Source of the DNA: Platerodrilus igneus
Taxonomy: Eukaryota; Arthropoda; Insecta; Coleoptera; Lycidae
Assembly (NCBI GenBank): GCA_036346225.1
Contig: JARFIW010001104.1
Span: 11,000,001 to 11,064,000, forward strand
Length of the DNA stretch: 64,000 bases
Direction of reading: 5' to 3'
This document shows, piece by piece, positions 1 to 64,000 of the stretch. The translations under genes and the position numbers were made by a program. The notes beneath the pieces were generated by a model. The model had not been told where the DNA came from. It did no database searches and saw only the letters and a list, made by a program, of their open reading frames with translations. Numbering within the stretch: position 1 is the first letter of the stretch; each line of letters starts with the position of its first letter.

Positions 1-2
1 TG

Positions 3-338
3 CCATTTGGATTAAAGAACGCACCCGCTACTTTCCAGAGAGTCATGGACAATATACTACGAGGAATACACAATGAAAAATGCCTTGTATACCTTGATGA
101 CATCATAGTTTATTCTACATCATTGGTAGAACACATAGAAAGATTGAAGGAAGTATTCGAAAGACTTAGACAAGCACATTTTAAAGTACAATTAGACAAA
201 AGTGAATTTTTACAAAAAGAAGTATCATTTTTAGGACATGTAATAACACCCCAAGGAGTAATGCCAAATCCAGACAAAACAAATGCAGTTCTAAATTACC
301 CATTACCAAAACAAACAAAGAAATTAAAGGATTTCTAG
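3..338 (+). pseudogene. Reverse transcriptase fragment (errantivirus-like)
   Basis: This is the C-terminal half of a Ty3/gypsy reverse transcriptase. It opens in frame at the window edge with [15 protein letters not shown], then the catalytic YLDDIIVYS box, then the [10 protein letters not shown] thumb-proximal motif. The frame closes at 338 inside the conserved stretch that should continue into [12 protein letters not shown], which follows in another frame at about 327-370. The break is therefore a frameshift, not a natural end. It copies the element RNA into DNA in family members that are intact. Confidence 0.85.
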
Positions 339-930
339 GACTTAGTGGTTACTACCGCAAATTCATTAAAGGTTACGCTCAGATAACCAAACCCTGACAA
401 ATTGTTTAAAAAGGAAACAAAATTGAACACACCCGGAATTTATTAAAGCCGTAGACAAAATTAAAAACATATTAACGAATCACCCTGTATTAGAATACCC
501 AGACTTTACAAAACCATTTATACTGACGACAGACTCATCGAATGTAGCATTAGGCGCAGTATTGAGCCAAGGAAAAGTAGGTAGCGATAAACGTATCAGC
601 TACGCATCCAGAACCCTGAATGAAACCGAACAAAATATAGTACCATAGAAAAGAATTATTAGCCATAATTTGGGCAACAAAATATTTTAGACCTTATTTA
701 TACGGAAGAAAATTTTACATATACACCGATCATAGACCACTAGTATGGTTATGCAAACTGAAAGAACCGAATTCAAAATTACAACGATGGAGAATCAGAC
801 TCGAAGAATACGATTACGAAATTATATACAAAAAAGGAATTTATAACAACAACGCAGACGCTTTAAGCAGAATCCAACTCAATGCATTAGAAACGGAATC
901 CATTATAGGAAACGTAGACGAAGCAGAAAT
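339..930 (+). pseudogene. RNase H region, frame-broken
   Basis: Pieces of the Ty3/gypsy RNase H domain are readable in shifting frames: an LTTDSSNVALGAVLSQG-like block near 528-575, then [20 protein letters not shown] near 700-755, and an [12 protein letters not shown]...NNADALSR block near 805-880. At least two frameshifts separate them, so no intact product is possible from this copy. The order matches the RT fragment upstream and the integrase downstream. Confidence 0.75.
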
Positions 931-1231
931 AAGGAAGATCCAGACGAGATCGACACGATACATTCGACACAAAACGAAGAACCAAAAAACGCGATTAAAA
1001 TTTTAAACGAAGCAATCGATATGAAACCCAGCCAATTTATAATAACCGAAGTTTTAAATAACCCCAATCCAGTAAAATATACAAAAGTAGATAACAAAAA
1101 GATATACCAAATTCAAATAACTAAAGATGACAATGAGGAACAAATAATTAAAATTCTAAAAGAATACACCCCGAGAAAAACGATTTTATTTTTATTTCAA
1201 CACCGAACATTTATACCAAAGATTTTCAGAA

Positions 1232-2383
1232 TTGTACATTAAACTATTCAATAACTCTGGACCTGAACTCATCAGATGTACTAGAAAACTAATAACACTA
1301 GACGACCCTGACGAAATAAACGATGTAATTAGAAATCAACACGAAGGAAAAACCAACCATCGTGGAATTAACGAAACAATAAAACAACTCATAAGACGTT
1401 ATTATTTTAAAGACATGAAGGACTTGACCACAGATTTCATTAACCAATGCGAATTATGTGACAAAGCGAAATACGATAGGAAACCCCCAAAGATACCCTT
1501 AATGTTAACCAAAACACCCGACAAACCATTTCAAAAACTACATGCCGATACTCTAGTAGTAGAAGCGCAAAACTATCTAACAATTGTAGACGCATTTACA
1601 AAAATAGGCCAAGCAATACCAATCACATCCAAAAATAGCATTGACGTGACCCAAGGATTTTTACAATATTTCACATTTTACGGAACACCCGAATCAATCA
1701 CTTTAGACAATGGTAGCGAATTTAAAAACGAGACAATACAAAACACTTTAGAACTCCACAAAATAAAAATTCATTTCATAACGGAAAACCACCCTGAATC
1801 AAACGGACTAATCGAACGATTACATTTAACCCTGTTAGAACAAATTCGATTATTAAGAATAAATTATAAAAAGGAACATATAACCAATTTAATGTCATAC
1901 GCACTAATCGCCTATAATAACACAATTCACTCATCAACAAATTTTACACCCTTAGAATTAACCTTAGGACATTCAGATTCACGAAATCCCTATGACATAC
2001 ACTACAATAAAGAAGTATATCAACAATATGCGAAAGATCACAAACAAAAACTAAAAATAACTTATGACAAAGTAAAAGATAAATTAGAAAACGATAAGGA
2101 ACGTATCACCACAACCCGAAATAAAAATACCGACTCAAATAAATTTTCAATAGGACAAACCGTGTATGAGAAAAACTTTCAAAGCAAGCGACATAAAACA
2201 GCACCCAGAAATTTAGGACCATTTAAAATTAAGAAAATATCAGATAAAAACATAGCAGTAGTAGACAACGGTAAAATAACAAAATACATTCATTTGAAAA
2301 ACCTAAGACACCCTGTAATTTCAGATGGACAATCATCACCCTTACCGTCAACCTCCACCCAGGTAGAACGGACAACCAAGTAA
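1232..2383 (+). CDS. Integrase (errantivirus-like)
   Basis: A 383-residue open frame holds a full Ty3/gypsy integrase. An HHCC zinc domain sits at about residues 36-76 (HEGKTNHRG, then CELCDKAK). The DDE core has Asp in LHADTLVVEAQ (about residue 105), Asp in ITLDNGSEFKN (about 160) and Glu in HPESNGLIERL (about 196). The C-terminal part carries a GPFKIKKI block, the GPY/F-type module. The ORF at 1021-1242 is its upstream continuation in another frame, so the chosen Met is just the first in the open frame. The enzyme inserts the element DNA into chromosomes. Confidence 0.85.
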   Translation: MYIKLFNNSGPELIRCTRKLITLDDPDEINDVIRNQHEGKTNHRGINETIKQLIRRYYFKDMKDLTTDFINQCELCDKAKYDRKPPKIPLMLTKTPDKPFQKLHADTLVVEAQNYLTIVDAFTKIGQAIPITSKNSIDVTQGFLQYFTFYGTPESITLDNGSEFKNETIQNTLELHKIKIHFITENHPESNGLIERLHLTLLEQIRLLRINYKKEHITNLMSYALIAYNNTIHSSTNFTPLELTLGHSDSRNPYDIHYNKEVYQQYAKDHKQKLKITYDKVKDKLENDKERITTTRNKNTDSNKFSIGQTVYEKNFQSKRHKTAPRNLGPFKIKKISDKNIAVVDNGKITKYIHLKNLRHPVISDGQSSPLPSTSTQVERTTK

Positions 2384-2456
2384 TAATAAAAAAATTAAAC
2401 AACCCCGGTATACTACCAATTAAATTAGGCAGTATGCAAAACCCAATTAACATTTT

Positions 2457-3482
2457 CAAAAATTAAATACCCTACACTCTAGCATTATTGAACCAACCGA
2501 TTTATTAAACGAATTAATAAGAATTAGATCATTTATAATTAACAGTAAATTACCTTTTGATGTAACAGAATCGAACATTCTAATATTTGAAAAGATAGCT
2601 ATAGTAAAAGGCTACATTAAGAATAACGAAATAATATTTTTAATAGAAATCCCGATAGTAGAAAGTAACAATTATAATTATTATCATTTATTTGCTTTTC
2701 CAACGAAAGTTACTAGCACATACCAAGTAATCATACCCAAAACCAAATTCCTATCCCTAAATGAACTGAGATATGGTTATACAAACGAAAAATGTTCTGA
2801 AGTAACACCAAACCAATATTTATGTCAATCGATGACTACAACAACTATTAAAGAAGACAGCCCTTGTGAAGTACAACTATTAAAATTCTCAAATCATTAC
2901 GAAAACTGTGAAACCAAACAAGTGCAAATAACTAATATGAAAATTAAAAAAGTTACAGATAACAAATGGATAGCCATTTTCCCAACAGAAGTAATAGCAA
3001 CCATCCACTGCAACCAAGATGAAAATAACCAAGCATTAATCGGAAGCAAACTAATTACCCTCAAAGAAGATTGTTATGTGAAATTGAAAGATGAAGTAAT
3101 CAGAGTTTATCAAGATCCCATAGCAACAAAGAAATTTGCAAACCTACCGGAACTACAGTTCAAGATACAACAAGAAGACGAAGAATTAATCAAGAAACCT
3201 ATGAAGCTAGAGCATCTAGACTTAGACGATCTCAACCACGCCGTGAAATTAGTGGAAAGTTATAAAGAACAATTAAGTGAACTCAAAACGCCAAAGTTAC
3301 ATTATAATAATATAAGTGTTTGGACAATTGTATTAATCATTTTAATAATTTTTGTAATTATATATGTATTTTACAAAATGTACCTTAGATATAAGAATGA
3401 AGGAAACAGTTCTAGATTTAAGGGAACAAAGAGAAAAAAGGAAACAATAAGTATATCGTTAGAAACAATGAATTTTAAATGA
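2457..3482 (+). pseudogene. env-like glycoprotein C-terminal part
   Basis: An open frame runs from about 2457 to the stop at 3482; the first Met in it is at 2832. It contains several cysteines and ends with a single strong hydrophobic segment (IVLIILIIFVIIYVFY, about residues 165-180 counted from 2832) followed by a short basic tail, as in the membrane anchor of insect retroviral envelope proteins. Position after integrase and before the LTR fits env. I see no N-terminal signal peptide or fusion region in frame, so the gene is incomplete here or needs splicing. Assignment rests on position, anchor and cysteines. Confidence 0.6.
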
Positions 3483-3550
3483 ATTTGAATAATGAATTTT
3501 ATGTATTTAAAAATTAAGAAAAACCTTAATTTTTCATTTACGGTGGGAGG

Positions 3551-4053
3551 AGTTATGTATCCCCAAATTATCTAAATATATTGATATGTTGAATCTAATA
3601 GGAATTATTAGAAATTATTAAGTAAAAGTATAAGTTCAATGCAACATTGTAACACAAGGATAACCCAGAGAGGTTATCGACAGTTCATGAGAACGGACAT
3701 GCAACTTTGCATCCGTGAGGGCAGTGATACTGCAGGTGGCAGGTCACAGGCGGTCAACAGACCGCAATTACTTAGAATTAAGATTGATACATTGTAACAA
3801 AGTGTAAAGCAGACATGAGATCTGCAAGTTCCCACAAGCCGTGTGAGGGGCAGGTTATTATAAAAAGCCCGGGAGCTCAATGCCCGGCAGTCAGTCTTGA
3901 GTTTACAGCTTTTGCATTGTTGTCTACCTAGGCTACTCACCAGTACAATTAATTTTTTATAAAGTTATTATGTACAAATTATATTAAATTAAATTTGTTA
4001 AAGTGTCGAAGTTTTTTTAAAAAAACACAGCTCCAAAGGCCCGAACTTTAACT
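3551..4053 (+). repeat. 3' LTR of errantivirus-like element (503 bp)
   Basis: It starts directly after the purine tract with AGTTATG and ends TTTAACT; the ends form a short inverted repeat AGTTA/TAACT. A related 541-bp solo copy lies at 37189-37729 with matching blocks (for example AGACATGAG..CTGCA and CAGTCTTGAG). The sequence beyond 4053 is an unrelated minus-strand RNase H remnant, which marks the outer edge. Confidence 0.8.
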
Positions 4054-4425
4054 CGCATTACCCCCTACATAACTCAGATTTTTTAACGTACTAATTCCAA
4101 TCAAAATTTCCTCGACAAGTTCCGGCTCACCTTCCCCTTTGACTTGATAACGGGACAGAGTGTCCGCACTCTCCTTTACTGCACAACACTCAACCCTAAA
4201 AGCGTACTCTTGGAAATAGAAAACCCATCGTGTCAGTCGCGAATTTAATAGTCTGCAGGACATTAAAAACGACAATGATTTATTAGCTCTCGCTCCAGAA
4301 CAAATATTCGCCACTGCTGCAAACACGGCCAGTGTCTCTTTTTACGTAATACAATAGTCATTTTCTGACCCGTGTAATGTACGACTGGTGAATGCAATCT
4401 CCTCCTTCTTTTATGTTTCCGGATA
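4054..4425 (-). pseudogene. Older Ty3/gypsy RNase H remnant
   Basis: On the minus strand the frame from 4326 down reads KSLSFLMSCRLLNSRLTRWV, then FQEYAFRVE and ADTLSRYQ, the end of a Ty3/gypsy RNase H. Upstream (4330-4425), an FTSRTLHGSENDY-like block of the same domain is readable in another frame. The remnant is cut at 4054 by the LTR of the errantivirus-like element, so it is probably the older insertion site. It belongs to a different gypsy lineage from elements A and B. Confidence 0.7.
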
Positions 4426-4548
4426 ATGTGGAATAAGCAAGGGCGGGCCAGTATATGCTGAAGAAATCAAAGAATGTAAAGTGTTTCTGAAAAAAATATA
4501 TGCCTAAGATTTTGTGCGCAAGTTTTTGTGTGAGAGTGGTACAAATAG

Positions 4549-4797
4549 ATACCGGGTTCGAATCCCAACACGGTCCGCTTGAAAAATGTTAGGCAAGCAT
4601 TTTTCACAAAAATACACCCTCGTTCGAATGAGAGGTAAAATGGAGGTCCCGTGTGTGAGTGTTGTCACGCACGTTAAAGATCCCTACCTTGCTTGGAACA
4701 GCAAGGGTTCGGTAAAATTTCAAATTTTCCAGATAAAAAAGAATCGCCTCCTAGCCAATGTACCTTCGGGTGGAACATTGGAAAATCACATGTAAAG
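4549..4797 (+). mobile_element. tRNA-derived SINE, 5' truncated
   Basis: The piece starts inside the tRNA-like head at the B-box (GGGTTCGAATCCC). It continues with the same body as the fuller copy at 30458-30756: a GCTTGAAAAATG block, the CGTTCGAATGAGAGGTAAA block, and a central CACGCACGTTAAAGATCCC. It ends in ACATTGGAAAATCACATG. The A-box half is missing. The small ORF across it is not a gene. Confidence 0.8.
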
Positions 4798-7700
4798 TAC
4801 AAGTAGATAATTTGATTTGTAAGTGACTGACATTTGGTAGGTTGTGCCAGTTATATATAAAAATTATTAAGCATAACTGATCAGGTACGTTTAAATTTGA
4901 TTTTAAGGGGTGGCTATTAAAATTATCCGACTTGATTTATAAAATTTTGTACATAATAAGATTTAAATGTGAATGAAAATTCTAATTAAAAAGAGGAAAT
5001 TTTGGACTCCCTTATGACGTCTGCATATAGATCCTTCTCGCTAAGTATAGTCGTCTCTAGGTACCGATTGATTCAAGAAATAGGATTGCTCTCTTACGAA
5101 TGTGTTCAGGGTGTTTGATATCTTTAAGTTTATTAATTTTCTAGCTTTTATTATTCTCTTAGAATATATTATAATTGGAAAAACGTTTACCCTTGCGTTA
5201 TCGTATCTTATCGCTTTCACAAATTCCATCGTCGCTCCGGGTTATTGACGTCATTCGTCTTATGTTTTATTTTAGCATTTGATTATTCTAGAACCTAGTC
5301 AATAAACACGTTCTTCACTACTTAGAAATACAATCGCAAATTCTTCTTAGAATATGCGACTGATGTTTAAAACTTGATTCAATACGCTTTCGTTGAAATA
5401 CTAACGCATGTTTGTTATTAATTAAAAATTCCTTTTCCACATGAAAATTAACTACTATACACGTTTCTTCACGTAAAAATTTGACTGTAATTTTTTTTTA
5501 AGAATATTTCTGTCAAAGTTTGTGGTTGTTCGTAGTGTTTCTAAGTCGATTTCTCATTGATTGATTATTATTGCAAATATTATAGGGTACATTTCGATAT
5601 TTGAAGGTATTTGTTAGAATAGCTAAGTAACCACTGCAGGTTTCTGAACGCATTCCATGGCGTCAGAATTTACATTATAAGGGGCGCATGTGGAAGGACG
5701 ATCGACCGAGTGAACAAGGTTAAAGGAGTTTGTTTTTAGATTTTAAGATGGAAGGTTAAAAGATTTCACTTGGAGGTTTTTTATTAAAGGTAATGTTTTA
5801 TGTTGATAATGTAGTTGCTATTTAAGGTAATCTGATTACATCTTGTTTTGAGCGTGATGTTGTTATTTCTTGTAAAACCGTTAGTTATTTAATCATTGAA
5901 GGAAATATTTATGTGTTACCTGTTGCTTTTGGCTTAGAAGTTGATACCCGTTGTTTTATGTATAAAGATGTGTTGTTTCGTTTAACAACCGAAAACCAAT
6001 ATTTATTTATTTGAATTGTTTATTAAGTATTTAACCCAGAGTAAAACTAATATTTATTTATTTAAAATAATGTTTATTTAGTATTTAATAAAGAGTTGTA
6101 ACTCCAATTGCATCGCACCTGTTACAGAATCAATAGTAAATGTACCCTTACTGTGATTTGACGAGCAAGTAATGAAAAGTACCAACATCGCCCCTTAGAT
6201 ATATTGAATCAAATTATTGTACAAGTTTGCATATGAACAGAATTATATTTCTATGTTATATTGGTTTTGGTTTTAAAATAGTATTTGAATTAACCACCAT
6301 GTTGTTGTGTATATTTTTTGTTTGCAATTTGTAATGCCACGATGTGTTTAATTTTTAAAAGTACGTTTTAACCAATGCAATCATAATGAATAACTTTTTA
6401 CCATTTGCTTACTAGAGTTAATATATTTAACTAACATGCATTTATATAAAGATTTAGCGCATGAATCTGAGCTTGTATTTATGCTGTAGAATTTTGATAT
6501 GTATTTGCTGTCAATATATTTTATAATATTTGATGTTTGTGATTCATTTGACTTTTTTTGTGTAATTGTTATATTTCAGCATATTAATCACCTTTACAAC
6601 TGCACCTCTCATATCTCGGTTTAAACGTAATTATATGTTTGTTGTTTTGTTTATCTTATTATCTAGTCGATGTTCCTATATAATTAATTAGTATTTAACG
6701 TTTGTGATGTAATTAAATTGAACCTCTGGTATGACCGACCATCTCGTGCCTTTTGCGTTTGCATTTATGACTATGTTGGCGATAGTTTATTCAATAATAA
6801 GCGCCTTTTTAACCATGCGCTATCATACCATAAGTTCATTTCAACGATTCATGTCATCTTGTCAAAGTACTTGTAGTGGTACCCTCTTGCAAATAATAGT
6901 AAGTCGGCTAGCTATTGTGAAATATTTTGTAACACGGTCTGGAAACTGTTAATGTATGTATGTGAGCGCGTGTGTTCGCGCCTTGTTGAACATTACCAAC
7001 ATTTTATGTCCGTGTGGGGAGGAACATTGGTAGTCAAGGTGCAGGTAATCTTCCTGGTGTCCCCCCTTTTAACTTTAGCTGGGTAGTATTGGCCTAGTCA
7101 ACTTCAGTACCTACTAAAAAGACTAGCTGGTTTACACTAACGTTTCTTCAGTTGTCATGCATGGTATGTCTGGATAACAGTTAATATCCCGTCAAATTTA
7201 ATGTTGGTGATCTGGGGTGCTTGTACGGTACTAGTCCTTGTCGAGATGTGCTACATACAGTTGGAAGTGAGAGGGCAGTTTGGTGTTTCCTCTGACGTGC
7301 TCTTTCCCCAATCGCGCAGGTTGAGTACGGCACTGTTTGCTTTAAATGCCATTTTTCTATGTTTTTATGCTAATGACCTATTTAGTGGTTATTGTATTGA
7401 TTAAAAGTCAAGTTAGGTAAGTGCTGTAGTTTTATTTCAAACCTTTCCGCCTTGACGCCATCTTCCCAGTGTGAATTTGGGTTACATTATAACAACACAA
7501 CGTAGGAGTTGTCGAGCCTCGGCCAATAGATGTTAGATCATAGAGCCCGGTGTGCCGTTTATAGAGGGCGTTTAGATAAGCCTTCAGGTCGGTTACACTA
7601 CAAGTTAAACACAATCTTTTCATTAATTGCAGAATGAAAATCTTTCAGAATATGTCCCTTGCATTTACACGTAATTTATACACACAATTGAGTACTTTTT

Positions 7701-7900
7701 TAAATACAATACTTCCATAATAAAACGTGGATTAAACTCTTTAATTACGCAAAAAAAACTTAAATTTTTTTAATACACTTGTTTTACGCGTCGAATTATC
7801 TAACACACGATCCTCTCGTTATTAATTAATCTGATAAGTATGTTTTTTTTGCATACATACTTTTTATACCGAAAATTCAAAAATACGTTTCTAAACATAT
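4798..7900. other. No supported gene; AT-rich intergenic DNA
   Basis: I see no convincing coding region. ORFs at 6731-6952 and 7201-7404 have no recognisable domain and sit in biased sequence. A ~58-bp unit is imperfectly duplicated at 5998-6105 (AATATTTATTTATTT ... TATTTAA). The stretch ends at the 5' LTR of element A. Confidence 0.5.
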
Positions 7901-8422
7901 TGTTGCGATCCACTATTAGGCAACCCGGCAAACATACAAACGCCCGGGGCACAGCGTATTCTTCAGCATTCGAGAATCCTTCTACAAAGTTCTAGATAAT
8001 GAGTCATATCTTAATGCAGGGTATATATAAGGCCGCTTATGAATGTAAGAGTTAGTCTATTCTTGAATGTCTAATATAAATTATATCGTTGTAAAGTAAA
8101 CGTAGTTGAGCTTTTAGAATATATACATAAATGATATGCTGTGTCTAATGTGCATGCAGCTTGCAGTATACATAAATAAATAGAAGTGTATAAACAAATA
8201 GTTGTGTTAGTGTTGTTAATGAACCTATGGTAAAGGAGTTAATTTAAGAAGATATTAGTGCTTGTAAATTCATTAGTGTAATAGTGCTTCATTGTTAAGT
8301 GGACTGAAAACATCTATAAATAAGGCATATACTGTAAATTAGACTTGTGAACAGTGAGTAATAAAGACCATTATTATTACTTGTTTTAAATTAAAGAAAC
8401 GCGGAAGTAGTAGCCCGTTACA
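7901..8422 (+). repeat. 5' LTR of element A
   Basis: It is bounded by TGTTGCGATCC and CCCGTTACA. It holds a promoter-like TATATATAA (8022-8030) and an AATAAA polyadenylation signal (8360-8365), so U3, R and U5 can be outlined. It matches 13950-14471 except for G/T near LTR base 28 (CCCGGCAAAC versus CCCGTCAAAC). Confidence 0.95.
8022..8030 (+). promoter_or_regulatory. TATA box in LTR of element A
   Basis: TATATATAA lies about 120 bp into the LTR, upstream of an AATAAA at 8360-8365. This is the expected position for the U3 promoter of a retrotransposon. The same box is in the 3' LTR and, as GTATATATAAGACC on the minus strand, in both LTRs of element B. Confidence 0.6.
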
Positions 8423-8423
8423 C

Positions 8424-8433
8424 TGGTGTCAGG
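8424..8433 (+). other. Primer binding site (tRNA-Leu type)
   Basis: TGGTGTCAGG starts one base after the 5' LTR. TGG complements the CCA end of a tRNA, and TGGTGTCAG matches, from memory, the 3' end of tRNA-Leu. Element B has the equivalent TGGTGTCAGCC at 31919-31929 on the minus strand. Confidence 0.7.
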
Positions 8434-8497
8434 CATTTGTGGGGTATATAGTGATTAATTTAAAACACAAGTCTAAAGACATTTAAGTAGTTTATAT

Positions 8498-9780
8498 ATG
8501 CCAGTTACAAGGAGTCAAAATAAGATGGAGGCAGAAAGTTTAATGAATTTCCTTAAGGATTTTAAATCCGAAATGCAAGTGACACTTAGTGAAAATGCTG
8601 AGAAAATGGAGGAGAGGTCGGCTAAACTGGAAGTGACACTAAATGAAAAGTTTACTGAAAATGCTGCAAAAATAGATGAAAAGTTTACTGAAAACGCTGA
8701 GAAAATGGAAAGGTTAAGTGAAAATGCTGCCAAAATGGAAGAAAAGTTGAATGAAAGTACAGCCACGTTAGAACAAAGATTAATAGCAAGCTCCATTGCA
8801 TTGAAAGAAGATGTCACTGAACAGGTAAAACAGTTGAGCAAAAGTTGGACAGTAAATTGGTAAAAATGGAAGAAGATATGATGAGGCTGCAAGAACAAGT
8901 GATTTCACTAACAACACAGCCACTTGAAATACCAAGCCAAGTTGTTAATCAGAACATTCCAGAAATAAGAACCATGGAAAGAAGCGAGTCAATTCCGTCT
9001 AAATTTAAAGTAAAACCACCTACATTCGATGGTAAAACACCTTGGCCCACATATTTGAAACAATTTGAAGCTGCTGCAATAGCCAACGGTTGGTGCAACA
9101 AAGAGAAGGCTATCTCCTTAATAGTGGCCCTACGGGGGGAGGCTCTTAACATCTTACAAACGATTCCCGATCACCAGCAGAATGATTACGGCCTCTTAAC
9201 ATCAAAGCTTGAGATGAGATATGGAGATGCTCACCTTCAACAGGTTTACCACGCACAAGTTAAGAACCGCTCGCAAAAGACAAGTGAAAGCCTGCAAGAA
9301 TTCGAAGCTGACATCGCCAGATTAGTTAGATTGGCATATCCAACGGCACCAGATAGCTTCCTCGAACAACTTGCTGTACAAACATTTGTGGATGGCGTTA
9401 AAGATGGCGAAATACAGCAAGCGCTAAGATTAGCACGGCCAAAAATGTTGGATGACGCACTGGCCCATGCGCTTGAATTTGAAGCAGCTAAGCAGACATC
9501 ACACAGGATGGGTCACAAAGTTCGGTCTGCCTTAGAGGAACCTGGTCAAGCTCAGAACAGCATAGATGAAATAGTAAACCGTGTGTTTGAAAAGCGAAAA
9601 GCGGAAAGGCTGAAAAGATTACGACCGCGGAGATGGCGTCTGCGATGCTGGAGCTGCGGTAAAGTTGGTCATATGCAGAGACGCTGTACTCAACCAAAGA
9701 AAGAACCGGTTGAGTTAAAGCAGGTCAATGTAAGGGGGCGAACGTCGACAGCACAGCGTAGTGCCCGGAGATTATCATCC
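8498..9780 (+). pseudogene. gag of element A (frameshifted)
   Basis: The N-terminal ~120 residues (MPVTRSQNKMEAE...) form a repeated heptad coiled coil built from ENAEKMEERSAKLE-like units. A single A is missing from a homopolymer near 8829 relative to element B, so the frame moves to the ORF starting at 8845. That ORF carries a retrotransposon gag domain (PPTFDGKTPWPTYLKQFE, then LQEFEADIARLVRLAYP) and a CCHC zinc knuckle CWSCGKVGHMQRRC near 9647-9690. The protein would form the virus-like particle and bind element RNA. This copy cannot make it without recoding. Confidence 0.85.
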
Positions 9781-9789
9781 GTGCTGCAT

Positions 9790-10498
9790 CGTCGATGGGG
9801 AGTCTGGACAGCATTTATATCGATGGAAGAATTAATGGTAGGGTGTCCGATTACTCGTGGATACAGGAGCGACAAGGACTATTGTGAGACCAGATTTAGT
9901 TGGTCGTGGAAAAGTGCTACCTGTATCGGTGTGTCTTCGAACGGCAAGTGGTGAGAAAATTTGTACTCACGGAGAGACTGCCGTTATGTTGACAATTGGG
10001 GACAAATTAATTAATCATCGAGTGTTGGTAGCTGAAATTACAGAAGAAGTGATCTTGGGAATGGATCTCATGAGAGAATATGGGTTTCATGTAAACATGA
10101 AAGAAAATGTGCTTCGGATAGATGATGATGAGATTCCATTTCAAGGTAGGAGTAACCAGACGATGCAAGTTCGAATGATTTGCGATATGAAAATACCGGA
10201 GAAGGCGGAAATGATAGTAATGGGACGCCCGGATGGTACGCTCCGGGAAGGACAAGTATGCATGATGGAAGCAACTGAATCGGGAATGGGTCAGGAGGGA
10301 CTTCTGATTGGAAGAACGCTGGTAAAGTCTCGAAATATGGTACCAGTAAGGGTGCTGAACATTAATCCCCATACAGTGACCCTGAAGAAAGGCATGATTG
10401 TGGGAAGTTGCATTCCAGTATGTCATATTAAACGTTGTGTGGACGACACGAAAATAAACCAACCAACGGTTGCTCACAGAAATTGCTGGATATGTTGA
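9790..10498 (+). pseudogene. Aspartic protease and linker of element A
   Basis: The open frame 9857-10498 begins at MDTGATRTIV, which holds the retroviral-type aspartic protease active site DTGA. The flap-distal motif EVILGMDLMREYG follows at about residue 70. The preceding residues (GSLDSIYIDGRIN) are in another frame because of an indel just before 9857; element B has them in one frame. The frame ends WIC*, at the same point as in element B. The enzyme would cut Gag and Pol. Confidence 0.8.
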
Positions 10499-11925
10499 TA
10501 CCCTCGTGTCAAGGATTAAATGGCGATCAACTGGGCAAGGTAAAAGAACTGGTCGGACGATATCGAGGTGTGTTTGCACTGGATGATAGTGAGAAGGAAG
10601 GACGAATGTTGTGCAACACAAGATCAATACTGGAGATGCGCAACCGATAAGACAACACCCAGGCGGCTTCCTTTGGCAAAACGTAAGGAAGCTGAGCAAA
10701 TTATCACCGATATGGAAGAACAGGGAGTGATTGAACCTCGAATAGTCCATGGGCATCCCCGGTAGTGCTTGTCAAGAAAAGGACGGGTCGACAAGGTTTT
10801 GTGTGGACTACCGGCGGCTTAACAATGTGACAAAGAAAGACAGCTATCCTTTGCCCAGAATTGATGACACCTTAGATACTCTATCCGGATCTAAATGGTT
10901 TTCGACCTTGGACTTGAAAAGCGGATACTGGCAGGTAGGCTTGGAGCCAAACGATAAAGAAAAGACTGCCTTTACAATTGCAACTGGATTATGGCAGTTC
11001 AAGGTCATGCCATGTGGATTATGCAATGCTCCTGCTACTTTTGAACGATTGATGTAGTCGGTACTGCGTGGACTGTCCTGGAAGACATGTCTGGTGTACC
11101 TGGACGACGTGATAGTGTTAGGTCGGTCTTTCGAAGAACATCTTAAGAACCTAGAGGAGATATTCCAGAGATTACGGGAGGCAAACCTTACATTGAGCCC
11201 CAAGAAGTGTCACCTGTTTGGAAAAGAGGTGAAATACCTAGGACATGTCGTTTCGGAGACCGGAATAAGAGCTGACCCTGACAAAATAAAAACGGTACAA
11301 GAGTGGCCTACACCAGCAGATATACACCAACTACGCAGTTTTCTAGGATTGTGCACATATTACCGACGTTTTATACTTGAGTTTGCGAACATTGCCAAAC
11401 CGTTAACGAAATTAACCGAAGATGGACAAGAATATGATTGGAATGACGACTGCCGCAGTGCATTTGAACAACTGAAACGGCTACTAGTTACAGCACCAAT
11501 TTTGAGTTATCCACGGATGGAGGGAAAATTTGTGTTGGATACCGATGCCAGTAACACAGCTATAGGAGGCGTTCTTTCTCAAGTGCAGGACGGACAAGAA
11601 AAAGTTATTGGGTATTTCAGCAAGGTCTTGTCGCGGCCAGAAAGGAACTATTGTGTGACAAGAAGGAGCTGTTGGCCGTCGTCAAATCCGTAGAGCACTT
11701 TATAAGTACTTATACGGCCGTAAATTCCTGTTGAGAACAGACCATGCTGCACTGAAATGGTTATTGCAGTTTCGAAATCCTGAAGGGCAAGTGGCAAGGT
11801 GGATAGAGCGGCTGCAGGAATATGACTTTGATACAGAACATCGTGTAGGAACTAGCCATCGGAATGCAGACGCTCTATCAAGGAGACCTTGTCCGATGGA
11901 CTGCAATCATTGCTCCAAGATGGAA
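10435..11925 (+). pseudogene. Reverse transcriptase-RNase H of element A
   Basis: RT blocks are clear: [20 protein letters not shown] (10799 on), [10 protein letters not shown], and [11 protein letters not shown] followed by a TAG stop at 11056 where element B has GAG. YLDDVIVLGRSFEEHL (11097 on) contains the YxDD catalytic box. RNase H follows with FVLDTDASNTAIGGVLSQ and TDHAALKWLLQF, then RNADALSRRP near 11860-11886. Frames change near 10630, 10750, 11056-11094 and 11690. Intact relatives copy RNA into DNA and degrade the RNA strand. Confidence 0.85.
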
Positions 11926-13179
11926 GAGAAAATAAGTGTCATCCATAGAATGACGGTAACCGATGATACTTGGCAACTCGAAAGAATACGAGAAGACCAG
12001 GAGAATGACGCCGAATTGGGACGTATTATTGAGTGGAAAAATAGAGGACAACGGCCAGCTTGGGAAGAAATTAGTATTTTAAGTAGGAGCCTGAAGGCAT
12101 ACTGGTCACAGTGGGACTCCTTGATGATGGAAAATAGAATCTTGAAACGACGCCTGGAATTTGAAGATGGCACTGAGAGACTTCAAGTGATAGTGCCGAG
12201 AAGCAGAGTGCCGGAAGTGTTGCAGCACTTGCACGATGGTATTTCCGGAGGGCACTTTGGCGTGAAAAGAACTCTCGAAAGAGTGAGAGAAAGATTCTAT
12301 TGGGTGAACTGCAAAGAAGATGTGAAGGAGTGGTGCCGGAAATGTGAATTGTGTGCCTCTGCAAATGGCCCGGTCTCAAAACGGAAAGCCCCAATGAGAC
12401 AGTATAACGTGGGGAATCCTTTTGAAAGGGTAGCCATTGATATAGCTGGTCCGTTTCCTGAATCAGAGAAAGGAATAAATACATCTTGGTTGCAATGGAT
12501 TATTTTACCAAATGGCCGGAGGCATATGCTATACCTAACCAAGAAGCCGAGACGGTTGCAGATGTACTAGTGAGGAGTTGTTTTGTCGCTTTGGAGTTCC
12601 GTTGGAATTACACTCCGATCAAGGTCGGAACTTCGAATCAGCGTTGTTTCAAAACGTCTGCAAGCATCTTGGAATCAGGAAAACTAGAACCACGCCACTT
12701 CATCCTCAATCGGATGGAATGGTTGAAAGAATGAACAGAACGTTAGGAAAGTACCTGGCCAAAGTTGTCTCTGAACATCAACGGGACTGGGACCAATATC
12801 TACATTTGTTCCTACTGGCGTACCGATCTTCGGTACATGACAGCACAGGATACTCGCCCGCTTGCGTAATGCTAGGACGTGGTTGCGGCTACCATGTGAT
12901 CTTCAGTTTGGATTTAAACCTGGAGAAGAGATCGCCGGTGAAGATTACGTTAGTAAGCTTCGTGAAAGATCAAATAGTATTCACGAAAACGTCCGAAAGA
13001 ATATACAGGCAGCAAGCGATCAAATGAAATCACAATATGACACGAGAGCACAAGAAGGTGGTTATCAACCTGGAGATTTAGTGTGGTTGTACAATCCACA
13101 AAGAAAACGTGGATTGTCGCCAAAACTACAAAGACAATGGGAAGGGCCGTACGAAGTGTTAAAAGGATTAATGATGTAG
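11926..13179 (+). pseudogene. Integrase of element A
   Basis: The zinc domain (HLHDGISGGHFGVKRT, then CRKCELC) lies at about 12228-12360. DDE core blocks follow in broken frames: VAIDIAGPFPESEKG (12430 on), HSDQGRNFESALF (about 12613-12650) and HPQSDGMVERMNRTLG (about 12703-12750). A GPY/F module (RQWEGPYEVLKG) ends the frame at 13179 with LMM*. Element B stops at the same LMM*. Frame changes near 12475, 12575 and 12880 disable this copy. Confidence 0.85.
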
Positions 13180-13215
13180 TGTACCGGATCAGAAGATCCT
13201 CGTGGTAAACCGAAA

Positions 13216-13968
13216 GTGGTACACTTTGACCGTTTAACACCCTACACTGGCAACAACCAGGAAGACTCAAATAATGATAATGGTGTTCGGCAAGTTATTA
13301 ATCATGAGCCAAATGCAGATTTTGAGAGCTTTATGGCGGCGTATGGTGGTTCCGCTAAAGCGAGATTTGGCGTTGTTGTTGAAAACAGCAAGATCTGTTT
13401 AGAGCACCAGAAGAGTATTCCTTGCACATTGCGTAGCTCAAGATTTGGCAATGTCAAGGGGAATAGCTGTTGTTTTCAAGAAAAGTTTGGATGTGTGGAT
13501 GAATTAGTACAACAGCAGCCAACTGTAGGAAAATCTTTGGTTCTTCAAGATAAAAATCGTTATGTTTACTATCTGGTCACCAAAAATTCTTCATGGCAGA
13601 GACCTAGTTATGGACATCTATGGGAGGCTTTGCTAAATCTTAAGGCGCAGATGATGGAAAATGGAGTAACGAGACTAGCGGTGCCCAAGTTGGGCTGTGG
13701 ACTGGATCGCTTGGATTGGAGGATAGTCCGAAATATGCTAGAAGTAGTTTTCCAGGAACCAACGTCCAGGTTCTTGTTTGTTGTTATCAACCGGTTGCCT
13801 ACCAAGACCATGAAAAGAGTGTTGACTGTTACTTCCAACGACGCGGTGGATGCACCAGAGGAGATAGCTGCCGATACCGTCACCAGTCATCGAATTGGCG
13901 TCAAGATGGATTTACAGTTACGAGACGTAACGGTTTTAAAGAGGGGCAGTGTTGCGATCCACTATTAG
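13216..13968 (+). CDS. TARG1/OARD1-like macrodomain ORF of element A
   Basis: The 250-residue ORF lies between the integrase and the 3' LTR. Residues 1-12 (MVHFDRLTPYTG) look like a typical pol tail. From about residue 50 (ARFGVVVE) to 180 it matches a TARG1-class macrodomain: FGCVDELVQQQ, YVYYLVTK (catalytic-type Lys, residue 123), AVPKLGCGLDRLDW (catalytic-type Asp, residue 164), then MLEVVF. The family removes ADP-ribose from glutamate-type sites and hydrolyses O-acetyl-ADP-ribose. Compared with element B, three one-base losses in homopolymers (about 13383-13480) keep the overall frame but scramble about 38 residues, including the LAHCVAQDLAMSRGIAVVF loop, so this copy is damaged. The ORF runs past the purine tract into the LTR. 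Confidence 0.85.
   Translation: MVHFDRLTPYTGNNQEDSNNDNGVRQVINHEPNADFESFMAAYGGSAKARFGVVVENSKICLEHQKSIPCTLRSSRFGNVKGNSCCFQEKFGCVDELVQQQPTVGKSLVLQDKNRYVYYLVTKNSSWQRPSYGHLWEALLNLKAQMMENGVTRLAVPKLGCGLDRLDWRIVRNMLEVVFQEPTSRFLFVVINRLPTKTMKRVLTVTSNDAVDAPEEIAADTVTSHRIGVKMDLQLRDVTVLKRGSVAIHY
13937..13949 (+). other. Polypurine tract of element A
   Basis: AAAGAGGGGCAG directly precedes the 3' LTR start (TGTTGCG, 13950). It is the usual plus-strand DNA primer. It lies inside the macrodomain ORF frame, so the ORF overlaps the replication signal. Confidence 0.75.
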
Positions 13969-14471
13969 GCAACCCGTCAAACATACAAACGCCCGGGGCA
14001 CAGCGTATTCTTCAGCATTCGAGAATCCTTCTACAAAGTTCTAGATAATGAGTCATATCTTAATGCAGGGTATATATAAGGCCGCTTATGAATGTAAGAG
14101 TTAGTCTATTCTTGAATGTCTAATATAAATTATATCGTTGTAAAGTAAACGTAGTTGAGCTTTTAGAATATATACATAAATGATATGCTGTGTCTAATGT
14201 GCATGCAGCTTGCAGTATACATAAATAAATAGAAGTGTATAAACAAATAGTTGTGTTAGTGTTGTTAATGAACCTATGGTAAAGGAGTTAATTTAAGAAG
14301 ATATTAGTGCTTGTAAATTCATTAGTGTAATAGTGCTTCATTGTTAAGTGGACTGAAAACATCTATAAATAAGGCATATACTGTAAATTAGACTTGTGAA
14401 CAGTGAGTAATAAAGACCATTATTATTACTTGTTTTAAATTAAAGAAACGCGGAAGTAGTAGCCCGTTACA
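13950..14471 (+). repeat. 3' LTR of element A
   Basis: It is 522 bp, same ends as the 5' LTR (TGTTGCG...GTTACA). It is followed by ATAT, matching the ATAT before the 5' LTR. Confidence 0.95.
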
Positions 14472-14589
14472 ATATAATAGTACGTTTGTCGGGTTTACGA
14501 CGTTGGACGTTTATGATATGATGCAATGTGACGTCCTCATGACTTCTAATCACATCAGTTATAATATTAATATATTTAATGCTATAATT

Positions 14590-14900
14590 ATAGGGTAGTT
14601 TAGGAGTAGGTTGTCACAGGGGTCGTAGAATAAATAAAAGAAACTTCCAGTTAACAAAAGCACATAATTGCAGATATTATAAGAGTAAATAGGTCACCAT
14701 ACATATTGTTAGTTGAGAGCACACTGTATATATAATAGTGCAAGAGATTAAACGCATAAGAAATAGAAATATCCATGAGTAATTACGAGCAAAGATAAGA
14801 TTTAAAAACGTAACGAAATGCATCAAAATTAAATCAACGGAAAACCTATATGAATTGGCTTGATAAATATTTAACAAATGCGTTAAATATATTGTATACG
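14590..14900 (+). repeat. Dispersed repeat, left copy, first block
   Basis: The block beginning GGGTAGTTTAGGAGTAGG and passing through GGGTCGTAGAATAAATA matches 20385-20700 along about 300 bp with scattered changes. The second block of the same repeat is at 16580-17206. Between the two blocks this copy has about 1.6 kb of extra DNA that the right copy lacks. It has no coding potential. Confidence 0.7.
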
Positions 14901-15445
14901 CAGGCTATAATTATGCATTATTTGAATAAATCGTACGCGACATAAAGTATTACATTTGTTCAAAAATCCAATTTAACTAGGAAATAAACAAACACCAAAT
15001 TTATTTCGGTTTACATTAGAATGAACAATCAACAATGAATACGTGACTTAATAAACGAAAATTCGTGGGATTTCTCAATTAATCATCATGGTATGTAAAT
15101 GAATACGTGACCATTTAAGCGTTCATCCAAGTATTTGAACTATACAATTGGTAAAATTTCCCGGAGTACACAAAAGATAAACGCCAAAAGTATCGCCCCA
15201 ACACGTGAATAAACGAATAGAAAACAAAAGGTACGGCTTATAAATACGATAACAATTGAGCGACGGGTTTTGTATACATTTTAAACTGGGCTACGACGAT
15301 ACTCAGAAGTGCTAAATTATTCACGTAACCAGTCATACGAAGGTAAATGAAAATCATTTTGAAAAGTGTAAAAATTGTGCAAGTGTGAGCGGATCTATTA
15401 TAGACGTAAGTAAAAACAACTTAGTAAAAACACAATTTCTAACAT

Positions 15446-16290
15446 TGTTACGTGCCAATCGGCACTTAAACATTGTTTTTAGGTTAGTTTTGATGTATGG
15501 AGGTTTCGCGCCATAATTTCAAAAGACGCGGTGCGCGGAAATTTTAATAGATTAGGCGCGTACTTCCGATACGTCCCAGTGAGTTTGCGCAGAGTGCGCG
15601 ATGCTAGAGGGTTGGACGAATAAGTTCGCGCCGATGGGGAAAAAGACAAAAGAGTAGGGACAAAGTGGTGAGAGTTTTGGGAGACGCTTGAACGTGGCTG
15701 TTTTGCCCGAACTTTCAAGGAGTGTGGTCGGTCAGGTATCGTATCGTGCCTTATCTCTAGTATGTAGATTTCCCTTCTGTTTTATCTTGTTGTCGTCCCT
15801 TATAAAACCTGATCCTGCCGCTCCCTACATATTAGGTAGATGAAATTCGTAGCCACCTAGACGAAACGAACTCCACGACCCGAGACGAATCGGATGTCCA
15901 TGCTCAGCCAACAGCCCGGAGCGGAGCCCTGAGTGCCGGTCCGAACGCTTTGGAATAGCGTCGGCGTATCAACTTTAACCCCGAGACATATTTATGTAAG
16001 TAATTAACGTATTACCTTTTGTTGTAAATTCTTAAATTTTCCGATTATGGCGCAATATAATTTTGTACAATGGTGACGTCATGGTAGTTGGCAACGCAGA
16101 ATCTGTAATAAGGTTCGCGCTTCCGGCCGCCAGGCCGTTGCATTGCTTTCGTATTCATTGCGCTTGCGCGATGTATTTATGAACTCTTAAACTGTATTAC
16201 CGACTTCGTAAACTGTTTTATCGACCTTTAAGTGTAAGAACTATCACCATATAAATGTATCACCAATTAAATTGTAATAACATAAATAAA
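15446..16290 (+). repeat. LTR-like CpG-rich repeat, copy 1
   Basis: It starts TGTTACGTGCCAATCGGCAC. It is related over most of its length to 50097-50833 (+) and about 45555-46158 (-). Shared blocks include TTAGGTTAGTTTTGATG, TTTCGCGCC, AGGTATCGTATCGTGCC and CTCCACGACCC-like sequence. A TATAAAA lies near 15799, and a splice-donor-like GTAAGTAA lies near 15995 at the position where the other copies have GTGAGT. The 5' end is sharp. The 3' end is approximate; a 5-bp AACAT occurs just before it (15441-15445) and near its end (16279-16283). It looks like a solo LTR, possibly BEL/Pao type. Confidence 0.6.
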
Positions 16291-16295
16291 ACATG

Positions 16296-16385
16296 GCTCT
16301 GGTTAATTCTCTGGTATATTCTCTGGGTAATTCTCTGGTTATTACTCTGGAGAATTCTTTGGTTAATTCTCTGGTTAATCACCTC
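16296..16385 (+). repeat. 12-bp minisatellite (CTCTGGTTAATT-like)
   Basis: About seven imperfect 12-bp units (TCTCTGGTTAAT and variants) run in tandem. The period is a multiple of three, so an ORF reads as repeated NSLV. That ORF is a by-product of the repeat and has no other support as a gene. Confidence 0.7.
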
Positions 16386-16579
16386 TTGTTAAATTACTTT
16401 GGTAATTACTTCCATGGTAAATGTTTTATTACTGTCTTGTTAATTACGGAGATGGAAAACCTTTTATTTACTGATATACAAATTGAATTTTAAATTGGAT
16501 TAACTTATGGGATTTTGAATAACGATTTGGATAATATTTTGGTTTTGATGTCGACTTCCAAATTCGACTCTAAATATTC

Positions 16580-17158
16580 AGACTAGGCAAGAAAACTTTT
16601 GGGGGATGCAGAGGAACTATGGGACCATTTCAGGTTAGCCATATTGATATAATTTATTACTGAAAACTGTTTTAATTTAATATTTTTGGTACATGTAAGA
16701 GTCAACAAAACATTAGTTTCATTGATCAATTTATGAAAGGTAATAGGCATCTTGAAACATTTCAAAAGTCTCTAAATATAAACTCGTTTTGCTGGCTTCA
16801 ATTTCTTAAATCTGGTATATTTAAATATTCTGAAAAAAAGGAAGATTTTAAAAAGGTTGTAAATATTTAATCATTATATTGTGTATTGTAGAATTGCTTT
16901 ATTTAATTGAATCAACTAGTTGAGGCAAAGACAATCCATAACTTAACATTTCACATCATAGGTGCTTGATTAATATAAAGGGAGCATTATACTACACCCA
17001 ATCGTGGGGCTAAATATAATAAAATATCACAGCATTTTATGACATGCTCAAACGTGGGGCTAAAAATAAATAAAACCATCGTAGGGGCTGGAGGAGTATC
17101 ACAGCATTTTATGGTATGCCCTACCGTGGGGCCTAATATAGAGGGTGAAGTATCACAG

Positions 17159-17206
<48 letters not shown>
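16580..17206 (+). repeat. Dispersed repeat, left copy, second block with (TA)n end
   Basis: It matches 20870-21389: shared GGTTAGC, TATTATATTGTGTATT and TAGAATTGCTTTATTT blocks. It carries three ~60-bp subunits with ATCACAGCATTTTATG and CGTGGGGC (16990-17160) and ends in a pure (TA)n tract at 17161-17206. The LINE starts right after this tract. Confidence 0.7.
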
Positions 17207-17208
<2 letters not shown>

Positions 17209-20200
17209 CAATGATAATAGGGTAGTTCCGTCAGCATCTGCACTTCTTCAGGAAGCTCTGAATATCCATCCGAGGGCTTTTCACTGTTGTCACGTAAATG
17301 CACAATCCCTTTTGAGTAAATTTGACGATTTTACTAATACATTTGAAAATAGTGGCGCGCACTGTGTTGCCGTATCAGAGACCTGGTTAAAACCTCTCTG
17401 CCTGATAATTTAGTTCAATTACACGGATACCGCCTTTTCAGGAATGATCGTAAACAACAACGTGGCGGCGGTGTTGCCTTATACATAAGAGAGGGTTAAA
17501 AGCTCTAGAAATTGTCAAGTCACAAACTACTCATCGTGATAGGCCCGAATATATATGTGTTGAGATCTTATTCAAACACTGCAAAATGCTCGTTATGACA
17601 GTGTATCGCCCTCCAAATATTGGTTATTTGTCTGACATAGAAGAGATTCTTTGTGACTTTCTACCTATATATAATGTCATTATCTTGTTAGGCGACTTCA
17701 ATATAAATTTGAATGGCGACGCTTCGGATGCTCGTTACCTAAGGAACATTGCAGATATCTGCAATTTACACATTTTACCACTACAACCAACTCATCATCT
17801 TATAACTGCAGCTACTGAGGTGCACACCACTATAGATCATATTATCACCTTAAACAGGGATAAAGTTATCAACTTTGGGCAAATTCCTATTTTAGAACTC
17901 TCTAAACACGACCTAATTTACGCGTCATTTTCAGTGAAGCTGCGCAGCTTATTCCAAAATATAAGAAATTTAGGAACTTCAAAGATATGGATTTTGGCAG
18001 AGTAGTGAGTGACGCTGGCAGAATTTCTTGGAGTGATATTGACTTATTTGATGACGCAAACTGCAAACTCCATAAATTTAATCTTTTTGTTACACATCTC
18101 TTTGATTTTCATGCTCCGTACAAAACTATTCGTATCACAAAACCGAAGGCTCCCTGGCTAAATGATCAAATCAATGAAATGCGGCGAATTAGAAATGCTG
18201 CGGCATTTAGGTTTAAACGTGTTCCTACAGTTGAAAATTATAACTACTTCAAGTACCTGCGAAATAAAACCAAGCAGCTAATTAGAAACTCCAAGCTACG
18301 CTACTATTATTCGCTATCCACGAATTTAAATTCCGCTAAAACTTGGAAAGAGCTGAAGTCACTAGGAGTTGGGAAAGCGCCTGTTCGTATTCCACACAAT
18401 TTATGCCTTAATTCTCTAAATGACCATTTTAATTCTAAAAAGATCACTGATCAAGAGCGCATGGATAACTTTATTATAAGTTTATCCTCCTTAAATACTC
18501 CAATGTGCCCTAAGTTTGCTTTCCATCAAGTTACAAATGACATCGTGTATAAATCAATTCAGCGCATTAAATCAAGTGCAATAGGCGCTGACCAAATATC
18601 CAAGACAATGCTTTCACTGGTGCTTCCTCATGCTCTACAGTCTCTTGTCTCTATCATTAACCATTCATTTAGTACAAATACTTTCCCTCATCATTGGAAA
18701 CAGGCGCTTATTCATCCACTTCCTAAAAAGTCATTCCTTTATCACCATCTGACTACCGCCCAATTAGTATTCTTCCTGCCTCTCTAAATCTATTGAATAT
18801 ATTGCTTTTGATCAATTATCAAATTTTCTAAATTCAAATAAGCTATTTGACCAATTTCAATCCGGTTTTCGTAAGCACCACTCTACAACTTCGGCCTTAA
18901 TCCGCATAATCGATGATGCGAAGGAAGCCATGGACTGCAAACAGCTAACTATTATACTATTACTTGATTTCAGTTCATCTTTCAACAGTGTGAACTTCAA
19001 AATTTTACTTGCCAAGTTAAAGATGCTCAATAATTTCTCAGATGATGCTTTGCAATGGTTTGAGTCGTACTTGAGCGGTCGTCGACAGCGTGTCATTACG
19101 GAGGATGGGGCTAACTTGTCAGATTGGCTGAATTTGGAAGCTGGAGTACCACAGGGAAGTGTGCTTGGTCCTATTCTCTTTTCCTATTATATACAGGATG
19201 TTTTTAGAGTCTTGAAATTCAGTAAATATCACTGTTACGCAGATGATATACAGGTATATTCACATTTTCATCCCTACGATATTTTCCGTACTATTAATAA
19301 TCTTAACACTGATCTTGCTAGTATAAATTCGTGGGGACTGGACAACCAACTAACTATAAATCCGTTAAAATGCCAAGCAACCTTAATCGGGTCATCCAAA
19401 TTGTTGAGTAAAATCGATATTTTAACTCTTCCACACTTATATTTAAATGGCTTAGCAATTCCACTGTCTACTACAGTAAAGAATCTTGGTATAATGATCG
19501 ACTCAAATCTGTCATGGAAAGCCCACACAATGTATATATGTAAAAAGGTGTATGCTTCGTTACATAGTCTTAAGAGGGTAAAACGATTTTTACCAGTTCG
19601 TTTAAGAATACAACTTATTAGGTCGCTTATTCAACCGATTTTTGACTATGGAGATGTTTTATATCATCATTTATCTATGGACAACAGTAATCGTTTACAG
19701 CGAGTTCACAACAGTTGCATTCGATTTGTTTTTGACATTAAACGTCGTCAGCATGTTACACCATATTTCAATAAGCTCTCTTGGTTAAAATTAGTGAAAC
19801 AGCGACAGTTACATCAGGCAATAATGCTCTATAAACTCTTACATGGACTTGGACCTTCGTACTTAACCTCAAATTTCTCTTACGTTTCCACAGGACACCA
19901 TAACACACGAGATGAAAAACGACTGCTAATACCAATGCACCGTACTGAAATGTATCATTCATCGTTCTTGGTATCCGGGTCGTCTCTCTGGAACTGTATA
20001 CCCATAAATATAAGAAATTGCACAACATTACTTAAATTTAGAAAAGCATATCAGGAGTATCTACTATCTTGCAACTAAACTTTAATATGGAATGGGGAAT
20101 AGTGGGCCCAGCGTGCGTGATGTGTTTTGTACGTGTGTGTGGTGAGGGGGGGGGGTGGATGTTTGTGTAAAAATGTGCATGTAAGTGTGGTGGCGTATGT

Positions 20201-20354
20201 AAGTATATGTAGTTATTGTTTGTACTAAATAAATATTTTATTGTACAAGATATGTCCTAGTTAGGTGTAAGAGTGGGCTTTATAGCTTAAACCTCGCTAG
20301 AAGTATCTTTTCTTTCTCATATGTATCGAGATTTGCTTATAAATAATAAAGATA

Positions 20355-20385
<31 letters not shown>
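17207..20385 (+). mobile_element. CR1/Jockey-like LINE, 5' truncated
   Basis: It is a non-LTR retrotransposon with endonuclease and reverse transcriptase, a ~260-bp 3' UTR that includes a G-run (20147-20155), and a terminal (ATT)n tail at 20352-20385. The 5' end abuts a (TA)n tract, and the coding frame is already open there, so ORF1 and the endonuclease start are missing. Copies of one dispersed repeat flank both sides (16580-17206 and 20386-21389). Confidence 0.85.
17215..20078 (+). pseudogene. LINE ORF2: endonuclease-reverse transcriptase
   Basis: The apurinic-type endonuclease reads CCHVNAQSLLSKFDDF and VSETWLKP (17290-17395), then TVYRPPN and LLGDFNINLNGDA (17600-17720), and IDHIITL...SKHDLIYASF. 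RT follows from 18787 in one frame to the stop at 20078: QSGFRKHHSTTSALIRI, LLLDFSSSFNSV (motif A; the first Asp is kept), VPQGSVLGPILF and YADDIQVY. A C-terminal LHSLKRVKRFLP region matches CR1/Jockey-like proteins. Frame breaks near 17400, 17500, 17990 and 18785 inactivate it. The last 380 codons are still fully open, so decay is moderate. Confidence 0.85.
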
Positions 20386-20386
<1 letters not shown>

Positions 20387-21339
20387 GTTTAGGGGTAGGT
20401 TAAGTCATGGGGGTCGTAGAATAAATATAAACAACTTCCACTTTAAGAAAAGCACATAATTCCAGAAATCATAAGAGTAAAACGGTCACTCCACATATTG
20501 TTAATTGAAAGGACAGTGTATATAAAATACACGGGATTAAATGCATGAGAACATAAAGATGTCTAAGTGTAGTTTACAAGTAAAGATAAGATTTTAAAAC
20601 GCAACAAATTGCATCAAAATTAAATCACCGGGAAGCATAGAAAAATTTGTCATTGCAAACATTTAACAATTGCGTCGAAAATATCATCGTATTTGGGACT
20701 TCTAACTTTGAACATACTCTAATTTTGGAGATATTTTAAAATATACGTATTCTAATTTGGACATATTCCGATTTGGTACGATCTTAATTGGAAGCGATTT
20801 ATGGGAGGCGATTCTTATATGGGGCGGGCATATCAATAAGCAAACCGAACACAGAAAGGGGATGCAGATCATAGACTAGGAAGGAACTACAGAGCCCATT
20901 CCAGGTTAGCAGTCATAATACACTTTATTATTGAAAACTGTTTTTGATTTATTATTTGCCACATTGTATATTTGTAAGAGTCATCAAAAAGGGTCACTTA
21001 AAGATTTATGAAAATGAAATAAGTATCTTGGAACGTTCGAAGGTCCCTGAATAATTAAAAGATATTTTTGCTGGCTTTCAGAAAAACATAAATCTGGTAT
21101 ATGTAGATATTCTGTACAAAAAGGAAAATTTTGAGTGTTGTAAATATTATCAACTATTATATTGTGTATTATAGAATTGCTTTATTTGATTCAATAAGAG
21201 CTATTCAGTAAGCTAGTCGGGGTAAAAATCCTAATTTAATATTTCGTAACATTGGGGTTCAAAATAATAATAGGGCAAAACATAGCAATTTATGACACCC
21301 ACCGTAGGGGCTCATTAATCCTAAAATCGAGTATCACAG

Positions 21340-21389
<50 letters not shown>
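20386..21389 (+). repeat. Dispersed repeat, right copy with (TA)n end
   Basis: It begins TTTAGGGGTAGG right at the end of the LINE tail, matches 14590-14900 and then 16580-17206 without the ~1.6-kb interruption, and ends in (TA)n at 21342-21389. This copy defines a unit of about 1 kb with no ORF. Confidence 0.7.
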
Positions 21390-21392
<3 letters not shown>

Positions 21393-21530
21393 GTAGTTTT
21401 TTACACAAGGTAAGTTGATAAATACTTACGTATTGAAATTAATAAGATGAAATAATAACTTAGACTTTTTAAGTAAAGCCCAAATGATCATTTCAAATCG
21501 AGCTAGTAATTGAAAGAAGGAAAATATAAC

Positions 21531-21602
21531 GCCTTGGACAGGATTTGAACCTGCATCTCAGTTTTGCCGGAACTGTGCGCTAACCAATTACGCTACCGAG
21601 GC
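21531..21602 (-). ncRNA. tRNA-like cloverleaf, unit 1 (class I)
   Basis: On the minus strand 72 nt divide as 7+2+17+1+17+4+17+7, a canonical tRNA layout. The acceptor is GCCTCGG/CCAAGGC with one C-A mismatch, the D arm is GCGT/GCGC with GG in the loop, and the anticodon arm is CAGTT/AACTG around CCGGCAA. The T arm is GCAGG/CCTGT around TTCAAAT. The anticodon position reads GGC (Ala-type), but position 33 is C instead of the near-universal U, so it is probably not a working tRNA. Pol III A- and B-box-like sequences are present. It is part of a repeat, not a single-copy gene. Confidence 0.7.
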
Positions 21603-21934
21603 CGATGGCTTTAATTGGGAAATTTACAAATCTAAATCGTGTACAGTACCATATATAAACCTAACTTTCAATTACGTTTAGCATTTTTGTCAATCATATC
21701 TGAAATTGTCAAGTTTTTGACTTATGTTAGATATAGACAGGAAGCAACGCTCTAAATCACGGCTATAAGCCAATTATTAATATATAAATATTATAAGTAG
21801 TTTTTTACACAAGGTAAGTTGATAAATACTTACGTATTGAAATTAATAAGATGAAATAATAACTTAGACTTTTTAAGTAAAGCCCAAATGATCATTTCAA
21901 ATCGAGCTAGTAATTGAAAGAAGAAAAATATAAG

Positions 21935-22006
21935 GCCTTGGACAGGATTTGAACCTGCATCTCAGTTTTGCCGGAACTGTGCGTTAACCAATTACGCTAC
22001 CGAGGT
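21935..22006 (-). ncRNA. tRNA-like cloverleaf, unit 2 (class I)
   Basis: It has the same fold and length as unit 1, with D-arm GCGT/ACGC (a full pair where unit 1 has T-G). The outermost acceptor base is altered at 22006, exactly where the unit is joined to the next one, so the array junction cuts the end of the module. Confidence 0.6.
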
Positions 22007-22141
22007 AGTTAATTACACAAGGTAAGTTGATAAATACTATCGTACTATAGTGAATAAGATGAAATAATAACTTAGACTTTTATGCAAAGCCCAAATGATC
22101 ATTTCAAATTGAGCTAATAATTGAAATATGGAAAATATAAG

Positions 22142-22213
22142 GTCTTGGACAGGATTTGAACCTGTATCCTGGTTTTGCCGGAACCATGCGTTTACCAATT
22201 ACGCCACCGAGAC
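22142..22213 (-). ncRNA. tRNA-like cloverleaf, unit 3 (class II)
   Basis: It has the same 72-nt layout, but stem bases differ in a compensated way: acceptor GTCTCGG/CCAAGAC, D stem GCGT/ACGC, anticodon stem TGGTT/AACCA, T stem ACAGG/CCTGT. The anticodon loop CCGGCAA is unchanged. The flanking ORF on the plus strand is incidental. Confidence 0.7.
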
Positions 22214-22545
22214 CGATGACGACAATTGGGAAATTTACAAATTTAAATCGTGTACACGACGATACATCAACCTAACTTTCAATTACGTTCGGCATTTTTG
22301 TCAATCATATCTGACATTGTCAAGTTTTTGACTTATGTCAGTTATAGATAAGAAGCTACGCTCAAAATTATGGCTTTAAGCCAAGTATTAAATATATAAA
22401 AATTTTAGGTAGTTAATTACACAAGGTAAGTTGATAAATACTATCGTATTATAGTGAATAAAATGAAATAATAACTTAGACTTTTATGCAAAGCCCAAAT
22501 GATCATTTCAAATTGAGCTAATAATTGAAATATGGAAAATATAAG

Positions 22546-22617
22546 GTCTTGGACAGGACTTGAACCTGTATCCTGGTTTTGCCGGAACCATGCGTTTACC
22601 AATTACGCCACCGAGAC
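22546..22617 (-). ncRNA. tRNA-like cloverleaf, unit 4 (class II)
   Basis: The stems are identical to unit 3. One change (GGACTTGAACC for GGATTTGAACC on the plus strand) falls in the T loop/stem boundary. The surrounding ~400 bp is almost identical to unit 3, so this pair arose by a recent tandem duplication. Confidence 0.65.
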
Positions 22618-22938
22618 CGATGACGACAATTGGGAAATTTACAAATTTAAATCGTGTACACGACGATACATCAACCTAACTTTCAATTACGTTCGGCATT
22701 TTTGTCAATCATATCTGACATTGTCAAGTTTTTGACTTATATCAGTTATAGATAAGAAGCTACGCTCAAAATTATGGCTTTAAGCCAAGTATTAAATATA
22801 TAAAGATTTTAGGTAGTTAATTACACAAGGTAAGTTGATAAATACTATCGTATTATAGTGAATAAGATGAAATAATAACTTAGACTTTTATGCAAAGCCC
22901 AAATGATCATTTTAAGTTATTATTTCATCTTATTCACT

Positions 22939-22948
22939 ATATATATAA

Positions 22949-22996
<48 letters not shown>

Positions 22997-25020
22997 ATGT
23001 ATGCTGATATTTTATGTGTAATGATGCTTTTATATACGAGTAAAGTAATAGGTGCAACCTGTAATATGGTGTTAGTCTGTAATTGATAAAATAAAACTCT
23101 CTCAATTCAATTATGCCACGGCTTTTTGAAACTCTATCTCAGGGAAACTGAATCTAGTATTTTAACTCTGTAAGGAGAAGTAGGTTCTTTTATCCCCTTA
23201 CAGGTATTGAAACACAGGCGCCTAAAGCGTATACTATCAAAATCAAACTTAACCTCTAAGTTGTGCTTACGTATACCGATTAAACAAAGATTGATAAATC
23301 TATTCTGCAATTATTTATTCTAGTTAACGTTTGAAATTTAATTTATTCCAAATTACTTAATATGAAGAGTAGATAACATTAACTTTTATACCTGTAACTC
23401 CGTTGAATGTGTCTGGGTGTACAGGATTGGAACAGGATACACAAAGTTGCCTCGAGCGCTTTCCGTGAGTACCTATTAAATATATGTTTTAGTATAAAAT
23501 ACAATAATGTTTTTCCTCTAGTTTAGGTTCTCTTATGGAAACTACTTCAACCACTAATTGTTTTATTACTCTACAACTACGAACACCTTATACGTCACCA
23601 ATTAACTGATCAGCTGCAACTCCTGAACCACAACAAAGGATGCCCCGATGTTGGTATATTGAAATTTTCCTTTCTTTAATAAATTAATTTTCGTCGTTTA
23701 ACTTTCACTTTCCTTTTAATAGATTAAATGAAATGCATGCACTTTAACATGTATATTTAATTTTATAAAAATTCTCAGTACAAGCTCTTAGCAAAAACAA
23801 ATTTATCAATGTACAAAAATTTATATGTGTGTAAACTCTTTCAAAAATTTCTAATTAATTCCTTATTTAAAACAATTATCACTATAACAACCAACAAAAA
23901 CAAACTTATTTCTAGCCTACTACTAATATAACATAAAGGGTGCATTCAACAAATTCAACTTAAATCTACCTAATTACTATTTTAGAACAGCTTTGTTTAT
24001 TTTTACATTTTATTTGACATTTCAAAATTTTTTATGTTGCTTTATAATTTAAATGTATTAAACATATTTCATTTTAGGTAACTCAAAATTATAATTGGCT
24101 ACAGTATCCTGCACAAATTACAAATGCTAAATTGAAGACAAAACCTATACACATTCAACCGAAGATGCATTAGATACCCTTCGTATATGCAAACAAAATA
24201 CAATGCTTTTTATAAACCTCAAACGCTGTATTACTAGTACATAATATCCTATATAAGCCTTCAACAAGTAACTATTCATCAATCTTTGTTAACCGTAGTG
24301 TTTTTAACTTTTAGTATAGCTTGATTAAATGGAAAATTTATGGTTTTATTAGTAGCACTAACGAACTACCTTTGTAGAACCTTTGATAAATGTCAAATGT
24401 CATAATATATATATATATAATCGTGTAATTATAAGGGACAATAAAATACATAAGTTATGGGGTGAGAGCGATTAGGTACCGTAAAATAAATTTATTGAGT
24501 TAAAAGATCTTCAACAATTATTTTCTAGCTTAATTAATGGAAAATAGGCAAATATCGATTTAGTTTAACGCGTGATTAATGTAGGAATAATTTATTTTAA
24601 TTAGATTTAGTTAGGGACCATGTATTATAGTATGTATGTAAAAGAGAATAAAAAAAATAATTTGGGTTAAATTATCGCATAATGAAGTACTATGGAACAG
24701 TTGAGCACGTTAAAAATAACGATTTCTAGGTTTCAGTTGTAAAAACCAACACGTTTCAAATAACAGAGGTAAAGATATATTTCTTAGTAGAGTTGCTGCA
24801 AACAAATTTAATAGCTTAGTGGAACCAACAGCCGTTGGAATTAAAGCAGCCAAGGACGTAAACAAAACCACACAGAATTGATGTAAAAGCAGTATACGTT
24901 AATTAAAATATTGATTTTTAATTTTAGATACAGAGTCGGAAGGAGCAATGAAAAGACCAAGATCGAATAAAAGCCTATAAGTATAAGAGAGAAACATAAA
25001 ATATATCCAGAGGAAAGGAA
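22939..25020. other. (TA)n tract and AT-rich DNA without genes
   Basis: A (TA)n tract runs at 22951-22992. The rest shows no ORF of note on either strand, no recognisable protein blocks and no clear repeats, apart from a short (TA)n at 24406-24419. Confidence 0.5.
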
Positions 25021-25299
25021 TTGAAAATCGATAATTTCAAGGATAGTTGTAAACGAGCACGCGTCGCTCAGAAAGATGGGAAATGGAGTCAAGCGAAATT
25101 ATTGGTGAAGATTAAACAAGAAGGGCTAGAAATTTTGTTGGTAGAGGCAGGTGTGTGCGATAAAGCGATATGTACAAGGAAGATAAATGATGTTTGCTTG
25201 AAGTTAAAGGCGTGTACCGACCTAGGAGTAGAAGCTAATTCGGAGAATTGGAAACGACAGTTGACGCTTTTAAGTGTATTACCACGTACTGTTGTGTAA
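25021..25299 (+). CDS. Uncharacterised small ORF (92 codons)
   Basis: I do not recognise this product. It is Lys-rich with three cysteines in the second half (AGVCDKAICTRK, then LKACTDLG). The open frame continues upstream without a stop for a short distance. No splice sites or TATA are obvious. Base composition is slightly less AT-rich than the flanks. It could be a host exon, a decayed element or chance. Confidence 0.2.
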   Translation: MKIDNFKDSCKRARVAQKDGKWSQAKLLVKIKQEGLEILLVEAGVCDKAICTRKINDVCLKLKACTDLGVEANSENWKRQLTLLSVLPRTVV

Positions 25300-25406
25300 T
25301 GTTATGAAAAATTACGAGAAATCGACGGTCGTTTTCGAGGAAAATAAAGCAACGGTTAAACAGATATACGTGCTATTTTTGTAAACAGGGGGGGGGCAGT
25401 TTGCAT

Positions 25407-25562
25407 TATATAATCAGTAACAAAGAGGGGTCTTGCTCTCGTTGCTTTTTGATTCTATCGGTGATACAGTGAGTTTACTTCCAAGTGAATTAGTGCAGTC
25501 TAATTAAATAAAATTTATGTAAAAGCTGATAAAGCGTTATTAGTAAAGTTGAGATGTAAGTA
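25407..25562 (+). promoter_or_regulatory. Possible promoter and first exon with splice donor
   Basis: TATATAA (25407-25413) is followed about 150 bp later by GTAAGTAC (25556-25563), a consensus splice donor. Element B is inserted exactly at the end of that donor, and its 4-bp target duplication is GTAC. With the element removed, an open frame crosses the insertion site from about 25510 to 32664. This may be the 5' end of a host gene or of another element. The evidence is only motif-level. Confidence 0.2.
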
Positions 25563-25563
25563 C

Positions 25564-26089
25564 TGTAGCGGGCTACTACTACCGCGTTTCTTTAATTTAA
25601 AACAAGTAATAATAATGGTCTTTATTACTCACTGTTCACAAGTTTAATTAACAGTATATGCCTTATTTATAGATGTTTTCAGTCCACTCAACAATGAAGC
25701 ACTATTACACTAATGAATTTACAAGCACTAATATCTTCTTAAACTAACTCCTTTACCATAGGTTCATTAACAACACTAGCACAACTATTTGTTTATACAC
25801 TTCTATTTATTTATGTATACTACAAGCTGCATGTACATTAGACACAGCATATCACATTTATGTAAACTTCTAAAAGCTCAAAACTACTATTACTTTAACA
25901 CGTTATAATTTATATACGACATTCTAGTATAGACTGACCCTTGCATTCATTAGCGGTCTTATATATACTCTGGATTACAAGGATGACTCATGCTCCCGTA
26001 ATTTCTAGAAGAATTCTGGAATCCTTGAGAAGGCGCTGTGCCCCGAGCGTTTGTATGTTTGACGGGTTGCCTAATAGTGGATCGCAACA
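25564..26089 (-). repeat. 3' LTR of element B
   Basis: It is 526 bp; on the minus strand it runs TGTTGCGATCC to GGGCCGCTACA-type end (plus-strand TGTAGCGGGC). The purine tract (plus-strand CTGCCCCCTCTTTAAAAC, 26088-26106) borders it. Confidence 0.95.
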
Positions 26090-26214
26090 CTGCCCCCTCT
26101 TTAAAACAGTTACGTCTCGTAACTGTAAATCCATCTTGACGCCAATTCGATGACTGGTGACGGTATCGGCAGCTATCTCCTCTGGTGCATCCACCGCGTC
26201 GTTGGAAGTAACAG

Positions 26215-26826
26215 TCAACACTCTTTTCCCGGTCTTGGTAGGCAACCGGTTGATAACAACAAACAAGAACCTGGACGTTGGTTCCTGAAAACTACTTCTA
26301 GCATATTTCGGACTATCCTCCAGTCTAAGCGATCCAGTCCACAGCCCAGCTTGGGCACCGCTAGTCTCGTTACTCCATTTTCCATCATCTGCGCCTTAAG
26401 ATTTAGCAAAGCCTCCCATAGATGTCCATAACTAGGTCTCTGCCATGAAGAATTTTTGGTGACCAGATAGTAAACATAACGATTTTTATCTTGAAGGACC
26501 AAAGATTTTCCTACAGTTGGCTGCTGTTGTACTAATTCATCCACACATCCAAACTTTTTCTTGAAAACAACAGCTATTCCCCTTGACATTGCCAAATCTT
26601 GGGCTACGCAATGTGCAAGGGAATACTCTTCTGGTGCTCTAAACAAATCTTGCTGTTTTTCAACAACAACGCCAAATCTCGCTTTAGCGGAACCACCATA
26701 CGCCGCCATAAAGCTCTCAAAATCTACATTTGGCTCATGATTAATAACTTGCCGAACACCATTATCATTATTCGAGTCTTCCTGGTTGTTGCCAGCGTAG
26801 GATGTTAAACGGTCAAAGTGTACCAC
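26215..26826 (-). CDS. TARG1/OARD1-like macrodomain ORF of element B
   Basis: The 203-codon frame has the best-preserved macrodomain in the window (about residues 50-182). In order: ARFGVVVEKQQDLF; SLAHCVAQDLAMSRGIAVVF, the loop that binds ADP-ribose in this class; KKKFGCVDEL; YVYYLVTK with Lys-124; AVPKLGCGLDRLDW with Asp-165; and MLEVVF. In human TARG1 the catalytic Lys84 and Asp125 sit in the same two motifs, also 41 apart. A one-base loss near 26289 shifts the last 20 codons. The proper continuation (26266 down) adds about 60 residues ending at the LTR. The start MVHFDRL continues the pol tail, so the domain was either fused to Pol or is now a separate ORF. Likely role: removal of ADP-ribosylation. 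Confidence 0.88.
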   Translation of the reverse strand: MVHFDRLTSYAGNNQEDSNNDNGVRQVINHEPNVDFESFMAAYGGSAKARFGVVVEKQQDLFRAPEEYSLAHCVAQDLAMSRGIAVVFKKKFGCVDELVQQQPTVGKSLVLQDKNRYVYYLVTKNSSWQRPSYGHLWEALLNLKAQMMENGVTRLAVPKLGCGLDRLDWRIVRNMLEVVFRNQRPGSCLLLSTGCLPRPGKEC

Positions 26827-26863
26827 TTTCGGTTTACCACGAGGGATCTTCTGATCCGGTACA

Positions 26864-27859
26864 CTACATCATTAATCCTTTTAACACTTCGTACGGCCCT
26901 TCCCATTGTCTTTGTAGTTTTGGCGACAATCCACGTTTTCTTTGTGGATTGTACAACCACACTAAATCTCCAGGTTGATAACCACCTTCTTGTGCTCTCG
27001 TGTCATATTGTGATTTCATTCGATCGCTTGCTGCCTGTATATTCTTTCGGACGTTTTCGTGAATACTATTTGATCTTTCACGAAGCTTACTAACGTAATC
27101 TTCACCTGCGATCTCTTCTCCAGGTTTAAATCCAAACTGAAGATCACATGGTAGCCGCAATTCACGTCCTAGCATTACGCAAGCGGGCGAGTACCCTGTG
27201 CTGTCATGTACCGAAGATCGGTACGCCAGTAGGAACAAATGCAGATATTGGTCCCAGTCTCGTTGATGTTCAGAGACAACTTTGGCCAGGTACTTCCCTA
27301 ACGTCCTGTTCATTCTTTCAACCATTCCATCCGATTGGGGATGAAGTGGCGTGGTTCTAGTCTTCCTGATTCCAAGATGCTTGCAGACATTTTGAAACAA
27401 TACTGATTCGAAGTTTCGACCTTGATCGGAGTGTAATTCAAACGGAACTCCAAAACGACAAAACAACTCCCTGACTAGTACATCTGCAACCGTCTCGGCT
27501 TCTTGGTTAGGTATAGCATATGCCTCCGGCCATTTGGTAAAATAATCCATTGCAACCAAGATGTATTTATTTCCTTTCTCTGATTCAGGAAATGGACCAG
27601 CTATATCAATGGCTACCCTCTCAAAAGGATTCCCCACGTTATACTGTCTCATTGGGGCTTTCCGTTTTGAGACCGGGCCATTTGTAGAGGCACACAATTC
27701 ACATTTCCGGCACCACTCCTTCACATCATCTTTGCAGTTCAGCCAATAGAATCTTTCTCTCACTCTCTCGAGAGTTCTTTTCACGCCAAAGTGCCCTCCG
27801 GAAATACCATCGTGCAAGTGCTGCAACACTTCCGGCACTCTGCTTCTCGGCACTATCAC
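26864..27859 (-). CDS. Integrase of element B
   Basis: The 331-residue frame holds the whole domain: HHCC zinc domain (HLHDGISGGHFGVKRT; CRKCELC), DDE core with Asp in VAIDIAGPFP, Asp in LHSDQGRNFES and Glu in HPQSDGMVERMNR, and a GPY/F module (WEGPYEVLKG) at the end. Residues and spacing of the catalytic triad look intact. The frame is preceded by an in-frame TAA (Gln to stop relative to element A) and ends LMM* as in element A. The first Met is only the next available one. Confidence 0.88.
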   Translation of the reverse strand: MIVPRSRVPEVLQHLHDGISGGHFGVKRTLERVRERFYWLNCKDDVKEWCRKCELCASTNGPVSKRKAPMRQYNVGNPFERVAIDIAGPFPESEKGNKYILVAMDYFTKWPEAYAIPNQEAETVADVLVRELFCRFGVPFELHSDQGRNFESVLFQNVCKHLGIRKTRTTPLHPQSDGMVERMNRTLGKYLAKVVSEHQRDWDQYLHLFLLAYRSSVHDSTGYSPACVMLGRELRLPCDLQFGFKPGEEIAGEDYVSKLRERSNSIHENVRKNIQAASDRMKSQYDTRAQEGGYQPGDLVWLYNPQRKRGLSPKLQRQWEGPYEVLKGLMM

Positions 27860-27979
27860 TTAAAGTCTCTCAGTGCCCTCTTCAAATTCCAGGCGTCGTT
27901 TCAAGATTCTATTTTCCATCATCAAGGAGTCCCACTGTGCCCAGTATGCCTTCAGGCTCCTACTTAAAATACTAATTTC

Positions 27980-29440
27980 TTACCAAGCTGGTCGTTGTCC
28001 TCTATTTTTCCACTCAATAATACGTCCCAATTCGGCGTCATTTTCCTGGTCTTCTCGTATTCTTTCAAGTTGCCAAGTATCATCGGTTACCGTCATTCTA
28101 TGGATGACACTTATTTTCTCTTCCATCTTGGAGCAATGATTGCAGTCCACCGGACAAGGTCTCCTTGATAGAGCGTCTGCATTCCGATGGCTAGATCTTA
28201 CACGATGTTCTGTGTCAAAGTCATATTCCTGCAGCCGCTCTATCCATCTTGCCACTTGCCCTTCAGGATTTCGAAACTGCAGTAACCATTTCAGTGCAGC
28301 ATGGTCTGTTCTCAACAGGAATTTACGGCCGTATAAGTACTTATAAAAGTGCTCTACGGATTTGACGACGGCCAACAGCTCCCTTCTTGTCACACAATAG
28401 TTCTTTTCTGGCCGCGACAAGACTTTGCTGAAATACCCAATAACTTTTTCTTGTCCGTCCTGCACTTGAGAAAGAACGCCTCCTATAGCTGTGTTACTGG
28501 CATCGGTATCCAACACAAATTTACCCTCCATCCGTGGATAACTCAAAATTGGTGCTGTAACTAGTAGCCGTTTCAGTTGTTCAAATGCTCTGTGGCAGTC
28601 GTCATTCCAATCATATTCTTGTCCATCTTCAGTTAATTTTGTTAACGGTTTGGCAATGTTCGCAAACCCAAGTATAAAACGTCGGTAATATGTGCACAAT
28701 CCTAGAAAACTGCGTAGTTGGTGTATATCTGATGGTGTAGGCGACTCTTGTACCGTTTTTATTTTGTCAGGGTCAGCTCTTATTCCGGTCTCCGAAACGA
28801 CATGTCCTAGGTATTTCACCTCTTTTCCAAATAGGTGGCACTTCTTGGGGCTTAATGTAAGGTTTGCCCCGCGTAATCTTTGGAATATCTCCTCTAGGTT
28901 CTTAAGATGTTCTTCAAAAGACCGCCCTAACACTATTACGTCGTCTAGGTACACCAGACACGTCTTCCAAGACAGTCCGCGAAGTATCGACTCCATCAAT
29001 CGTTCAAAAGTAGCAGGGGCATTGCATAATCCAAATGGCATGACCTTGAACTGCCATAATCCAGTTCCAATTGTAAAGGCAGTCTTTTCTTTATCGTTTG
29101 GCTCCAAGCCTACCTGCCAGTATCCGCTTTTCAAGTCCAAGGTCGAAAACCATTTAGATCCGGATAGAGTATCCAAGGTGTCATCAATTCTGGGCAAAGG
29201 ATAGCTGTCTTTCTTTGTCACATTGTTAAGCCGCCGGTAGTCTACACAAAACCTTGTCGACCCGTCCTTTTTCTTGACAAGCACTACCGGGGATGCCCAT
29301 GGACTATTCGAGGGTTCAATCACTCCCTGTTCTTCCATATCGGTGATAATTTGCTCAGCTTCCTTACGTTTTGCCAAAGGAAGCCGCCTGGGGTGTTGTC
29401 TTATCGGTTGCGCATCTCCAGTATTGATCTTGTGTTGCAC
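27980..29440 (-). CDS. Reverse transcriptase-RNase H of element B
   Basis: The 486-codon frame spans the RT fingers ([20 protein letters not shown]), palm ([25 protein letters not shown]), thumb (YLGHVVSETGIRAD; FLGLCTYYRRFI) and RNase H (FVLDTDASNTAIGGVLSQ; TDHAALKWLLQF; NADALSRR). Catalytic Asp residues are present. It ends at a TAA near 27980 where element A has GAA, so a single nonsense change separates it from integrase. It begins QHKINTGDAQPIRQHPRRLP after a frame jump that element A shares. Confidence 0.9.
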   Translation of the reverse strand: MQHKINTGDAQPIRQHPRRLPLAKRKEAEQIITDMEEQGVIEPSNSPWASPVVLVKKKDGSTRFCVDYRRLNNVTKKDSYPLPRIDDTLDTLSGSKWFSTLDLKSGYWQVGLEPNDKEKTAFTIGTGLWQFKVMPFGLCNAPATFERLMESILRGLSWKTCLVYLDDVIVLGRSFEEHLKNLEEIFQRLRGANLTLSPKKCHLFGKEVKYLGHVVSETGIRADPDKIKTVQESPTPSDIHQLRSFLGLCTYYRRFILGFANIAKPLTKLTEDGQEYDWNDDCHRAFEQLKRLLVTAPILSYPRMEGKFVLDTDASNTAIGGVLSQVQDGQEKVIGYFSKVLSRPEKNYCVTRRELLAVVKSVEHFYKYLYGRKFLLRTDHAALKWLLQFRNPEGQVARWIERLQEYDFDTEHRVRSSHRNADALSRRPCPVDCNHCSKMEEKISVIHRMTVTDDTWQLERIREDQENDAELGRIIEWKNRGQRPAW

Positions 29441-29616
29441 AACATTCGTCCTTCCTTCTCACTATCATCCAGTGCAAACACACCTCGATATCGTCCGACC
29501 AGTTCTTTTACCTTGCCCAGTTGATCGCCATTTAATCCTTGACACGAGGGTATCAACATATCCAGCAATTTCTGTGAGCAACCGTTGGTTGGTTTATTTT
29601 CGTGTCGTCCATACAA
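29401..29616 (-). pseudogene. Protease-RT linker of element B, offset frame
   Basis: GCSQKLLDMLIPSCQGLNGD and YRGVFALDDSEKEG are the usual pol linker before RT. They lie in a frame different from both the protease and the RT. Element A has the same offset at the same bases, so the shift predates the split of the two copies or is tolerated. Confidence 0.65.
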
Positions 29617-30257
29617 CGTTTAATATGACATACTGGAATGCAACTTCCCACAATCATGCCTTTCTTCAGGGTCACTGTATGAGGGTTAATGTTCAGCACC
29701 CTTACTGGTACCATATTTCGAGACTTTACCAGCGTTTTTCCAATCAGAAGTCCCTCCTGACCCATTCCCGATTCAGTTGCTTCCATCATGCATACTTGTC
29801 CTTCCCGGAGCGTACCATCCGGGCGTCCCATTACTATCATTTCCGCCTTCTCGGGTATTTTCATATCGCAAATCATTCGAACTTGCATCGTCTGGTTACT
29901 CCTACCTTGAAATGGAATCTCATCATCATCTATCCGAAGCACATTTTCTTTCATGTTCACATGAAACCCATATTCTCTCATGAGATCCATTCCCAAGATC
30001 ACTTCTTCTGTAATTTCAGCTACCAACACTCGATGATTAATTAACTTGTCCCCAATTGTCAACATAACGGCAGACTCTCCGTGAGTACAAATTTTCTCAC
30101 CACTTGCCGTTCGAAGACACACCGATACAGGTAGCACTTTTCCACGACCAACCAAATCTGGTCTCACAATAGTTTTTGTCGCTCCTGTATCCACGAGTAA
30201 TCGGACACCCCTACCATTAATTCTACCATCGATATAAATGCTGTCCAGACTCCCCAT
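29553..30257 (-). CDS. Aspartic protease of element B
   Basis: The 234-codon frame reads MGSLDSIYIDGRINGRGVRL then LLVDTGATKTIVRPDLVG; DTGA is the active site. EVILGMDLMREYG follows near residue 90. The remaining ~120 residues are a linker ending WIC*, as in element A. Unlike in element A, the residues ahead of DTGA are in frame. Confidence 0.85.
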   Translation of the reverse strand: MGSLDSIYIDGRINGRGVRLLVDTGATKTIVRPDLVGRGKVLPVSVCLRTASGEKICTHGESAVMLTIGDKLINHRVLVAEITEEVILGMDLMREYGFHVNMKENVLRIDDDEIPFQGRSNQTMQVRMICDMKIPEKAEMIVMGRPDGTLREGQVCMMEATESGMGQEGLLIGKTLVKSRNMVPVRVLNINPHTVTLKKGMIVGSCIPVCHIKRCMDDTKINQPTVAHRNCWIC

Positions 30258-30299
30258 CGACGATGCAGCACGGATGATAATCTCCGGGGCACTACGTTG

Positions 30300-31856
30300 T
30301 GCTGTCGACGTTCGCCCCCTTACGTCGACTTGCTTTAGTTTTCCTGCTGCTCAACCGGTTGTTTTTTTGGTTGAGTGCAGCGTCTCTGTATATGACCAAC
30401 TTCGCCGCAGTTCCAGCATCGCAGACCCCATCTCCGCGGTCGTTGTCTTTTTTTTTAGGCGTCGCCGTGGATCAATGTAGTAAGCGTAAGACTACGGATC
30501 CCAAGGTCCTGGGTTCAAATCCCGACACGGCCGACTGCTTGAAAAATGGCAGGTGAGCATTTTCACAAAATTACGCCCTCGTTCGGATGAGAGGTTAAAT
30601 GGAGGTCCCGTGTGTGAGTGTTGTCACGCACGTTAAAGATCCCTACCTTGCCTGGAACGACAAGGGTTCGGCAAAATTCTAAATTTCCAGGCAACAAAAA
30701 ACTCGCCTCCTGGCCAATGTAGTACCTTCTGGTGGAGCATTGGAAATGTAAATGAACGGTCGTTGTCTTTCAAGCTTTTCTACACGGTTGATTATTTCAT
30801 CTATGCTGTTCTGCGCTTGATCAGGTTCCTCTAAGGCAGACCGAACTTTGTGACCCATTCTGTGTGATGTCTGCTTAGCTGCTTCAAATTCAAGCGCATG
30901 AGCCAGTGCGTCATCCAACATTTTTGGCCGTGCTAGTCTTAGCGCTTGCTGTATTTCGCCATCCTTAACGCCATCCACAAATGTTTGGACAGCAAGTTGT
31001 TCGAGGAAGCTGTCTGGTGCCGTTGGGTATGCCAATCTAACTAACCTGGCAATGTCAGCTTCGAATTCTTGCAGGCTTTCACTTGTCTTTTGCGAGCGGT
31101 TCTTAACTTGTGCGTGGTAAACCTGTTGAAGGTGAGCATCTCCATATCTCATCTCAAGCTTTGATGTTAAGAGGCCGTAATCATTCTGCTGGTGATCGGG
31201 AATCATTTGTAAGATGTTAAGAGCCTCCCCCCGTAGGGCCACTATTAAGGAGATAGCCTTCTCTTTGTTGCACCAACCGTTGGCTATTGCAGCAGCTTCA
31301 AATTGTTTCAAATATGTGGCCAAGGTGTTTTACCATCGAATGTAGGTGGTTTTACTTTAAATTTAGACGGAATTGACTCGCTTCTTTCCATGGTTCTTAT
31401 TTCTGGAATGTTCTGATTAACAACTTGGCTTGGCAATTCAAGTGGTCGCGTTGTTAGTGAAATCACTTGTTTTTGCAGCCTCATCACATCTTCTTCCATT
31501 TTTACCAATTTATTATCCAACTTTTGCTCAACTGTTTTTACCTGTTCAGTGAAATCCTCTTTCAATGCAATGGAACTTTCCATTAATCTTTGTTCTAACG
31601 TGGCTGTACTTTCATTCAACTTTTCTTCCATTTTGGCAGCATTTTCACTTAACCTTTCCATTTTCTCAGCATTTTCAGTAAACTTTTCATTTAGTGTCAC
31701 TTCCAGTTTAGCCGACCTCTCCTCCATTTTCTCAGCATTTTCACTAAGTGTCAATTCTAGTTTAGCCGACCTTTCCTCCATACCGGATTTAAAATCCTTG
31801 AGGAAATTCATTACAGTTTCTGCCTCGATCTTACTCTGATTTCTTGTAACTGGCAT
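30300..31856 (-). pseudogene. gag of element B, split by a SINE
   Basis: It starts MPVTRNQSKIEAE at 31856, with a shorter coiled-coil repeat than element A. One C is missing near 31320 (GGCC for GGCCC), shifting the frame into the segment 30679-31323 that carries the gag core (LQEFEADIARLVRLAYP). A SINE at 30451-30756 separates that core from the CCHC zinc knuckle (CWNCGEVGHIQRRC, near 30375-30420). Gag of this copy is therefore doubly broken. Confidence 0.85.
30451..30756 (+). mobile_element. tRNA-derived SINE nested in element B
   Basis: This is the fullest SINE copy in the window. A tRNA-like head (GTCGCCGTGGATCAATGTAG; B-box GGGTTCAAATCCC) is followed by the GCTTGAAAAATGGC block, CGTTCGGATGAGAGG, the central CACGCACGTTAAAGATCCC, and an AT-rich tail ending GGAAATGTAAATGAA. 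A perfect 14-bp target duplication, CGGTCGTTGTCTTT, lies at 30437-30450 and 30757-30770. Element B is itself young, so this SINE moved recently. Confidence 0.92.
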
Positions 31857-31918
31857 ATATAAACTACTTAAATGTCTTTAGACTTGTGTTTTAAATTAAT
31901 CACTATATACCCCACACA

Positions 31919-31929
31919 GGCTGACACCA
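31919..31929 (-). other. Primer binding site of element B
   Basis: On the minus strand TGGTGTCAGCC starts one base inside the 5' LTR edge. It resembles the tRNA-Leu 3' end complement, as in element A. Confidence 0.65.
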
Positions 31930-31930
31930 G

Positions 31931-32456
31931 TGTAGTGGGCTACTACTACCGCGTTTCTTTAATTTAAAACAAGTAATAATAATGGTCTTTATTACTCACT
32001 GTTCACAAGTCTAATTAACAGTATATGCCTTATTTATAGATGTTTTCAGTCCACTCAACAATGAAGCACTATTACACTAATGAATTTACAAGCACTAATA
32101 TCTTCTTAAACTAACTCCTTTACCATAGGTTCATTAACAACACTAGCACAACTATTTGTTTATACACTTCTATTTATTTATGTATACTACAAGCTGCATG
32201 TACATTAGACACAGCATATCACATTTATGTAAACTTCTAAAAGCTCAAAACTACTATTACTTTAACACGTTATAATTTATATACGACATTCTAGTATAGA
32301 CTGACCCTTGCATTCATTAGCGGTCTTATATATACTCTGGATTACAAGGATGACTCATGCTCCCGTAATTTCTAGAAGAATTCTGGAATCCTTGAGAAGG
32401 CGCTGTGCCCCGAGCGTTTGTATGTTTGACGGGTTGCCTAATAGTGGATCGCAACA
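31931..32456 (-). repeat. 5' LTR of element B
   Basis: It is 526 bp and matches 25564-26089 except for C/T near its 3' end (GTAGC versus GTAGT) and one C/T in CACAAGTCTAATT. It is followed by GTAC, the target duplication. Confidence 0.95.
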
Positions 32457-33482
32457 GTACAAAGACTTTTGTTTGGATGCACGAAAAGTACTAGAATTTG
32501 AAAATTGTTTGGATGTGGATCAAAGCGAGGTTTGGGTAGTAGAATTTATTTGCAATAAAAGGAACGAAATTTGGAGATTGGATATTTTGATTGAAATTCA
32601 TAAAAGAAGAGTTCTTGGAGTAGAGGCATGTATGGTACAAATGGGGATTCGACCATGGAAGTAATGGATAGACGGAGGACTTACCAGACGGCAACATCTA
32701 CGAGGGGCTAGTTAGTGGACCGCAGTACGAAGACAACTACAAGGTAGGAGATGGAGTAAGACATTTCATGGTGAATATTTTCATGGTGTTTGTGGTGTTT
32801 TGATGTGTTGTATGATTATTTGCTTTGATTTTTAGTTCAACAGACATTTATAGGACTGTTAAAACGAAATTGATTTTGAGCTTTATTCACTAATTTGATG
32901 ACCAAAAGTTGTAAAAAGGTATTGAGGGTTTTTTTTATATTGGTCGTGTAGAAATTATATGCACATTTATAAAGTTTTAAGGTGAGCTCATGCTAGAACG
33001 AAGGGTAACGTAAGGTATGAGGAATGTCCTCTTACTTTAATAAAAAGTTATGTTTTAAAAGAGTTATCAATATGCAAAATGATTGTTATAAAATTTAGTG
33101 AACACATTGTTCTTCTGGTGTCATCTCACGTTGTTAATGAATTTTGTAAAAAAAAGAAGCTGTCAATCTGACGATGTTTTGATTATATCGAATAAGTCCT
33201 TTTTAGAGCTTTAGTAGCTCTCTGTTTCTGCTTTTAATTACTATCGAACATATGTCCAAATTGGAATAAATTTACGTAATGTTACTGCTATATAAAACGT
33301 AAATTATAGCTTTTTGTTTTACGTATATTTAAATCTTTAAGATTAAAGTTTTTTATTATTCTGCAAATATATTTTAAGTATAAGCTCTTGAGTTCATAAT
33401 AAAAAATTAGGATGAGGTTTATGTTTTGAAAATATTATATTGTACTATATTCGTAAATTGTGTTTTAGTGTTTATAGTCGTC
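32457..33482. other. No supported gene
   Basis: An open frame continues out of element B to 32664 (KVLEFENCLDVDQSEVWV...) without recognisable domain. The remainder is AT-rich with no repeats or protein blocks that I can support. Confidence 0.4.
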
Positions 33483-33650
33483 GCAATTTCTAAACCGACT
33501 TTCGTCACAAATGACGTCACGCCATATCAACTACAAATGATATTCTTGTCTTATTCTTTATTGTAGATACGAGGAATTGCTATTTTGATAGTGGCAACGG
33601 CGTCAATATATGACACAAATATTGTTGACGAAAGTCAGTTTAGAAATTGC
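33483..33650. mobile_element. Short inverted-repeat element (MITE-like, 168 bp)
   Basis: Left end GCAATTTCTAAACCGACTTT and right end (reverse complement) GCAATTTCTAAACTGACTTT match over about 26 bp with one change. The interior is non-coding. No clear target duplication flanks it, so the superfamily is unknown. Confidence 0.6.
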
Positions 33651-35215
33651 AAAAGCTATATCTATAATTTGAAAATAATGTGTGTGACACAGTTTCATTA
33701 ATAATATATTTGTTCCCTTTCGCCTCTCAATTCCCAATATTTTTCTATTGTCAAGTCTTTATTTAAATATGAATTACAAATTAATTTTTACGTGGTACTT
33801 TATGTATTATCGAATTTCGTACTTAAAATCTCTATATTTTCTAAGCAATAAGCACGATTGGTTGATTGTAGTTGATACCTTATATGAATTACTTGTTCTT
33901 GGGAGACCAGTACATAGAAAACCTATCTATGAAATTGTATATAGCCACAGATAATCTGTGCTATAGCAGTGTAGCCACAACAGATAAGGTAGTAATTTTT
34001 TTTATAAGCAAATAATCTATGGCGAATGTTAGTTCTAAATTCGAGAATTAAAAGTTTTTTTGGCAGTGTAAATTACTTTAATCAATTTATATTTACGAAA
34101 CCTTTTCTCAAACATTGTTCAACAAATACAAAGGTGAGGCATAACTAAAACTTGTAATTGCGTAAAAATTATGTACAAGGTAGTTACATAATTACATTTG
34201 CATGTGATATTACTTCTCAGATTTTTTATGATTCTAACTGCTCAAACTTTTATTTACAACGAATTTGTTTGTGTGTGTGTGTGTGTGGATTTTACGAGAC
34301 ATTCGTTTCCTGGAGGACTAGATTTGTGTCCTAAATTAGTTCTGGCAGATAGCACTAGATCTGCATAAATGTTTTGTGTCAGAATTCGTGGATGTAACTA
34401 TAAAATTTAGGTTAAACATGTCACCTTTACTAATATAGCTACTGCAAAGCTGAGTAGGTTACGCTATTGCTAGTTAATCTCTTGCTGAGCTTTGTGTGTT
34501 GTGTGTCTTTTAATTTTTAGTAACCACTTGAGCCGTAGTAATTCTGTGGTATAACAAATGTTGCTGCAGAGTGTCGCTGTTTTTGGGATATATGGTCGGT
34601 GGTGGATTACCACCTAGGTGCAACAAGTGTGTGCTTGGGGTCTCTCTTTGCTCATGAATTTCAAAAACGACGTGTTTTATGTTTGTTAAAAATTCAAAAT
34701 GCAATATCTTTAAGCAAGTGCAATGAGTTTTTGTACACAGTAGGGGACTGAATATGTTAAAAGTGGGCAATAAAGGATCTAAAAAGCTGTAAAATAAAGT
34801 GGCCTTGCTAGTAGTTTTGTTAATAATAAAAATGTTACAATTCAGCAAACACGTTGTAAAGTAACATATCGTCGTATTAATTCTAATAGCACGTAAGTCA
34901 AAAACTACAACTTTTCAGGAGACAAAAAACTAATTTATTCTTTTATTCTATGCCATCATCATTCAATATTTTCATCAGTCTTCTGTTTTTAATCTTCCCA
35001 CACCCTAAAACCAAATTTGTATTATTTTCCCAGCAGCTTAATCAAATAGCACAACATACAAATAATTGGAACTTAAAAACTAAGATACTTATTACTAGCT
35101 CTTTGTAAAACAAGACATCTAAAATTAGAACTTCATATAAATTGACATAAGTTTTATTATATTCTAATTTAAATTTTTAATTATTCAAAGAAGTCATACA
35201 TAATACAATTCACAT
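33651..35215. other. AT-rich DNA, microsatellite only
   Basis: A (GT)n tract occurs at 34267-34287. No coding region is supportable here; the ORFs at 33748 and 34510 show no domain. Confidence 0.5.
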
Positions 35216-35830
35216 TTAGTTACTTTTAGGCAAATTATCATAAAACGTATGATAGTCTCTAGGTACTACCAACTTCGGTTCTTGTAGGTCCTTCCATTTT
35301 CTTGGTTTTAAAGAAATTTGGCTTGTATACATAGACATTAATTCGGTGTTTTGTTGTTTTTGTGTCACTCCACAAGTCTTACTCATGTTTAACTTATAAC
35401 GTATTGTGCCAGAAAGGCCGTAACCGAGTTCTCTAGTGTTTGTAACAACAGGTTCTCCAGTTTTTCTTCCGGGTCTTATGGACGAATATCTGTGAATTTT
35501 ACTATAATCTTTGAAGAAATCATATGTGACATACTTTGCCCGATATTTTGGATTCTTAGTTTTTGCTTCTCTAGTTATTTTTACATATTCGTGAGGTAGA
35601 TATACATCGATTTTCTTCAATTTATTTTCTATTACCAAGTGTACAGAGTCACACTCCATCTGAGTGTGACCCTTTTCAAGATTTTTTTGTGTTATTGACA
35701 TTTTATATTCAATTCCACATTGTAGTAGTGCATTTGCTAAAGTTGAGTTGCGGTTTTGATTTGTGCCGCCATCATTGAAAATCACTAAACCAATGTTCTT
35801 TGGCACTTTTTCATTCATGTAATCCACCAA
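35216..35830 (-). CDS. C-terminal fragment of the transposase-like family
   Basis: This is the longest open part of the decayed gene: 204 codons. IFNDGGTNQNRNSTLANALL near residues 17-37, KGHTQMECDSVHLVIENKLK near 53-72, and FFKDYSKIHRYSSIRPGRK near 105-125 are the conserved blocks. The pattern Asp...Gly-His-Thr...Glu/Asp suggests an RNase-H-fold transposase-like core, but I cannot name the superfamily. It has no intact N-terminus here. Confidence 0.45.
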   Translation of the reverse strand: MVDYMNEKVPKNIGLVIFNDGGTNQNRNSTLANALLQCGIEYKMSITQKNLEKGHTQMECDSVHLVIENKLKKIDVYLPHEYVKITREAKTKNPKYRAKYVTYDFFKDYSKIHRYSSIRPGRKTGEPVVTNTRELGYGLSGTIRYKLNMSKTCGVTQKQQNTELMSMYTSQISLKPRKWKDLQEPKLVVPRDYHTFYDNLPKSN

Positions 35831-37188
35831 TCAAGAAGCAAAATTTGAGGCCTTTTACCTCCCCCTCACATTCGTGCCACCAATAACACATCACATTGTG
35901 ATTATTTATAGTATAAATAGTATAGTTATGACAGCAGAGTTTTGTTTTATATTAAATAGTGTTAGCTTCAAGTTTTGGACATACCTTAACACTTTGCACA
36001 TTGACTTCTACAACGGTCAATTTTCCCTCCTTCGCGAGATCTTTATCTCTTGCTTTCTCTTCTTGGACTGCATTTTTCTTTGTGATGTCTTCATTATATT
36101 CTTGGAGTGTAATATTTTAGCCTCATGCGCACAACATACATCACACTTGTCCTTTTTTTGGAGAATGGAGACTTTAGTTTTGATCATCAAGGGTTTTGAA
36201 GAATATGTAATTAGAAACAGGTAATATGAAATCTTCATTACACTTTCTTTTATAAATTTCGTACACCTAATTTTTAGTTTGGTATATTGGTTCAAGGTAA
36301 AGTTCAGATGATGTGCTTCTGCAATTTTGAAAGTGCCGTGAAAAAATTTAGAAGATGGTCCAGTGGAGTAACACCGTTTGATTTCGGAATGTTTAATCGT
36401 TTTAGCTTTCCTTTTTTTGAATCTTGCTTTTGGGTTGTTTGTAATGCTATTCCCGATTTAATATACTTCCGGAGCCAGTTAATTACCATGCCCTCTTTCA
36501 TTCCCAATGTGTTTAAAAACATTCTCTTTGCACACTGATTTTCATTCTTCCTGTAACTTTAAATTATAATTAAATGTTTCACTTCTTCTGGAATCTTCAT
36601 CCTCTTTACTATTTTTTGTCCGTTGTTTAACATCTTTCTTATCGACCTATGCACAAACTATAGCCCTTTTTCCCTCCCATTCTGATTCATTCCAAAAGTT
36701 TTGAAATATTTCTTTCCGAGAGTCTTCATTGAACTTTGAGCAAAACCTTTTAGAAGATTTTTCGCAAAAACATGAATTGCATGGTGGGCCAATGCATCTC
36801 TCCTTGCGTATTATGCATGATTTTACTATCTTATGTCTATTTCTTTTGTATCCAGACTATTATTCTCCCTTCATTCTTTTCTGTTTGGTTATTATTTTTT
36901 TCCACATTTCAAATCTTGCGTGTCTATTACGCCGATTAACTTGTTGCATTCAAACTGTAAGTCCTGTCCGGGTACTGGTGCTACAACTGTTGCTACATCA
37001 GCCACAGGCTGTGTCCTGTCTTGGTGTTGACAACAAAGCAATTTCTGCACTATCTGCAAGCTGTATGCCTTGTTTGAGAGTTGCCAACAGAACGGTTCCT
37101 AAGCCGTCTACAGCCTGAAATTCCTGTCCGGGCGTTGCCGACACAACATTGCCAGAGCCGTCCAGAACCTGGAATTCATGGCTAGGTG

Positions 37189-37729
37189 AGTTACATATCT
37201 CCCAAATCCAATATATGTATAGTTAAATCGAATTATTGAATCTTAAAGTGAACTTGCAACATTGTATAGTTTAAGGATAAATAATAAAAGGTTAATAGAA
37301 GTCAGACAGATGACATGAGAACGGATGTGAATACAATATATTCCAGACGTAACATGACTCTGCAGGTGCAGGTCACAATAGACTATAAGAAACTTTTGTT
37401 AGAATTAAGATTGTTACTTTGTAGTAATGAATAAAGAAATAAGCAGACATGAGCTCTGCAGTTCACACGAGAAATGTGGGGGGCAAGGACAACATAAGGA
37501 CGCTGGAGGAAGTCAGCCAGTCTTGAGCCTCACAACTTTAGCATTGTTGGTTGTTCAACCTACTCGCCATAAATTAGTTCGATTAATAATTAATTTCAAC
37601 TTAGAATATTTAGAACAGTTTTTGTAAATTCAACTTCAATTTGTAATTTCTGTATAAATAAAATATTGTTAGAAGAGTTTTGGAAGAAGACTTTTTAAAA
37701 AGGCAGCTCCTAAGGCCCAAAATCTAATT
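37189..37729 (+). repeat. Solo LTR of errantivirus-like family
   Basis: It is 541 bp, AGTTAC...TAATT, clearly related to the LTR at 3551-4053 (shared GCAACATTGTA, AGACATGAG, CAGTCTTGAG, GGCAGCTCC/CAGCTCC and AAGGCCC blocks). No internal region is attached, so it arose by LTR-LTR recombination. It interrupts the minus-strand 18-residue repeats: the ORF pattern before and after it is the same repeat. Confidence 0.8.
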
Positions 37730-38286
37730 GACGTTGGCGATTAAACAATGCCTAAGCTGTTTACAAGCTCGAATTCCTGCCCGAGTGTTGACGACAAAAC
37801 ATTGCCCGAACCATCGACAAGATGGTAATCATATTTAGATGTTGACGACAAAGCCATTTCTGTGCAGTCTGCAAGCTGCAGATATTGGACTGTTTGCTGA
37901 CCTTGTGTTATGACTACTTCTTCAGTAACAGCTTGATATAAGAAACCATCCTGCACTTGAGCTAATTGCGACATCTCCTCAATTCCTGTGACAACTTCTT
38001 CAAATAACTTACGAGTTTGATCGGTCTCGTAGTAGTTTGTTACAGATAGCAAATGCAGGGGGGGTTACACCATTACTGATGACACCAATGAGTTCATTAT
38101 CGGCTTTGAATATAACGATATCTTCTAAGATAGTAATTTTTTTATGTGGACTATAATTGGAATTTTGTTTGCGTCACTTTATTGATGAACGTATAATGTT
38201 TCATCCTATTTTTGTTGAGAATATTTATAACATCGTGTCAGAATTGGTTCATCACTTAAGATATCTTCCATGGTGGTTTCGTACTG

Positions 38287-39052
38287 AAAAAACAAAGAAA
38301 TTATTATAAGTTTGTAATATTTTGAAATCTATTTATTTGGAGATCTTACAGCTATTAATTAGTAGCATTGATACATTTAAACAATTCCACATGATTTTAA
38401 ATGTTCTAAAGCAGATTGTAAAATCCTGCTTTTATATAATGTATCTAACGGACAATAAATAAGAAAATAGCTATTGTACACTATTTATAAAGTAAACCAC
38501 ACCATTAATGACAGAAAAAGTTTACTTGTTATTTATTAGTTAAATGAGTCTTTGTATCTTAACTTAAAAAAAGGTTAACTCATTCTATGACATAAATGTT
38601 AATTCTAATAATACGTATCTCCAAGCACAATGAAAAATACCAATTTCTAACAAAGAATAGTGTGTTTAAAGTTATGTAAATGTGAAAACTTGTTTAAACA
38701 GACACTCTACTACAAATGAAGCGTATATTTACCCTTGAATCTGGATAGTGGTGAAGAAATTTGTCCATAAAACAAAGCGCAAGCAATTAACCACCTGCTC
38801 TACTACTAAATCTGAACTAAAACTGCTGAGTTACGAAATTAGCACAATAAAATGGCGCTGAGAGGTGTGGTGTATTTTCTCAAACAGTTTTTGTTCCTGT
38901 TCCACCTAGATAATACGTTCAGTAAAAAGTGAGATCGATGTATTTCGATCAGCTCTTCCTGAATCAACTGTAACCTCATTCGAGCAAAATAATGAGTTAC
39001 GAGATATTAGAATTAGGGCGACGATATGGTATTCTGTTTAAATATTTGAATT
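38287..39052. other. No supported feature
   Basis: This AT-rich stretch would hold the first intron and leader of the decayed minus-strand gene if that gene were complete. I cannot identify an exon or promoter. Confidence 0.3.
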
Positions 39053-41061
39053 CGAAAACTTGTTGCTACTCGAAAATGTACATGTTAACTTGACGGCAGC
39101 TACACGAACAGTCACTTGTATGATGATATGATGCGCACAAAAACGAGTTGTTATTACATGCACACCACTGTGGTTCCTTAATGTTGAAGGATAACTTAGG
39201 TAAAGGGTTTAAGGACGAAACAGGATTAGTATCAGACGAAATTTATATGAAAAGTTCTAGACCACCATGCAGCATCTTCATAAATCGATTTAAAATTGAT
39301 AGGTACACAAATATTAACTTAAAATGTTCATGAATTGCAAATCAACAATTTCAGTGACTGGTGTGCTATTAAATGCTTGTTTGCTGATAATTTGATCTAT
39401 ACTTTTTTGCTTATGAGACGAAAGTGTGTGTGTTTGTGAGTAGACATTTACATTATTACAGGTAGGCAGGCAATTAAATGACAGTCTTACGGAATTGCAT
39501 TTTTAAGACTGTCGTGATCATTTTAAAAAGTTAGCCTTGTATAAAATAAATCGCAGGTACCGGATTAAGTTTTCTATGTTTGTTTTGTGTTGTAATCGTT
39601 TTTATTCATTATTACTGTTGCATTGCCTTTGTCAGCAGGTAGAATTATAATTTGAGTTATCGTTTTTAGATTGCGAATTGTTTTTATGTTGTTATTACTT
39701 ACATTTGGCTTTATTTTGTGATTCTTTTCTATTTCAAATGAAAATCAAATTCCCACAATATCTAGGTAGCATTGCAAGTTTTTCCTGGGTTTTCCTTGCG
39801 ATATTAACATGAAATAAAGCCTACATACATGATTTCTACTTATACATACAATAACTGATTACATAACAATAAGCATATTAACAAACCCTGTAAAACAGCA
39901 TTGGTATCTGACAAGTGTAAACTCGTCTTAGGGTCGCCTCAGAACCATATACAATCTTCATAGAACAACATTGGTATCTGACAAGTGTAAACCCGCTATA
40001 GGGTCGCCTCAGAACCATGTTAAAATCTACCAAAGAGGTAGCCTAAATCATAATGATTTTCCCCCTCAAAATAAATATAAAAAACGACTGCTAAAGCCTT
40101 ATGGTAACGCAATCGCACACTTCTTTAATAACCATCCTCTCAATTGTATAAATAGAAACATGTTAAAAAATGCTTTTCAATCCCCAAGTTATTGAATTTA
40201 TATAAAATTCACCAATAAAAATTAATCAGCTGATTTCACGTTAAGCGACATACCTAAAAAAGTCGGTCCCAGGCATAACACAAATTGAACGCATAATCAT
40301 TCTTTTAAACTTTAAAAATTTTTGCTTAGTGAACTCAAACCAAATATTTCGAATATCAATAAATCAAAGTCACCTTCAATTTATGTCATAAATGTCAAAC
40401 TTGAAGTTTTTATTATTTTGACAACGATCCTAGGTCATGGATCGAAACGTAAATAAAGATGATTTTAAAAACTATGAGTGGTGTAATTCCTAAAGAAGAT
40501 TAAGAAGAATGCTAAACATTCCACAACAAACATACAGAAAACTTAATCCGCTACCTGCGATTTATTTTATACAAGGCTAACTTTTTAAAATGATCACGAC
40601 AGTCTTAAAAATGCAATTCCGTAAGACTGTCATTTAATTGCCTGCCTACCTGTAATAATGTAAATTTCTACTCACAAACACACACACTTTCGTCTCATAA
40701 GCAAAAAAATAATAGATCCAAATTATCAGCAGACAAGCTTTTAATAGCACACCTGCCACTGAAATTGTTGATTTGCAATTCATGAACATTTTAAGTTAAT
40801 GTTTGTGTACCTATCAATTTTAAATCGATTTATGAAGATGCTGCATGGTGGTCTAGAACATTTTCATATAAATTTCGTCTGATACTAATCCTGTTTCGTC
40901 CTTAAACCCTTTACCTAAGTTATCCTTCAACAATAAGGAACCACAGTGGTGTGCATGTAATAACAACTCGTTTTTGTGCGCATCGTATCATCATACAAGT
41001 GACTGTTCGTGTAGCTGCCGTCAAGTTAACATGCACATTTTCGAGTAGCAACAAGTTTTCG
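39053..41061. repeat. Large inverted repeat (arms ~535 bp)
   Basis: The left arm 39053-39588 and right arm 40527-41061 are reverse complements with a few percent differences, from the outer CGAAAACTTGTTGCTACTCG to the inner GGATTAAGTTTTCT. The ~940-bp spacer has a duplicated block with a 70-bp period (TTGGTATCTGACAAGTGTAA at 39901 and 39971). It also has a CATGGATCGAAACG motif near 40437, of the kind seen at the ends of some retroelements. No ORF of note exists in the spacer, and no target duplication is visible. Foldback element, DNA transposon derivative or head-to-head retroelement copies are all possible. Confidence 0.8.
39901..40018 (+). repeat. 70-bp direct duplication in the inverted-repeat spacer
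   Basis: TTGGTATCTGACAAGTGTAAAC..CG..TAGGGTCGCCTCAGAACCAT occurs at 39901-39948 and again at 39971-40018. Changes between the two are few. Confidence 0.75.
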
Positions 41062-41740
41062 TTTGGCAGCAGTGTGTTCGTCATAGAACCAGCTAAATCA
41101 GTAAGTGCACAATCATTTGCATACAACATTTGAATTATTAATTGCATTCAAAGTCATATTTGGTGGTCCTTTATTATCAAACATCCATTAGCAATCCTCA
41201 ATAAGCTCCTTAGTTAATCCGCATTCATAACATTGTTGTCCTCCGATCAGATTCAGCTTTATGTTTTAGTTACAGTTCATTAATTATATAATTAAAAAGT
41301 ATACAATTGAATTTATTAAGATTGCAACGTGAATCTATACAATTCCGCATTCGTATTTTTGCAAAATAAGGTAAAATGACTGGTTTTCAAAACTAGTTAA
41401 TCCCTTTCGTGTATGATTCATGAAAAAATCGCATTCCTTATACCTGATATTTACAGTTAGGGAAAACAAGTTACATATTTTGGTTGCCGTTTCTCAAATT
41501 TACAGGTAGTAAATCGTGTTTGCTATTTGCAAGCGCCTTCGCATTATTTGTTCATTTTATAAAAACCCTGCATCTTAGAATTTATTCGAAATTTTATGAG
41601 CAAAGATTTTGTAAAAGCTCAGGAGTGAATTTTATTTATTCCACTCCAACACACGTATTGTATCTTTGGTTCATTTTTGTGGAGCTTGCATTAAAATAAT
41701 TCTTATTTTACACTTTACACGTAGTATTGTTTCAACAAAA
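41062..41740. other. No supported gene; leader of BEL-like element possible
   Basis: This stretch precedes the BEL/Pao-like gag start at 41741. I do not see a 5' LTR or primer site. The ORF at 41484-41699 has no domain. Confidence 0.35.
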
Positions 41741-42205
41741 ATGAGCTACACATTAGAAAAATCTGTAGTCGTGGCCAAACAGACTATTGCACGTTTGAAA
41801 GCTTTTGAAGCCTTATCTAACAATATTAATGAATTGCAGAACTGGCTCAAGTTCACCGCCGCATTTAAAATTGCATCAAAATTATGACGAATTTCAGTCA
41901 GTTAAACGCAACACTTTAGTTGATGAATCATCTGAGAATTGGACGAACTTTTGCAATTATATATTTGAAATCGATTTATTATTTTTCCAATTAGAGGTTG
42001 TTCACATGAACATCAGTGTCGTTCCTCAAAATCAAGATTTGCAAAGTCCAGTCCAGACTCAGATGGTGGAAACGCGTGACAATGTCACATCTCAATTTAG
42101 TTGAATCAGTAGCGTTGGAAGTGCCAATTCCTAGCGATAATGTAAGGTTACCAAAAATTGAATTGGCTCGTTTTGCAGGCGAGCTTAGCGAGTGGAAAGA
42201 TGTAG
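41741..42205 (+). pseudogene. BEL/Pao gag N-terminal part
   Basis: It begins MSYTLEKSVVVAKQTIARLK. After two frame changes it reaches LPKIELARFAGELSEWKD, the hallmark block of BEL/Pao gag proteins (LPK.....F.G....W..F). Immediately after WKD the sequence switches to an unrelated tandem block at about 42206, so the rest of gag has been replaced or displaced. Confidence 0.75.
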
Positions 42206-42800
42206 GCTGTGGAAATTTCAGGAAAATGTGTAGGCTAGCTCAGAATAGAAATCAATGTAGGTACGCATCCAACCAGTTCCAAACCTAATGATGCTAGGAA
42301 TAATTGTATTTAATCCTGATGATTAGTATAAGCAACTAAAGGCATTGGTTTTGCAATATTCTCAACTAATGTTAATTGTGCGAAAGCATTTACTGGAAAC
42401 TATTAATTTGGCAAATGTCTAAGTGTTGGGAGATCTTGGCAGCCACAGGCTGCTAAACCCCCTTCACATACTACTTAATCTCGGTATATAATTAGAAAAC
42501 AACAGAAGGGGAACCAAGCTGTATCTAGGATGTGGAAATTTCGGGGAACTGTGTAGGTTAGCTCAGAATAGAAATAAGTGGAGGTATGTGTCCGACCAGT
42601 TTCAAGATGAAAAAACCCAATGACGAAAAAATATAATTGCACTTAAATCTGATGCTTATTATAAACAACTAGTTGTTGGTTTTGAAATATTTTCAACTAA
42701 TGGTGAGTGTTCGAAAGGATATATTGGAAAACTATTAATTCGGCAAATGTTCGAGTGTTGAGTGATCTTGGTAGTCACAGGCTGCTTAACTCCCTTCACA
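42206..42800 (+). repeat. Tandem ~330-bp duplication inside the BEL remnant
   Basis: 42206-42500 and 42530-42800 share a TGTGGAAATTTC..GGAAAA/CTGTGTAGG block, CTCAGAATAGAAAT, the TTTCAACTAATG-like block, TCTTGG.AG.CACAGGCTGCT, and CCCTTCACATAC. A third, more divergent relative lies around 44165-44545 (CCTCAGAATAGGAAAC; TAACCAGCTCCAAGAC). The unit may be the 3' end of a LINE. I cannot identify it. Confidence 0.6.
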
Positions 42801-42809
42801 TACCCCTAC

Positions 42810-42974
42810 ATGTGATTTTCGAATGCTCTACCCGAAGGTACTACATTGGTCAGGAAGCGAGTTTTTTTACCTGAAAAATTTAAAATTTTGCTGAACCGTT
42901 GCTGTTCCAAGCAAGGTAGGCATCTTTAACGTGCGTGATAACACTCGCACATGGGACCTCCATTTTACCCATGG
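42810..42974 (-). mobile_element. SINE 3' portion
   Basis: On the minus strand it shows the SINE body: TGGAGGTCCC, CACGCACGTTAAAGATGCC, GGAACAGCAACGGTTC and the GTAGTACCTTCGGG..GAGCATT end. The tRNA-like head is missing. It abuts the second tandem unit. Confidence 0.8.
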
Positions 42975-44038
42975 TGGTGGCACTCTATAGACGATTCTGT
43001 TGGCGCATCTTAGTATTAACACTATCCGAATAGATGGCGCCCACAATTTCAACAGCAATTATTGATTGTCATTTATTTGACATTAATTTGACGTTTAGAA
43101 TTATTGTTTATCTAACCATAGCGCTATTTAAAGATTGTTTAATTCGATTTGCTGCATTTCAAAAAATTGATTGTGAATTGTGATATTAATAATCGACTTC
43201 TTGAATATATCCAGGTGTGTGATTAAAAAAATACAATTAGTTTTACTTAAGATTACATTACTATTGTTTTTGTAGGTACTTATTTCACCGTCAATGGCTG
43301 TTATTACATACTGATATTGAATGGACAAATAATTTATTGTAAAACTGAAAGTTAAGAGAAATCTTAAAGTTAAAGCTTGGTGTTTGTTTATACATTACTG
43401 TATTTAGAGGAGATTCATGTTTATTAGTTTTTGTAACAAATGGTAAAATAATGGGTTACATATTTTTATCCGAATCGTGACTTATGGATACGTTCTCTAC
43501 TATGTGAGAGGTTGTGGCAATAAGAATGCCACTAGGCCTAGATTTTCAAATTCTTATTAGAATAAAATTACGTTTTCATAATTACTTTTTAATTTGTATG
43601 CCAATGACCTGTTTTGTTGAATTTGTTAATAGTACCTGAAATCAGTTTTTCTTCTTCCTGTAATATTGCAATAAGCCAATAATATATTTTGGTAAAATGT
43701 TTATTTCCTTTCTTAAAATGCATGTATGATGTACAAATTTATATTTTCAGTATTATTAATTTGACTTATATACATACATAATGTATGTATGTAGTTCATT
43801 TTAGTGAAATACGGAAATATAAATTTTTGCATCTATAAGCTTTCAAATTAATTTGCAATGCTATCTTAAATGTAAACCATAGAAGGGTTTTTAACCTTTT
43901 AAATATAGTGTAGATGCAAACCAAACCTATAATTTCATTGGAAGTATTAACACTATCCACCCAGATGGCGGACAAAGACGCCAACAACTTATAAACAGGA
44001 AGTGGCACATCTATACTAACTTATCTAACTTATGATTA
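42975..44038. other. AT-rich DNA between SINE pieces
   Basis: No gene. AGTATTAACACTATCC occurs at about 43012 and again at 43945, each followed by a short GATGGCG-type block and each near a SINE piece, so it may be part of a longer repeat. A perfect hairpin ACATACATA/TATGTATGT lies at 43772-43795. Confidence 0.4.
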
Positions 44039-44171
44039 TACCTCTCATCCGAACGAGGGCGTATGTTTGTGAAAAATACTCGCCTAACATTTTTCAAGCG
44101 GACTGTGTTGGGATTCGAACCCGGGACCTTGGGCGTAGTAGTTACACGCATACCAACTATGCCACGGAGCC
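44039..44171 (-). mobile_element. SINE 5' portion with tRNA-like head
   Basis: On the minus strand it starts GGCTCCGTGGCATAGTTGG (A-box), then CCCGGGTTCGAATCCC (B-box), GCTTGAAAAATGTTAG and CGTTCGGATGAGAGG, where it stops. This is the complementary part to the 42810-42974 piece. The two may be halves of different copies. Confidence 0.8.
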
Positions 44172-44559
44172 GCCTCCCTTCACATACCACTGAATATCGG
44201 TGAAAAACAGGGTATATATTTGTAAAACAATAGAAAGGGAATGGAACTGCATCTAACAAGAAAGAGCAGTGGCAATGTTCAAAGACAACAAACATAGAAA
44301 CAAGTATATGTGGTAAACAAAAAAAAGATAAGAGAAATAGAAGGGCAGGATACGTTCTAAGGCATTTTTGGGGAAAAATGCGGGATGTATTATAAGCAGA
44401 GGTAGGAAAAAAGAGGTAGACATAGGCCTAGATCAGACTTGCACGCAGGTAGTGGAAGATGCAGACGTGGAAATTTGAGGGAAATGAGTAGATTACCTCA
44501 GAATAGGAAACATTGAGGGTATGCGTCTAACCAGCTCCAAGACTAAAGATCTAATGATG

Positions 44560-45480
44560 ATGATGAGAGATGCTATCTTCGGAGATCTCTTTCATAAAAA
44601 TATCAGGGAATATCTAGAAAAGGCTATATTAGGAAACTTAACTTTGAGGAAGCCGTGGTTACCACTGGAAAAACTTGGTATCTTCCCTTGCTTGGAGTCT
44701 TAGATTTGAATAAACCCGGTAGGCTGAAGCTGGTATAGGATGCTGCCTCGTGGGCTCGCGGAGTTGCCTTTAATGATATGACTGGTCAGGACCTGGCACG
44801 TCCACTCATAGGTGTACTGTGGAACTAACGTATACATAATGTTCCATAACAGGAAATATGAAAAATATATTCCACAGAGTTAGAATTCTGAAAGACGATC
44901 AAGACACACAACGCCTTATGTGGCACACCTTAGGGAAGGCAATGAACTAGATACTTACGTCAAGACCGTTATGATTTTTGATGCCACATCATCTCCAAGT
45001 ACCACAACTTACATCAAGAATAAGAATGCACAGAAGTACTTTGAGAAATATCCAGAAGCAGCCTAGTCGACAATTTTTACATGGATGACTGCTTGACCGG
45101 AAAAAAATGGCAGAAGCAGCCATATAGCTTTGTAGAGGAATATAAAATTAAACGTTGAAGGAGGACTCGGTGTAAAACGTGGTTGTCACACAAAGCTGTA
45201 GTGATCGAATCAATTCCGTTTCCAATTCCAAAAGATAAAACAATATGTTTTGGATGGAATAAGGGCGACAAAATGTGAAGTGTGCAGTCTAGTGATGACG
45301 ATCTATGATTCCCTCGGTTTTTTGCAGAATTTCAAAGTGAAAGAAATGATTATCGTTCAAATTACATGGAGAAGCAGTTACGACTGGGACGATTAAATTT
45401 CCGATACAATATATGAGAAATGCAGAAGTTGTTAGCCCTGTTAAGGAAAACTGAGTTAGTCAAAATACCACGAATTTATT
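44560..45480 (+). pseudogene. BEL/Pao reverse transcriptase remnant
   Basis: Recognisable blocks in several frames: LDLNKPGRLKLV (44703 on), DAASWARGVAFND followed by LARPLIGVLWN (44740-44830), KNAQKYFEKYPEAA (about 45025), and VDNFYMDDCLTGKK (about 45068-45110), which holds the YxDD catalytic box in BEL form. A YDSLGFLQNFKVKEM block (45308 on) marks the end of RT. Numerous stops lie between. Confidence 0.75.
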
Positions 45481-45554
45481 GCGTTGTGGCAATGTTTTTT
45501 TAGGCTAATGTAAGAGTATTATTTTTAAATATTTGGTGAACATAAATTGTTACA

Positions 45555-46158
45555 CGTTATTACACTCTAGCTTTCTATATTCTAAGGTATACTGTTAAAG
45601 TCCCGGCGCGTAATTTATAACAGCCACTACAACAGTTGGTAACATAATAAATACGTGCGTAATATTGCGCATTAAGGGGTTACATCATTATTACGCCTCA
45701 AATTATTATCACATACAAAGGAAAGATAAATGTACTCACGTAAACTGTGGAACTCGTCACGGCATTGCAGCTATAGGATCTTGGAGTTAGTTGGGCGTTC
45801 GTGGGCGTGGGTAGGGCTTCGCCCCCTCGTCGAAGTCAAATTGATTTGTCTTCCTTCTTCTTGTTGTAGCGATTCGAAAGGAATAAGGTAGGGAGCGATA
45901 ACAGGTACGAGACAAGAAACCTACATATCTGAAAAAGAAGACAAAGGCACATCACAGATAACCACACTGTTCGACGTTTCGTTGACTGGTCCATGACGTG
46001 ACGGAAATCACCACTTCCTTCCACACTCCGCGTCTGCGCAATCTCGGCGCCGACGCAACTATCTAAAGTGACGGAAATGCATGCACAAGTCTTTTAAAAT
46101 ATTGGCGCGAATTCACTCGCAAATTAGAAACTTACATTGCCAATTTTGGCATGTAACA
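45555..46158 (-). repeat. LTR-like CpG-rich repeat, copy 3 (inverted)
   Basis: Read on the minus strand, it starts TGTTACATGCCAAAATTGGC (edge at 46158) and shares GCGCCAATATTT, TTTCCGTCAC and a donor-like ACGTGAGTACATTTATC with the copies at 15446 and 50097. A 603-bp core is flanked by ACATT on one side (46159-46163). The other edge near 45555 is approximate. It lies between the RT and RNase H remnants of the BEL element. Confidence 0.6.
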
Positions 46159-47689
46159 ACATTTCTAGCCTCAAGACACTGGGCATTAATGTAATATTTT
46201 TTAAAGAACGCATTTTGTGATCTTGCTCCCAGGGAGAAGATAGAGCAACAATTCGGAACTTAAAGGAACTTGAAATTTTTACGCGTACGAGATGGAACTA
46301 TAAAAACCTGCTATGACCGGCTGGTAGCTTGGCTATTATTCCATGAGTGACATGAAAAGGGCAGGGTTGAAATATTCTTTATTAAACGGAAAACAAAATA
46401 AAGTGAAGTTGGACGTCATTGTATCTAGCAAGTGCTAAAAAAGATATGATTTTAGGGTAGTTACTGAACCCCTATCAGAGGAGATAATTTTAAAATTTTT
46501 AATTTACCCTATTAGAAACTTGAACATATTTATATCAGAAGGTGTCTATTATATAATAAACAGTTTTTATCTAATTGTAAAAAAATAAATAATTCATGTG
46601 TTTTAGTGATATCAAAAATTATTAGTTAACAACATTTTGTTTCTTAATATGAGCACCAGATCTGATAATCACATACTAAAAACTAATTCAAATAATCTTA
46701 CAATTGTTAATAGTGAAAATTTCAAACATACTACATTTAGAGAAAATATTACTTTCAAGAAAATGTACTCTAAGTAAAGAAAATTAAGTAATCGATCAAA
46801 AATTATAATTTCGACTGTTGGGGCCGGGCCTTCCAAACTGGAACGACGGAAGTTTCACGGCTCGAAACTTAGCCGTTGTGGAAAAGGGGGTTGCAAAAAT
46901 AAAAAAAGAATACTTTGGGATCATGCAAAAGTCCATCCTTAATCACTGGCCGCTAGCTGCTACCCTTAGATTGGTTAGGCAAAGGTCCCAGTTGGTTGCT
47001 GACATTGACAAAGATGGCGCCAGACTGATGTACATGATGGATGAGCTCGAGGATGATAACAATGTTGGTTGGCTAGAGAGTACATGTGGGCTAGTAAGTG
47101 GTGCCTGATTCCACTGCATTTTGTCAGCTTTATGTATTATTGTTGTTGGCCCTACTGAGTTTTTGCACATCAACGACTTTCCAACCTGCTTGACTCGAAG
47201 ATGAGGTGGAAGTGAACAGATTAAAAAAATTATTTGCAAAGACAGTTCAACCAGGGGAAATCTTATCAGAACAAATGTTTAATGCCCATACGTCATGTGT
47301 ATGCAACAAGTTGAAAACCTTGAGGTATTTCTTGAGCAATAAGGGGTGTACACATGGACTTTTGAAAGATTAAATTGCTATTTATGACTTTACAAACCGG
47401 ATTTCAAAACAGGTGTATTGTTTTCTACGTGATTGTGGGTACAAAATGTTGAAATTAGTCTTATAATTGAAAATAACAAATTGCATGTTGTTTTACATAT
47501 AGGACTGACTTTTTAAAAAATTCGAAATTCTACCTAAATTTGCAAATAAATATTTTTGGCGAACTTTTTTAATTTCTTTCTATTGCCTTAATACTTCTAA
47601 GTTGTTTTGAAAAGCAATTTTTTTGTAAAGCAAAAACAAAATTGTTACAGCGTTGATATTCACAAATCATGTTTGATTCAATTTCACAC
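46159..47689. other. Unassigned DNA inside the BEL remnant
   Basis: It is mostly AT-rich. One 96-codon ORF (46818-47108) starts MGPGLPNWNDGSFTARNLAV and has no domain I recognise. Nothing ties it to BEL proteins. It could be a fragment of another element. Confidence 0.3.
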
Positions 47690-47990
47690 ATTTGTGAATG
47701 TCAGCGAGGAAGCTAATGCAGTCTTATATTATCTCCCAGTTACTATGGCTAATGTAAAAAGGTCGCATTTGTCTCTTCAAAGGCAAAGGTTGCACCTATT
47801 AAAAAACTAAATATCTCAAGGCTTGAATTACTTGCAGCGGTAATGGGTGCTAGATTATCGAGAACTATTATAGATGCGCTGCGCTTGCTATTTACAGAAA
47901 GTTATTTTTGGAGTGATGCCAATCTAGTACTCCATTGGATTATTAATGAATCTATTGTTACAAGGAGTTTGTAGCAAACAGAGTTAATGA
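47690..47990 (+). pseudogene. BEL/Pao RNase H remnant
   Basis: The frame through 47790-47970 reads AFVSSKAKVAPIKKLNISRL, then ELLAAVMGARLSRTIIDALR and YFWSDANLVLHWI, the typical BEL/Pao RNase H core with the conserved Glu (RLELLAA) and Asp (WSDA). It ends at a stop after IVTRSL. Confidence 0.8.
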
Positions 47991-48479
47991 AATTTAATAT
48001 CTAATGAGTGCTACAGTGTAGAACTGGATTCCTACCAATACCAACATTGCTGATGAAGCTACTCAGCTGAGAAAAGACATCGAGCATAGTGAAAATTCAG
48101 CATGGCTTGCCGGACCTGATTTTCTTCGGAATGGCCAAGGTGGGAAAATAGAGAGGCAGATGACAAATCCACGGTGAAAGCAACAAACTTTACAGCTATT
48201 TCTGTTAACACAACGATGTTACAGGATAGGGAATTGGTAGATACCAGAAGATTTTCTTTGTAGTATCGGATTCTGCGAATTGGTGCAGCTACCATAGCAT
48301 TTGCTAAATATTGGAAACAGAAAACTGCAAAAGGGGAAATAGGACCATCATCATGAATACTTGGAAATCAAAAATCTCTGCCAATTCTTGCTAAAGGTGG
48401 AGTTTCAGAATCCCAATTTATATGCTTTAAGTGGTTTTTACAGTCACCTTATATCTCAAATGGATTGTGACGAGGTAGA

Positions 48480-49790
48480 ACAGGTTGAAAAAATATGTAT
48501 TAAAGCAGTGTAATTAGAGGGTGTCTCTAAAGAAATAAGGAGCCTAAGAACGTACAAGACAAAATTGTTGGACAAAAATATTCCTTTACTGTCGCTTATC
48601 CCGTTTCTCGACGAAAACGGAATAATGAGAATGGAAGGAAGATTAACAAATTCGACTGACGTAAACAAAAATATGAAACGCCACATAATTCTCCTTTCAA
48701 GAACTGGCTTTACCGAACTGCTGATTATACAGGAGCAAAAAACGACTGCACATCAAGGACTAGGAACAGTCTCCAACAATTTACGAGGGAAGTACTGGAT
48801 TATAAATGGACGAGCTGAAGTTCATCGTAGTTGCGAACGGTGTCAAGAATGTATTTCTTGTAAGATCACGCCTATTATGCCAAGCTACGATTTTTTTGGT
48901 GTCATTGAAGTCACCATAGGTCATAAGCACAAAAAACTGTGAGATGCCCTTTTTACATGTATGATTATATGAGCTATCCATATCGAAGTGGGGCGTATGG
49001 TCTAAGCAAAGATGAAATGTTGCTAATGTTATCAAAGTTTATCGATGCCTTTTGCACCAGAGGCATATCTACACTGCCAATGGAACGGCATTGGTAGGCA
49101 CAGACAGAATGTTGACGGATTCCTGAAGTCAAATTGATTGGAAGATTGTCACCTCAGCAGACAGATTTTATCGAATAAAATGGCATTTTCTTTCCGCACT
49201 GGTCTGCCATATGGCTAGGGTTTGAGAAAGAATGGTTCAAAGCATGAAAAAAGCTCTAAATAAAAGCAACGTTAAACAAGAAATACCTTAAAGATCAAGT
49301 ATTGCCTAAAATATTAAAGGGGGCCGAAACTATAATGAACTCCCTATCACGTTCATATCCAGAAACTCAAAAGATTCTGAAAAATTAACTCCCAATCATT
49401 TCTTAAAAGGTGTATGTTCAGTCGGACCTTCAATTCCCGGAACATGCAATGTGAAGTATGATACCCTACGAGCAAATTCTTTATGGGCCCAAGCAACTTT
49501 AGATTTGTTTTGGGAATGATGGACAAAAAAGTACCTTCCAGATCTTAATCGACGAGTTAAATGGAATGAGAACTGTGAAGCATTATAAGTTGGTGATGTT
49601 GCACCGCTGGTTAATCACCAACGACCAATACAACATATTGGTGAAAACAATTGTTATTGTGACCTTTCCTGGAAGTGACGCTCAGGTGCACGCAGTGACT
49701 GTCTACTAGAGACTTCAATACAAAAAAGATACACAACCATGAGCGCAGCGTTGATAAGATAATTCCTGTAGGCTTACCAGTCGAAAATTA
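48480..49790 (+). pseudogene. BEL/Pao integrase remnant
   Basis: The 125-codon frame 48565-48942 holds FLDENGIMRMEGRLTNST, the HIILLSR...AHQGLGTVSNNLRGKYW zinc region, and CERCQECISCK. After frame changes, AIHIEVGRM (about 48975) and FIDAFCTRG (about 49040) belong to the catalytic core. The last readable parts lie near 49600-49790. No intact enzyme is possible. Confidence 0.75.
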
Positions 49791-50096
49791 ACAATACTGT
49801 AAATTTGTGGGTCCAAAAATGTTGTTTTTTCAAATTCATTTTTAAAATATAACAGCGATTTAAATGTTTTGATTTTAGTAAGTAGCCATAAGTAGGCTCA
49901 ATTTGTCATATTTTTGAATGTGCGAATCTCAGAAGTTTTTGCTGAAAATAAATTAATTACTGAAAGCATCTTTTTTTTGAAAGTTGGCACAGGATTGTTT
50001 GGTTTGTTGATGCTGCGTTTACAACTGAAAGTAGTTGCTTTCCTGGTAATCTCTAGCTTGTTGGTCTTACGCAGCAGTACAAGTAAAACTATAATT

Positions 50097-50833
50097 TGTT
50101 ACGTGCCAATAAATTGGCACTAAACATTTTTTAGGTTAGTTTTGATGTGTGGGAGTTTCGCGCCTTAAGTTTCAAAGACTTGGCGCGTGTATTTCCGTCA
50201 CGTCAGAGTGCGTTTGCTCCAGATCGCGCTGCCGCGAGTGGTGGAAGAACAAAAGTGGGGAAAAGTTTCCGGGAGACGCGAAAAACGTGGCTTTTTGCCT
50301 GTGACTTCCAGAAGAGTGGTTTGGTTTAGGTATCGTATCGTGCCTTTATCTTTATTTATGTAGATTTCCCTGCCTTATCTGATTGTCGTTCCTATAAACC
50401 ATGTTCCTGCCATTTCTCTACATAGGTAGACGATAAATTTGAAGCGACCTTGGAGCAATCCACGACCCTACCACGAACGAGTCCAGGGAGCCCCGCTAGC
50501 AGTTAGCCGGAGAGTCACCAATCTTTAAATGACCCGGAAGGGGGTCCTAGCAACCATGAAGGAAACGGGACTTATTCATGTGAGTATTTAACCTTTACGA
50601 ACTGTTGCAAATTTGATATTTATTCCGTAATTGCGCGTTTAAATTTGTACATTGTGTGACGTCATTGACAGATATGCGCGTTAATTTCCACTTACTGGAT
50701 TAGCGTTACCAACTGCCGTTGTGTCGCGTATATTGCGTTTACGGGGCGATAATAAATTGCAATCGATTTGTTTGGTTTTTTGTTTTATTATTTTTTTGAC
50801 ACCGGAATGTTGCAGCAATAAAGTATTGTTACA
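50097..50833 (+). repeat. LTR-like CpG-rich repeat, copy 2
   Basis: It is 737 bp, TGTTACGTGCC to TATTGTTACA, so the ends are inverted-repeat-like (TGTTA/TTACA). It contains TATAAA at 50393-50398, AATAAA-type signals near its end, and a splice donor GTGAGT at 50580-50585. It is related to copies at 15446 (+) and 46158 (-). It lies 248 bp upstream of the COX6C start codon exon, on the same strand. Confidence 0.7.
50393..50585 (+). promoter_or_regulatory. Candidate promoter, exon and splice donor upstream of COX6C
   Basis: TATAAA (50393) and a consensus donor CATGTGAGTAT (GT at 50580) bracket about 155 bp that could be a transcribed leader. The next good acceptor, TTTGTTTTTCAG, ends at 51081, one base before the COX6C ATG. 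This arrangement would give a leader exon within the LTR-like repeat and a ~500-bp intron. The ATGs inside the candidate exon argue for caution. Confidence 0.3.
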
Positions 50834-51081
50834 ATATTATTAGTTAAATGCTTGGAAATGTAATCTAACAAGGGCATGTTTGTAATGGCATACCGTTTAT
50901 TTAAAAATAATCAAAGAAACGCATGTTCTCTGCTGTTTCTCAAACTGGATTATGGATGGCCTAAAAATGTGCAGCCTACCTTGGAATCTAAGAAGCTTGT
51001 TTTTATGTGAAAAAAATCAACGGAGTTTTAACCATTTTTTTTCCTGTTGATAAAATTGTTTTATAGAAATTTGTTTTTCAG

Positions 51082-51371
51082 ATGTCGTCTGCAGTGAAAC
51101 CACGATTAAGAGGTCTTCTGCAATCTCAAATTAAGAGAAATCTTCTAATATGTTCATCATTTTCAATAGGTCTTTCACTTCTTTATAGATATGGCGTAGG
51201 TGAACCACGCAAGAAGTTATATATGGAATTTGCTAGGTGAGTAAATTGGTCAATATAAAAAGTTTATTTGTGCGCTTTTATTGTAGAAATTATGATCACG
51301 AGAAGGAATTTGAGAAAATCAGAAAAACTGGTGTGCTCAGATCGTGCCCTCCAGATGATGATGATGTTTAG
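51082..51371 (+). CDS. COX6C: Cytochrome c oxidase subunit 6C (two coding exons)
   Basis: The exons 51082-51236 and 51287-51371 are joined across a 50-bp GTGAGT...TTGTAG intron and give 79 residues. Conserved blocks are KPRLRGLLQSQIKRNLLI, a single membrane span (about residues 20-36, SFSIGLSLLYRYGV), EPRKKLYMEFARNYDHEKEF and FEKIRKTGVLRS, all at the positions seen in animal COX6C (Drosophila cyclope), which are about 75-77 residues. The protein is a small nuclear-encoded subunit of respiratory complex IV in the inner mitochondrial membrane. The ATG follows directly on an acceptor (TTTTTCAG at 51074-51081), so a non-coding leader exon lies upstream. The PPDDDDV tail is unusual. Polyadenylation signal AATAAA is at 51552. 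Confidence 0.93.
51237..51286 (+). other. COX6C intron (50 bp)
   Basis: It starts GTGAGTAAATTGG and ends TTTTATTGTAG. It splits the Arg codon before NYD (AG|A). The length is near the minimum usual for insect introns. Confidence 0.9.
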
Positions 51372-51551
51372 AAATCATTTGTACATTTATAAATTGTATT
51401 AGACACCTATAGTTGCTAACATTAAATTATGTGAAATCACATATTTTCAATTTTTATTTTTTTGCAGTAGGCACCAACTTTCCAAAGAAAACAGTTACTA
51501 AGTTTGGTATATTGCCTTAAGAAAGGTTGTCATTTATAATATTTCTACAAA

Positions 51552-51557
51552 AATAAA
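51552..51557 (+). terminator. Polyadenylation signal of COX6C
   Basis: AATAAA lies 181 bases after the COX6C stop codon. It is the first canonical signal on the plus strand after the gene. Confidence 0.5.
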
Positions 51558-54500
51558 CATACTTATAATTCTGATCCGGTACTTTTCCCTGATCGTCAAA
51601 CTACGCAGAATCTTATTAAAGCTAGTTAAATATGTACACAATATTCTACCTGCATCAAATTCAAATAATAAAAAGAGTAGGAATGTTATCGGATGATGGG
51701 TAACGTCAAGATTCTGTAACTATAGTACAACCTACAAAAGCCATGCTCACATTAAATTTTAATACGTCGTCTAATACCATTATAATTTGAATTAGGGCCG
51801 CTATACTTGCGGCCACGTCCCCAATGCTCCACCCGGAGGTACTACATTGGGTTTAAACGCGAAAAATAGTCGTGCTCCTAATTTATTCTTACTTCATAGT
51901 TGATTCACCCTAAATAAAAACTAAATAAAAATCTAACAAACCTAAAAATCTAACAAACCTAACAAACTCTAACAATCTAACAAACCTAAAAATCTGACAA
52001 AAACTGGAACAAAAACAAAACAAAACTAAAAACAGGGTTGTAAATAATGGTATCCCTAGCGCTGACTTTCGAGTGTACCCGATCAACAAGCAAAAATGAG
52101 AGGGAGGGATCCGTAATACCGGATAGCAGACGCGGTTCTGCTTACCAGTGCGACCTGAAGGGTCGTCTTAAAACTATCCAAATCTAGCTAACTAATTTAA
52201 ATCCATCCCTAGCTTTCCTATCGTTCCTAACTGATTTACATTATGATTACAATCTTCGCAATTCTGCTCGTCCTTCCCAAATATATACTGCAACCAAAAT
52301 GGCGACAGAACGTCAAACAAAACAAATAAGCCACATAATACATGCTATATATAAATAAATATAAAGTGTAAATATAAAATATAAATAAATATAATTATGT
52401 AAATATATAAATAAATGTTTAATAAGCGTTAAGCATATAGCAGTGCACAAAATAGCGAAAGCATCACCCTATTTATCAGGTGCACTCGCACAAGCATTAT
52501 GTCGGCTAGCGCCTTTACACACCAAACGTGCTTCTTAAATTATTTCAAAACTACTAATTAATGTAAATCAGTAGCGTGCGAGTACAGCCGCCACAATTTA
52601 AGTCTTACCTCGATAATAAAATTCTCCAGTATCCGAAGATCTGGTCGCCTGTAACTTACTTCTAAAGGTGGGACGGGTGCACTGCTAAAGTCCTGGTGGG
52701 TATGCACTAAATGTTCTTGGGGATCACAATCACTATCACTTCACTTTCAAGTCCTGGGGATGCGCGGTTGCGCCTGTTTTATTATCCTTGTTTACTTTAT
52801 TGATTTAATTTAATGAGGGTTTATGATTTATTTGTTATTGTTTATTTGGTATTATTTATTCCCGATTTTCCGCACATAATTATGAAGATAGGCAGTGATT
52901 GTATTAATGGAGTGGGGTTTCTCGTGCATATTGGACATTTTGGTATAATTATCTTTTTTTTTTATATTTAATATCAGGTTTTGGTTATGCTCGTATCCTT
53001 ACTCACGCCAAGTCAATCTAAAATTTTTCAATCCTCCCACCAACCCCACCGAATTTTTACACGCGGTCGTCATTGATTGTCTAATCTCGCGACCCTTCCC
53101 GCGAATTCTTTTAAGGCTGTCCAGAACGCCTTCTGGTTAACCACTTCCCCGACTTCCTCTAGGCTCTTTGGCCATGCCAGACCTAGGATAGCAAGTTTGC
53201 TATCAGCCGTCGTCTAATACCCCATTTATTGCATAAGAAATGTTTAGAAGGTCCCCATCTACACTGACAATATCTAGAAATGCATAAATTCACAAAATAA
53301 ATATTGTCCATTAAATATCAGCTTTTATATATATGATGTGACGCCTCGCGTTGTGCGTCACTGAAAGTAGTGCTGTGATACTGCCCCACGTTGGGCATCA
53401 CTAAAAGAGCGATATGACACAGGTACAAAAAATAGTCAAATTTGAAATTACTGACTTACCTTCCTTTCCGACTTTTCTATGCCTGGCTAGGTCAACGGAA
53501 GTAATGACATTTACAAAATGAAATTAAACACTGCAATAACAAAAAGCATCTATACAGTCAAAAATATTTTCTCTCATACAAAAGAATATAGAACATTTAC
53601 AGCATGTTTCTGCCAAAAATGAAGTTATTCTAACAAGAATCTATTTACTTAATTATCAAAATGTTCCTCACCTAATCTTGCTTAAATTTTACAGAACTCG
53701 AATCTCTTCTCTGGTGGTTAGTATACCTGGCTTTTATTCCCACACTTGTAAAGTTTGTTTGGCCAAAAAAATTTTTTGACAGAGAGTCTATTTAAAAAGT
53801 CAAAGTGTTTCGAACTCTGACCACAAACTTTCTGGTAAATATCCTTACAAAAAAAGTATTATATGATTAAGACTTATTCTACCTTAAATTTGAATGATAA
53901 ATACTCAAATATCAGTTACAAACTAAACAATCTAAAATTAATACTTGCGCAAAATTCACGAAGCGCTTATATCCAATTCATAATTAACAATATTAAATAC
54001 CTTCTGCTTCTATTTTTTAAATTGATGTCAAAATCAGCTTACAAGATTTTCCATATTAATTAAAATCTTCATTAAAAACAGTAGCCAAAAGTGCATTTTC
54101 GACTTAATAATTAATTTAGCTTTACGGTAGCTCTTTGTATCTAAGAATTTTCATCTCCATATTGCAAAATCACATAACTGCATTTAACAACTTCCATATT
54201 TCAAACTATTTCCTATGTAAACTCTGCGTGTTATTTTAACGTCCTAATCAACGTTACTTTTACTTGTCGACACGAAATTATTACTGAATTATTACATTGT
54301 CAATCGACATGTATCGAATTACTGAATGCCTCAATATTGATTGCTTCTGCTTATATAGTTTTATTTTGACTACATCACTTTTTAGATTTGACGAGATTCC
54401 ACTCAAAAGATTACACACTTTTACCTGACGCAAGAGTTCTGAGAATTCTTCATTAGCGTCGAATCGCCTGATTTATTTATACTATTGACGCGCGCCGTTG

Positions 54501-54784
54501 TCCTGGTCCAATACAACGAGTTCAATGGTTCACGGTCTCCACTAATACGTAAGGCTATTAAACCACATTCTTATTGATTTGAAGACACTTTTAATATCGC
54601 TGTCTTAGAATAAACACTTGTTTATTTAATTAGTTTATACGACGTTTCTTAGTGTTTGGTGACGAATTCTTTCTTAATCCTATACATTCGAGAAAACTCC
54701 ATTTAAAGTTGAATTTATGTTATACACATACAGGAGTTAAATTATATGATTTAATTAAAGCCTTAATTGCTTTTCCAATGAATT
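51558..54784. other. Intergenic DNA with repeat scraps
   Basis: A minus-strand SINE tail (CCAATGCTCCACCCGGAGGTACTACATTGG on the plus strand) is at 51818-51847. A short minisatellite of AATCTAACAAACCT-like units spans 51933-52010. A block at 53335-53420 (GACGCCTCGCGTTGTGCGTCACT; CCCCACGTTGGGCATCACT) repeats itself and resembles the CGTGGGGC subunits at 16990-17160. I see no gene. The ORF at 53863-54063 has no domain. Confidence 0.5.
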
Positions 54785-56385
54785 TTTATTTATTTATTTA
54801 TTTAAATATCACAGCACTACAGAAACAGTGTTTCTAAATGGCCAACATAACGAAATAATATACATACAAAAGAAGAAAAAGTAATAATAGTTTCTAAATA
54901 ATACTAGAGATGACACACAAATTATGTTGTAGACAATAAACGCTCTATATTATTTTTATTAATTGATTACACTATGAAAAAATCAAATTGAAATCGGTAC
55001 TAACAAATTAAACATATGTTTGCCTAGAAGGAATTCTTGCAAATTAACAGTTTGTTTAAAGAAAGTAGAGTTCAGAAGAAAGATATCACAATTAGTAAAG
55101 TGTCGATTATAGATTATGGCAAGCTTGTCTAAAAACGTATTCAGGCCATAGTTTGTACGATGTTGCTTGATGACAAATGACTGGGTATTTCGAGTAAGCC
55201 TATAGTTGATCCGAAACTGAATAGGAGCTAGTAAGTGATGACAGTCGATGGTGCAGTACACCCATTTGTGTAGAAAAATTGCAGAAGCTATCCAACGTCT
55301 ACACTCTAGAGATTTTAAACCCGCCAATTGGAGATGGATAGGACGCGGAATTCCCAGAGGAAATGCGATGTTTGAAAAGTAAATATTTCACAAATTTTGC
55401 TTGAACGTTTTCAAGTTTAAGAATGAGGTTAAGATAGGTAGGAGACCAAATAACGTTATTGTATTCAAGAATGCTACGAACCAAACTAAAGTATAGAGTA
55501 GAAATCGCTCTAGTATCAGAAATGAGTAAGGTGTGTCTTTGTAGAAATCCTAGCATCCTAAATGCTTTTAAGCACACGTTATCAACATGTTCAGCAAAGG
55601 AAAGTTTATAGTCGAATAAAATACCGAGATCACTAATAGACGAAACTGAATCTATTGGTATCTTATCCAAAAAATAGTCAATAATAATTGGGGAATGATA
55701 TTTATGAAAACGAATGGTTTTGCACTTATTAATATTTATTCGAAAATAATTATTTGAGTGCCACTTAACAAAACTGTTAAGGTCTCTGTAGTTTAACTCA
55801 ATCATGGGGGCAGTAAATTACAGAATAAATTTTAAGATCATCAACATACAACAAACATGAGGAATAAGAAAAGACCAAGACAACATCATTAATAAACAAG
55901 AGGAACAAAATCGGTCCCAAGTGCGAGCCCTGGGGAACACCTGATGTAACTTGAATGATCCTGGATTCTGAGCTACCAATTTTAACAGTATGTTGCCTGT
56001 CAACTAGATAGGAAGCAATCCATTGCAAGTAAGTTCCATGCACACCAATAGCATCAAGCTTTTTAAGTAAATTACTGTGACAATCACTATCAAAAGCTTT
56101 TGATAAATCAGTGTAAATGTCATCTATTTGAACACCATGTTCTAAATAAGTAGAGAGATAGTGATGAAACACTTCTAAATTGGTCATACTTGAGCGACCC
56201 CTATAAAAACCATGTTGTTCAGGGACAATAATACTTTTATAAGTATTAAACTTCTTCACTAATAAGACATTCGAATAGTTTTGGTATACAGGAAATTATA
56301 CTAATTGGTCTGTAATTGGCGATGTCTATTTTAGGGCCAGATTTATGAACTGGATTTTGTGCATGTAAAAGACGCATCTTCATAA
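54785..56385 (-). mobile_element. Jockey-like LINE, 5' truncated
   Basis: It is the 3' part of a LINE on the minus strand, from RT to a (AAAT)n tail (plus-strand TTTATTTATTTATTTA at 54787-54805). RT blocks: NYRPISIISCIPKLFE (about 56290-56340), DLSKAFDSD, VPQGSHLGPILF, YVDDLKIY. The C-terminal region continues to 54983. Four frame segments show moderate decay. It is a different lineage from the LINE at 56832-61021. Confidence 0.85.
54983..56370 (-). pseudogene. LINE reverse transcriptase, frame-broken
   Basis: Segments 56259-55798 (RT palm with YTDLSKAFDSD, SGVPQGSHLGPILFLLFIND and YVDDLK), 55805-55299 (thumb, with INKCKTIRFHK and LGILFDYKLSFAEHVD) and 55327-54983 (C-terminal LNTFLDKLAIIYN region) follow in order with frameshifts. 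The endonuclease is absent. The catalytic Asp pair is present in the palm. Confidence 0.85.
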
Positions 56386-56797
56386 TTATAAAAAGAAAAT
56401 ATTTGCATTCACAGTATCTAAAACGTGTTTTCAATACACAAGATTATTTTATAAAAATTAAAGCATTAAATAAACTGAATGTTTTATGTACGGGAAATGT
56501 GTTTAGCCTTTACATCTTAAAATGAGTTTTTAAACACAAACTTATTTATTTTTTGCACGGAAACTGCATTTTTATAACAAACGAATGGTTATGTATTTAT
56601 CTTAGAGTGAATATTTACAAGCACGGAATTGTGTTTTCGCTGTGCACATTAATGGCTATGTATTCACAATACGCTTAATATTATACAGGGTGGAACAATG
56701 AATCTTTGGAAATTTCTATTTTTTTCATGTTTCTTTTATATTTGGTGGGTTTTATTTGTAGATTTTGGGTTTGAATGACCTGTCGTGACCTTATCAC

Positions 56798-56831
<34 letters not shown>
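56386..56831. other. Spacer between LINEs with (TA)n
   Basis: It is non-coding and AT-rich. It ends in (TA)n at 56800-56831, directly against the TTGA-type tail of the next LINE. TACAGGGTGGAACAATGAAT at 56692 resembles the end of some DNA transposons, but no partner end was found. Confidence 0.4.
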
Positions 56832-56833
<2 letters not shown>

Positions 56834-57036
56834 ATCAATCAATCAAAAATTTATTGGTGTATCCAAAAGGAAAGGAATTCAGCAAAGCTGATTTTAAATT
56901 CCTCCTAGAAATTAAGAAATATAACAATTATAAATTAACAATATAAGTAATAGGTAAACACAATGTATATATGCCAAACTAAGTAAAATTGATAAATAGA
57001 GGAAAGGATTCCAGCATTTCCTTGATTTCCATCAGC

Positions 57037-58343
57037 CTAGCTTTGTGATTGCTCATATAGTAAGACATCATATAGCTTCTTGTAAAATTTGTCTTTTGAA
57101 GTTTCATAAAAAATTATTTTATATTTGTTATATAATTGTGTAGCCGTGTAAGCAAAACAACTCTCATATTTAGCAGTTTTATGCTGCATGATACTGAGGT
57201 CATTGTTATTTCTTAGATTTAGTAAGTGCATACTAGCTCTTGGTTTCATTATCTCATACAGATAAAGTGGCGACGGGAGGTGATAATAGCATATATGATT
57301 GTAGCTAAAAATAAGGTTGCTCGTCGGTCGAATTTAAGCTTGCAGTACAAGTTATAGAATGGTGTGATATGCTGTCTATAAGGTACGCTATATGCAAATC
57401 TGAAGCATGAATTATGTAAGACTTGTATTCTACGTTTCATTCGTATGCGTTTAGATAGCTGTAGTATACTACATTGCAGTAGTCCAGATGGCATAGAATT
57501 AGACTATTACATATTCTCCACTTTACTGGGGCTTAGAAATTGTTTATATCTGTATAGGGTGCGCAACTTATAGTAACAAAGTCCGATTTTTTTATTTACA
57601 TGACTTTCAAAGTTTAATTGCTTGTCCAATCCTACTCCAAGATATTTAACGACACTTCCAATGTTAATTGTTGCACCATTCATAGTAAGACTATTTATCT
57701 GAGTTTCTTCTACCCTTGCATAATTTTCTTGAGAACAGATACACAGTGCTTCGGTTTTGGAGATGTTGAGAAGTAGTCCATGACGTTGGACCCATCTACT
57801 AACAGCAGCCAGGTTTTTATTTAGTAGATTGATTGCAGAATTTACAGTTAGAGTATTACACGATGTATATAATAATACATCATCTGCATACATGTGGTAT
57901 CTACAAGTCGGCGTTAAGACCTGCGGTAAATCTGCTGTGTAAATCACAAATAACAAAGGTCCAAGGTTACTTCCTTGAGGAACACCTTGAGTTACATGTA
58001 GCGATTGTGAGGTTTTATTATTTAGTATGACATTCTGATATCTGCCATTTAAATAGCTAGTGAACCATTCAAGAGTAGTTTTATCAAATCCAAAGTAGTG
58101 CAGTTTCGCAATTAGTAGGTCATGCACGATAATGTCAAATGCCTTACTGAAGTCTAAGAATGCGAGATATGTAACCTCTGATTTGTCTGCTGAATGTGAT
58201 AGATCATTTAGTACCTTGGTCAATGCAGTAGCTGTGCTGTGCCCGCTTCTAAATCCAGACTGGAGTTCAGGTAGAATGCCACATCTATTAATATGTTCCA
58301 ACGTTTGTGTATATACTATATGCTCAATGACTTTTGACATCAC
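57037..58343 (-). pseudogene. LINE ORF2 reverse transcriptase
   Basis: The 278-codon frame 58343-57507 holds the RT: LQSGFRSGHSTATALTKVL, LAFLDFSKAFDIIVH, VTQGVPQGSNLGPLLF, YADDVLLYT with both catalytic Asp, and VVKYLGVGLDKQLNFESHV. A stop at 57507 (VENM*) and two frame changes lead to 57494-57249 and 57249-57037, the C-terminal part (LHNSCFRFAYSVPYRQHITP; ASMHLLNLRNNND). One nonsense and one shift separate it from an open frame. Confidence 0.88.
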
Positions 58344-59900
58344 TGGCAGTATACTAATAGGCCGTAAATCGGCAGGTGAGCAGGATAATGGTTTTTCGAT
58401 AGGTACAACGACAGATCGTTTCCAAGAATTTGAAATATGCCTTCTTGCAGTGATAAATTCACCAGATATGTAATTATTTCGATACAGTAGGGCATTATTA
58501 GTAATAACATCTTAAGATTGATACCGTCAACACCACAGGCATTGGATTTTATGCGTTTTATAGATGCTTTAACTACATCATCATTTACAGTTGCGAAACG
58601 AGTAAACTTATTTATGCTGGGTAGACAATTATGCATATACTGATTGATCTCAGCTTTTTCTACCTTTTGATGCGATATGGAATTAACAAAATAATCATTT
58701 ATAACATCAGGATTATTAATTTCTGGTGATATCTGGTGTTTCACCGTAGAATGAATTTTGCATCTATCAAATGCCTTCCAAAGTTTTTGGAGCATTGAAG
58801 TTTTGTCTGCATTGATGTTCAAGATAAGCTTTTTCTCATTTTTAATGGCCTGGCTAATATAATTCCTCAAAGTCTTATAATAGTTGTACTTTGCATCGGT
58901 CCTTTGTTTTCTGTATCTGTTATGCGCATCACGTAGTTTTATCATTTGTCGAATTGTTGCAGTAATATATGGTGGAATATTCTTTTTTATGTTAACAGTA
59001 CGCATCGGTGCATGTACATCATATAAGTTGATGATAGTTTCGTTAAACAAGTTGACCTTGCTGTTAAGTTCAGGTACAGTTTTTATGAATTGCCAGTGTA
59101 TGTGATGTATGTCATACTCAAATTCCTTAATATCAAAGAGATTAAAATCCCGATAAGTAATTGTTCTGTTTTCGAACTTTGGTAACACAATATTTAATTC
59201 ACAGACAACCACTCTATGATCAGTTAGATTATTTGAGTCAATAGTTTCACATAATGCAGTAGTAATATTTTTGGTTGTACACAAAATATCGATAAGTGTA
59301 GAAGACGTTGCTGTAACTCGTGTAGGCTCTTTTACATGTTGCATAAGATTAAAGGCAGTGAACAATGAAATTATCCTGTTTTTATTAGTGCTATTTTGTA
59401 AGAAATCGATATTTACATCACCCATGAGTATTATATTTTCACATATGATGCTGACCTGTGAAAGTGCAGATTCAAGTTCATCTATTGAGGAGATAGTACT
59501 ATTTGGTGGTCTGTATATAATTCCAGTGGCAACATGCATTTTACTCACTTTAATTTGGATCCATAATTGCTCGATATTATGATTCTCAGCAATGTCTAAT
59601 TGTATAGATTTATATGTAAGATTGCTGCTAATATATAAGCATATGCCACCACCTCTCGTAGGGCGATCTTCCTGATTAGGGAATAACCTGGAATGTGAAT
59701 TAGATTGGAAGGAAAATCAGTTGGCAACCACGTTTCGGTTATACCTATAATGTCAAATTGTGTGGTGTTATGGTAGCGATGAACTCATCAAAGACCGGTA
59801 TCAGAGACCTAATATTAACCAGACAGATGCGTATTTTGTTTATGCTTTGTTTGACTGGGGTATCCAATTGTCTTCTGTAGTGTAAACTGCTTGAGTTTAA
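58340..59900 (-). pseudogene. LINE ORF2 endonuclease and linker
   Basis: 402 codons are open at 59548-58340: TGIIYRPPNS, NIILMGDVNIDFLQN, STLIDILCTT and NNLTDHRVVVCEL are the APE-type endonuclease blocks, with catalytic-type Asp in GDVNID and the final SDH-like LTDH. The N-terminal endonuclease blocks (IIGITETWLPTD, PGYSLI) lie upstream in broken frames at 59650-59790. The last ~30 residues before 58340 are shifted away from the RT frame. Confidence 0.85.
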
Positions 59901-59903
59901 TTG

Positions 59904-61021
59904 CTATGCCATTATATAGTCGGTTTTAGCAGTTTCCTTCTTCAACATTTGAAGGTAGCAGGGGCATTCTTTATCCACTGCTGCATGTGCATCATTAATA
60001 TCCATGTTTAGCTTGGTTTTAGCAAAATAGCAGTTGGAACAAGTATAACTTTTAGCTGTACAAGTTTTGAAGTTATGCTTTCCGAACATAATGAACAAGT
60101 AGTATCTGATTTACAATTTTCGGCTACATGATTGAATTTCATGCAGTTGAAACATTGTGTGATGTGGATGTGATTGTAGATGGTCCCCATAGACCATCCA
60201 ATGGCGGCTTTGCCCTTCCCGAGCAGATACTCATGTGTAGTCGGATCAGTTTCAATGATTACTGTTGTAGTTTTTGTCTTTCTAGATTTTAATAATTTTA
60301 AAACCTTTAGGTGAAAGTTTTTATTTCCAGTATTTAGTTTATTCTGCTTTATAATACTTTTGGCAATTGAATTGGTATCTGCATCGATATCATCTCTGCT
60401 TATCTGTGCTATTCTCAATTTTGGTTTTTTAAGATGGGGAACTTCTACATTATACTTAGTACCCAGTTTTCCAACTATTTCCTTCTGCAATATCGTTCGG
60501 TCTGATTGGCTTTGACAACCAATGACAATACCTCCCTTAGGTGCTTCACGTATTTTAGATACATTAATTCCAATATCTATTGGCTTAATAGCATCTTTAA
60601 TTTCAGTTTTTGTATCATTGCTGTGCTGATCACTGATGGGTTTTACAACTAGAACCGGTTCAGCTTTAGTTATTGCAGCAAATGATTTCTTTGTTTCAGC
60701 ATATTGAGAATATGGTTGCCCTGAGGGGACCTTTCTTGTCATGCTGTCTAATATTTCGGCTTTAAAGCTTTCAAAAAGAGTATGGATGCTTTTTAGGACA
60801 TCACTGAATTTGGTCTCTAATAATATGTTTAACTTATCTGATTGTGTTCTATCTGATTGTGCCAGACAAGTTTTACAGTGAAATATTAGTGTTTTACGTT
60901 TTAGTTCTAGACAACAATTTCAGTAGATTGAAGTCCACTACAGGCATCACACAGTGGTTGATTACATTTATCACAGCTGTATACCCTGTCTGTGGCTTTG
61001 CATGCTGAACAGAGTGACATT
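59904..61021 (-). pseudogene. LINE ORF1 with zinc fingers
   Basis: The N-terminus (ATG at 61021) reads MSLCSACKATDRVYSCDKC, then NQPLCDACSGLQS, a CxxC-CxxC-CxxC finger of PHD/RING-like spacing. After stops, the frame 60742-60008 continues with a Lys-rich middle and a CCHC knuckle (CFNCMKFNHVAENC). A second and third Cys-rich motif follow (CSLCS; HNFKTCTAKSYTCSNC) after a frame change near 60095. ORF1 proteins of this class bind LINE RNA. Jockey/CR1-type triple knuckles are the expected C-terminal part. Confidence 0.8.
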
Positions 61022-63399
61022 TCTATCACCCTGTATAATCAGGAAATTCAGAATATGTGTATTTTATAATATAATATAAGGATATGTGGTTTTAATATTT
61101 ATTGAGGTTTAATTCATTGTTGATATTGATAAAAATAAAACCAGAACTTTTATCAGTAACTAGCTTGCACTTATCACTATAGAAAACTTGTTTCTTCACA
61201 ATATTACCATTAAACACTGAACTAATAATTGAATTTAACAATATTCAGTTAGTTTATATTAGAATTACAGAAGCACTTGTGATAGCAGGATGTTTGCTTT
61301 ATGTAGGGAACTAGAATTACCATTTAATTCACTACTGGTCACTGCAATTTCTACTAATTTTAGTATCAATTTAACTCACATGTACACATCAAATAACAAA
61401 TAACTATTGTCGTGGAATTAGAGGTTAAATAGGTGTAGACAATAAAATTTTATCACTGTGTATACAGGAAATAGGAGCAAATTATTTATGCGCCAAATTA
61501 ATCAGTTTAGATAGTGAAGACGGAGGGTTATTAAGATATTTTTCTATTTTTAAATTGTAATGTTAAAATTGCATAGCTTTAGAGTACATAAAAACTCACA
61601 GATACGCAGAATTAAATTGTAATAATTTTAAATCAAGCAGAAACGGAGTTTGCAAATATAGTAAATCAATAATTTTAAATGCAAATCTTTCCATTTACAT
61701 AAAAGCAAACGTTCGTTTACAAATGCTAAGGATGGTTAAACTAGGAATTGTTATTTTAAACGGTCGGTGGCTTTGAAGAACACCTGATCGTTAAATGTCA
61801 GGTTCATGGAAACTTAAACGAACGTTAGCACAAAATTCTATAGAAGTTTGTTTGCAACGATCAATGTATAAGCTGCTAAAATAACAAGTACCTTGAAGAC
61901 TGAGTGAAATAAACGATCGATAATGTAAGACAGACAGAGAAGTGTATAAAGAAAGCGTTGGTTACAAGTCACGTCTAAATACACGGGGAAATATGAAGGC
62001 CAACACTATCGATTTTCTGTAGTTGAGAGGGGTTCTAAATGAGACAATAAATATGGGTAGAATGGAGAAAGATAGCTGATAGGTGGAGCGTTGTCACGAG
62101 GGAAAACTATATCATTGGTTTAAGTATAGGCAGTTGTGAGAAGCACGCGTCCGTTGAAAGATTAAACAAAATTCAGTGTAACAGTATAATGATCTCGGAA
62201 TTTTTCAGACGTTACGTTCGGAATTAGTAGAAGTGTTTTTAATAATAAGCTTTTCAGTAGAGAGGTTCCTTGAGGGGTTTAGAAAAGCATATAAATACTC
62301 GAACAAAGATATTAAAGCTCTCTTTCCTTTTAGATCTTAGGTCGTGCTTAGATCTGCAACGTAATAATAGTATATGCTCTTACGAGTATTAATTATTGTG
62401 TATTCGGTAAAGTTGCATAGAACATCCTGTTAGAAAATATGTAAAGCTGTAGTAATGTACCGCAAATGTTGTAAAAGTGATATTGCACGAGTTGGTGCTG
62501 TTGTCTAGATAAAAGGTGCTGTTACTACGACTCTAATGAATGAAGGGATGGTGCTTGGGTAAGCGAAGCCTAAAGCTTAAATAGTATGCATGAAGTATAT
62601 TTGGTATGGAATGTTAATTTTGGGGCAAGGCAAATATCTGAGTAGAAGAATAGAGGTGGGGGCAGAGATTTGGATGGTGGGGATATGTTGGATCCAGGCA
62701 TCATCGAAGTAGATGGACACAACGACGAGGGTTTCTGGTACCCATTTTCAGAGGTGATGAGGAACGAAGGCTTCTACAGGTAAAGAAACTTAATTTCCTG
62801 TTTTTGTATAAACATTTGTGTTGATATTTTTGTGTTTGAGTGTTTTGACTTATTGGGGGTGTATTTATTACCATTAAAACTCGTTTAAAGGGGTATATGT
62901 ACAGGACAATTAATTTTGATTATTAAAAAAAGTTTATTGATGATATAAAATGTTGTTGTAAGGAGTAAACGGGTCTTTAAATTTGTTTTTAATAAAAATG
63001 CATTTAATAGAATTTGTTGAATTATATTAAATTCAAGGACTTTAAAGTATTTAATGATTGAGGAGGTAACAGTTTTAGCAAACTGTCTGTACCAAGGTGC
63101 AAATATTTTATTAATAATGGAAACTTGTTAATATGTGTAAATAAAAAGTTGTAGCTTCTGTTGCATTATTTGAGTGGTAATTTCATTGGACTGTGTTTGT
63201 GAGAAAGGAAGCTGCTTAGGATGGTAGGTATGCAAGAAGAAGCCGATTGCTGAGCTAGCTAGGGTGAGCAGAACTACGGAGGAAGTGTAAGAAATTAATT
63301 TTTTTATTATTAAATTTCTTTTTGAAATTTTATGTTGGCCCAATTCGTGGGACGTGATTGGTTTTTAGGAAAAATACGAGTGTTCCTAACGATCCACGG

Positions 63400-63400
<1 letters not shown>
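61022..63400. other. Probable LINE 5' UTR, then AT-rich DNA
   Basis: I see no gene. A possible small exon lies at about 62660-62776: NRGGGRDLDGGDMLDPGIIE continues to YPFSEVMRNEGFYR in frame and ends at CAG|GTAAAG, a strong splice-donor match. No matching exon was found nearby. Confidence 0.3.
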
Positions 63401-63401
<1 letters not shown>

Positions 63402-63442
<41 letters not shown>

Positions 63443-63716
63443 TTATAAGTAGTTTTTTACACAAGGTAAGTTGATAAATACTTACGTATTGAAATTAATA
63501 AGATGAAATAATAACTTAGACTTTTAAGTAAAGCCCAAATGATCATTTCAAATCGAGCTAGTAATTGAAAGAAGGAAAATATAAGGCCTTGGACAGGATT
63601 TGAACCTGCATCTCAGTTTTGCCGGAACTGTGCGTTAGCCAATTACGCTACCGAGGCAGATGGCTATATTTGGGCTTTACTTAAAAGTCTAAGTTATTAT
63701 TACATCTTATTAATTG

Positions 63717-63756
<40 letters not shown>

Positions 63757-63856
63757 TAATAAATATTCTAGGTAGTTTTTCCTTCTTTCAGCTCAATTTG
63801 AAATGATCATTTGGGCTTTGCACAAAAAGTCTTAAGTTATTATTTCATCTTATTAA

Positions 63857-63910
<54 letters not shown>

Positions 63911-63920
63911 CTGTGTACAG
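63402..63920. repeat. tRNA-like repeat copy between (TA)n tracts, with inverted pieces
   Basis: A (TA)n tract (63402-63438) is followed by a unit of the 21390-22938 repeat (63439-63660). An inverted piece of the same unit (TTTGGGCTTTACTTAAAAGTC, 63668 on) follows, then a second (TA)n (63720-63750), another inverted piece from 63780 (AAATGATCATTTGGGCTTTG), and a third (TA)n (63860-63908). The inverted pieces can pair with the unit to form a long hairpin. Confidence 0.8.
63586..63657 (-). ncRNA. tRNA-like cloverleaf, distal copy (class I)
   Basis: It has the same 72-nt fold and class I stems as unit 1 (GCCTCGG/CCAAGGC; CAGTT/AACTG; GCAGG/CCTGT). The D arm is GCGT/ACGC with loop AATTGGCTA. It lies 41 kb from the main array, so the module is dispersed and not only local. 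Confidence 0.65.
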
Positions 63921-64000
63921 GTAAGTGTAAAAATGGGCAAATATGACAAGCATTTATTTATTTAATAACCCTGTACGTAAAAATCAATAATTTATTTGAA

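What the first reader, a model, noticed from the sequence alone, without database searches (positions are those of the whole stretch)
26215..26826. Retrotransposon-borne TARG1-type macrodomain (element B)
Seen: between integrase and the 3' LTR, element B has an ORF with the TARG1/OARD1 motif series (SLAHCVAQDLAMSRGIAV, YYLVTK, GCGLDRLDW). The Lys and Asp are 41 residues apart. Known: human TARG1 uses K84 and D125 in the same motifs, at the same spacing, to remove ADP-ribose from acidic residues. Inference: the element captured a host-type ADP-ribosyl hydrolase, which could undo PARP-type host ADP-ribosylation of element RNA or proteins. Viral macrodomains do this in other systems, but I know of no established Ty3/gypsy family defined by one.
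Basis: partly seen in the sequence, partly recalled or inferred. Interest (0 to 1): 0.92.

Follow-up and report, generated by a model that had tools for sequence, protein, structure and literature searches.

The report
Beetle retrotransposons carrying a host de-ADP-ribosylase
A lineage of beetle jumping genes carries, fused to the tail of its integrase, an insect-type enzyme domain of the kind that strips ADP-ribose tags from proteins and nucleic acids, followed by a zinc finger, which suggests that the element deals with a cellular marking system used in DNA repair and antiviral defence.

The parts
25564..32456 (-). element B, Ty3/gypsy LTR retrotransposon, 6893 bp
   Evidence: 526-bp LTRs with 2 mismatches and 4-bp target duplication gtac
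31931..32456 (-). 5' LTR of element B
25564..26089 (-). 3' LTR of element B
31308..31877 (-). first ORF, gag-like by position, coiled-coil-like by sequence
   Evidence: only matches under the Pfam cut-offs
30679..31329 (-). gag capsid-like ORF
   Evidence: Ty3_capsid, under its cut-off, E 0.0093
29553..30350 (-). aspartic protease
   Evidence: gag-asp_proteas E 3.8e-11
27980..29458 (-). reverse transcriptase and RNase H
   Evidence: RVT_1 E 7.1e-39, RT_RNaseH E 4.9e-34
26864..27859 (-). integrase (H2C2, rve, GPY tail); frame breaks in the tail
   Evidence: Integrase_H2C2 E 1.8e-21, rve E 2.7e-16
26215..26868 (-). ORF with end of integrase tail, linker and TARG1-type macrodomain
26284..26664 (-). 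macrodomain stretch (ORF residues 69-195)
26455..26457 (-). codon of catalytic Lys (TARG1 K84)
   Evidence: alignment, residue 138
26332..26334 (-). codon of catalytic Asp (TARG1 D125)
   Evidence: alignment, residue 179
25959..26291 (-). continuation in another frame: last strand of the macrodomain and CCCH zinc finger, running into the 3' LTR
   Evidence: PF00642 21.7 bits, cut-off 20.5
26157..26213 (-). CCCH zinc finger C-x7-C-x5-C-x3-H
   Evidence: same finger in relatives
26090..26102 (-). polypurine tract directly before the 3' LTR; tract and LTR start also spell the RRGQC-like residues near the C-terminus
7901..14471 (+). element A, second copy, 6571 bp, TSD atat, LTRs 522 bp with 1 mismatch
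13180..13968 (+). macrodomain-bearing ORF of element A, frame-broken
   Evidence: Macro E 0.0017, under its cut-off

Best explanation
A beetle Ty3/gypsy lineage captured an insect TARG1/OARD1 gene once, as a C-terminal extension of Pol between the integrase tail and the polypurine tract; the extension also holds a CCCH zinc finger, and the lineage has kept both while spreading. Most likely mechanism: the domain is made with Gag-Pol, packaged with integrase, reverse transcriptase and element RNA, and works as an ADP-ribosyl-hydrolase on the element's own nucleoprotein. It removes ADP-ribose that host ADP-ribosyltransferases put on acidic residues of integrase or nearby proteins, or on phosphate ends of element RNA and cDNA; the CCCH finger holds it on nucleic acid. 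Shown: domain identity, the fusion, one clade in the macrodomain and in the integrase tree, signs of constraint, persistence of the catalytic pair in most cluster representatives. Inferred: packaging, catalysis, substrate, benefit to the element, origin of the CCCH.
Against: No activity was measured. In 4 of 28 cluster representatives Lys or Asp is changed or in a deleted stretch, and all four still have the CCCH. Of 38 full-length integrase-picked copies in the own genome 32 carry a frameshift in the macrodomain, with 5 frameshift sites each shared by three or more copies, so subfamilies spread without an intact macrodomain, perhaps helped in trans. The copies used for dN/dS were picked by protein similarity (integrase or macrodomain), which lowers dN, and the shared-variant counts are small. 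Antiviral PARPs as known in vertebrates are not established in beetles (recalled).
Confidence: 0.52

Rival explanations
1. One reading: the macrodomain stays on integrase and binds ADP-ribose or PAR on chromatin, for example at breaks or active sites, and so directs or helps integration. It stands where chromoviruses carry their chromodomain.
For: Position at the integrase C-terminus, the hallmark place of the chromodomain (abstract of PMC3605345). Some relatives keep the domain and CCCH without the catalytic pair (P0125 K>R, D>E). [quoted passage not shown]
Against: 24 of 28 cluster representatives keep the hydrolase pair, which a pure reader would not need. No insertion-site preference was measured.
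Confidence: 0.27
2. Silencing breaker: the hydrolase removes ADP-ribose from chromatin repressors of retroelements and so eases transcription of the element, rather than protecting its own nucleoprotein.
For: In mammals SIRT6 mono-ADP-ribosylates KAP1 to silence L1 (passage of PMC4695847).
Against: KAP1-type silencing is a vertebrate system (recalled); nothing here ties the domain to chromatin repressors.
Confidence: 0.1
3. Passenger: the captured domain has no role and is kept by chance.
For: Most integrase-picked copies in this genome have a frameshifted macrodomain (32 of 38).
Against: dN/dS 0.21 and shared-variant ratio 0.14; macrodomain DNA in 40 of 40 integrase-picked copies; co-occurrence with one integrase clade in several beetle families.
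Confidence: 0.07
4. Artefact: a host OARD1 exon or pseudogene lying next to an element by chance.
For: The host has OARD1-like exon regions.
Against: Two copies in the window, many in the genome (150 of 150 scored places), fused proteins in other beetles, host exons separate in sequence and tree.
Confidence: 0.01

Closest known systems
Human TARG1/OARD1/C6orf130, ALC1-like class macrodomain hydrolase
   Different: here fused behind a retrotransposon integrase and before a CCCH finger; activity untested; the loop reads MSRGIA where human TARG1 reads MGAGIA
[quoted passage not shown] 2009, as told in PMC4977317)
   Same: reverse-transcribing element with a captured macrodomain
   Different: retroviruses of fish, told of as additional open reading frames; here Ty3/gypsy, beetle, Pol C-terminal fusion. 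The 2009 paper was not held, so its macrodomain class was not compared
Chromoviruses (Ty3/gypsy with chromodomain)
   Same: extra domain at the integrase C-terminus
   Different: the domain is a TARG1-type macrodomain plus CCCH; no chromodomain in the Pfam scans
Macrodomains of positive-strand RNA viruses (alphavirus nsP3, coronavirus)
   Same: macrodomain within a polyprotein; reported to remove ADP-ribose (PMC7050489, passages)
Kadipiro virus VP8
   Same: best BFVD match of the model, 40% identity over 176 columns
   Different: a double-stranded RNA virus without integrase (recalled); not followed up

Membership tests
TARG1/OARD1 macrodomain | macro fold closest to TARG1 | tested here: met
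TARG1/OARD1 macrodomain | catalytic Lys84 and Asp125 equivalents | tested here: met
   K138 and D179 in the window; both in 24 of 28 family cluster representatives
TARG1/OARD1 macrodomain | phylogenetic place among OARD1 proteins | tested here: met
   element clade inside a 41-row group, 99/95, whose named host members are all insects; the smaller, midpoint-rooted tree does not resolve the donor
TARG1/OARD1 macrodomain | hydrolysis of ADP-ribosyl esters | not testable with these tools
   needs purified protein
Ty3/gypsy LTR retrotransposon | LTRs, TSD, polypurine tract | tested here: met
Ty3/gypsy LTR retrotransposon | domain order protease, RT, RNase H, integrase | tested here: met
   ORF order with Pfam hits
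Ty3/gypsy LTR retrotransposon | primer binding site matching a host tRNA | tested here: inconclusive
   tggtgtcag one base after the 5' LTR; likeness to a tRNA-Leu 3' end is recalled, no tRNA-Leu was compared
Ty3/gypsy LTR retrotransposon | placement in a named clade by RT phylogeny | not tested
   no reference set of named elements at hand
Chromovirus | chromodomain at the integrase C-terminus | tested here: not met
   Pfam scans of the window ORFs and of nine window or relative proteins list no chromodomain up to E 0.1
Macrodomain-bearing fish endogenous retroviruses | retroviral pol/env relationship | not tested
   no sequence of those elements at hand; the paper was not held

The most novel reading that the evidence does not exclude
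The macrodomain with CCCH is an ADP-ribose-guided integration module standing where a chromodomain stands in chromoviruses: integrase is steered to, or licensed at, PARP-marked chromatin or breaks, with hydrolysis as the release step. As far as I recall no integrase guided by ADP-ribose is known.
Probability: 0.2. Interest if true: 0.92.

Novelty: new variant of a known kind. Interest (0 to 1): 0.74.

Why it matters
It ties a retrotransposon lineage to ADP-ribosylation in insects, where antiviral or anti-transposon ADP-ribosylation is hardly explored (recalled). One capture of an insect OARD1 domain, found in several beetle families with signs of constraint, implies that ADP-ribose marks matter for the life cycle of this element. 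It also gives a natural series (versions with and without the catalytic pair, same place in Pol) in which eraser and reader roles can be told apart at the bench.

Tried and rejected
Rejected: chance or host-exon artefact; separate gene between integrase and LTR (relatives are continuous); bacterial origin (the element clade lies in a group with insect proteins; no named bacterial OARD1 was in that tree, so this rests on nesting only); assembly error as the cause of all the frame breaks (five sites are each shared by three or more copies). A programmed frameshift was considered and is not needed, since some copies read through in one frame.

Led nowhere: viral-contig scan with P0013, no relative; Basta 2009 not held; one search read loci in the wrong orientation and is replaced; the model of P0013 was not used for a fold search; the intact count (4 of 38) came from a flawed length test and was recounted with the same number; the '*' at Lys for 10 copies is a one-base gap there, not a stop. 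Results that weaken the reading: catalytic change or loss in 4 of 28 cluster representatives, frameshifts in 32 of 38 integrase-picked copies. The integrase query was window B's own ORF with its broken tail, so that sample favours copies like B. In one search a stand-alone protein, P0110, is next to the element clade (98/77); it is not.

Rows dropped before counts: 8 partial proteins; 19 vertebrate or amphioxus near-duplicates of 115 cores for the tree (96 used); 70 of 121 sequences too short in the integrase for the tree (51 used; only 16 of the 86 macrodomain-bearing proteins, plus the window); 10 of 50 pieces for the macrodomain and 32 of 50 for the integrase, where the boundary motifs were not found; 2 of 40 partial. 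Only 120 of 3162 and 120 of 2132 hits were listed, so restriction to beetles is not shown.

Full report

Surroundings. Element B is 25564-32456: 526-bp LTRs with 2 mismatches, TSD gtac, polypurine tract aaagagggggcag abutting the 3' LTR, and protease, RT-RNase H and integrase ORFs in Ty3/gypsy order. Element A (7901-14471, +) is a second copy: LTRs 522 bp with 1 mismatch, TSD atat. Over the spans compared, A and B differ at 216 positions with 30 gap events; 21 of the 30 are single bases, 18 of them missing in A, and two are the ends of the spans. Both are broken in the Pol tail. Behind the macrodomain of B, in another frame (25959-26291), follow the last strand of the fold and a CCCH zinc finger, CYFQRRGGCTRGDSCRYRH, PF00642 21.7 bits against a cut-off of 20.5. 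That frame runs through the polypurine tract into the LTR, so the RRGQC-like residues near the end of many relatives are spelled by the DNA of tract and LTR start (inference).

Relatives. The first protein search gave 12 hits; a profile search gave 3162, of which 120 are listed; a search with the Harmonia axyridis protein P0016 gave 2132, of which 120 are listed. Of those 120, 86 carry the macrodomain by my profile and 34 do not. Named species with element-type proteins: Harmonia, Diabrotica, Gonioctena, Callosobruchus, Aromia, Molorchus, Exocentrus, Pyrocoelia (integrase tail and macrodomain) and Aquatica (partial proteins): nine species, all beetles; the other rows are unnamed records. P0123, P0124 and P0126 run from RNase H or RT through integrase and macrodomain to the CCCH in one protein; P0127 (Callosobruchus) ends at the start of the CCCH. 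At 80% identity the 103 element rows with a macrodomain fall into 29 clusters. In their representatives, leaving out one truncated row, Lys is kept in 26 of 28, Asp in 25 of 28, both in 24 of 28; the CCCH is found in 20 of 22 with a long enough tail, the two without being P0020 and P0007. The losses are P0125 (K>R, D>E), P0128 (K>R), P0062 and P0133 (Asp stretch deleted); one Aromia member, P0152, has D>G. Of the 34 integrase relatives without the macrodomain the HxNRL motif was found in 22, and 18 of these end 5-22 residues after it, the others after 27, 49, 68 and 209. So the extension probably lies between the old end of Pol and the polypurine tract.

Origin. In a tree of 96 macrodomains the 16 element rows and P0056, itself an element protein with CCCH, form one clade (100/98) inside a 41-row group (99/95) whose named host members are insects: Drosophila, fleas, Hermetia, cockroach and beetles. 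In an integrase tree of 51 rows the 17 macrodomain-bearing ones lie in one clade of 21 (100/99); the four others in it end 11-49 residues after the motif, so their elements cannot be scored, and P0188, the outermost, is on a 1236-base contig. Two host-type OARD1 exon regions in the own genome (contigs C549 and C739; the latter with one TGA) group with the firefly Photinus and other beetle host proteins, not with the elements; the window's host is thus presumably a beetle (inference). So: one capture, from an insect, older than this species. A beetle donor is suggested but not resolved (84/81 and 83/73; not seen, which is midpoint-rooted).

In its own genome. The assembly is 2.71 Gb; 150 of 150 scored places match the macro ORF at E 2e-120 or better, out of 15,293 first-look candidates; 6 of 150 lie in open frames of 1000 aa or more, the longest 1462. 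Of 50 fetched pieces, 22 read integrase tail or core, macrodomain and CCCH in one frame by motif (20 of the 50 were picked mainly for long frames, and one is the window's own copy). To avoid choosing by the macrodomain, I searched with the integrase (70,078 candidates, 121 scored) and fetched the DNA downstream of every third row: macrodomain DNA is present in 40 of 40, full length in 38. Of the 38, 32 have a frameshift, 3 an in-frame stop (one has both), 4 neither; five frameshift sites are each shared by three or more copies. In the reverse check, of 29 full-length macro-picked copies 12 have an unbroken integrase segment; of 9 copies picked by host OARD1 likeness 9 have an unbroken macrodomain and 5 an unbroken integrase segment. 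Hence defective subfamilies spread beside unbroken copies; A and B are of the broken sort.

Selection. Pooled dN/dS (Nei-Gojobori) for the macrodomain is 0.19 (0.10-0.38; 40 copies) and 0.21 (0.11-0.38) in the 38 integrase-picked copies; for an integrase segment 0.11 (0.06-0.20; 18 copies). In the integrase-picked set, macrodomain variants shared by three or more copies (8 N, 16 S) have an N/S ratio per site of 0.14, private ones 0.56; the integrase gives 0.07 and 0.35 in macro-picked copies. The contrast is what one expects if the protein is constrained while elements multiply and free to decay after insertion. All samples were chosen by some protein similarity, which depresses dN.

How it works. 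TARG1 removes ADP-ribose from acidic residues, O-acyl-ADP-ribose and phosphate ends of nucleic acids, and binds RNA (passages of PMC7050489 and PMC8053099). Placed behind integrase with a CCCH finger, the domain should travel with the reverse-transcribing particle (inference). I take an eraser acting on the element's own RNA, cDNA or integrase as most likely (0.52), a reader or tether for integration as second (0.27), a silencing breaker third (0.10). The catalytic losses in four clusters fit the second for those lineages.

Known or new. Macrodomains in RNA-virus polyproteins are well known (PMC7050489, passages); a review tells of fish epsilon-like retroviruses with macro domain ORFs (PMC4977317, passage; the source paper was not read). 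Best viral structural match: Kadipiro virus VP8, 40% identity. Chromoviruses set the precedent for an extra domain at the integrase C-terminus (PMC3605345, abstract). The paper searches listed no Ty3/gypsy element with a macrodomain; only 15 of 205, 25 of 37, 20 of 301, 8 of 52 and 12 of 146 papers were listed. Of these papers I saw the listings, except for passages of PMC4977317 and PMC4695847 and the abstract of PMC3605345. The library lacks most subscription journals, and repeat databases were not searched. Public annotations already call some of these proteins 'C3H1-type' or 'Macro domain-containing'. I rate it a new variant of a known kind.

Noticed in passing
window 1160-3482 (+): Another LTR-type element with integrase and an envelope-like ORF matching Baculo_F, E 4.4e-24: errantivirus-like.
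   Followed up: no
window 21530-22912: Tandem arrays with 207- and 404-bp periods (21797-22912) around four tRNA-Ala-like genes found by ARAGORN at 21530-22618; a fifth lies at 63585-63657. Perhaps tRNA-derived repeats.
   Followed up: no
window 17454-20078 (+) and 57507-59716 (-): Two non-LTR elements; RVT_1 in 18768-20078 and 57507-58511, a sub-threshold endonuclease match in 17454-18005.
   Followed up: no
L063-L102: Frame breaks shared by many copies of the family: defective subfamilies that still multiply, presumably helped in trans.
   Followed up: partly
P0125, P0133 (Diabrotica virgifera), P0062, P0128: Element macrodomains with catalytic Lys and/or Asp changed or missing that keep the CCCH.
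   Followed up: partly
G000 contigs C549:4625235-4625549 and C739:292940-293269: Two host-type OARD1 exon regions in the window's genome, the second with a TGA.
   Followed up: partly
P0023, P0035, P0043, P0070, P0074: Insect or insect-like host OARD1 proteins with a second, weak macro-like match that lacks the motif pattern of the first; those read (P0023, P0035, P0043, P0074) are long, three of them with a low-complexity N-terminus.
   Followed up: no
BFVD entry A0A8E0KJF2: Kadipiro virus VP8 has a fold match to this TARG1-type model at 40% identity, perhaps another viral capture.
   Followed up: no
window 26086-26102: The RRGQC-like residues near the C-terminus of many relatives are encoded by the polypurine tract and LTR start, so part of this conservation is for DNA, not protein.
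   Followed up: partly
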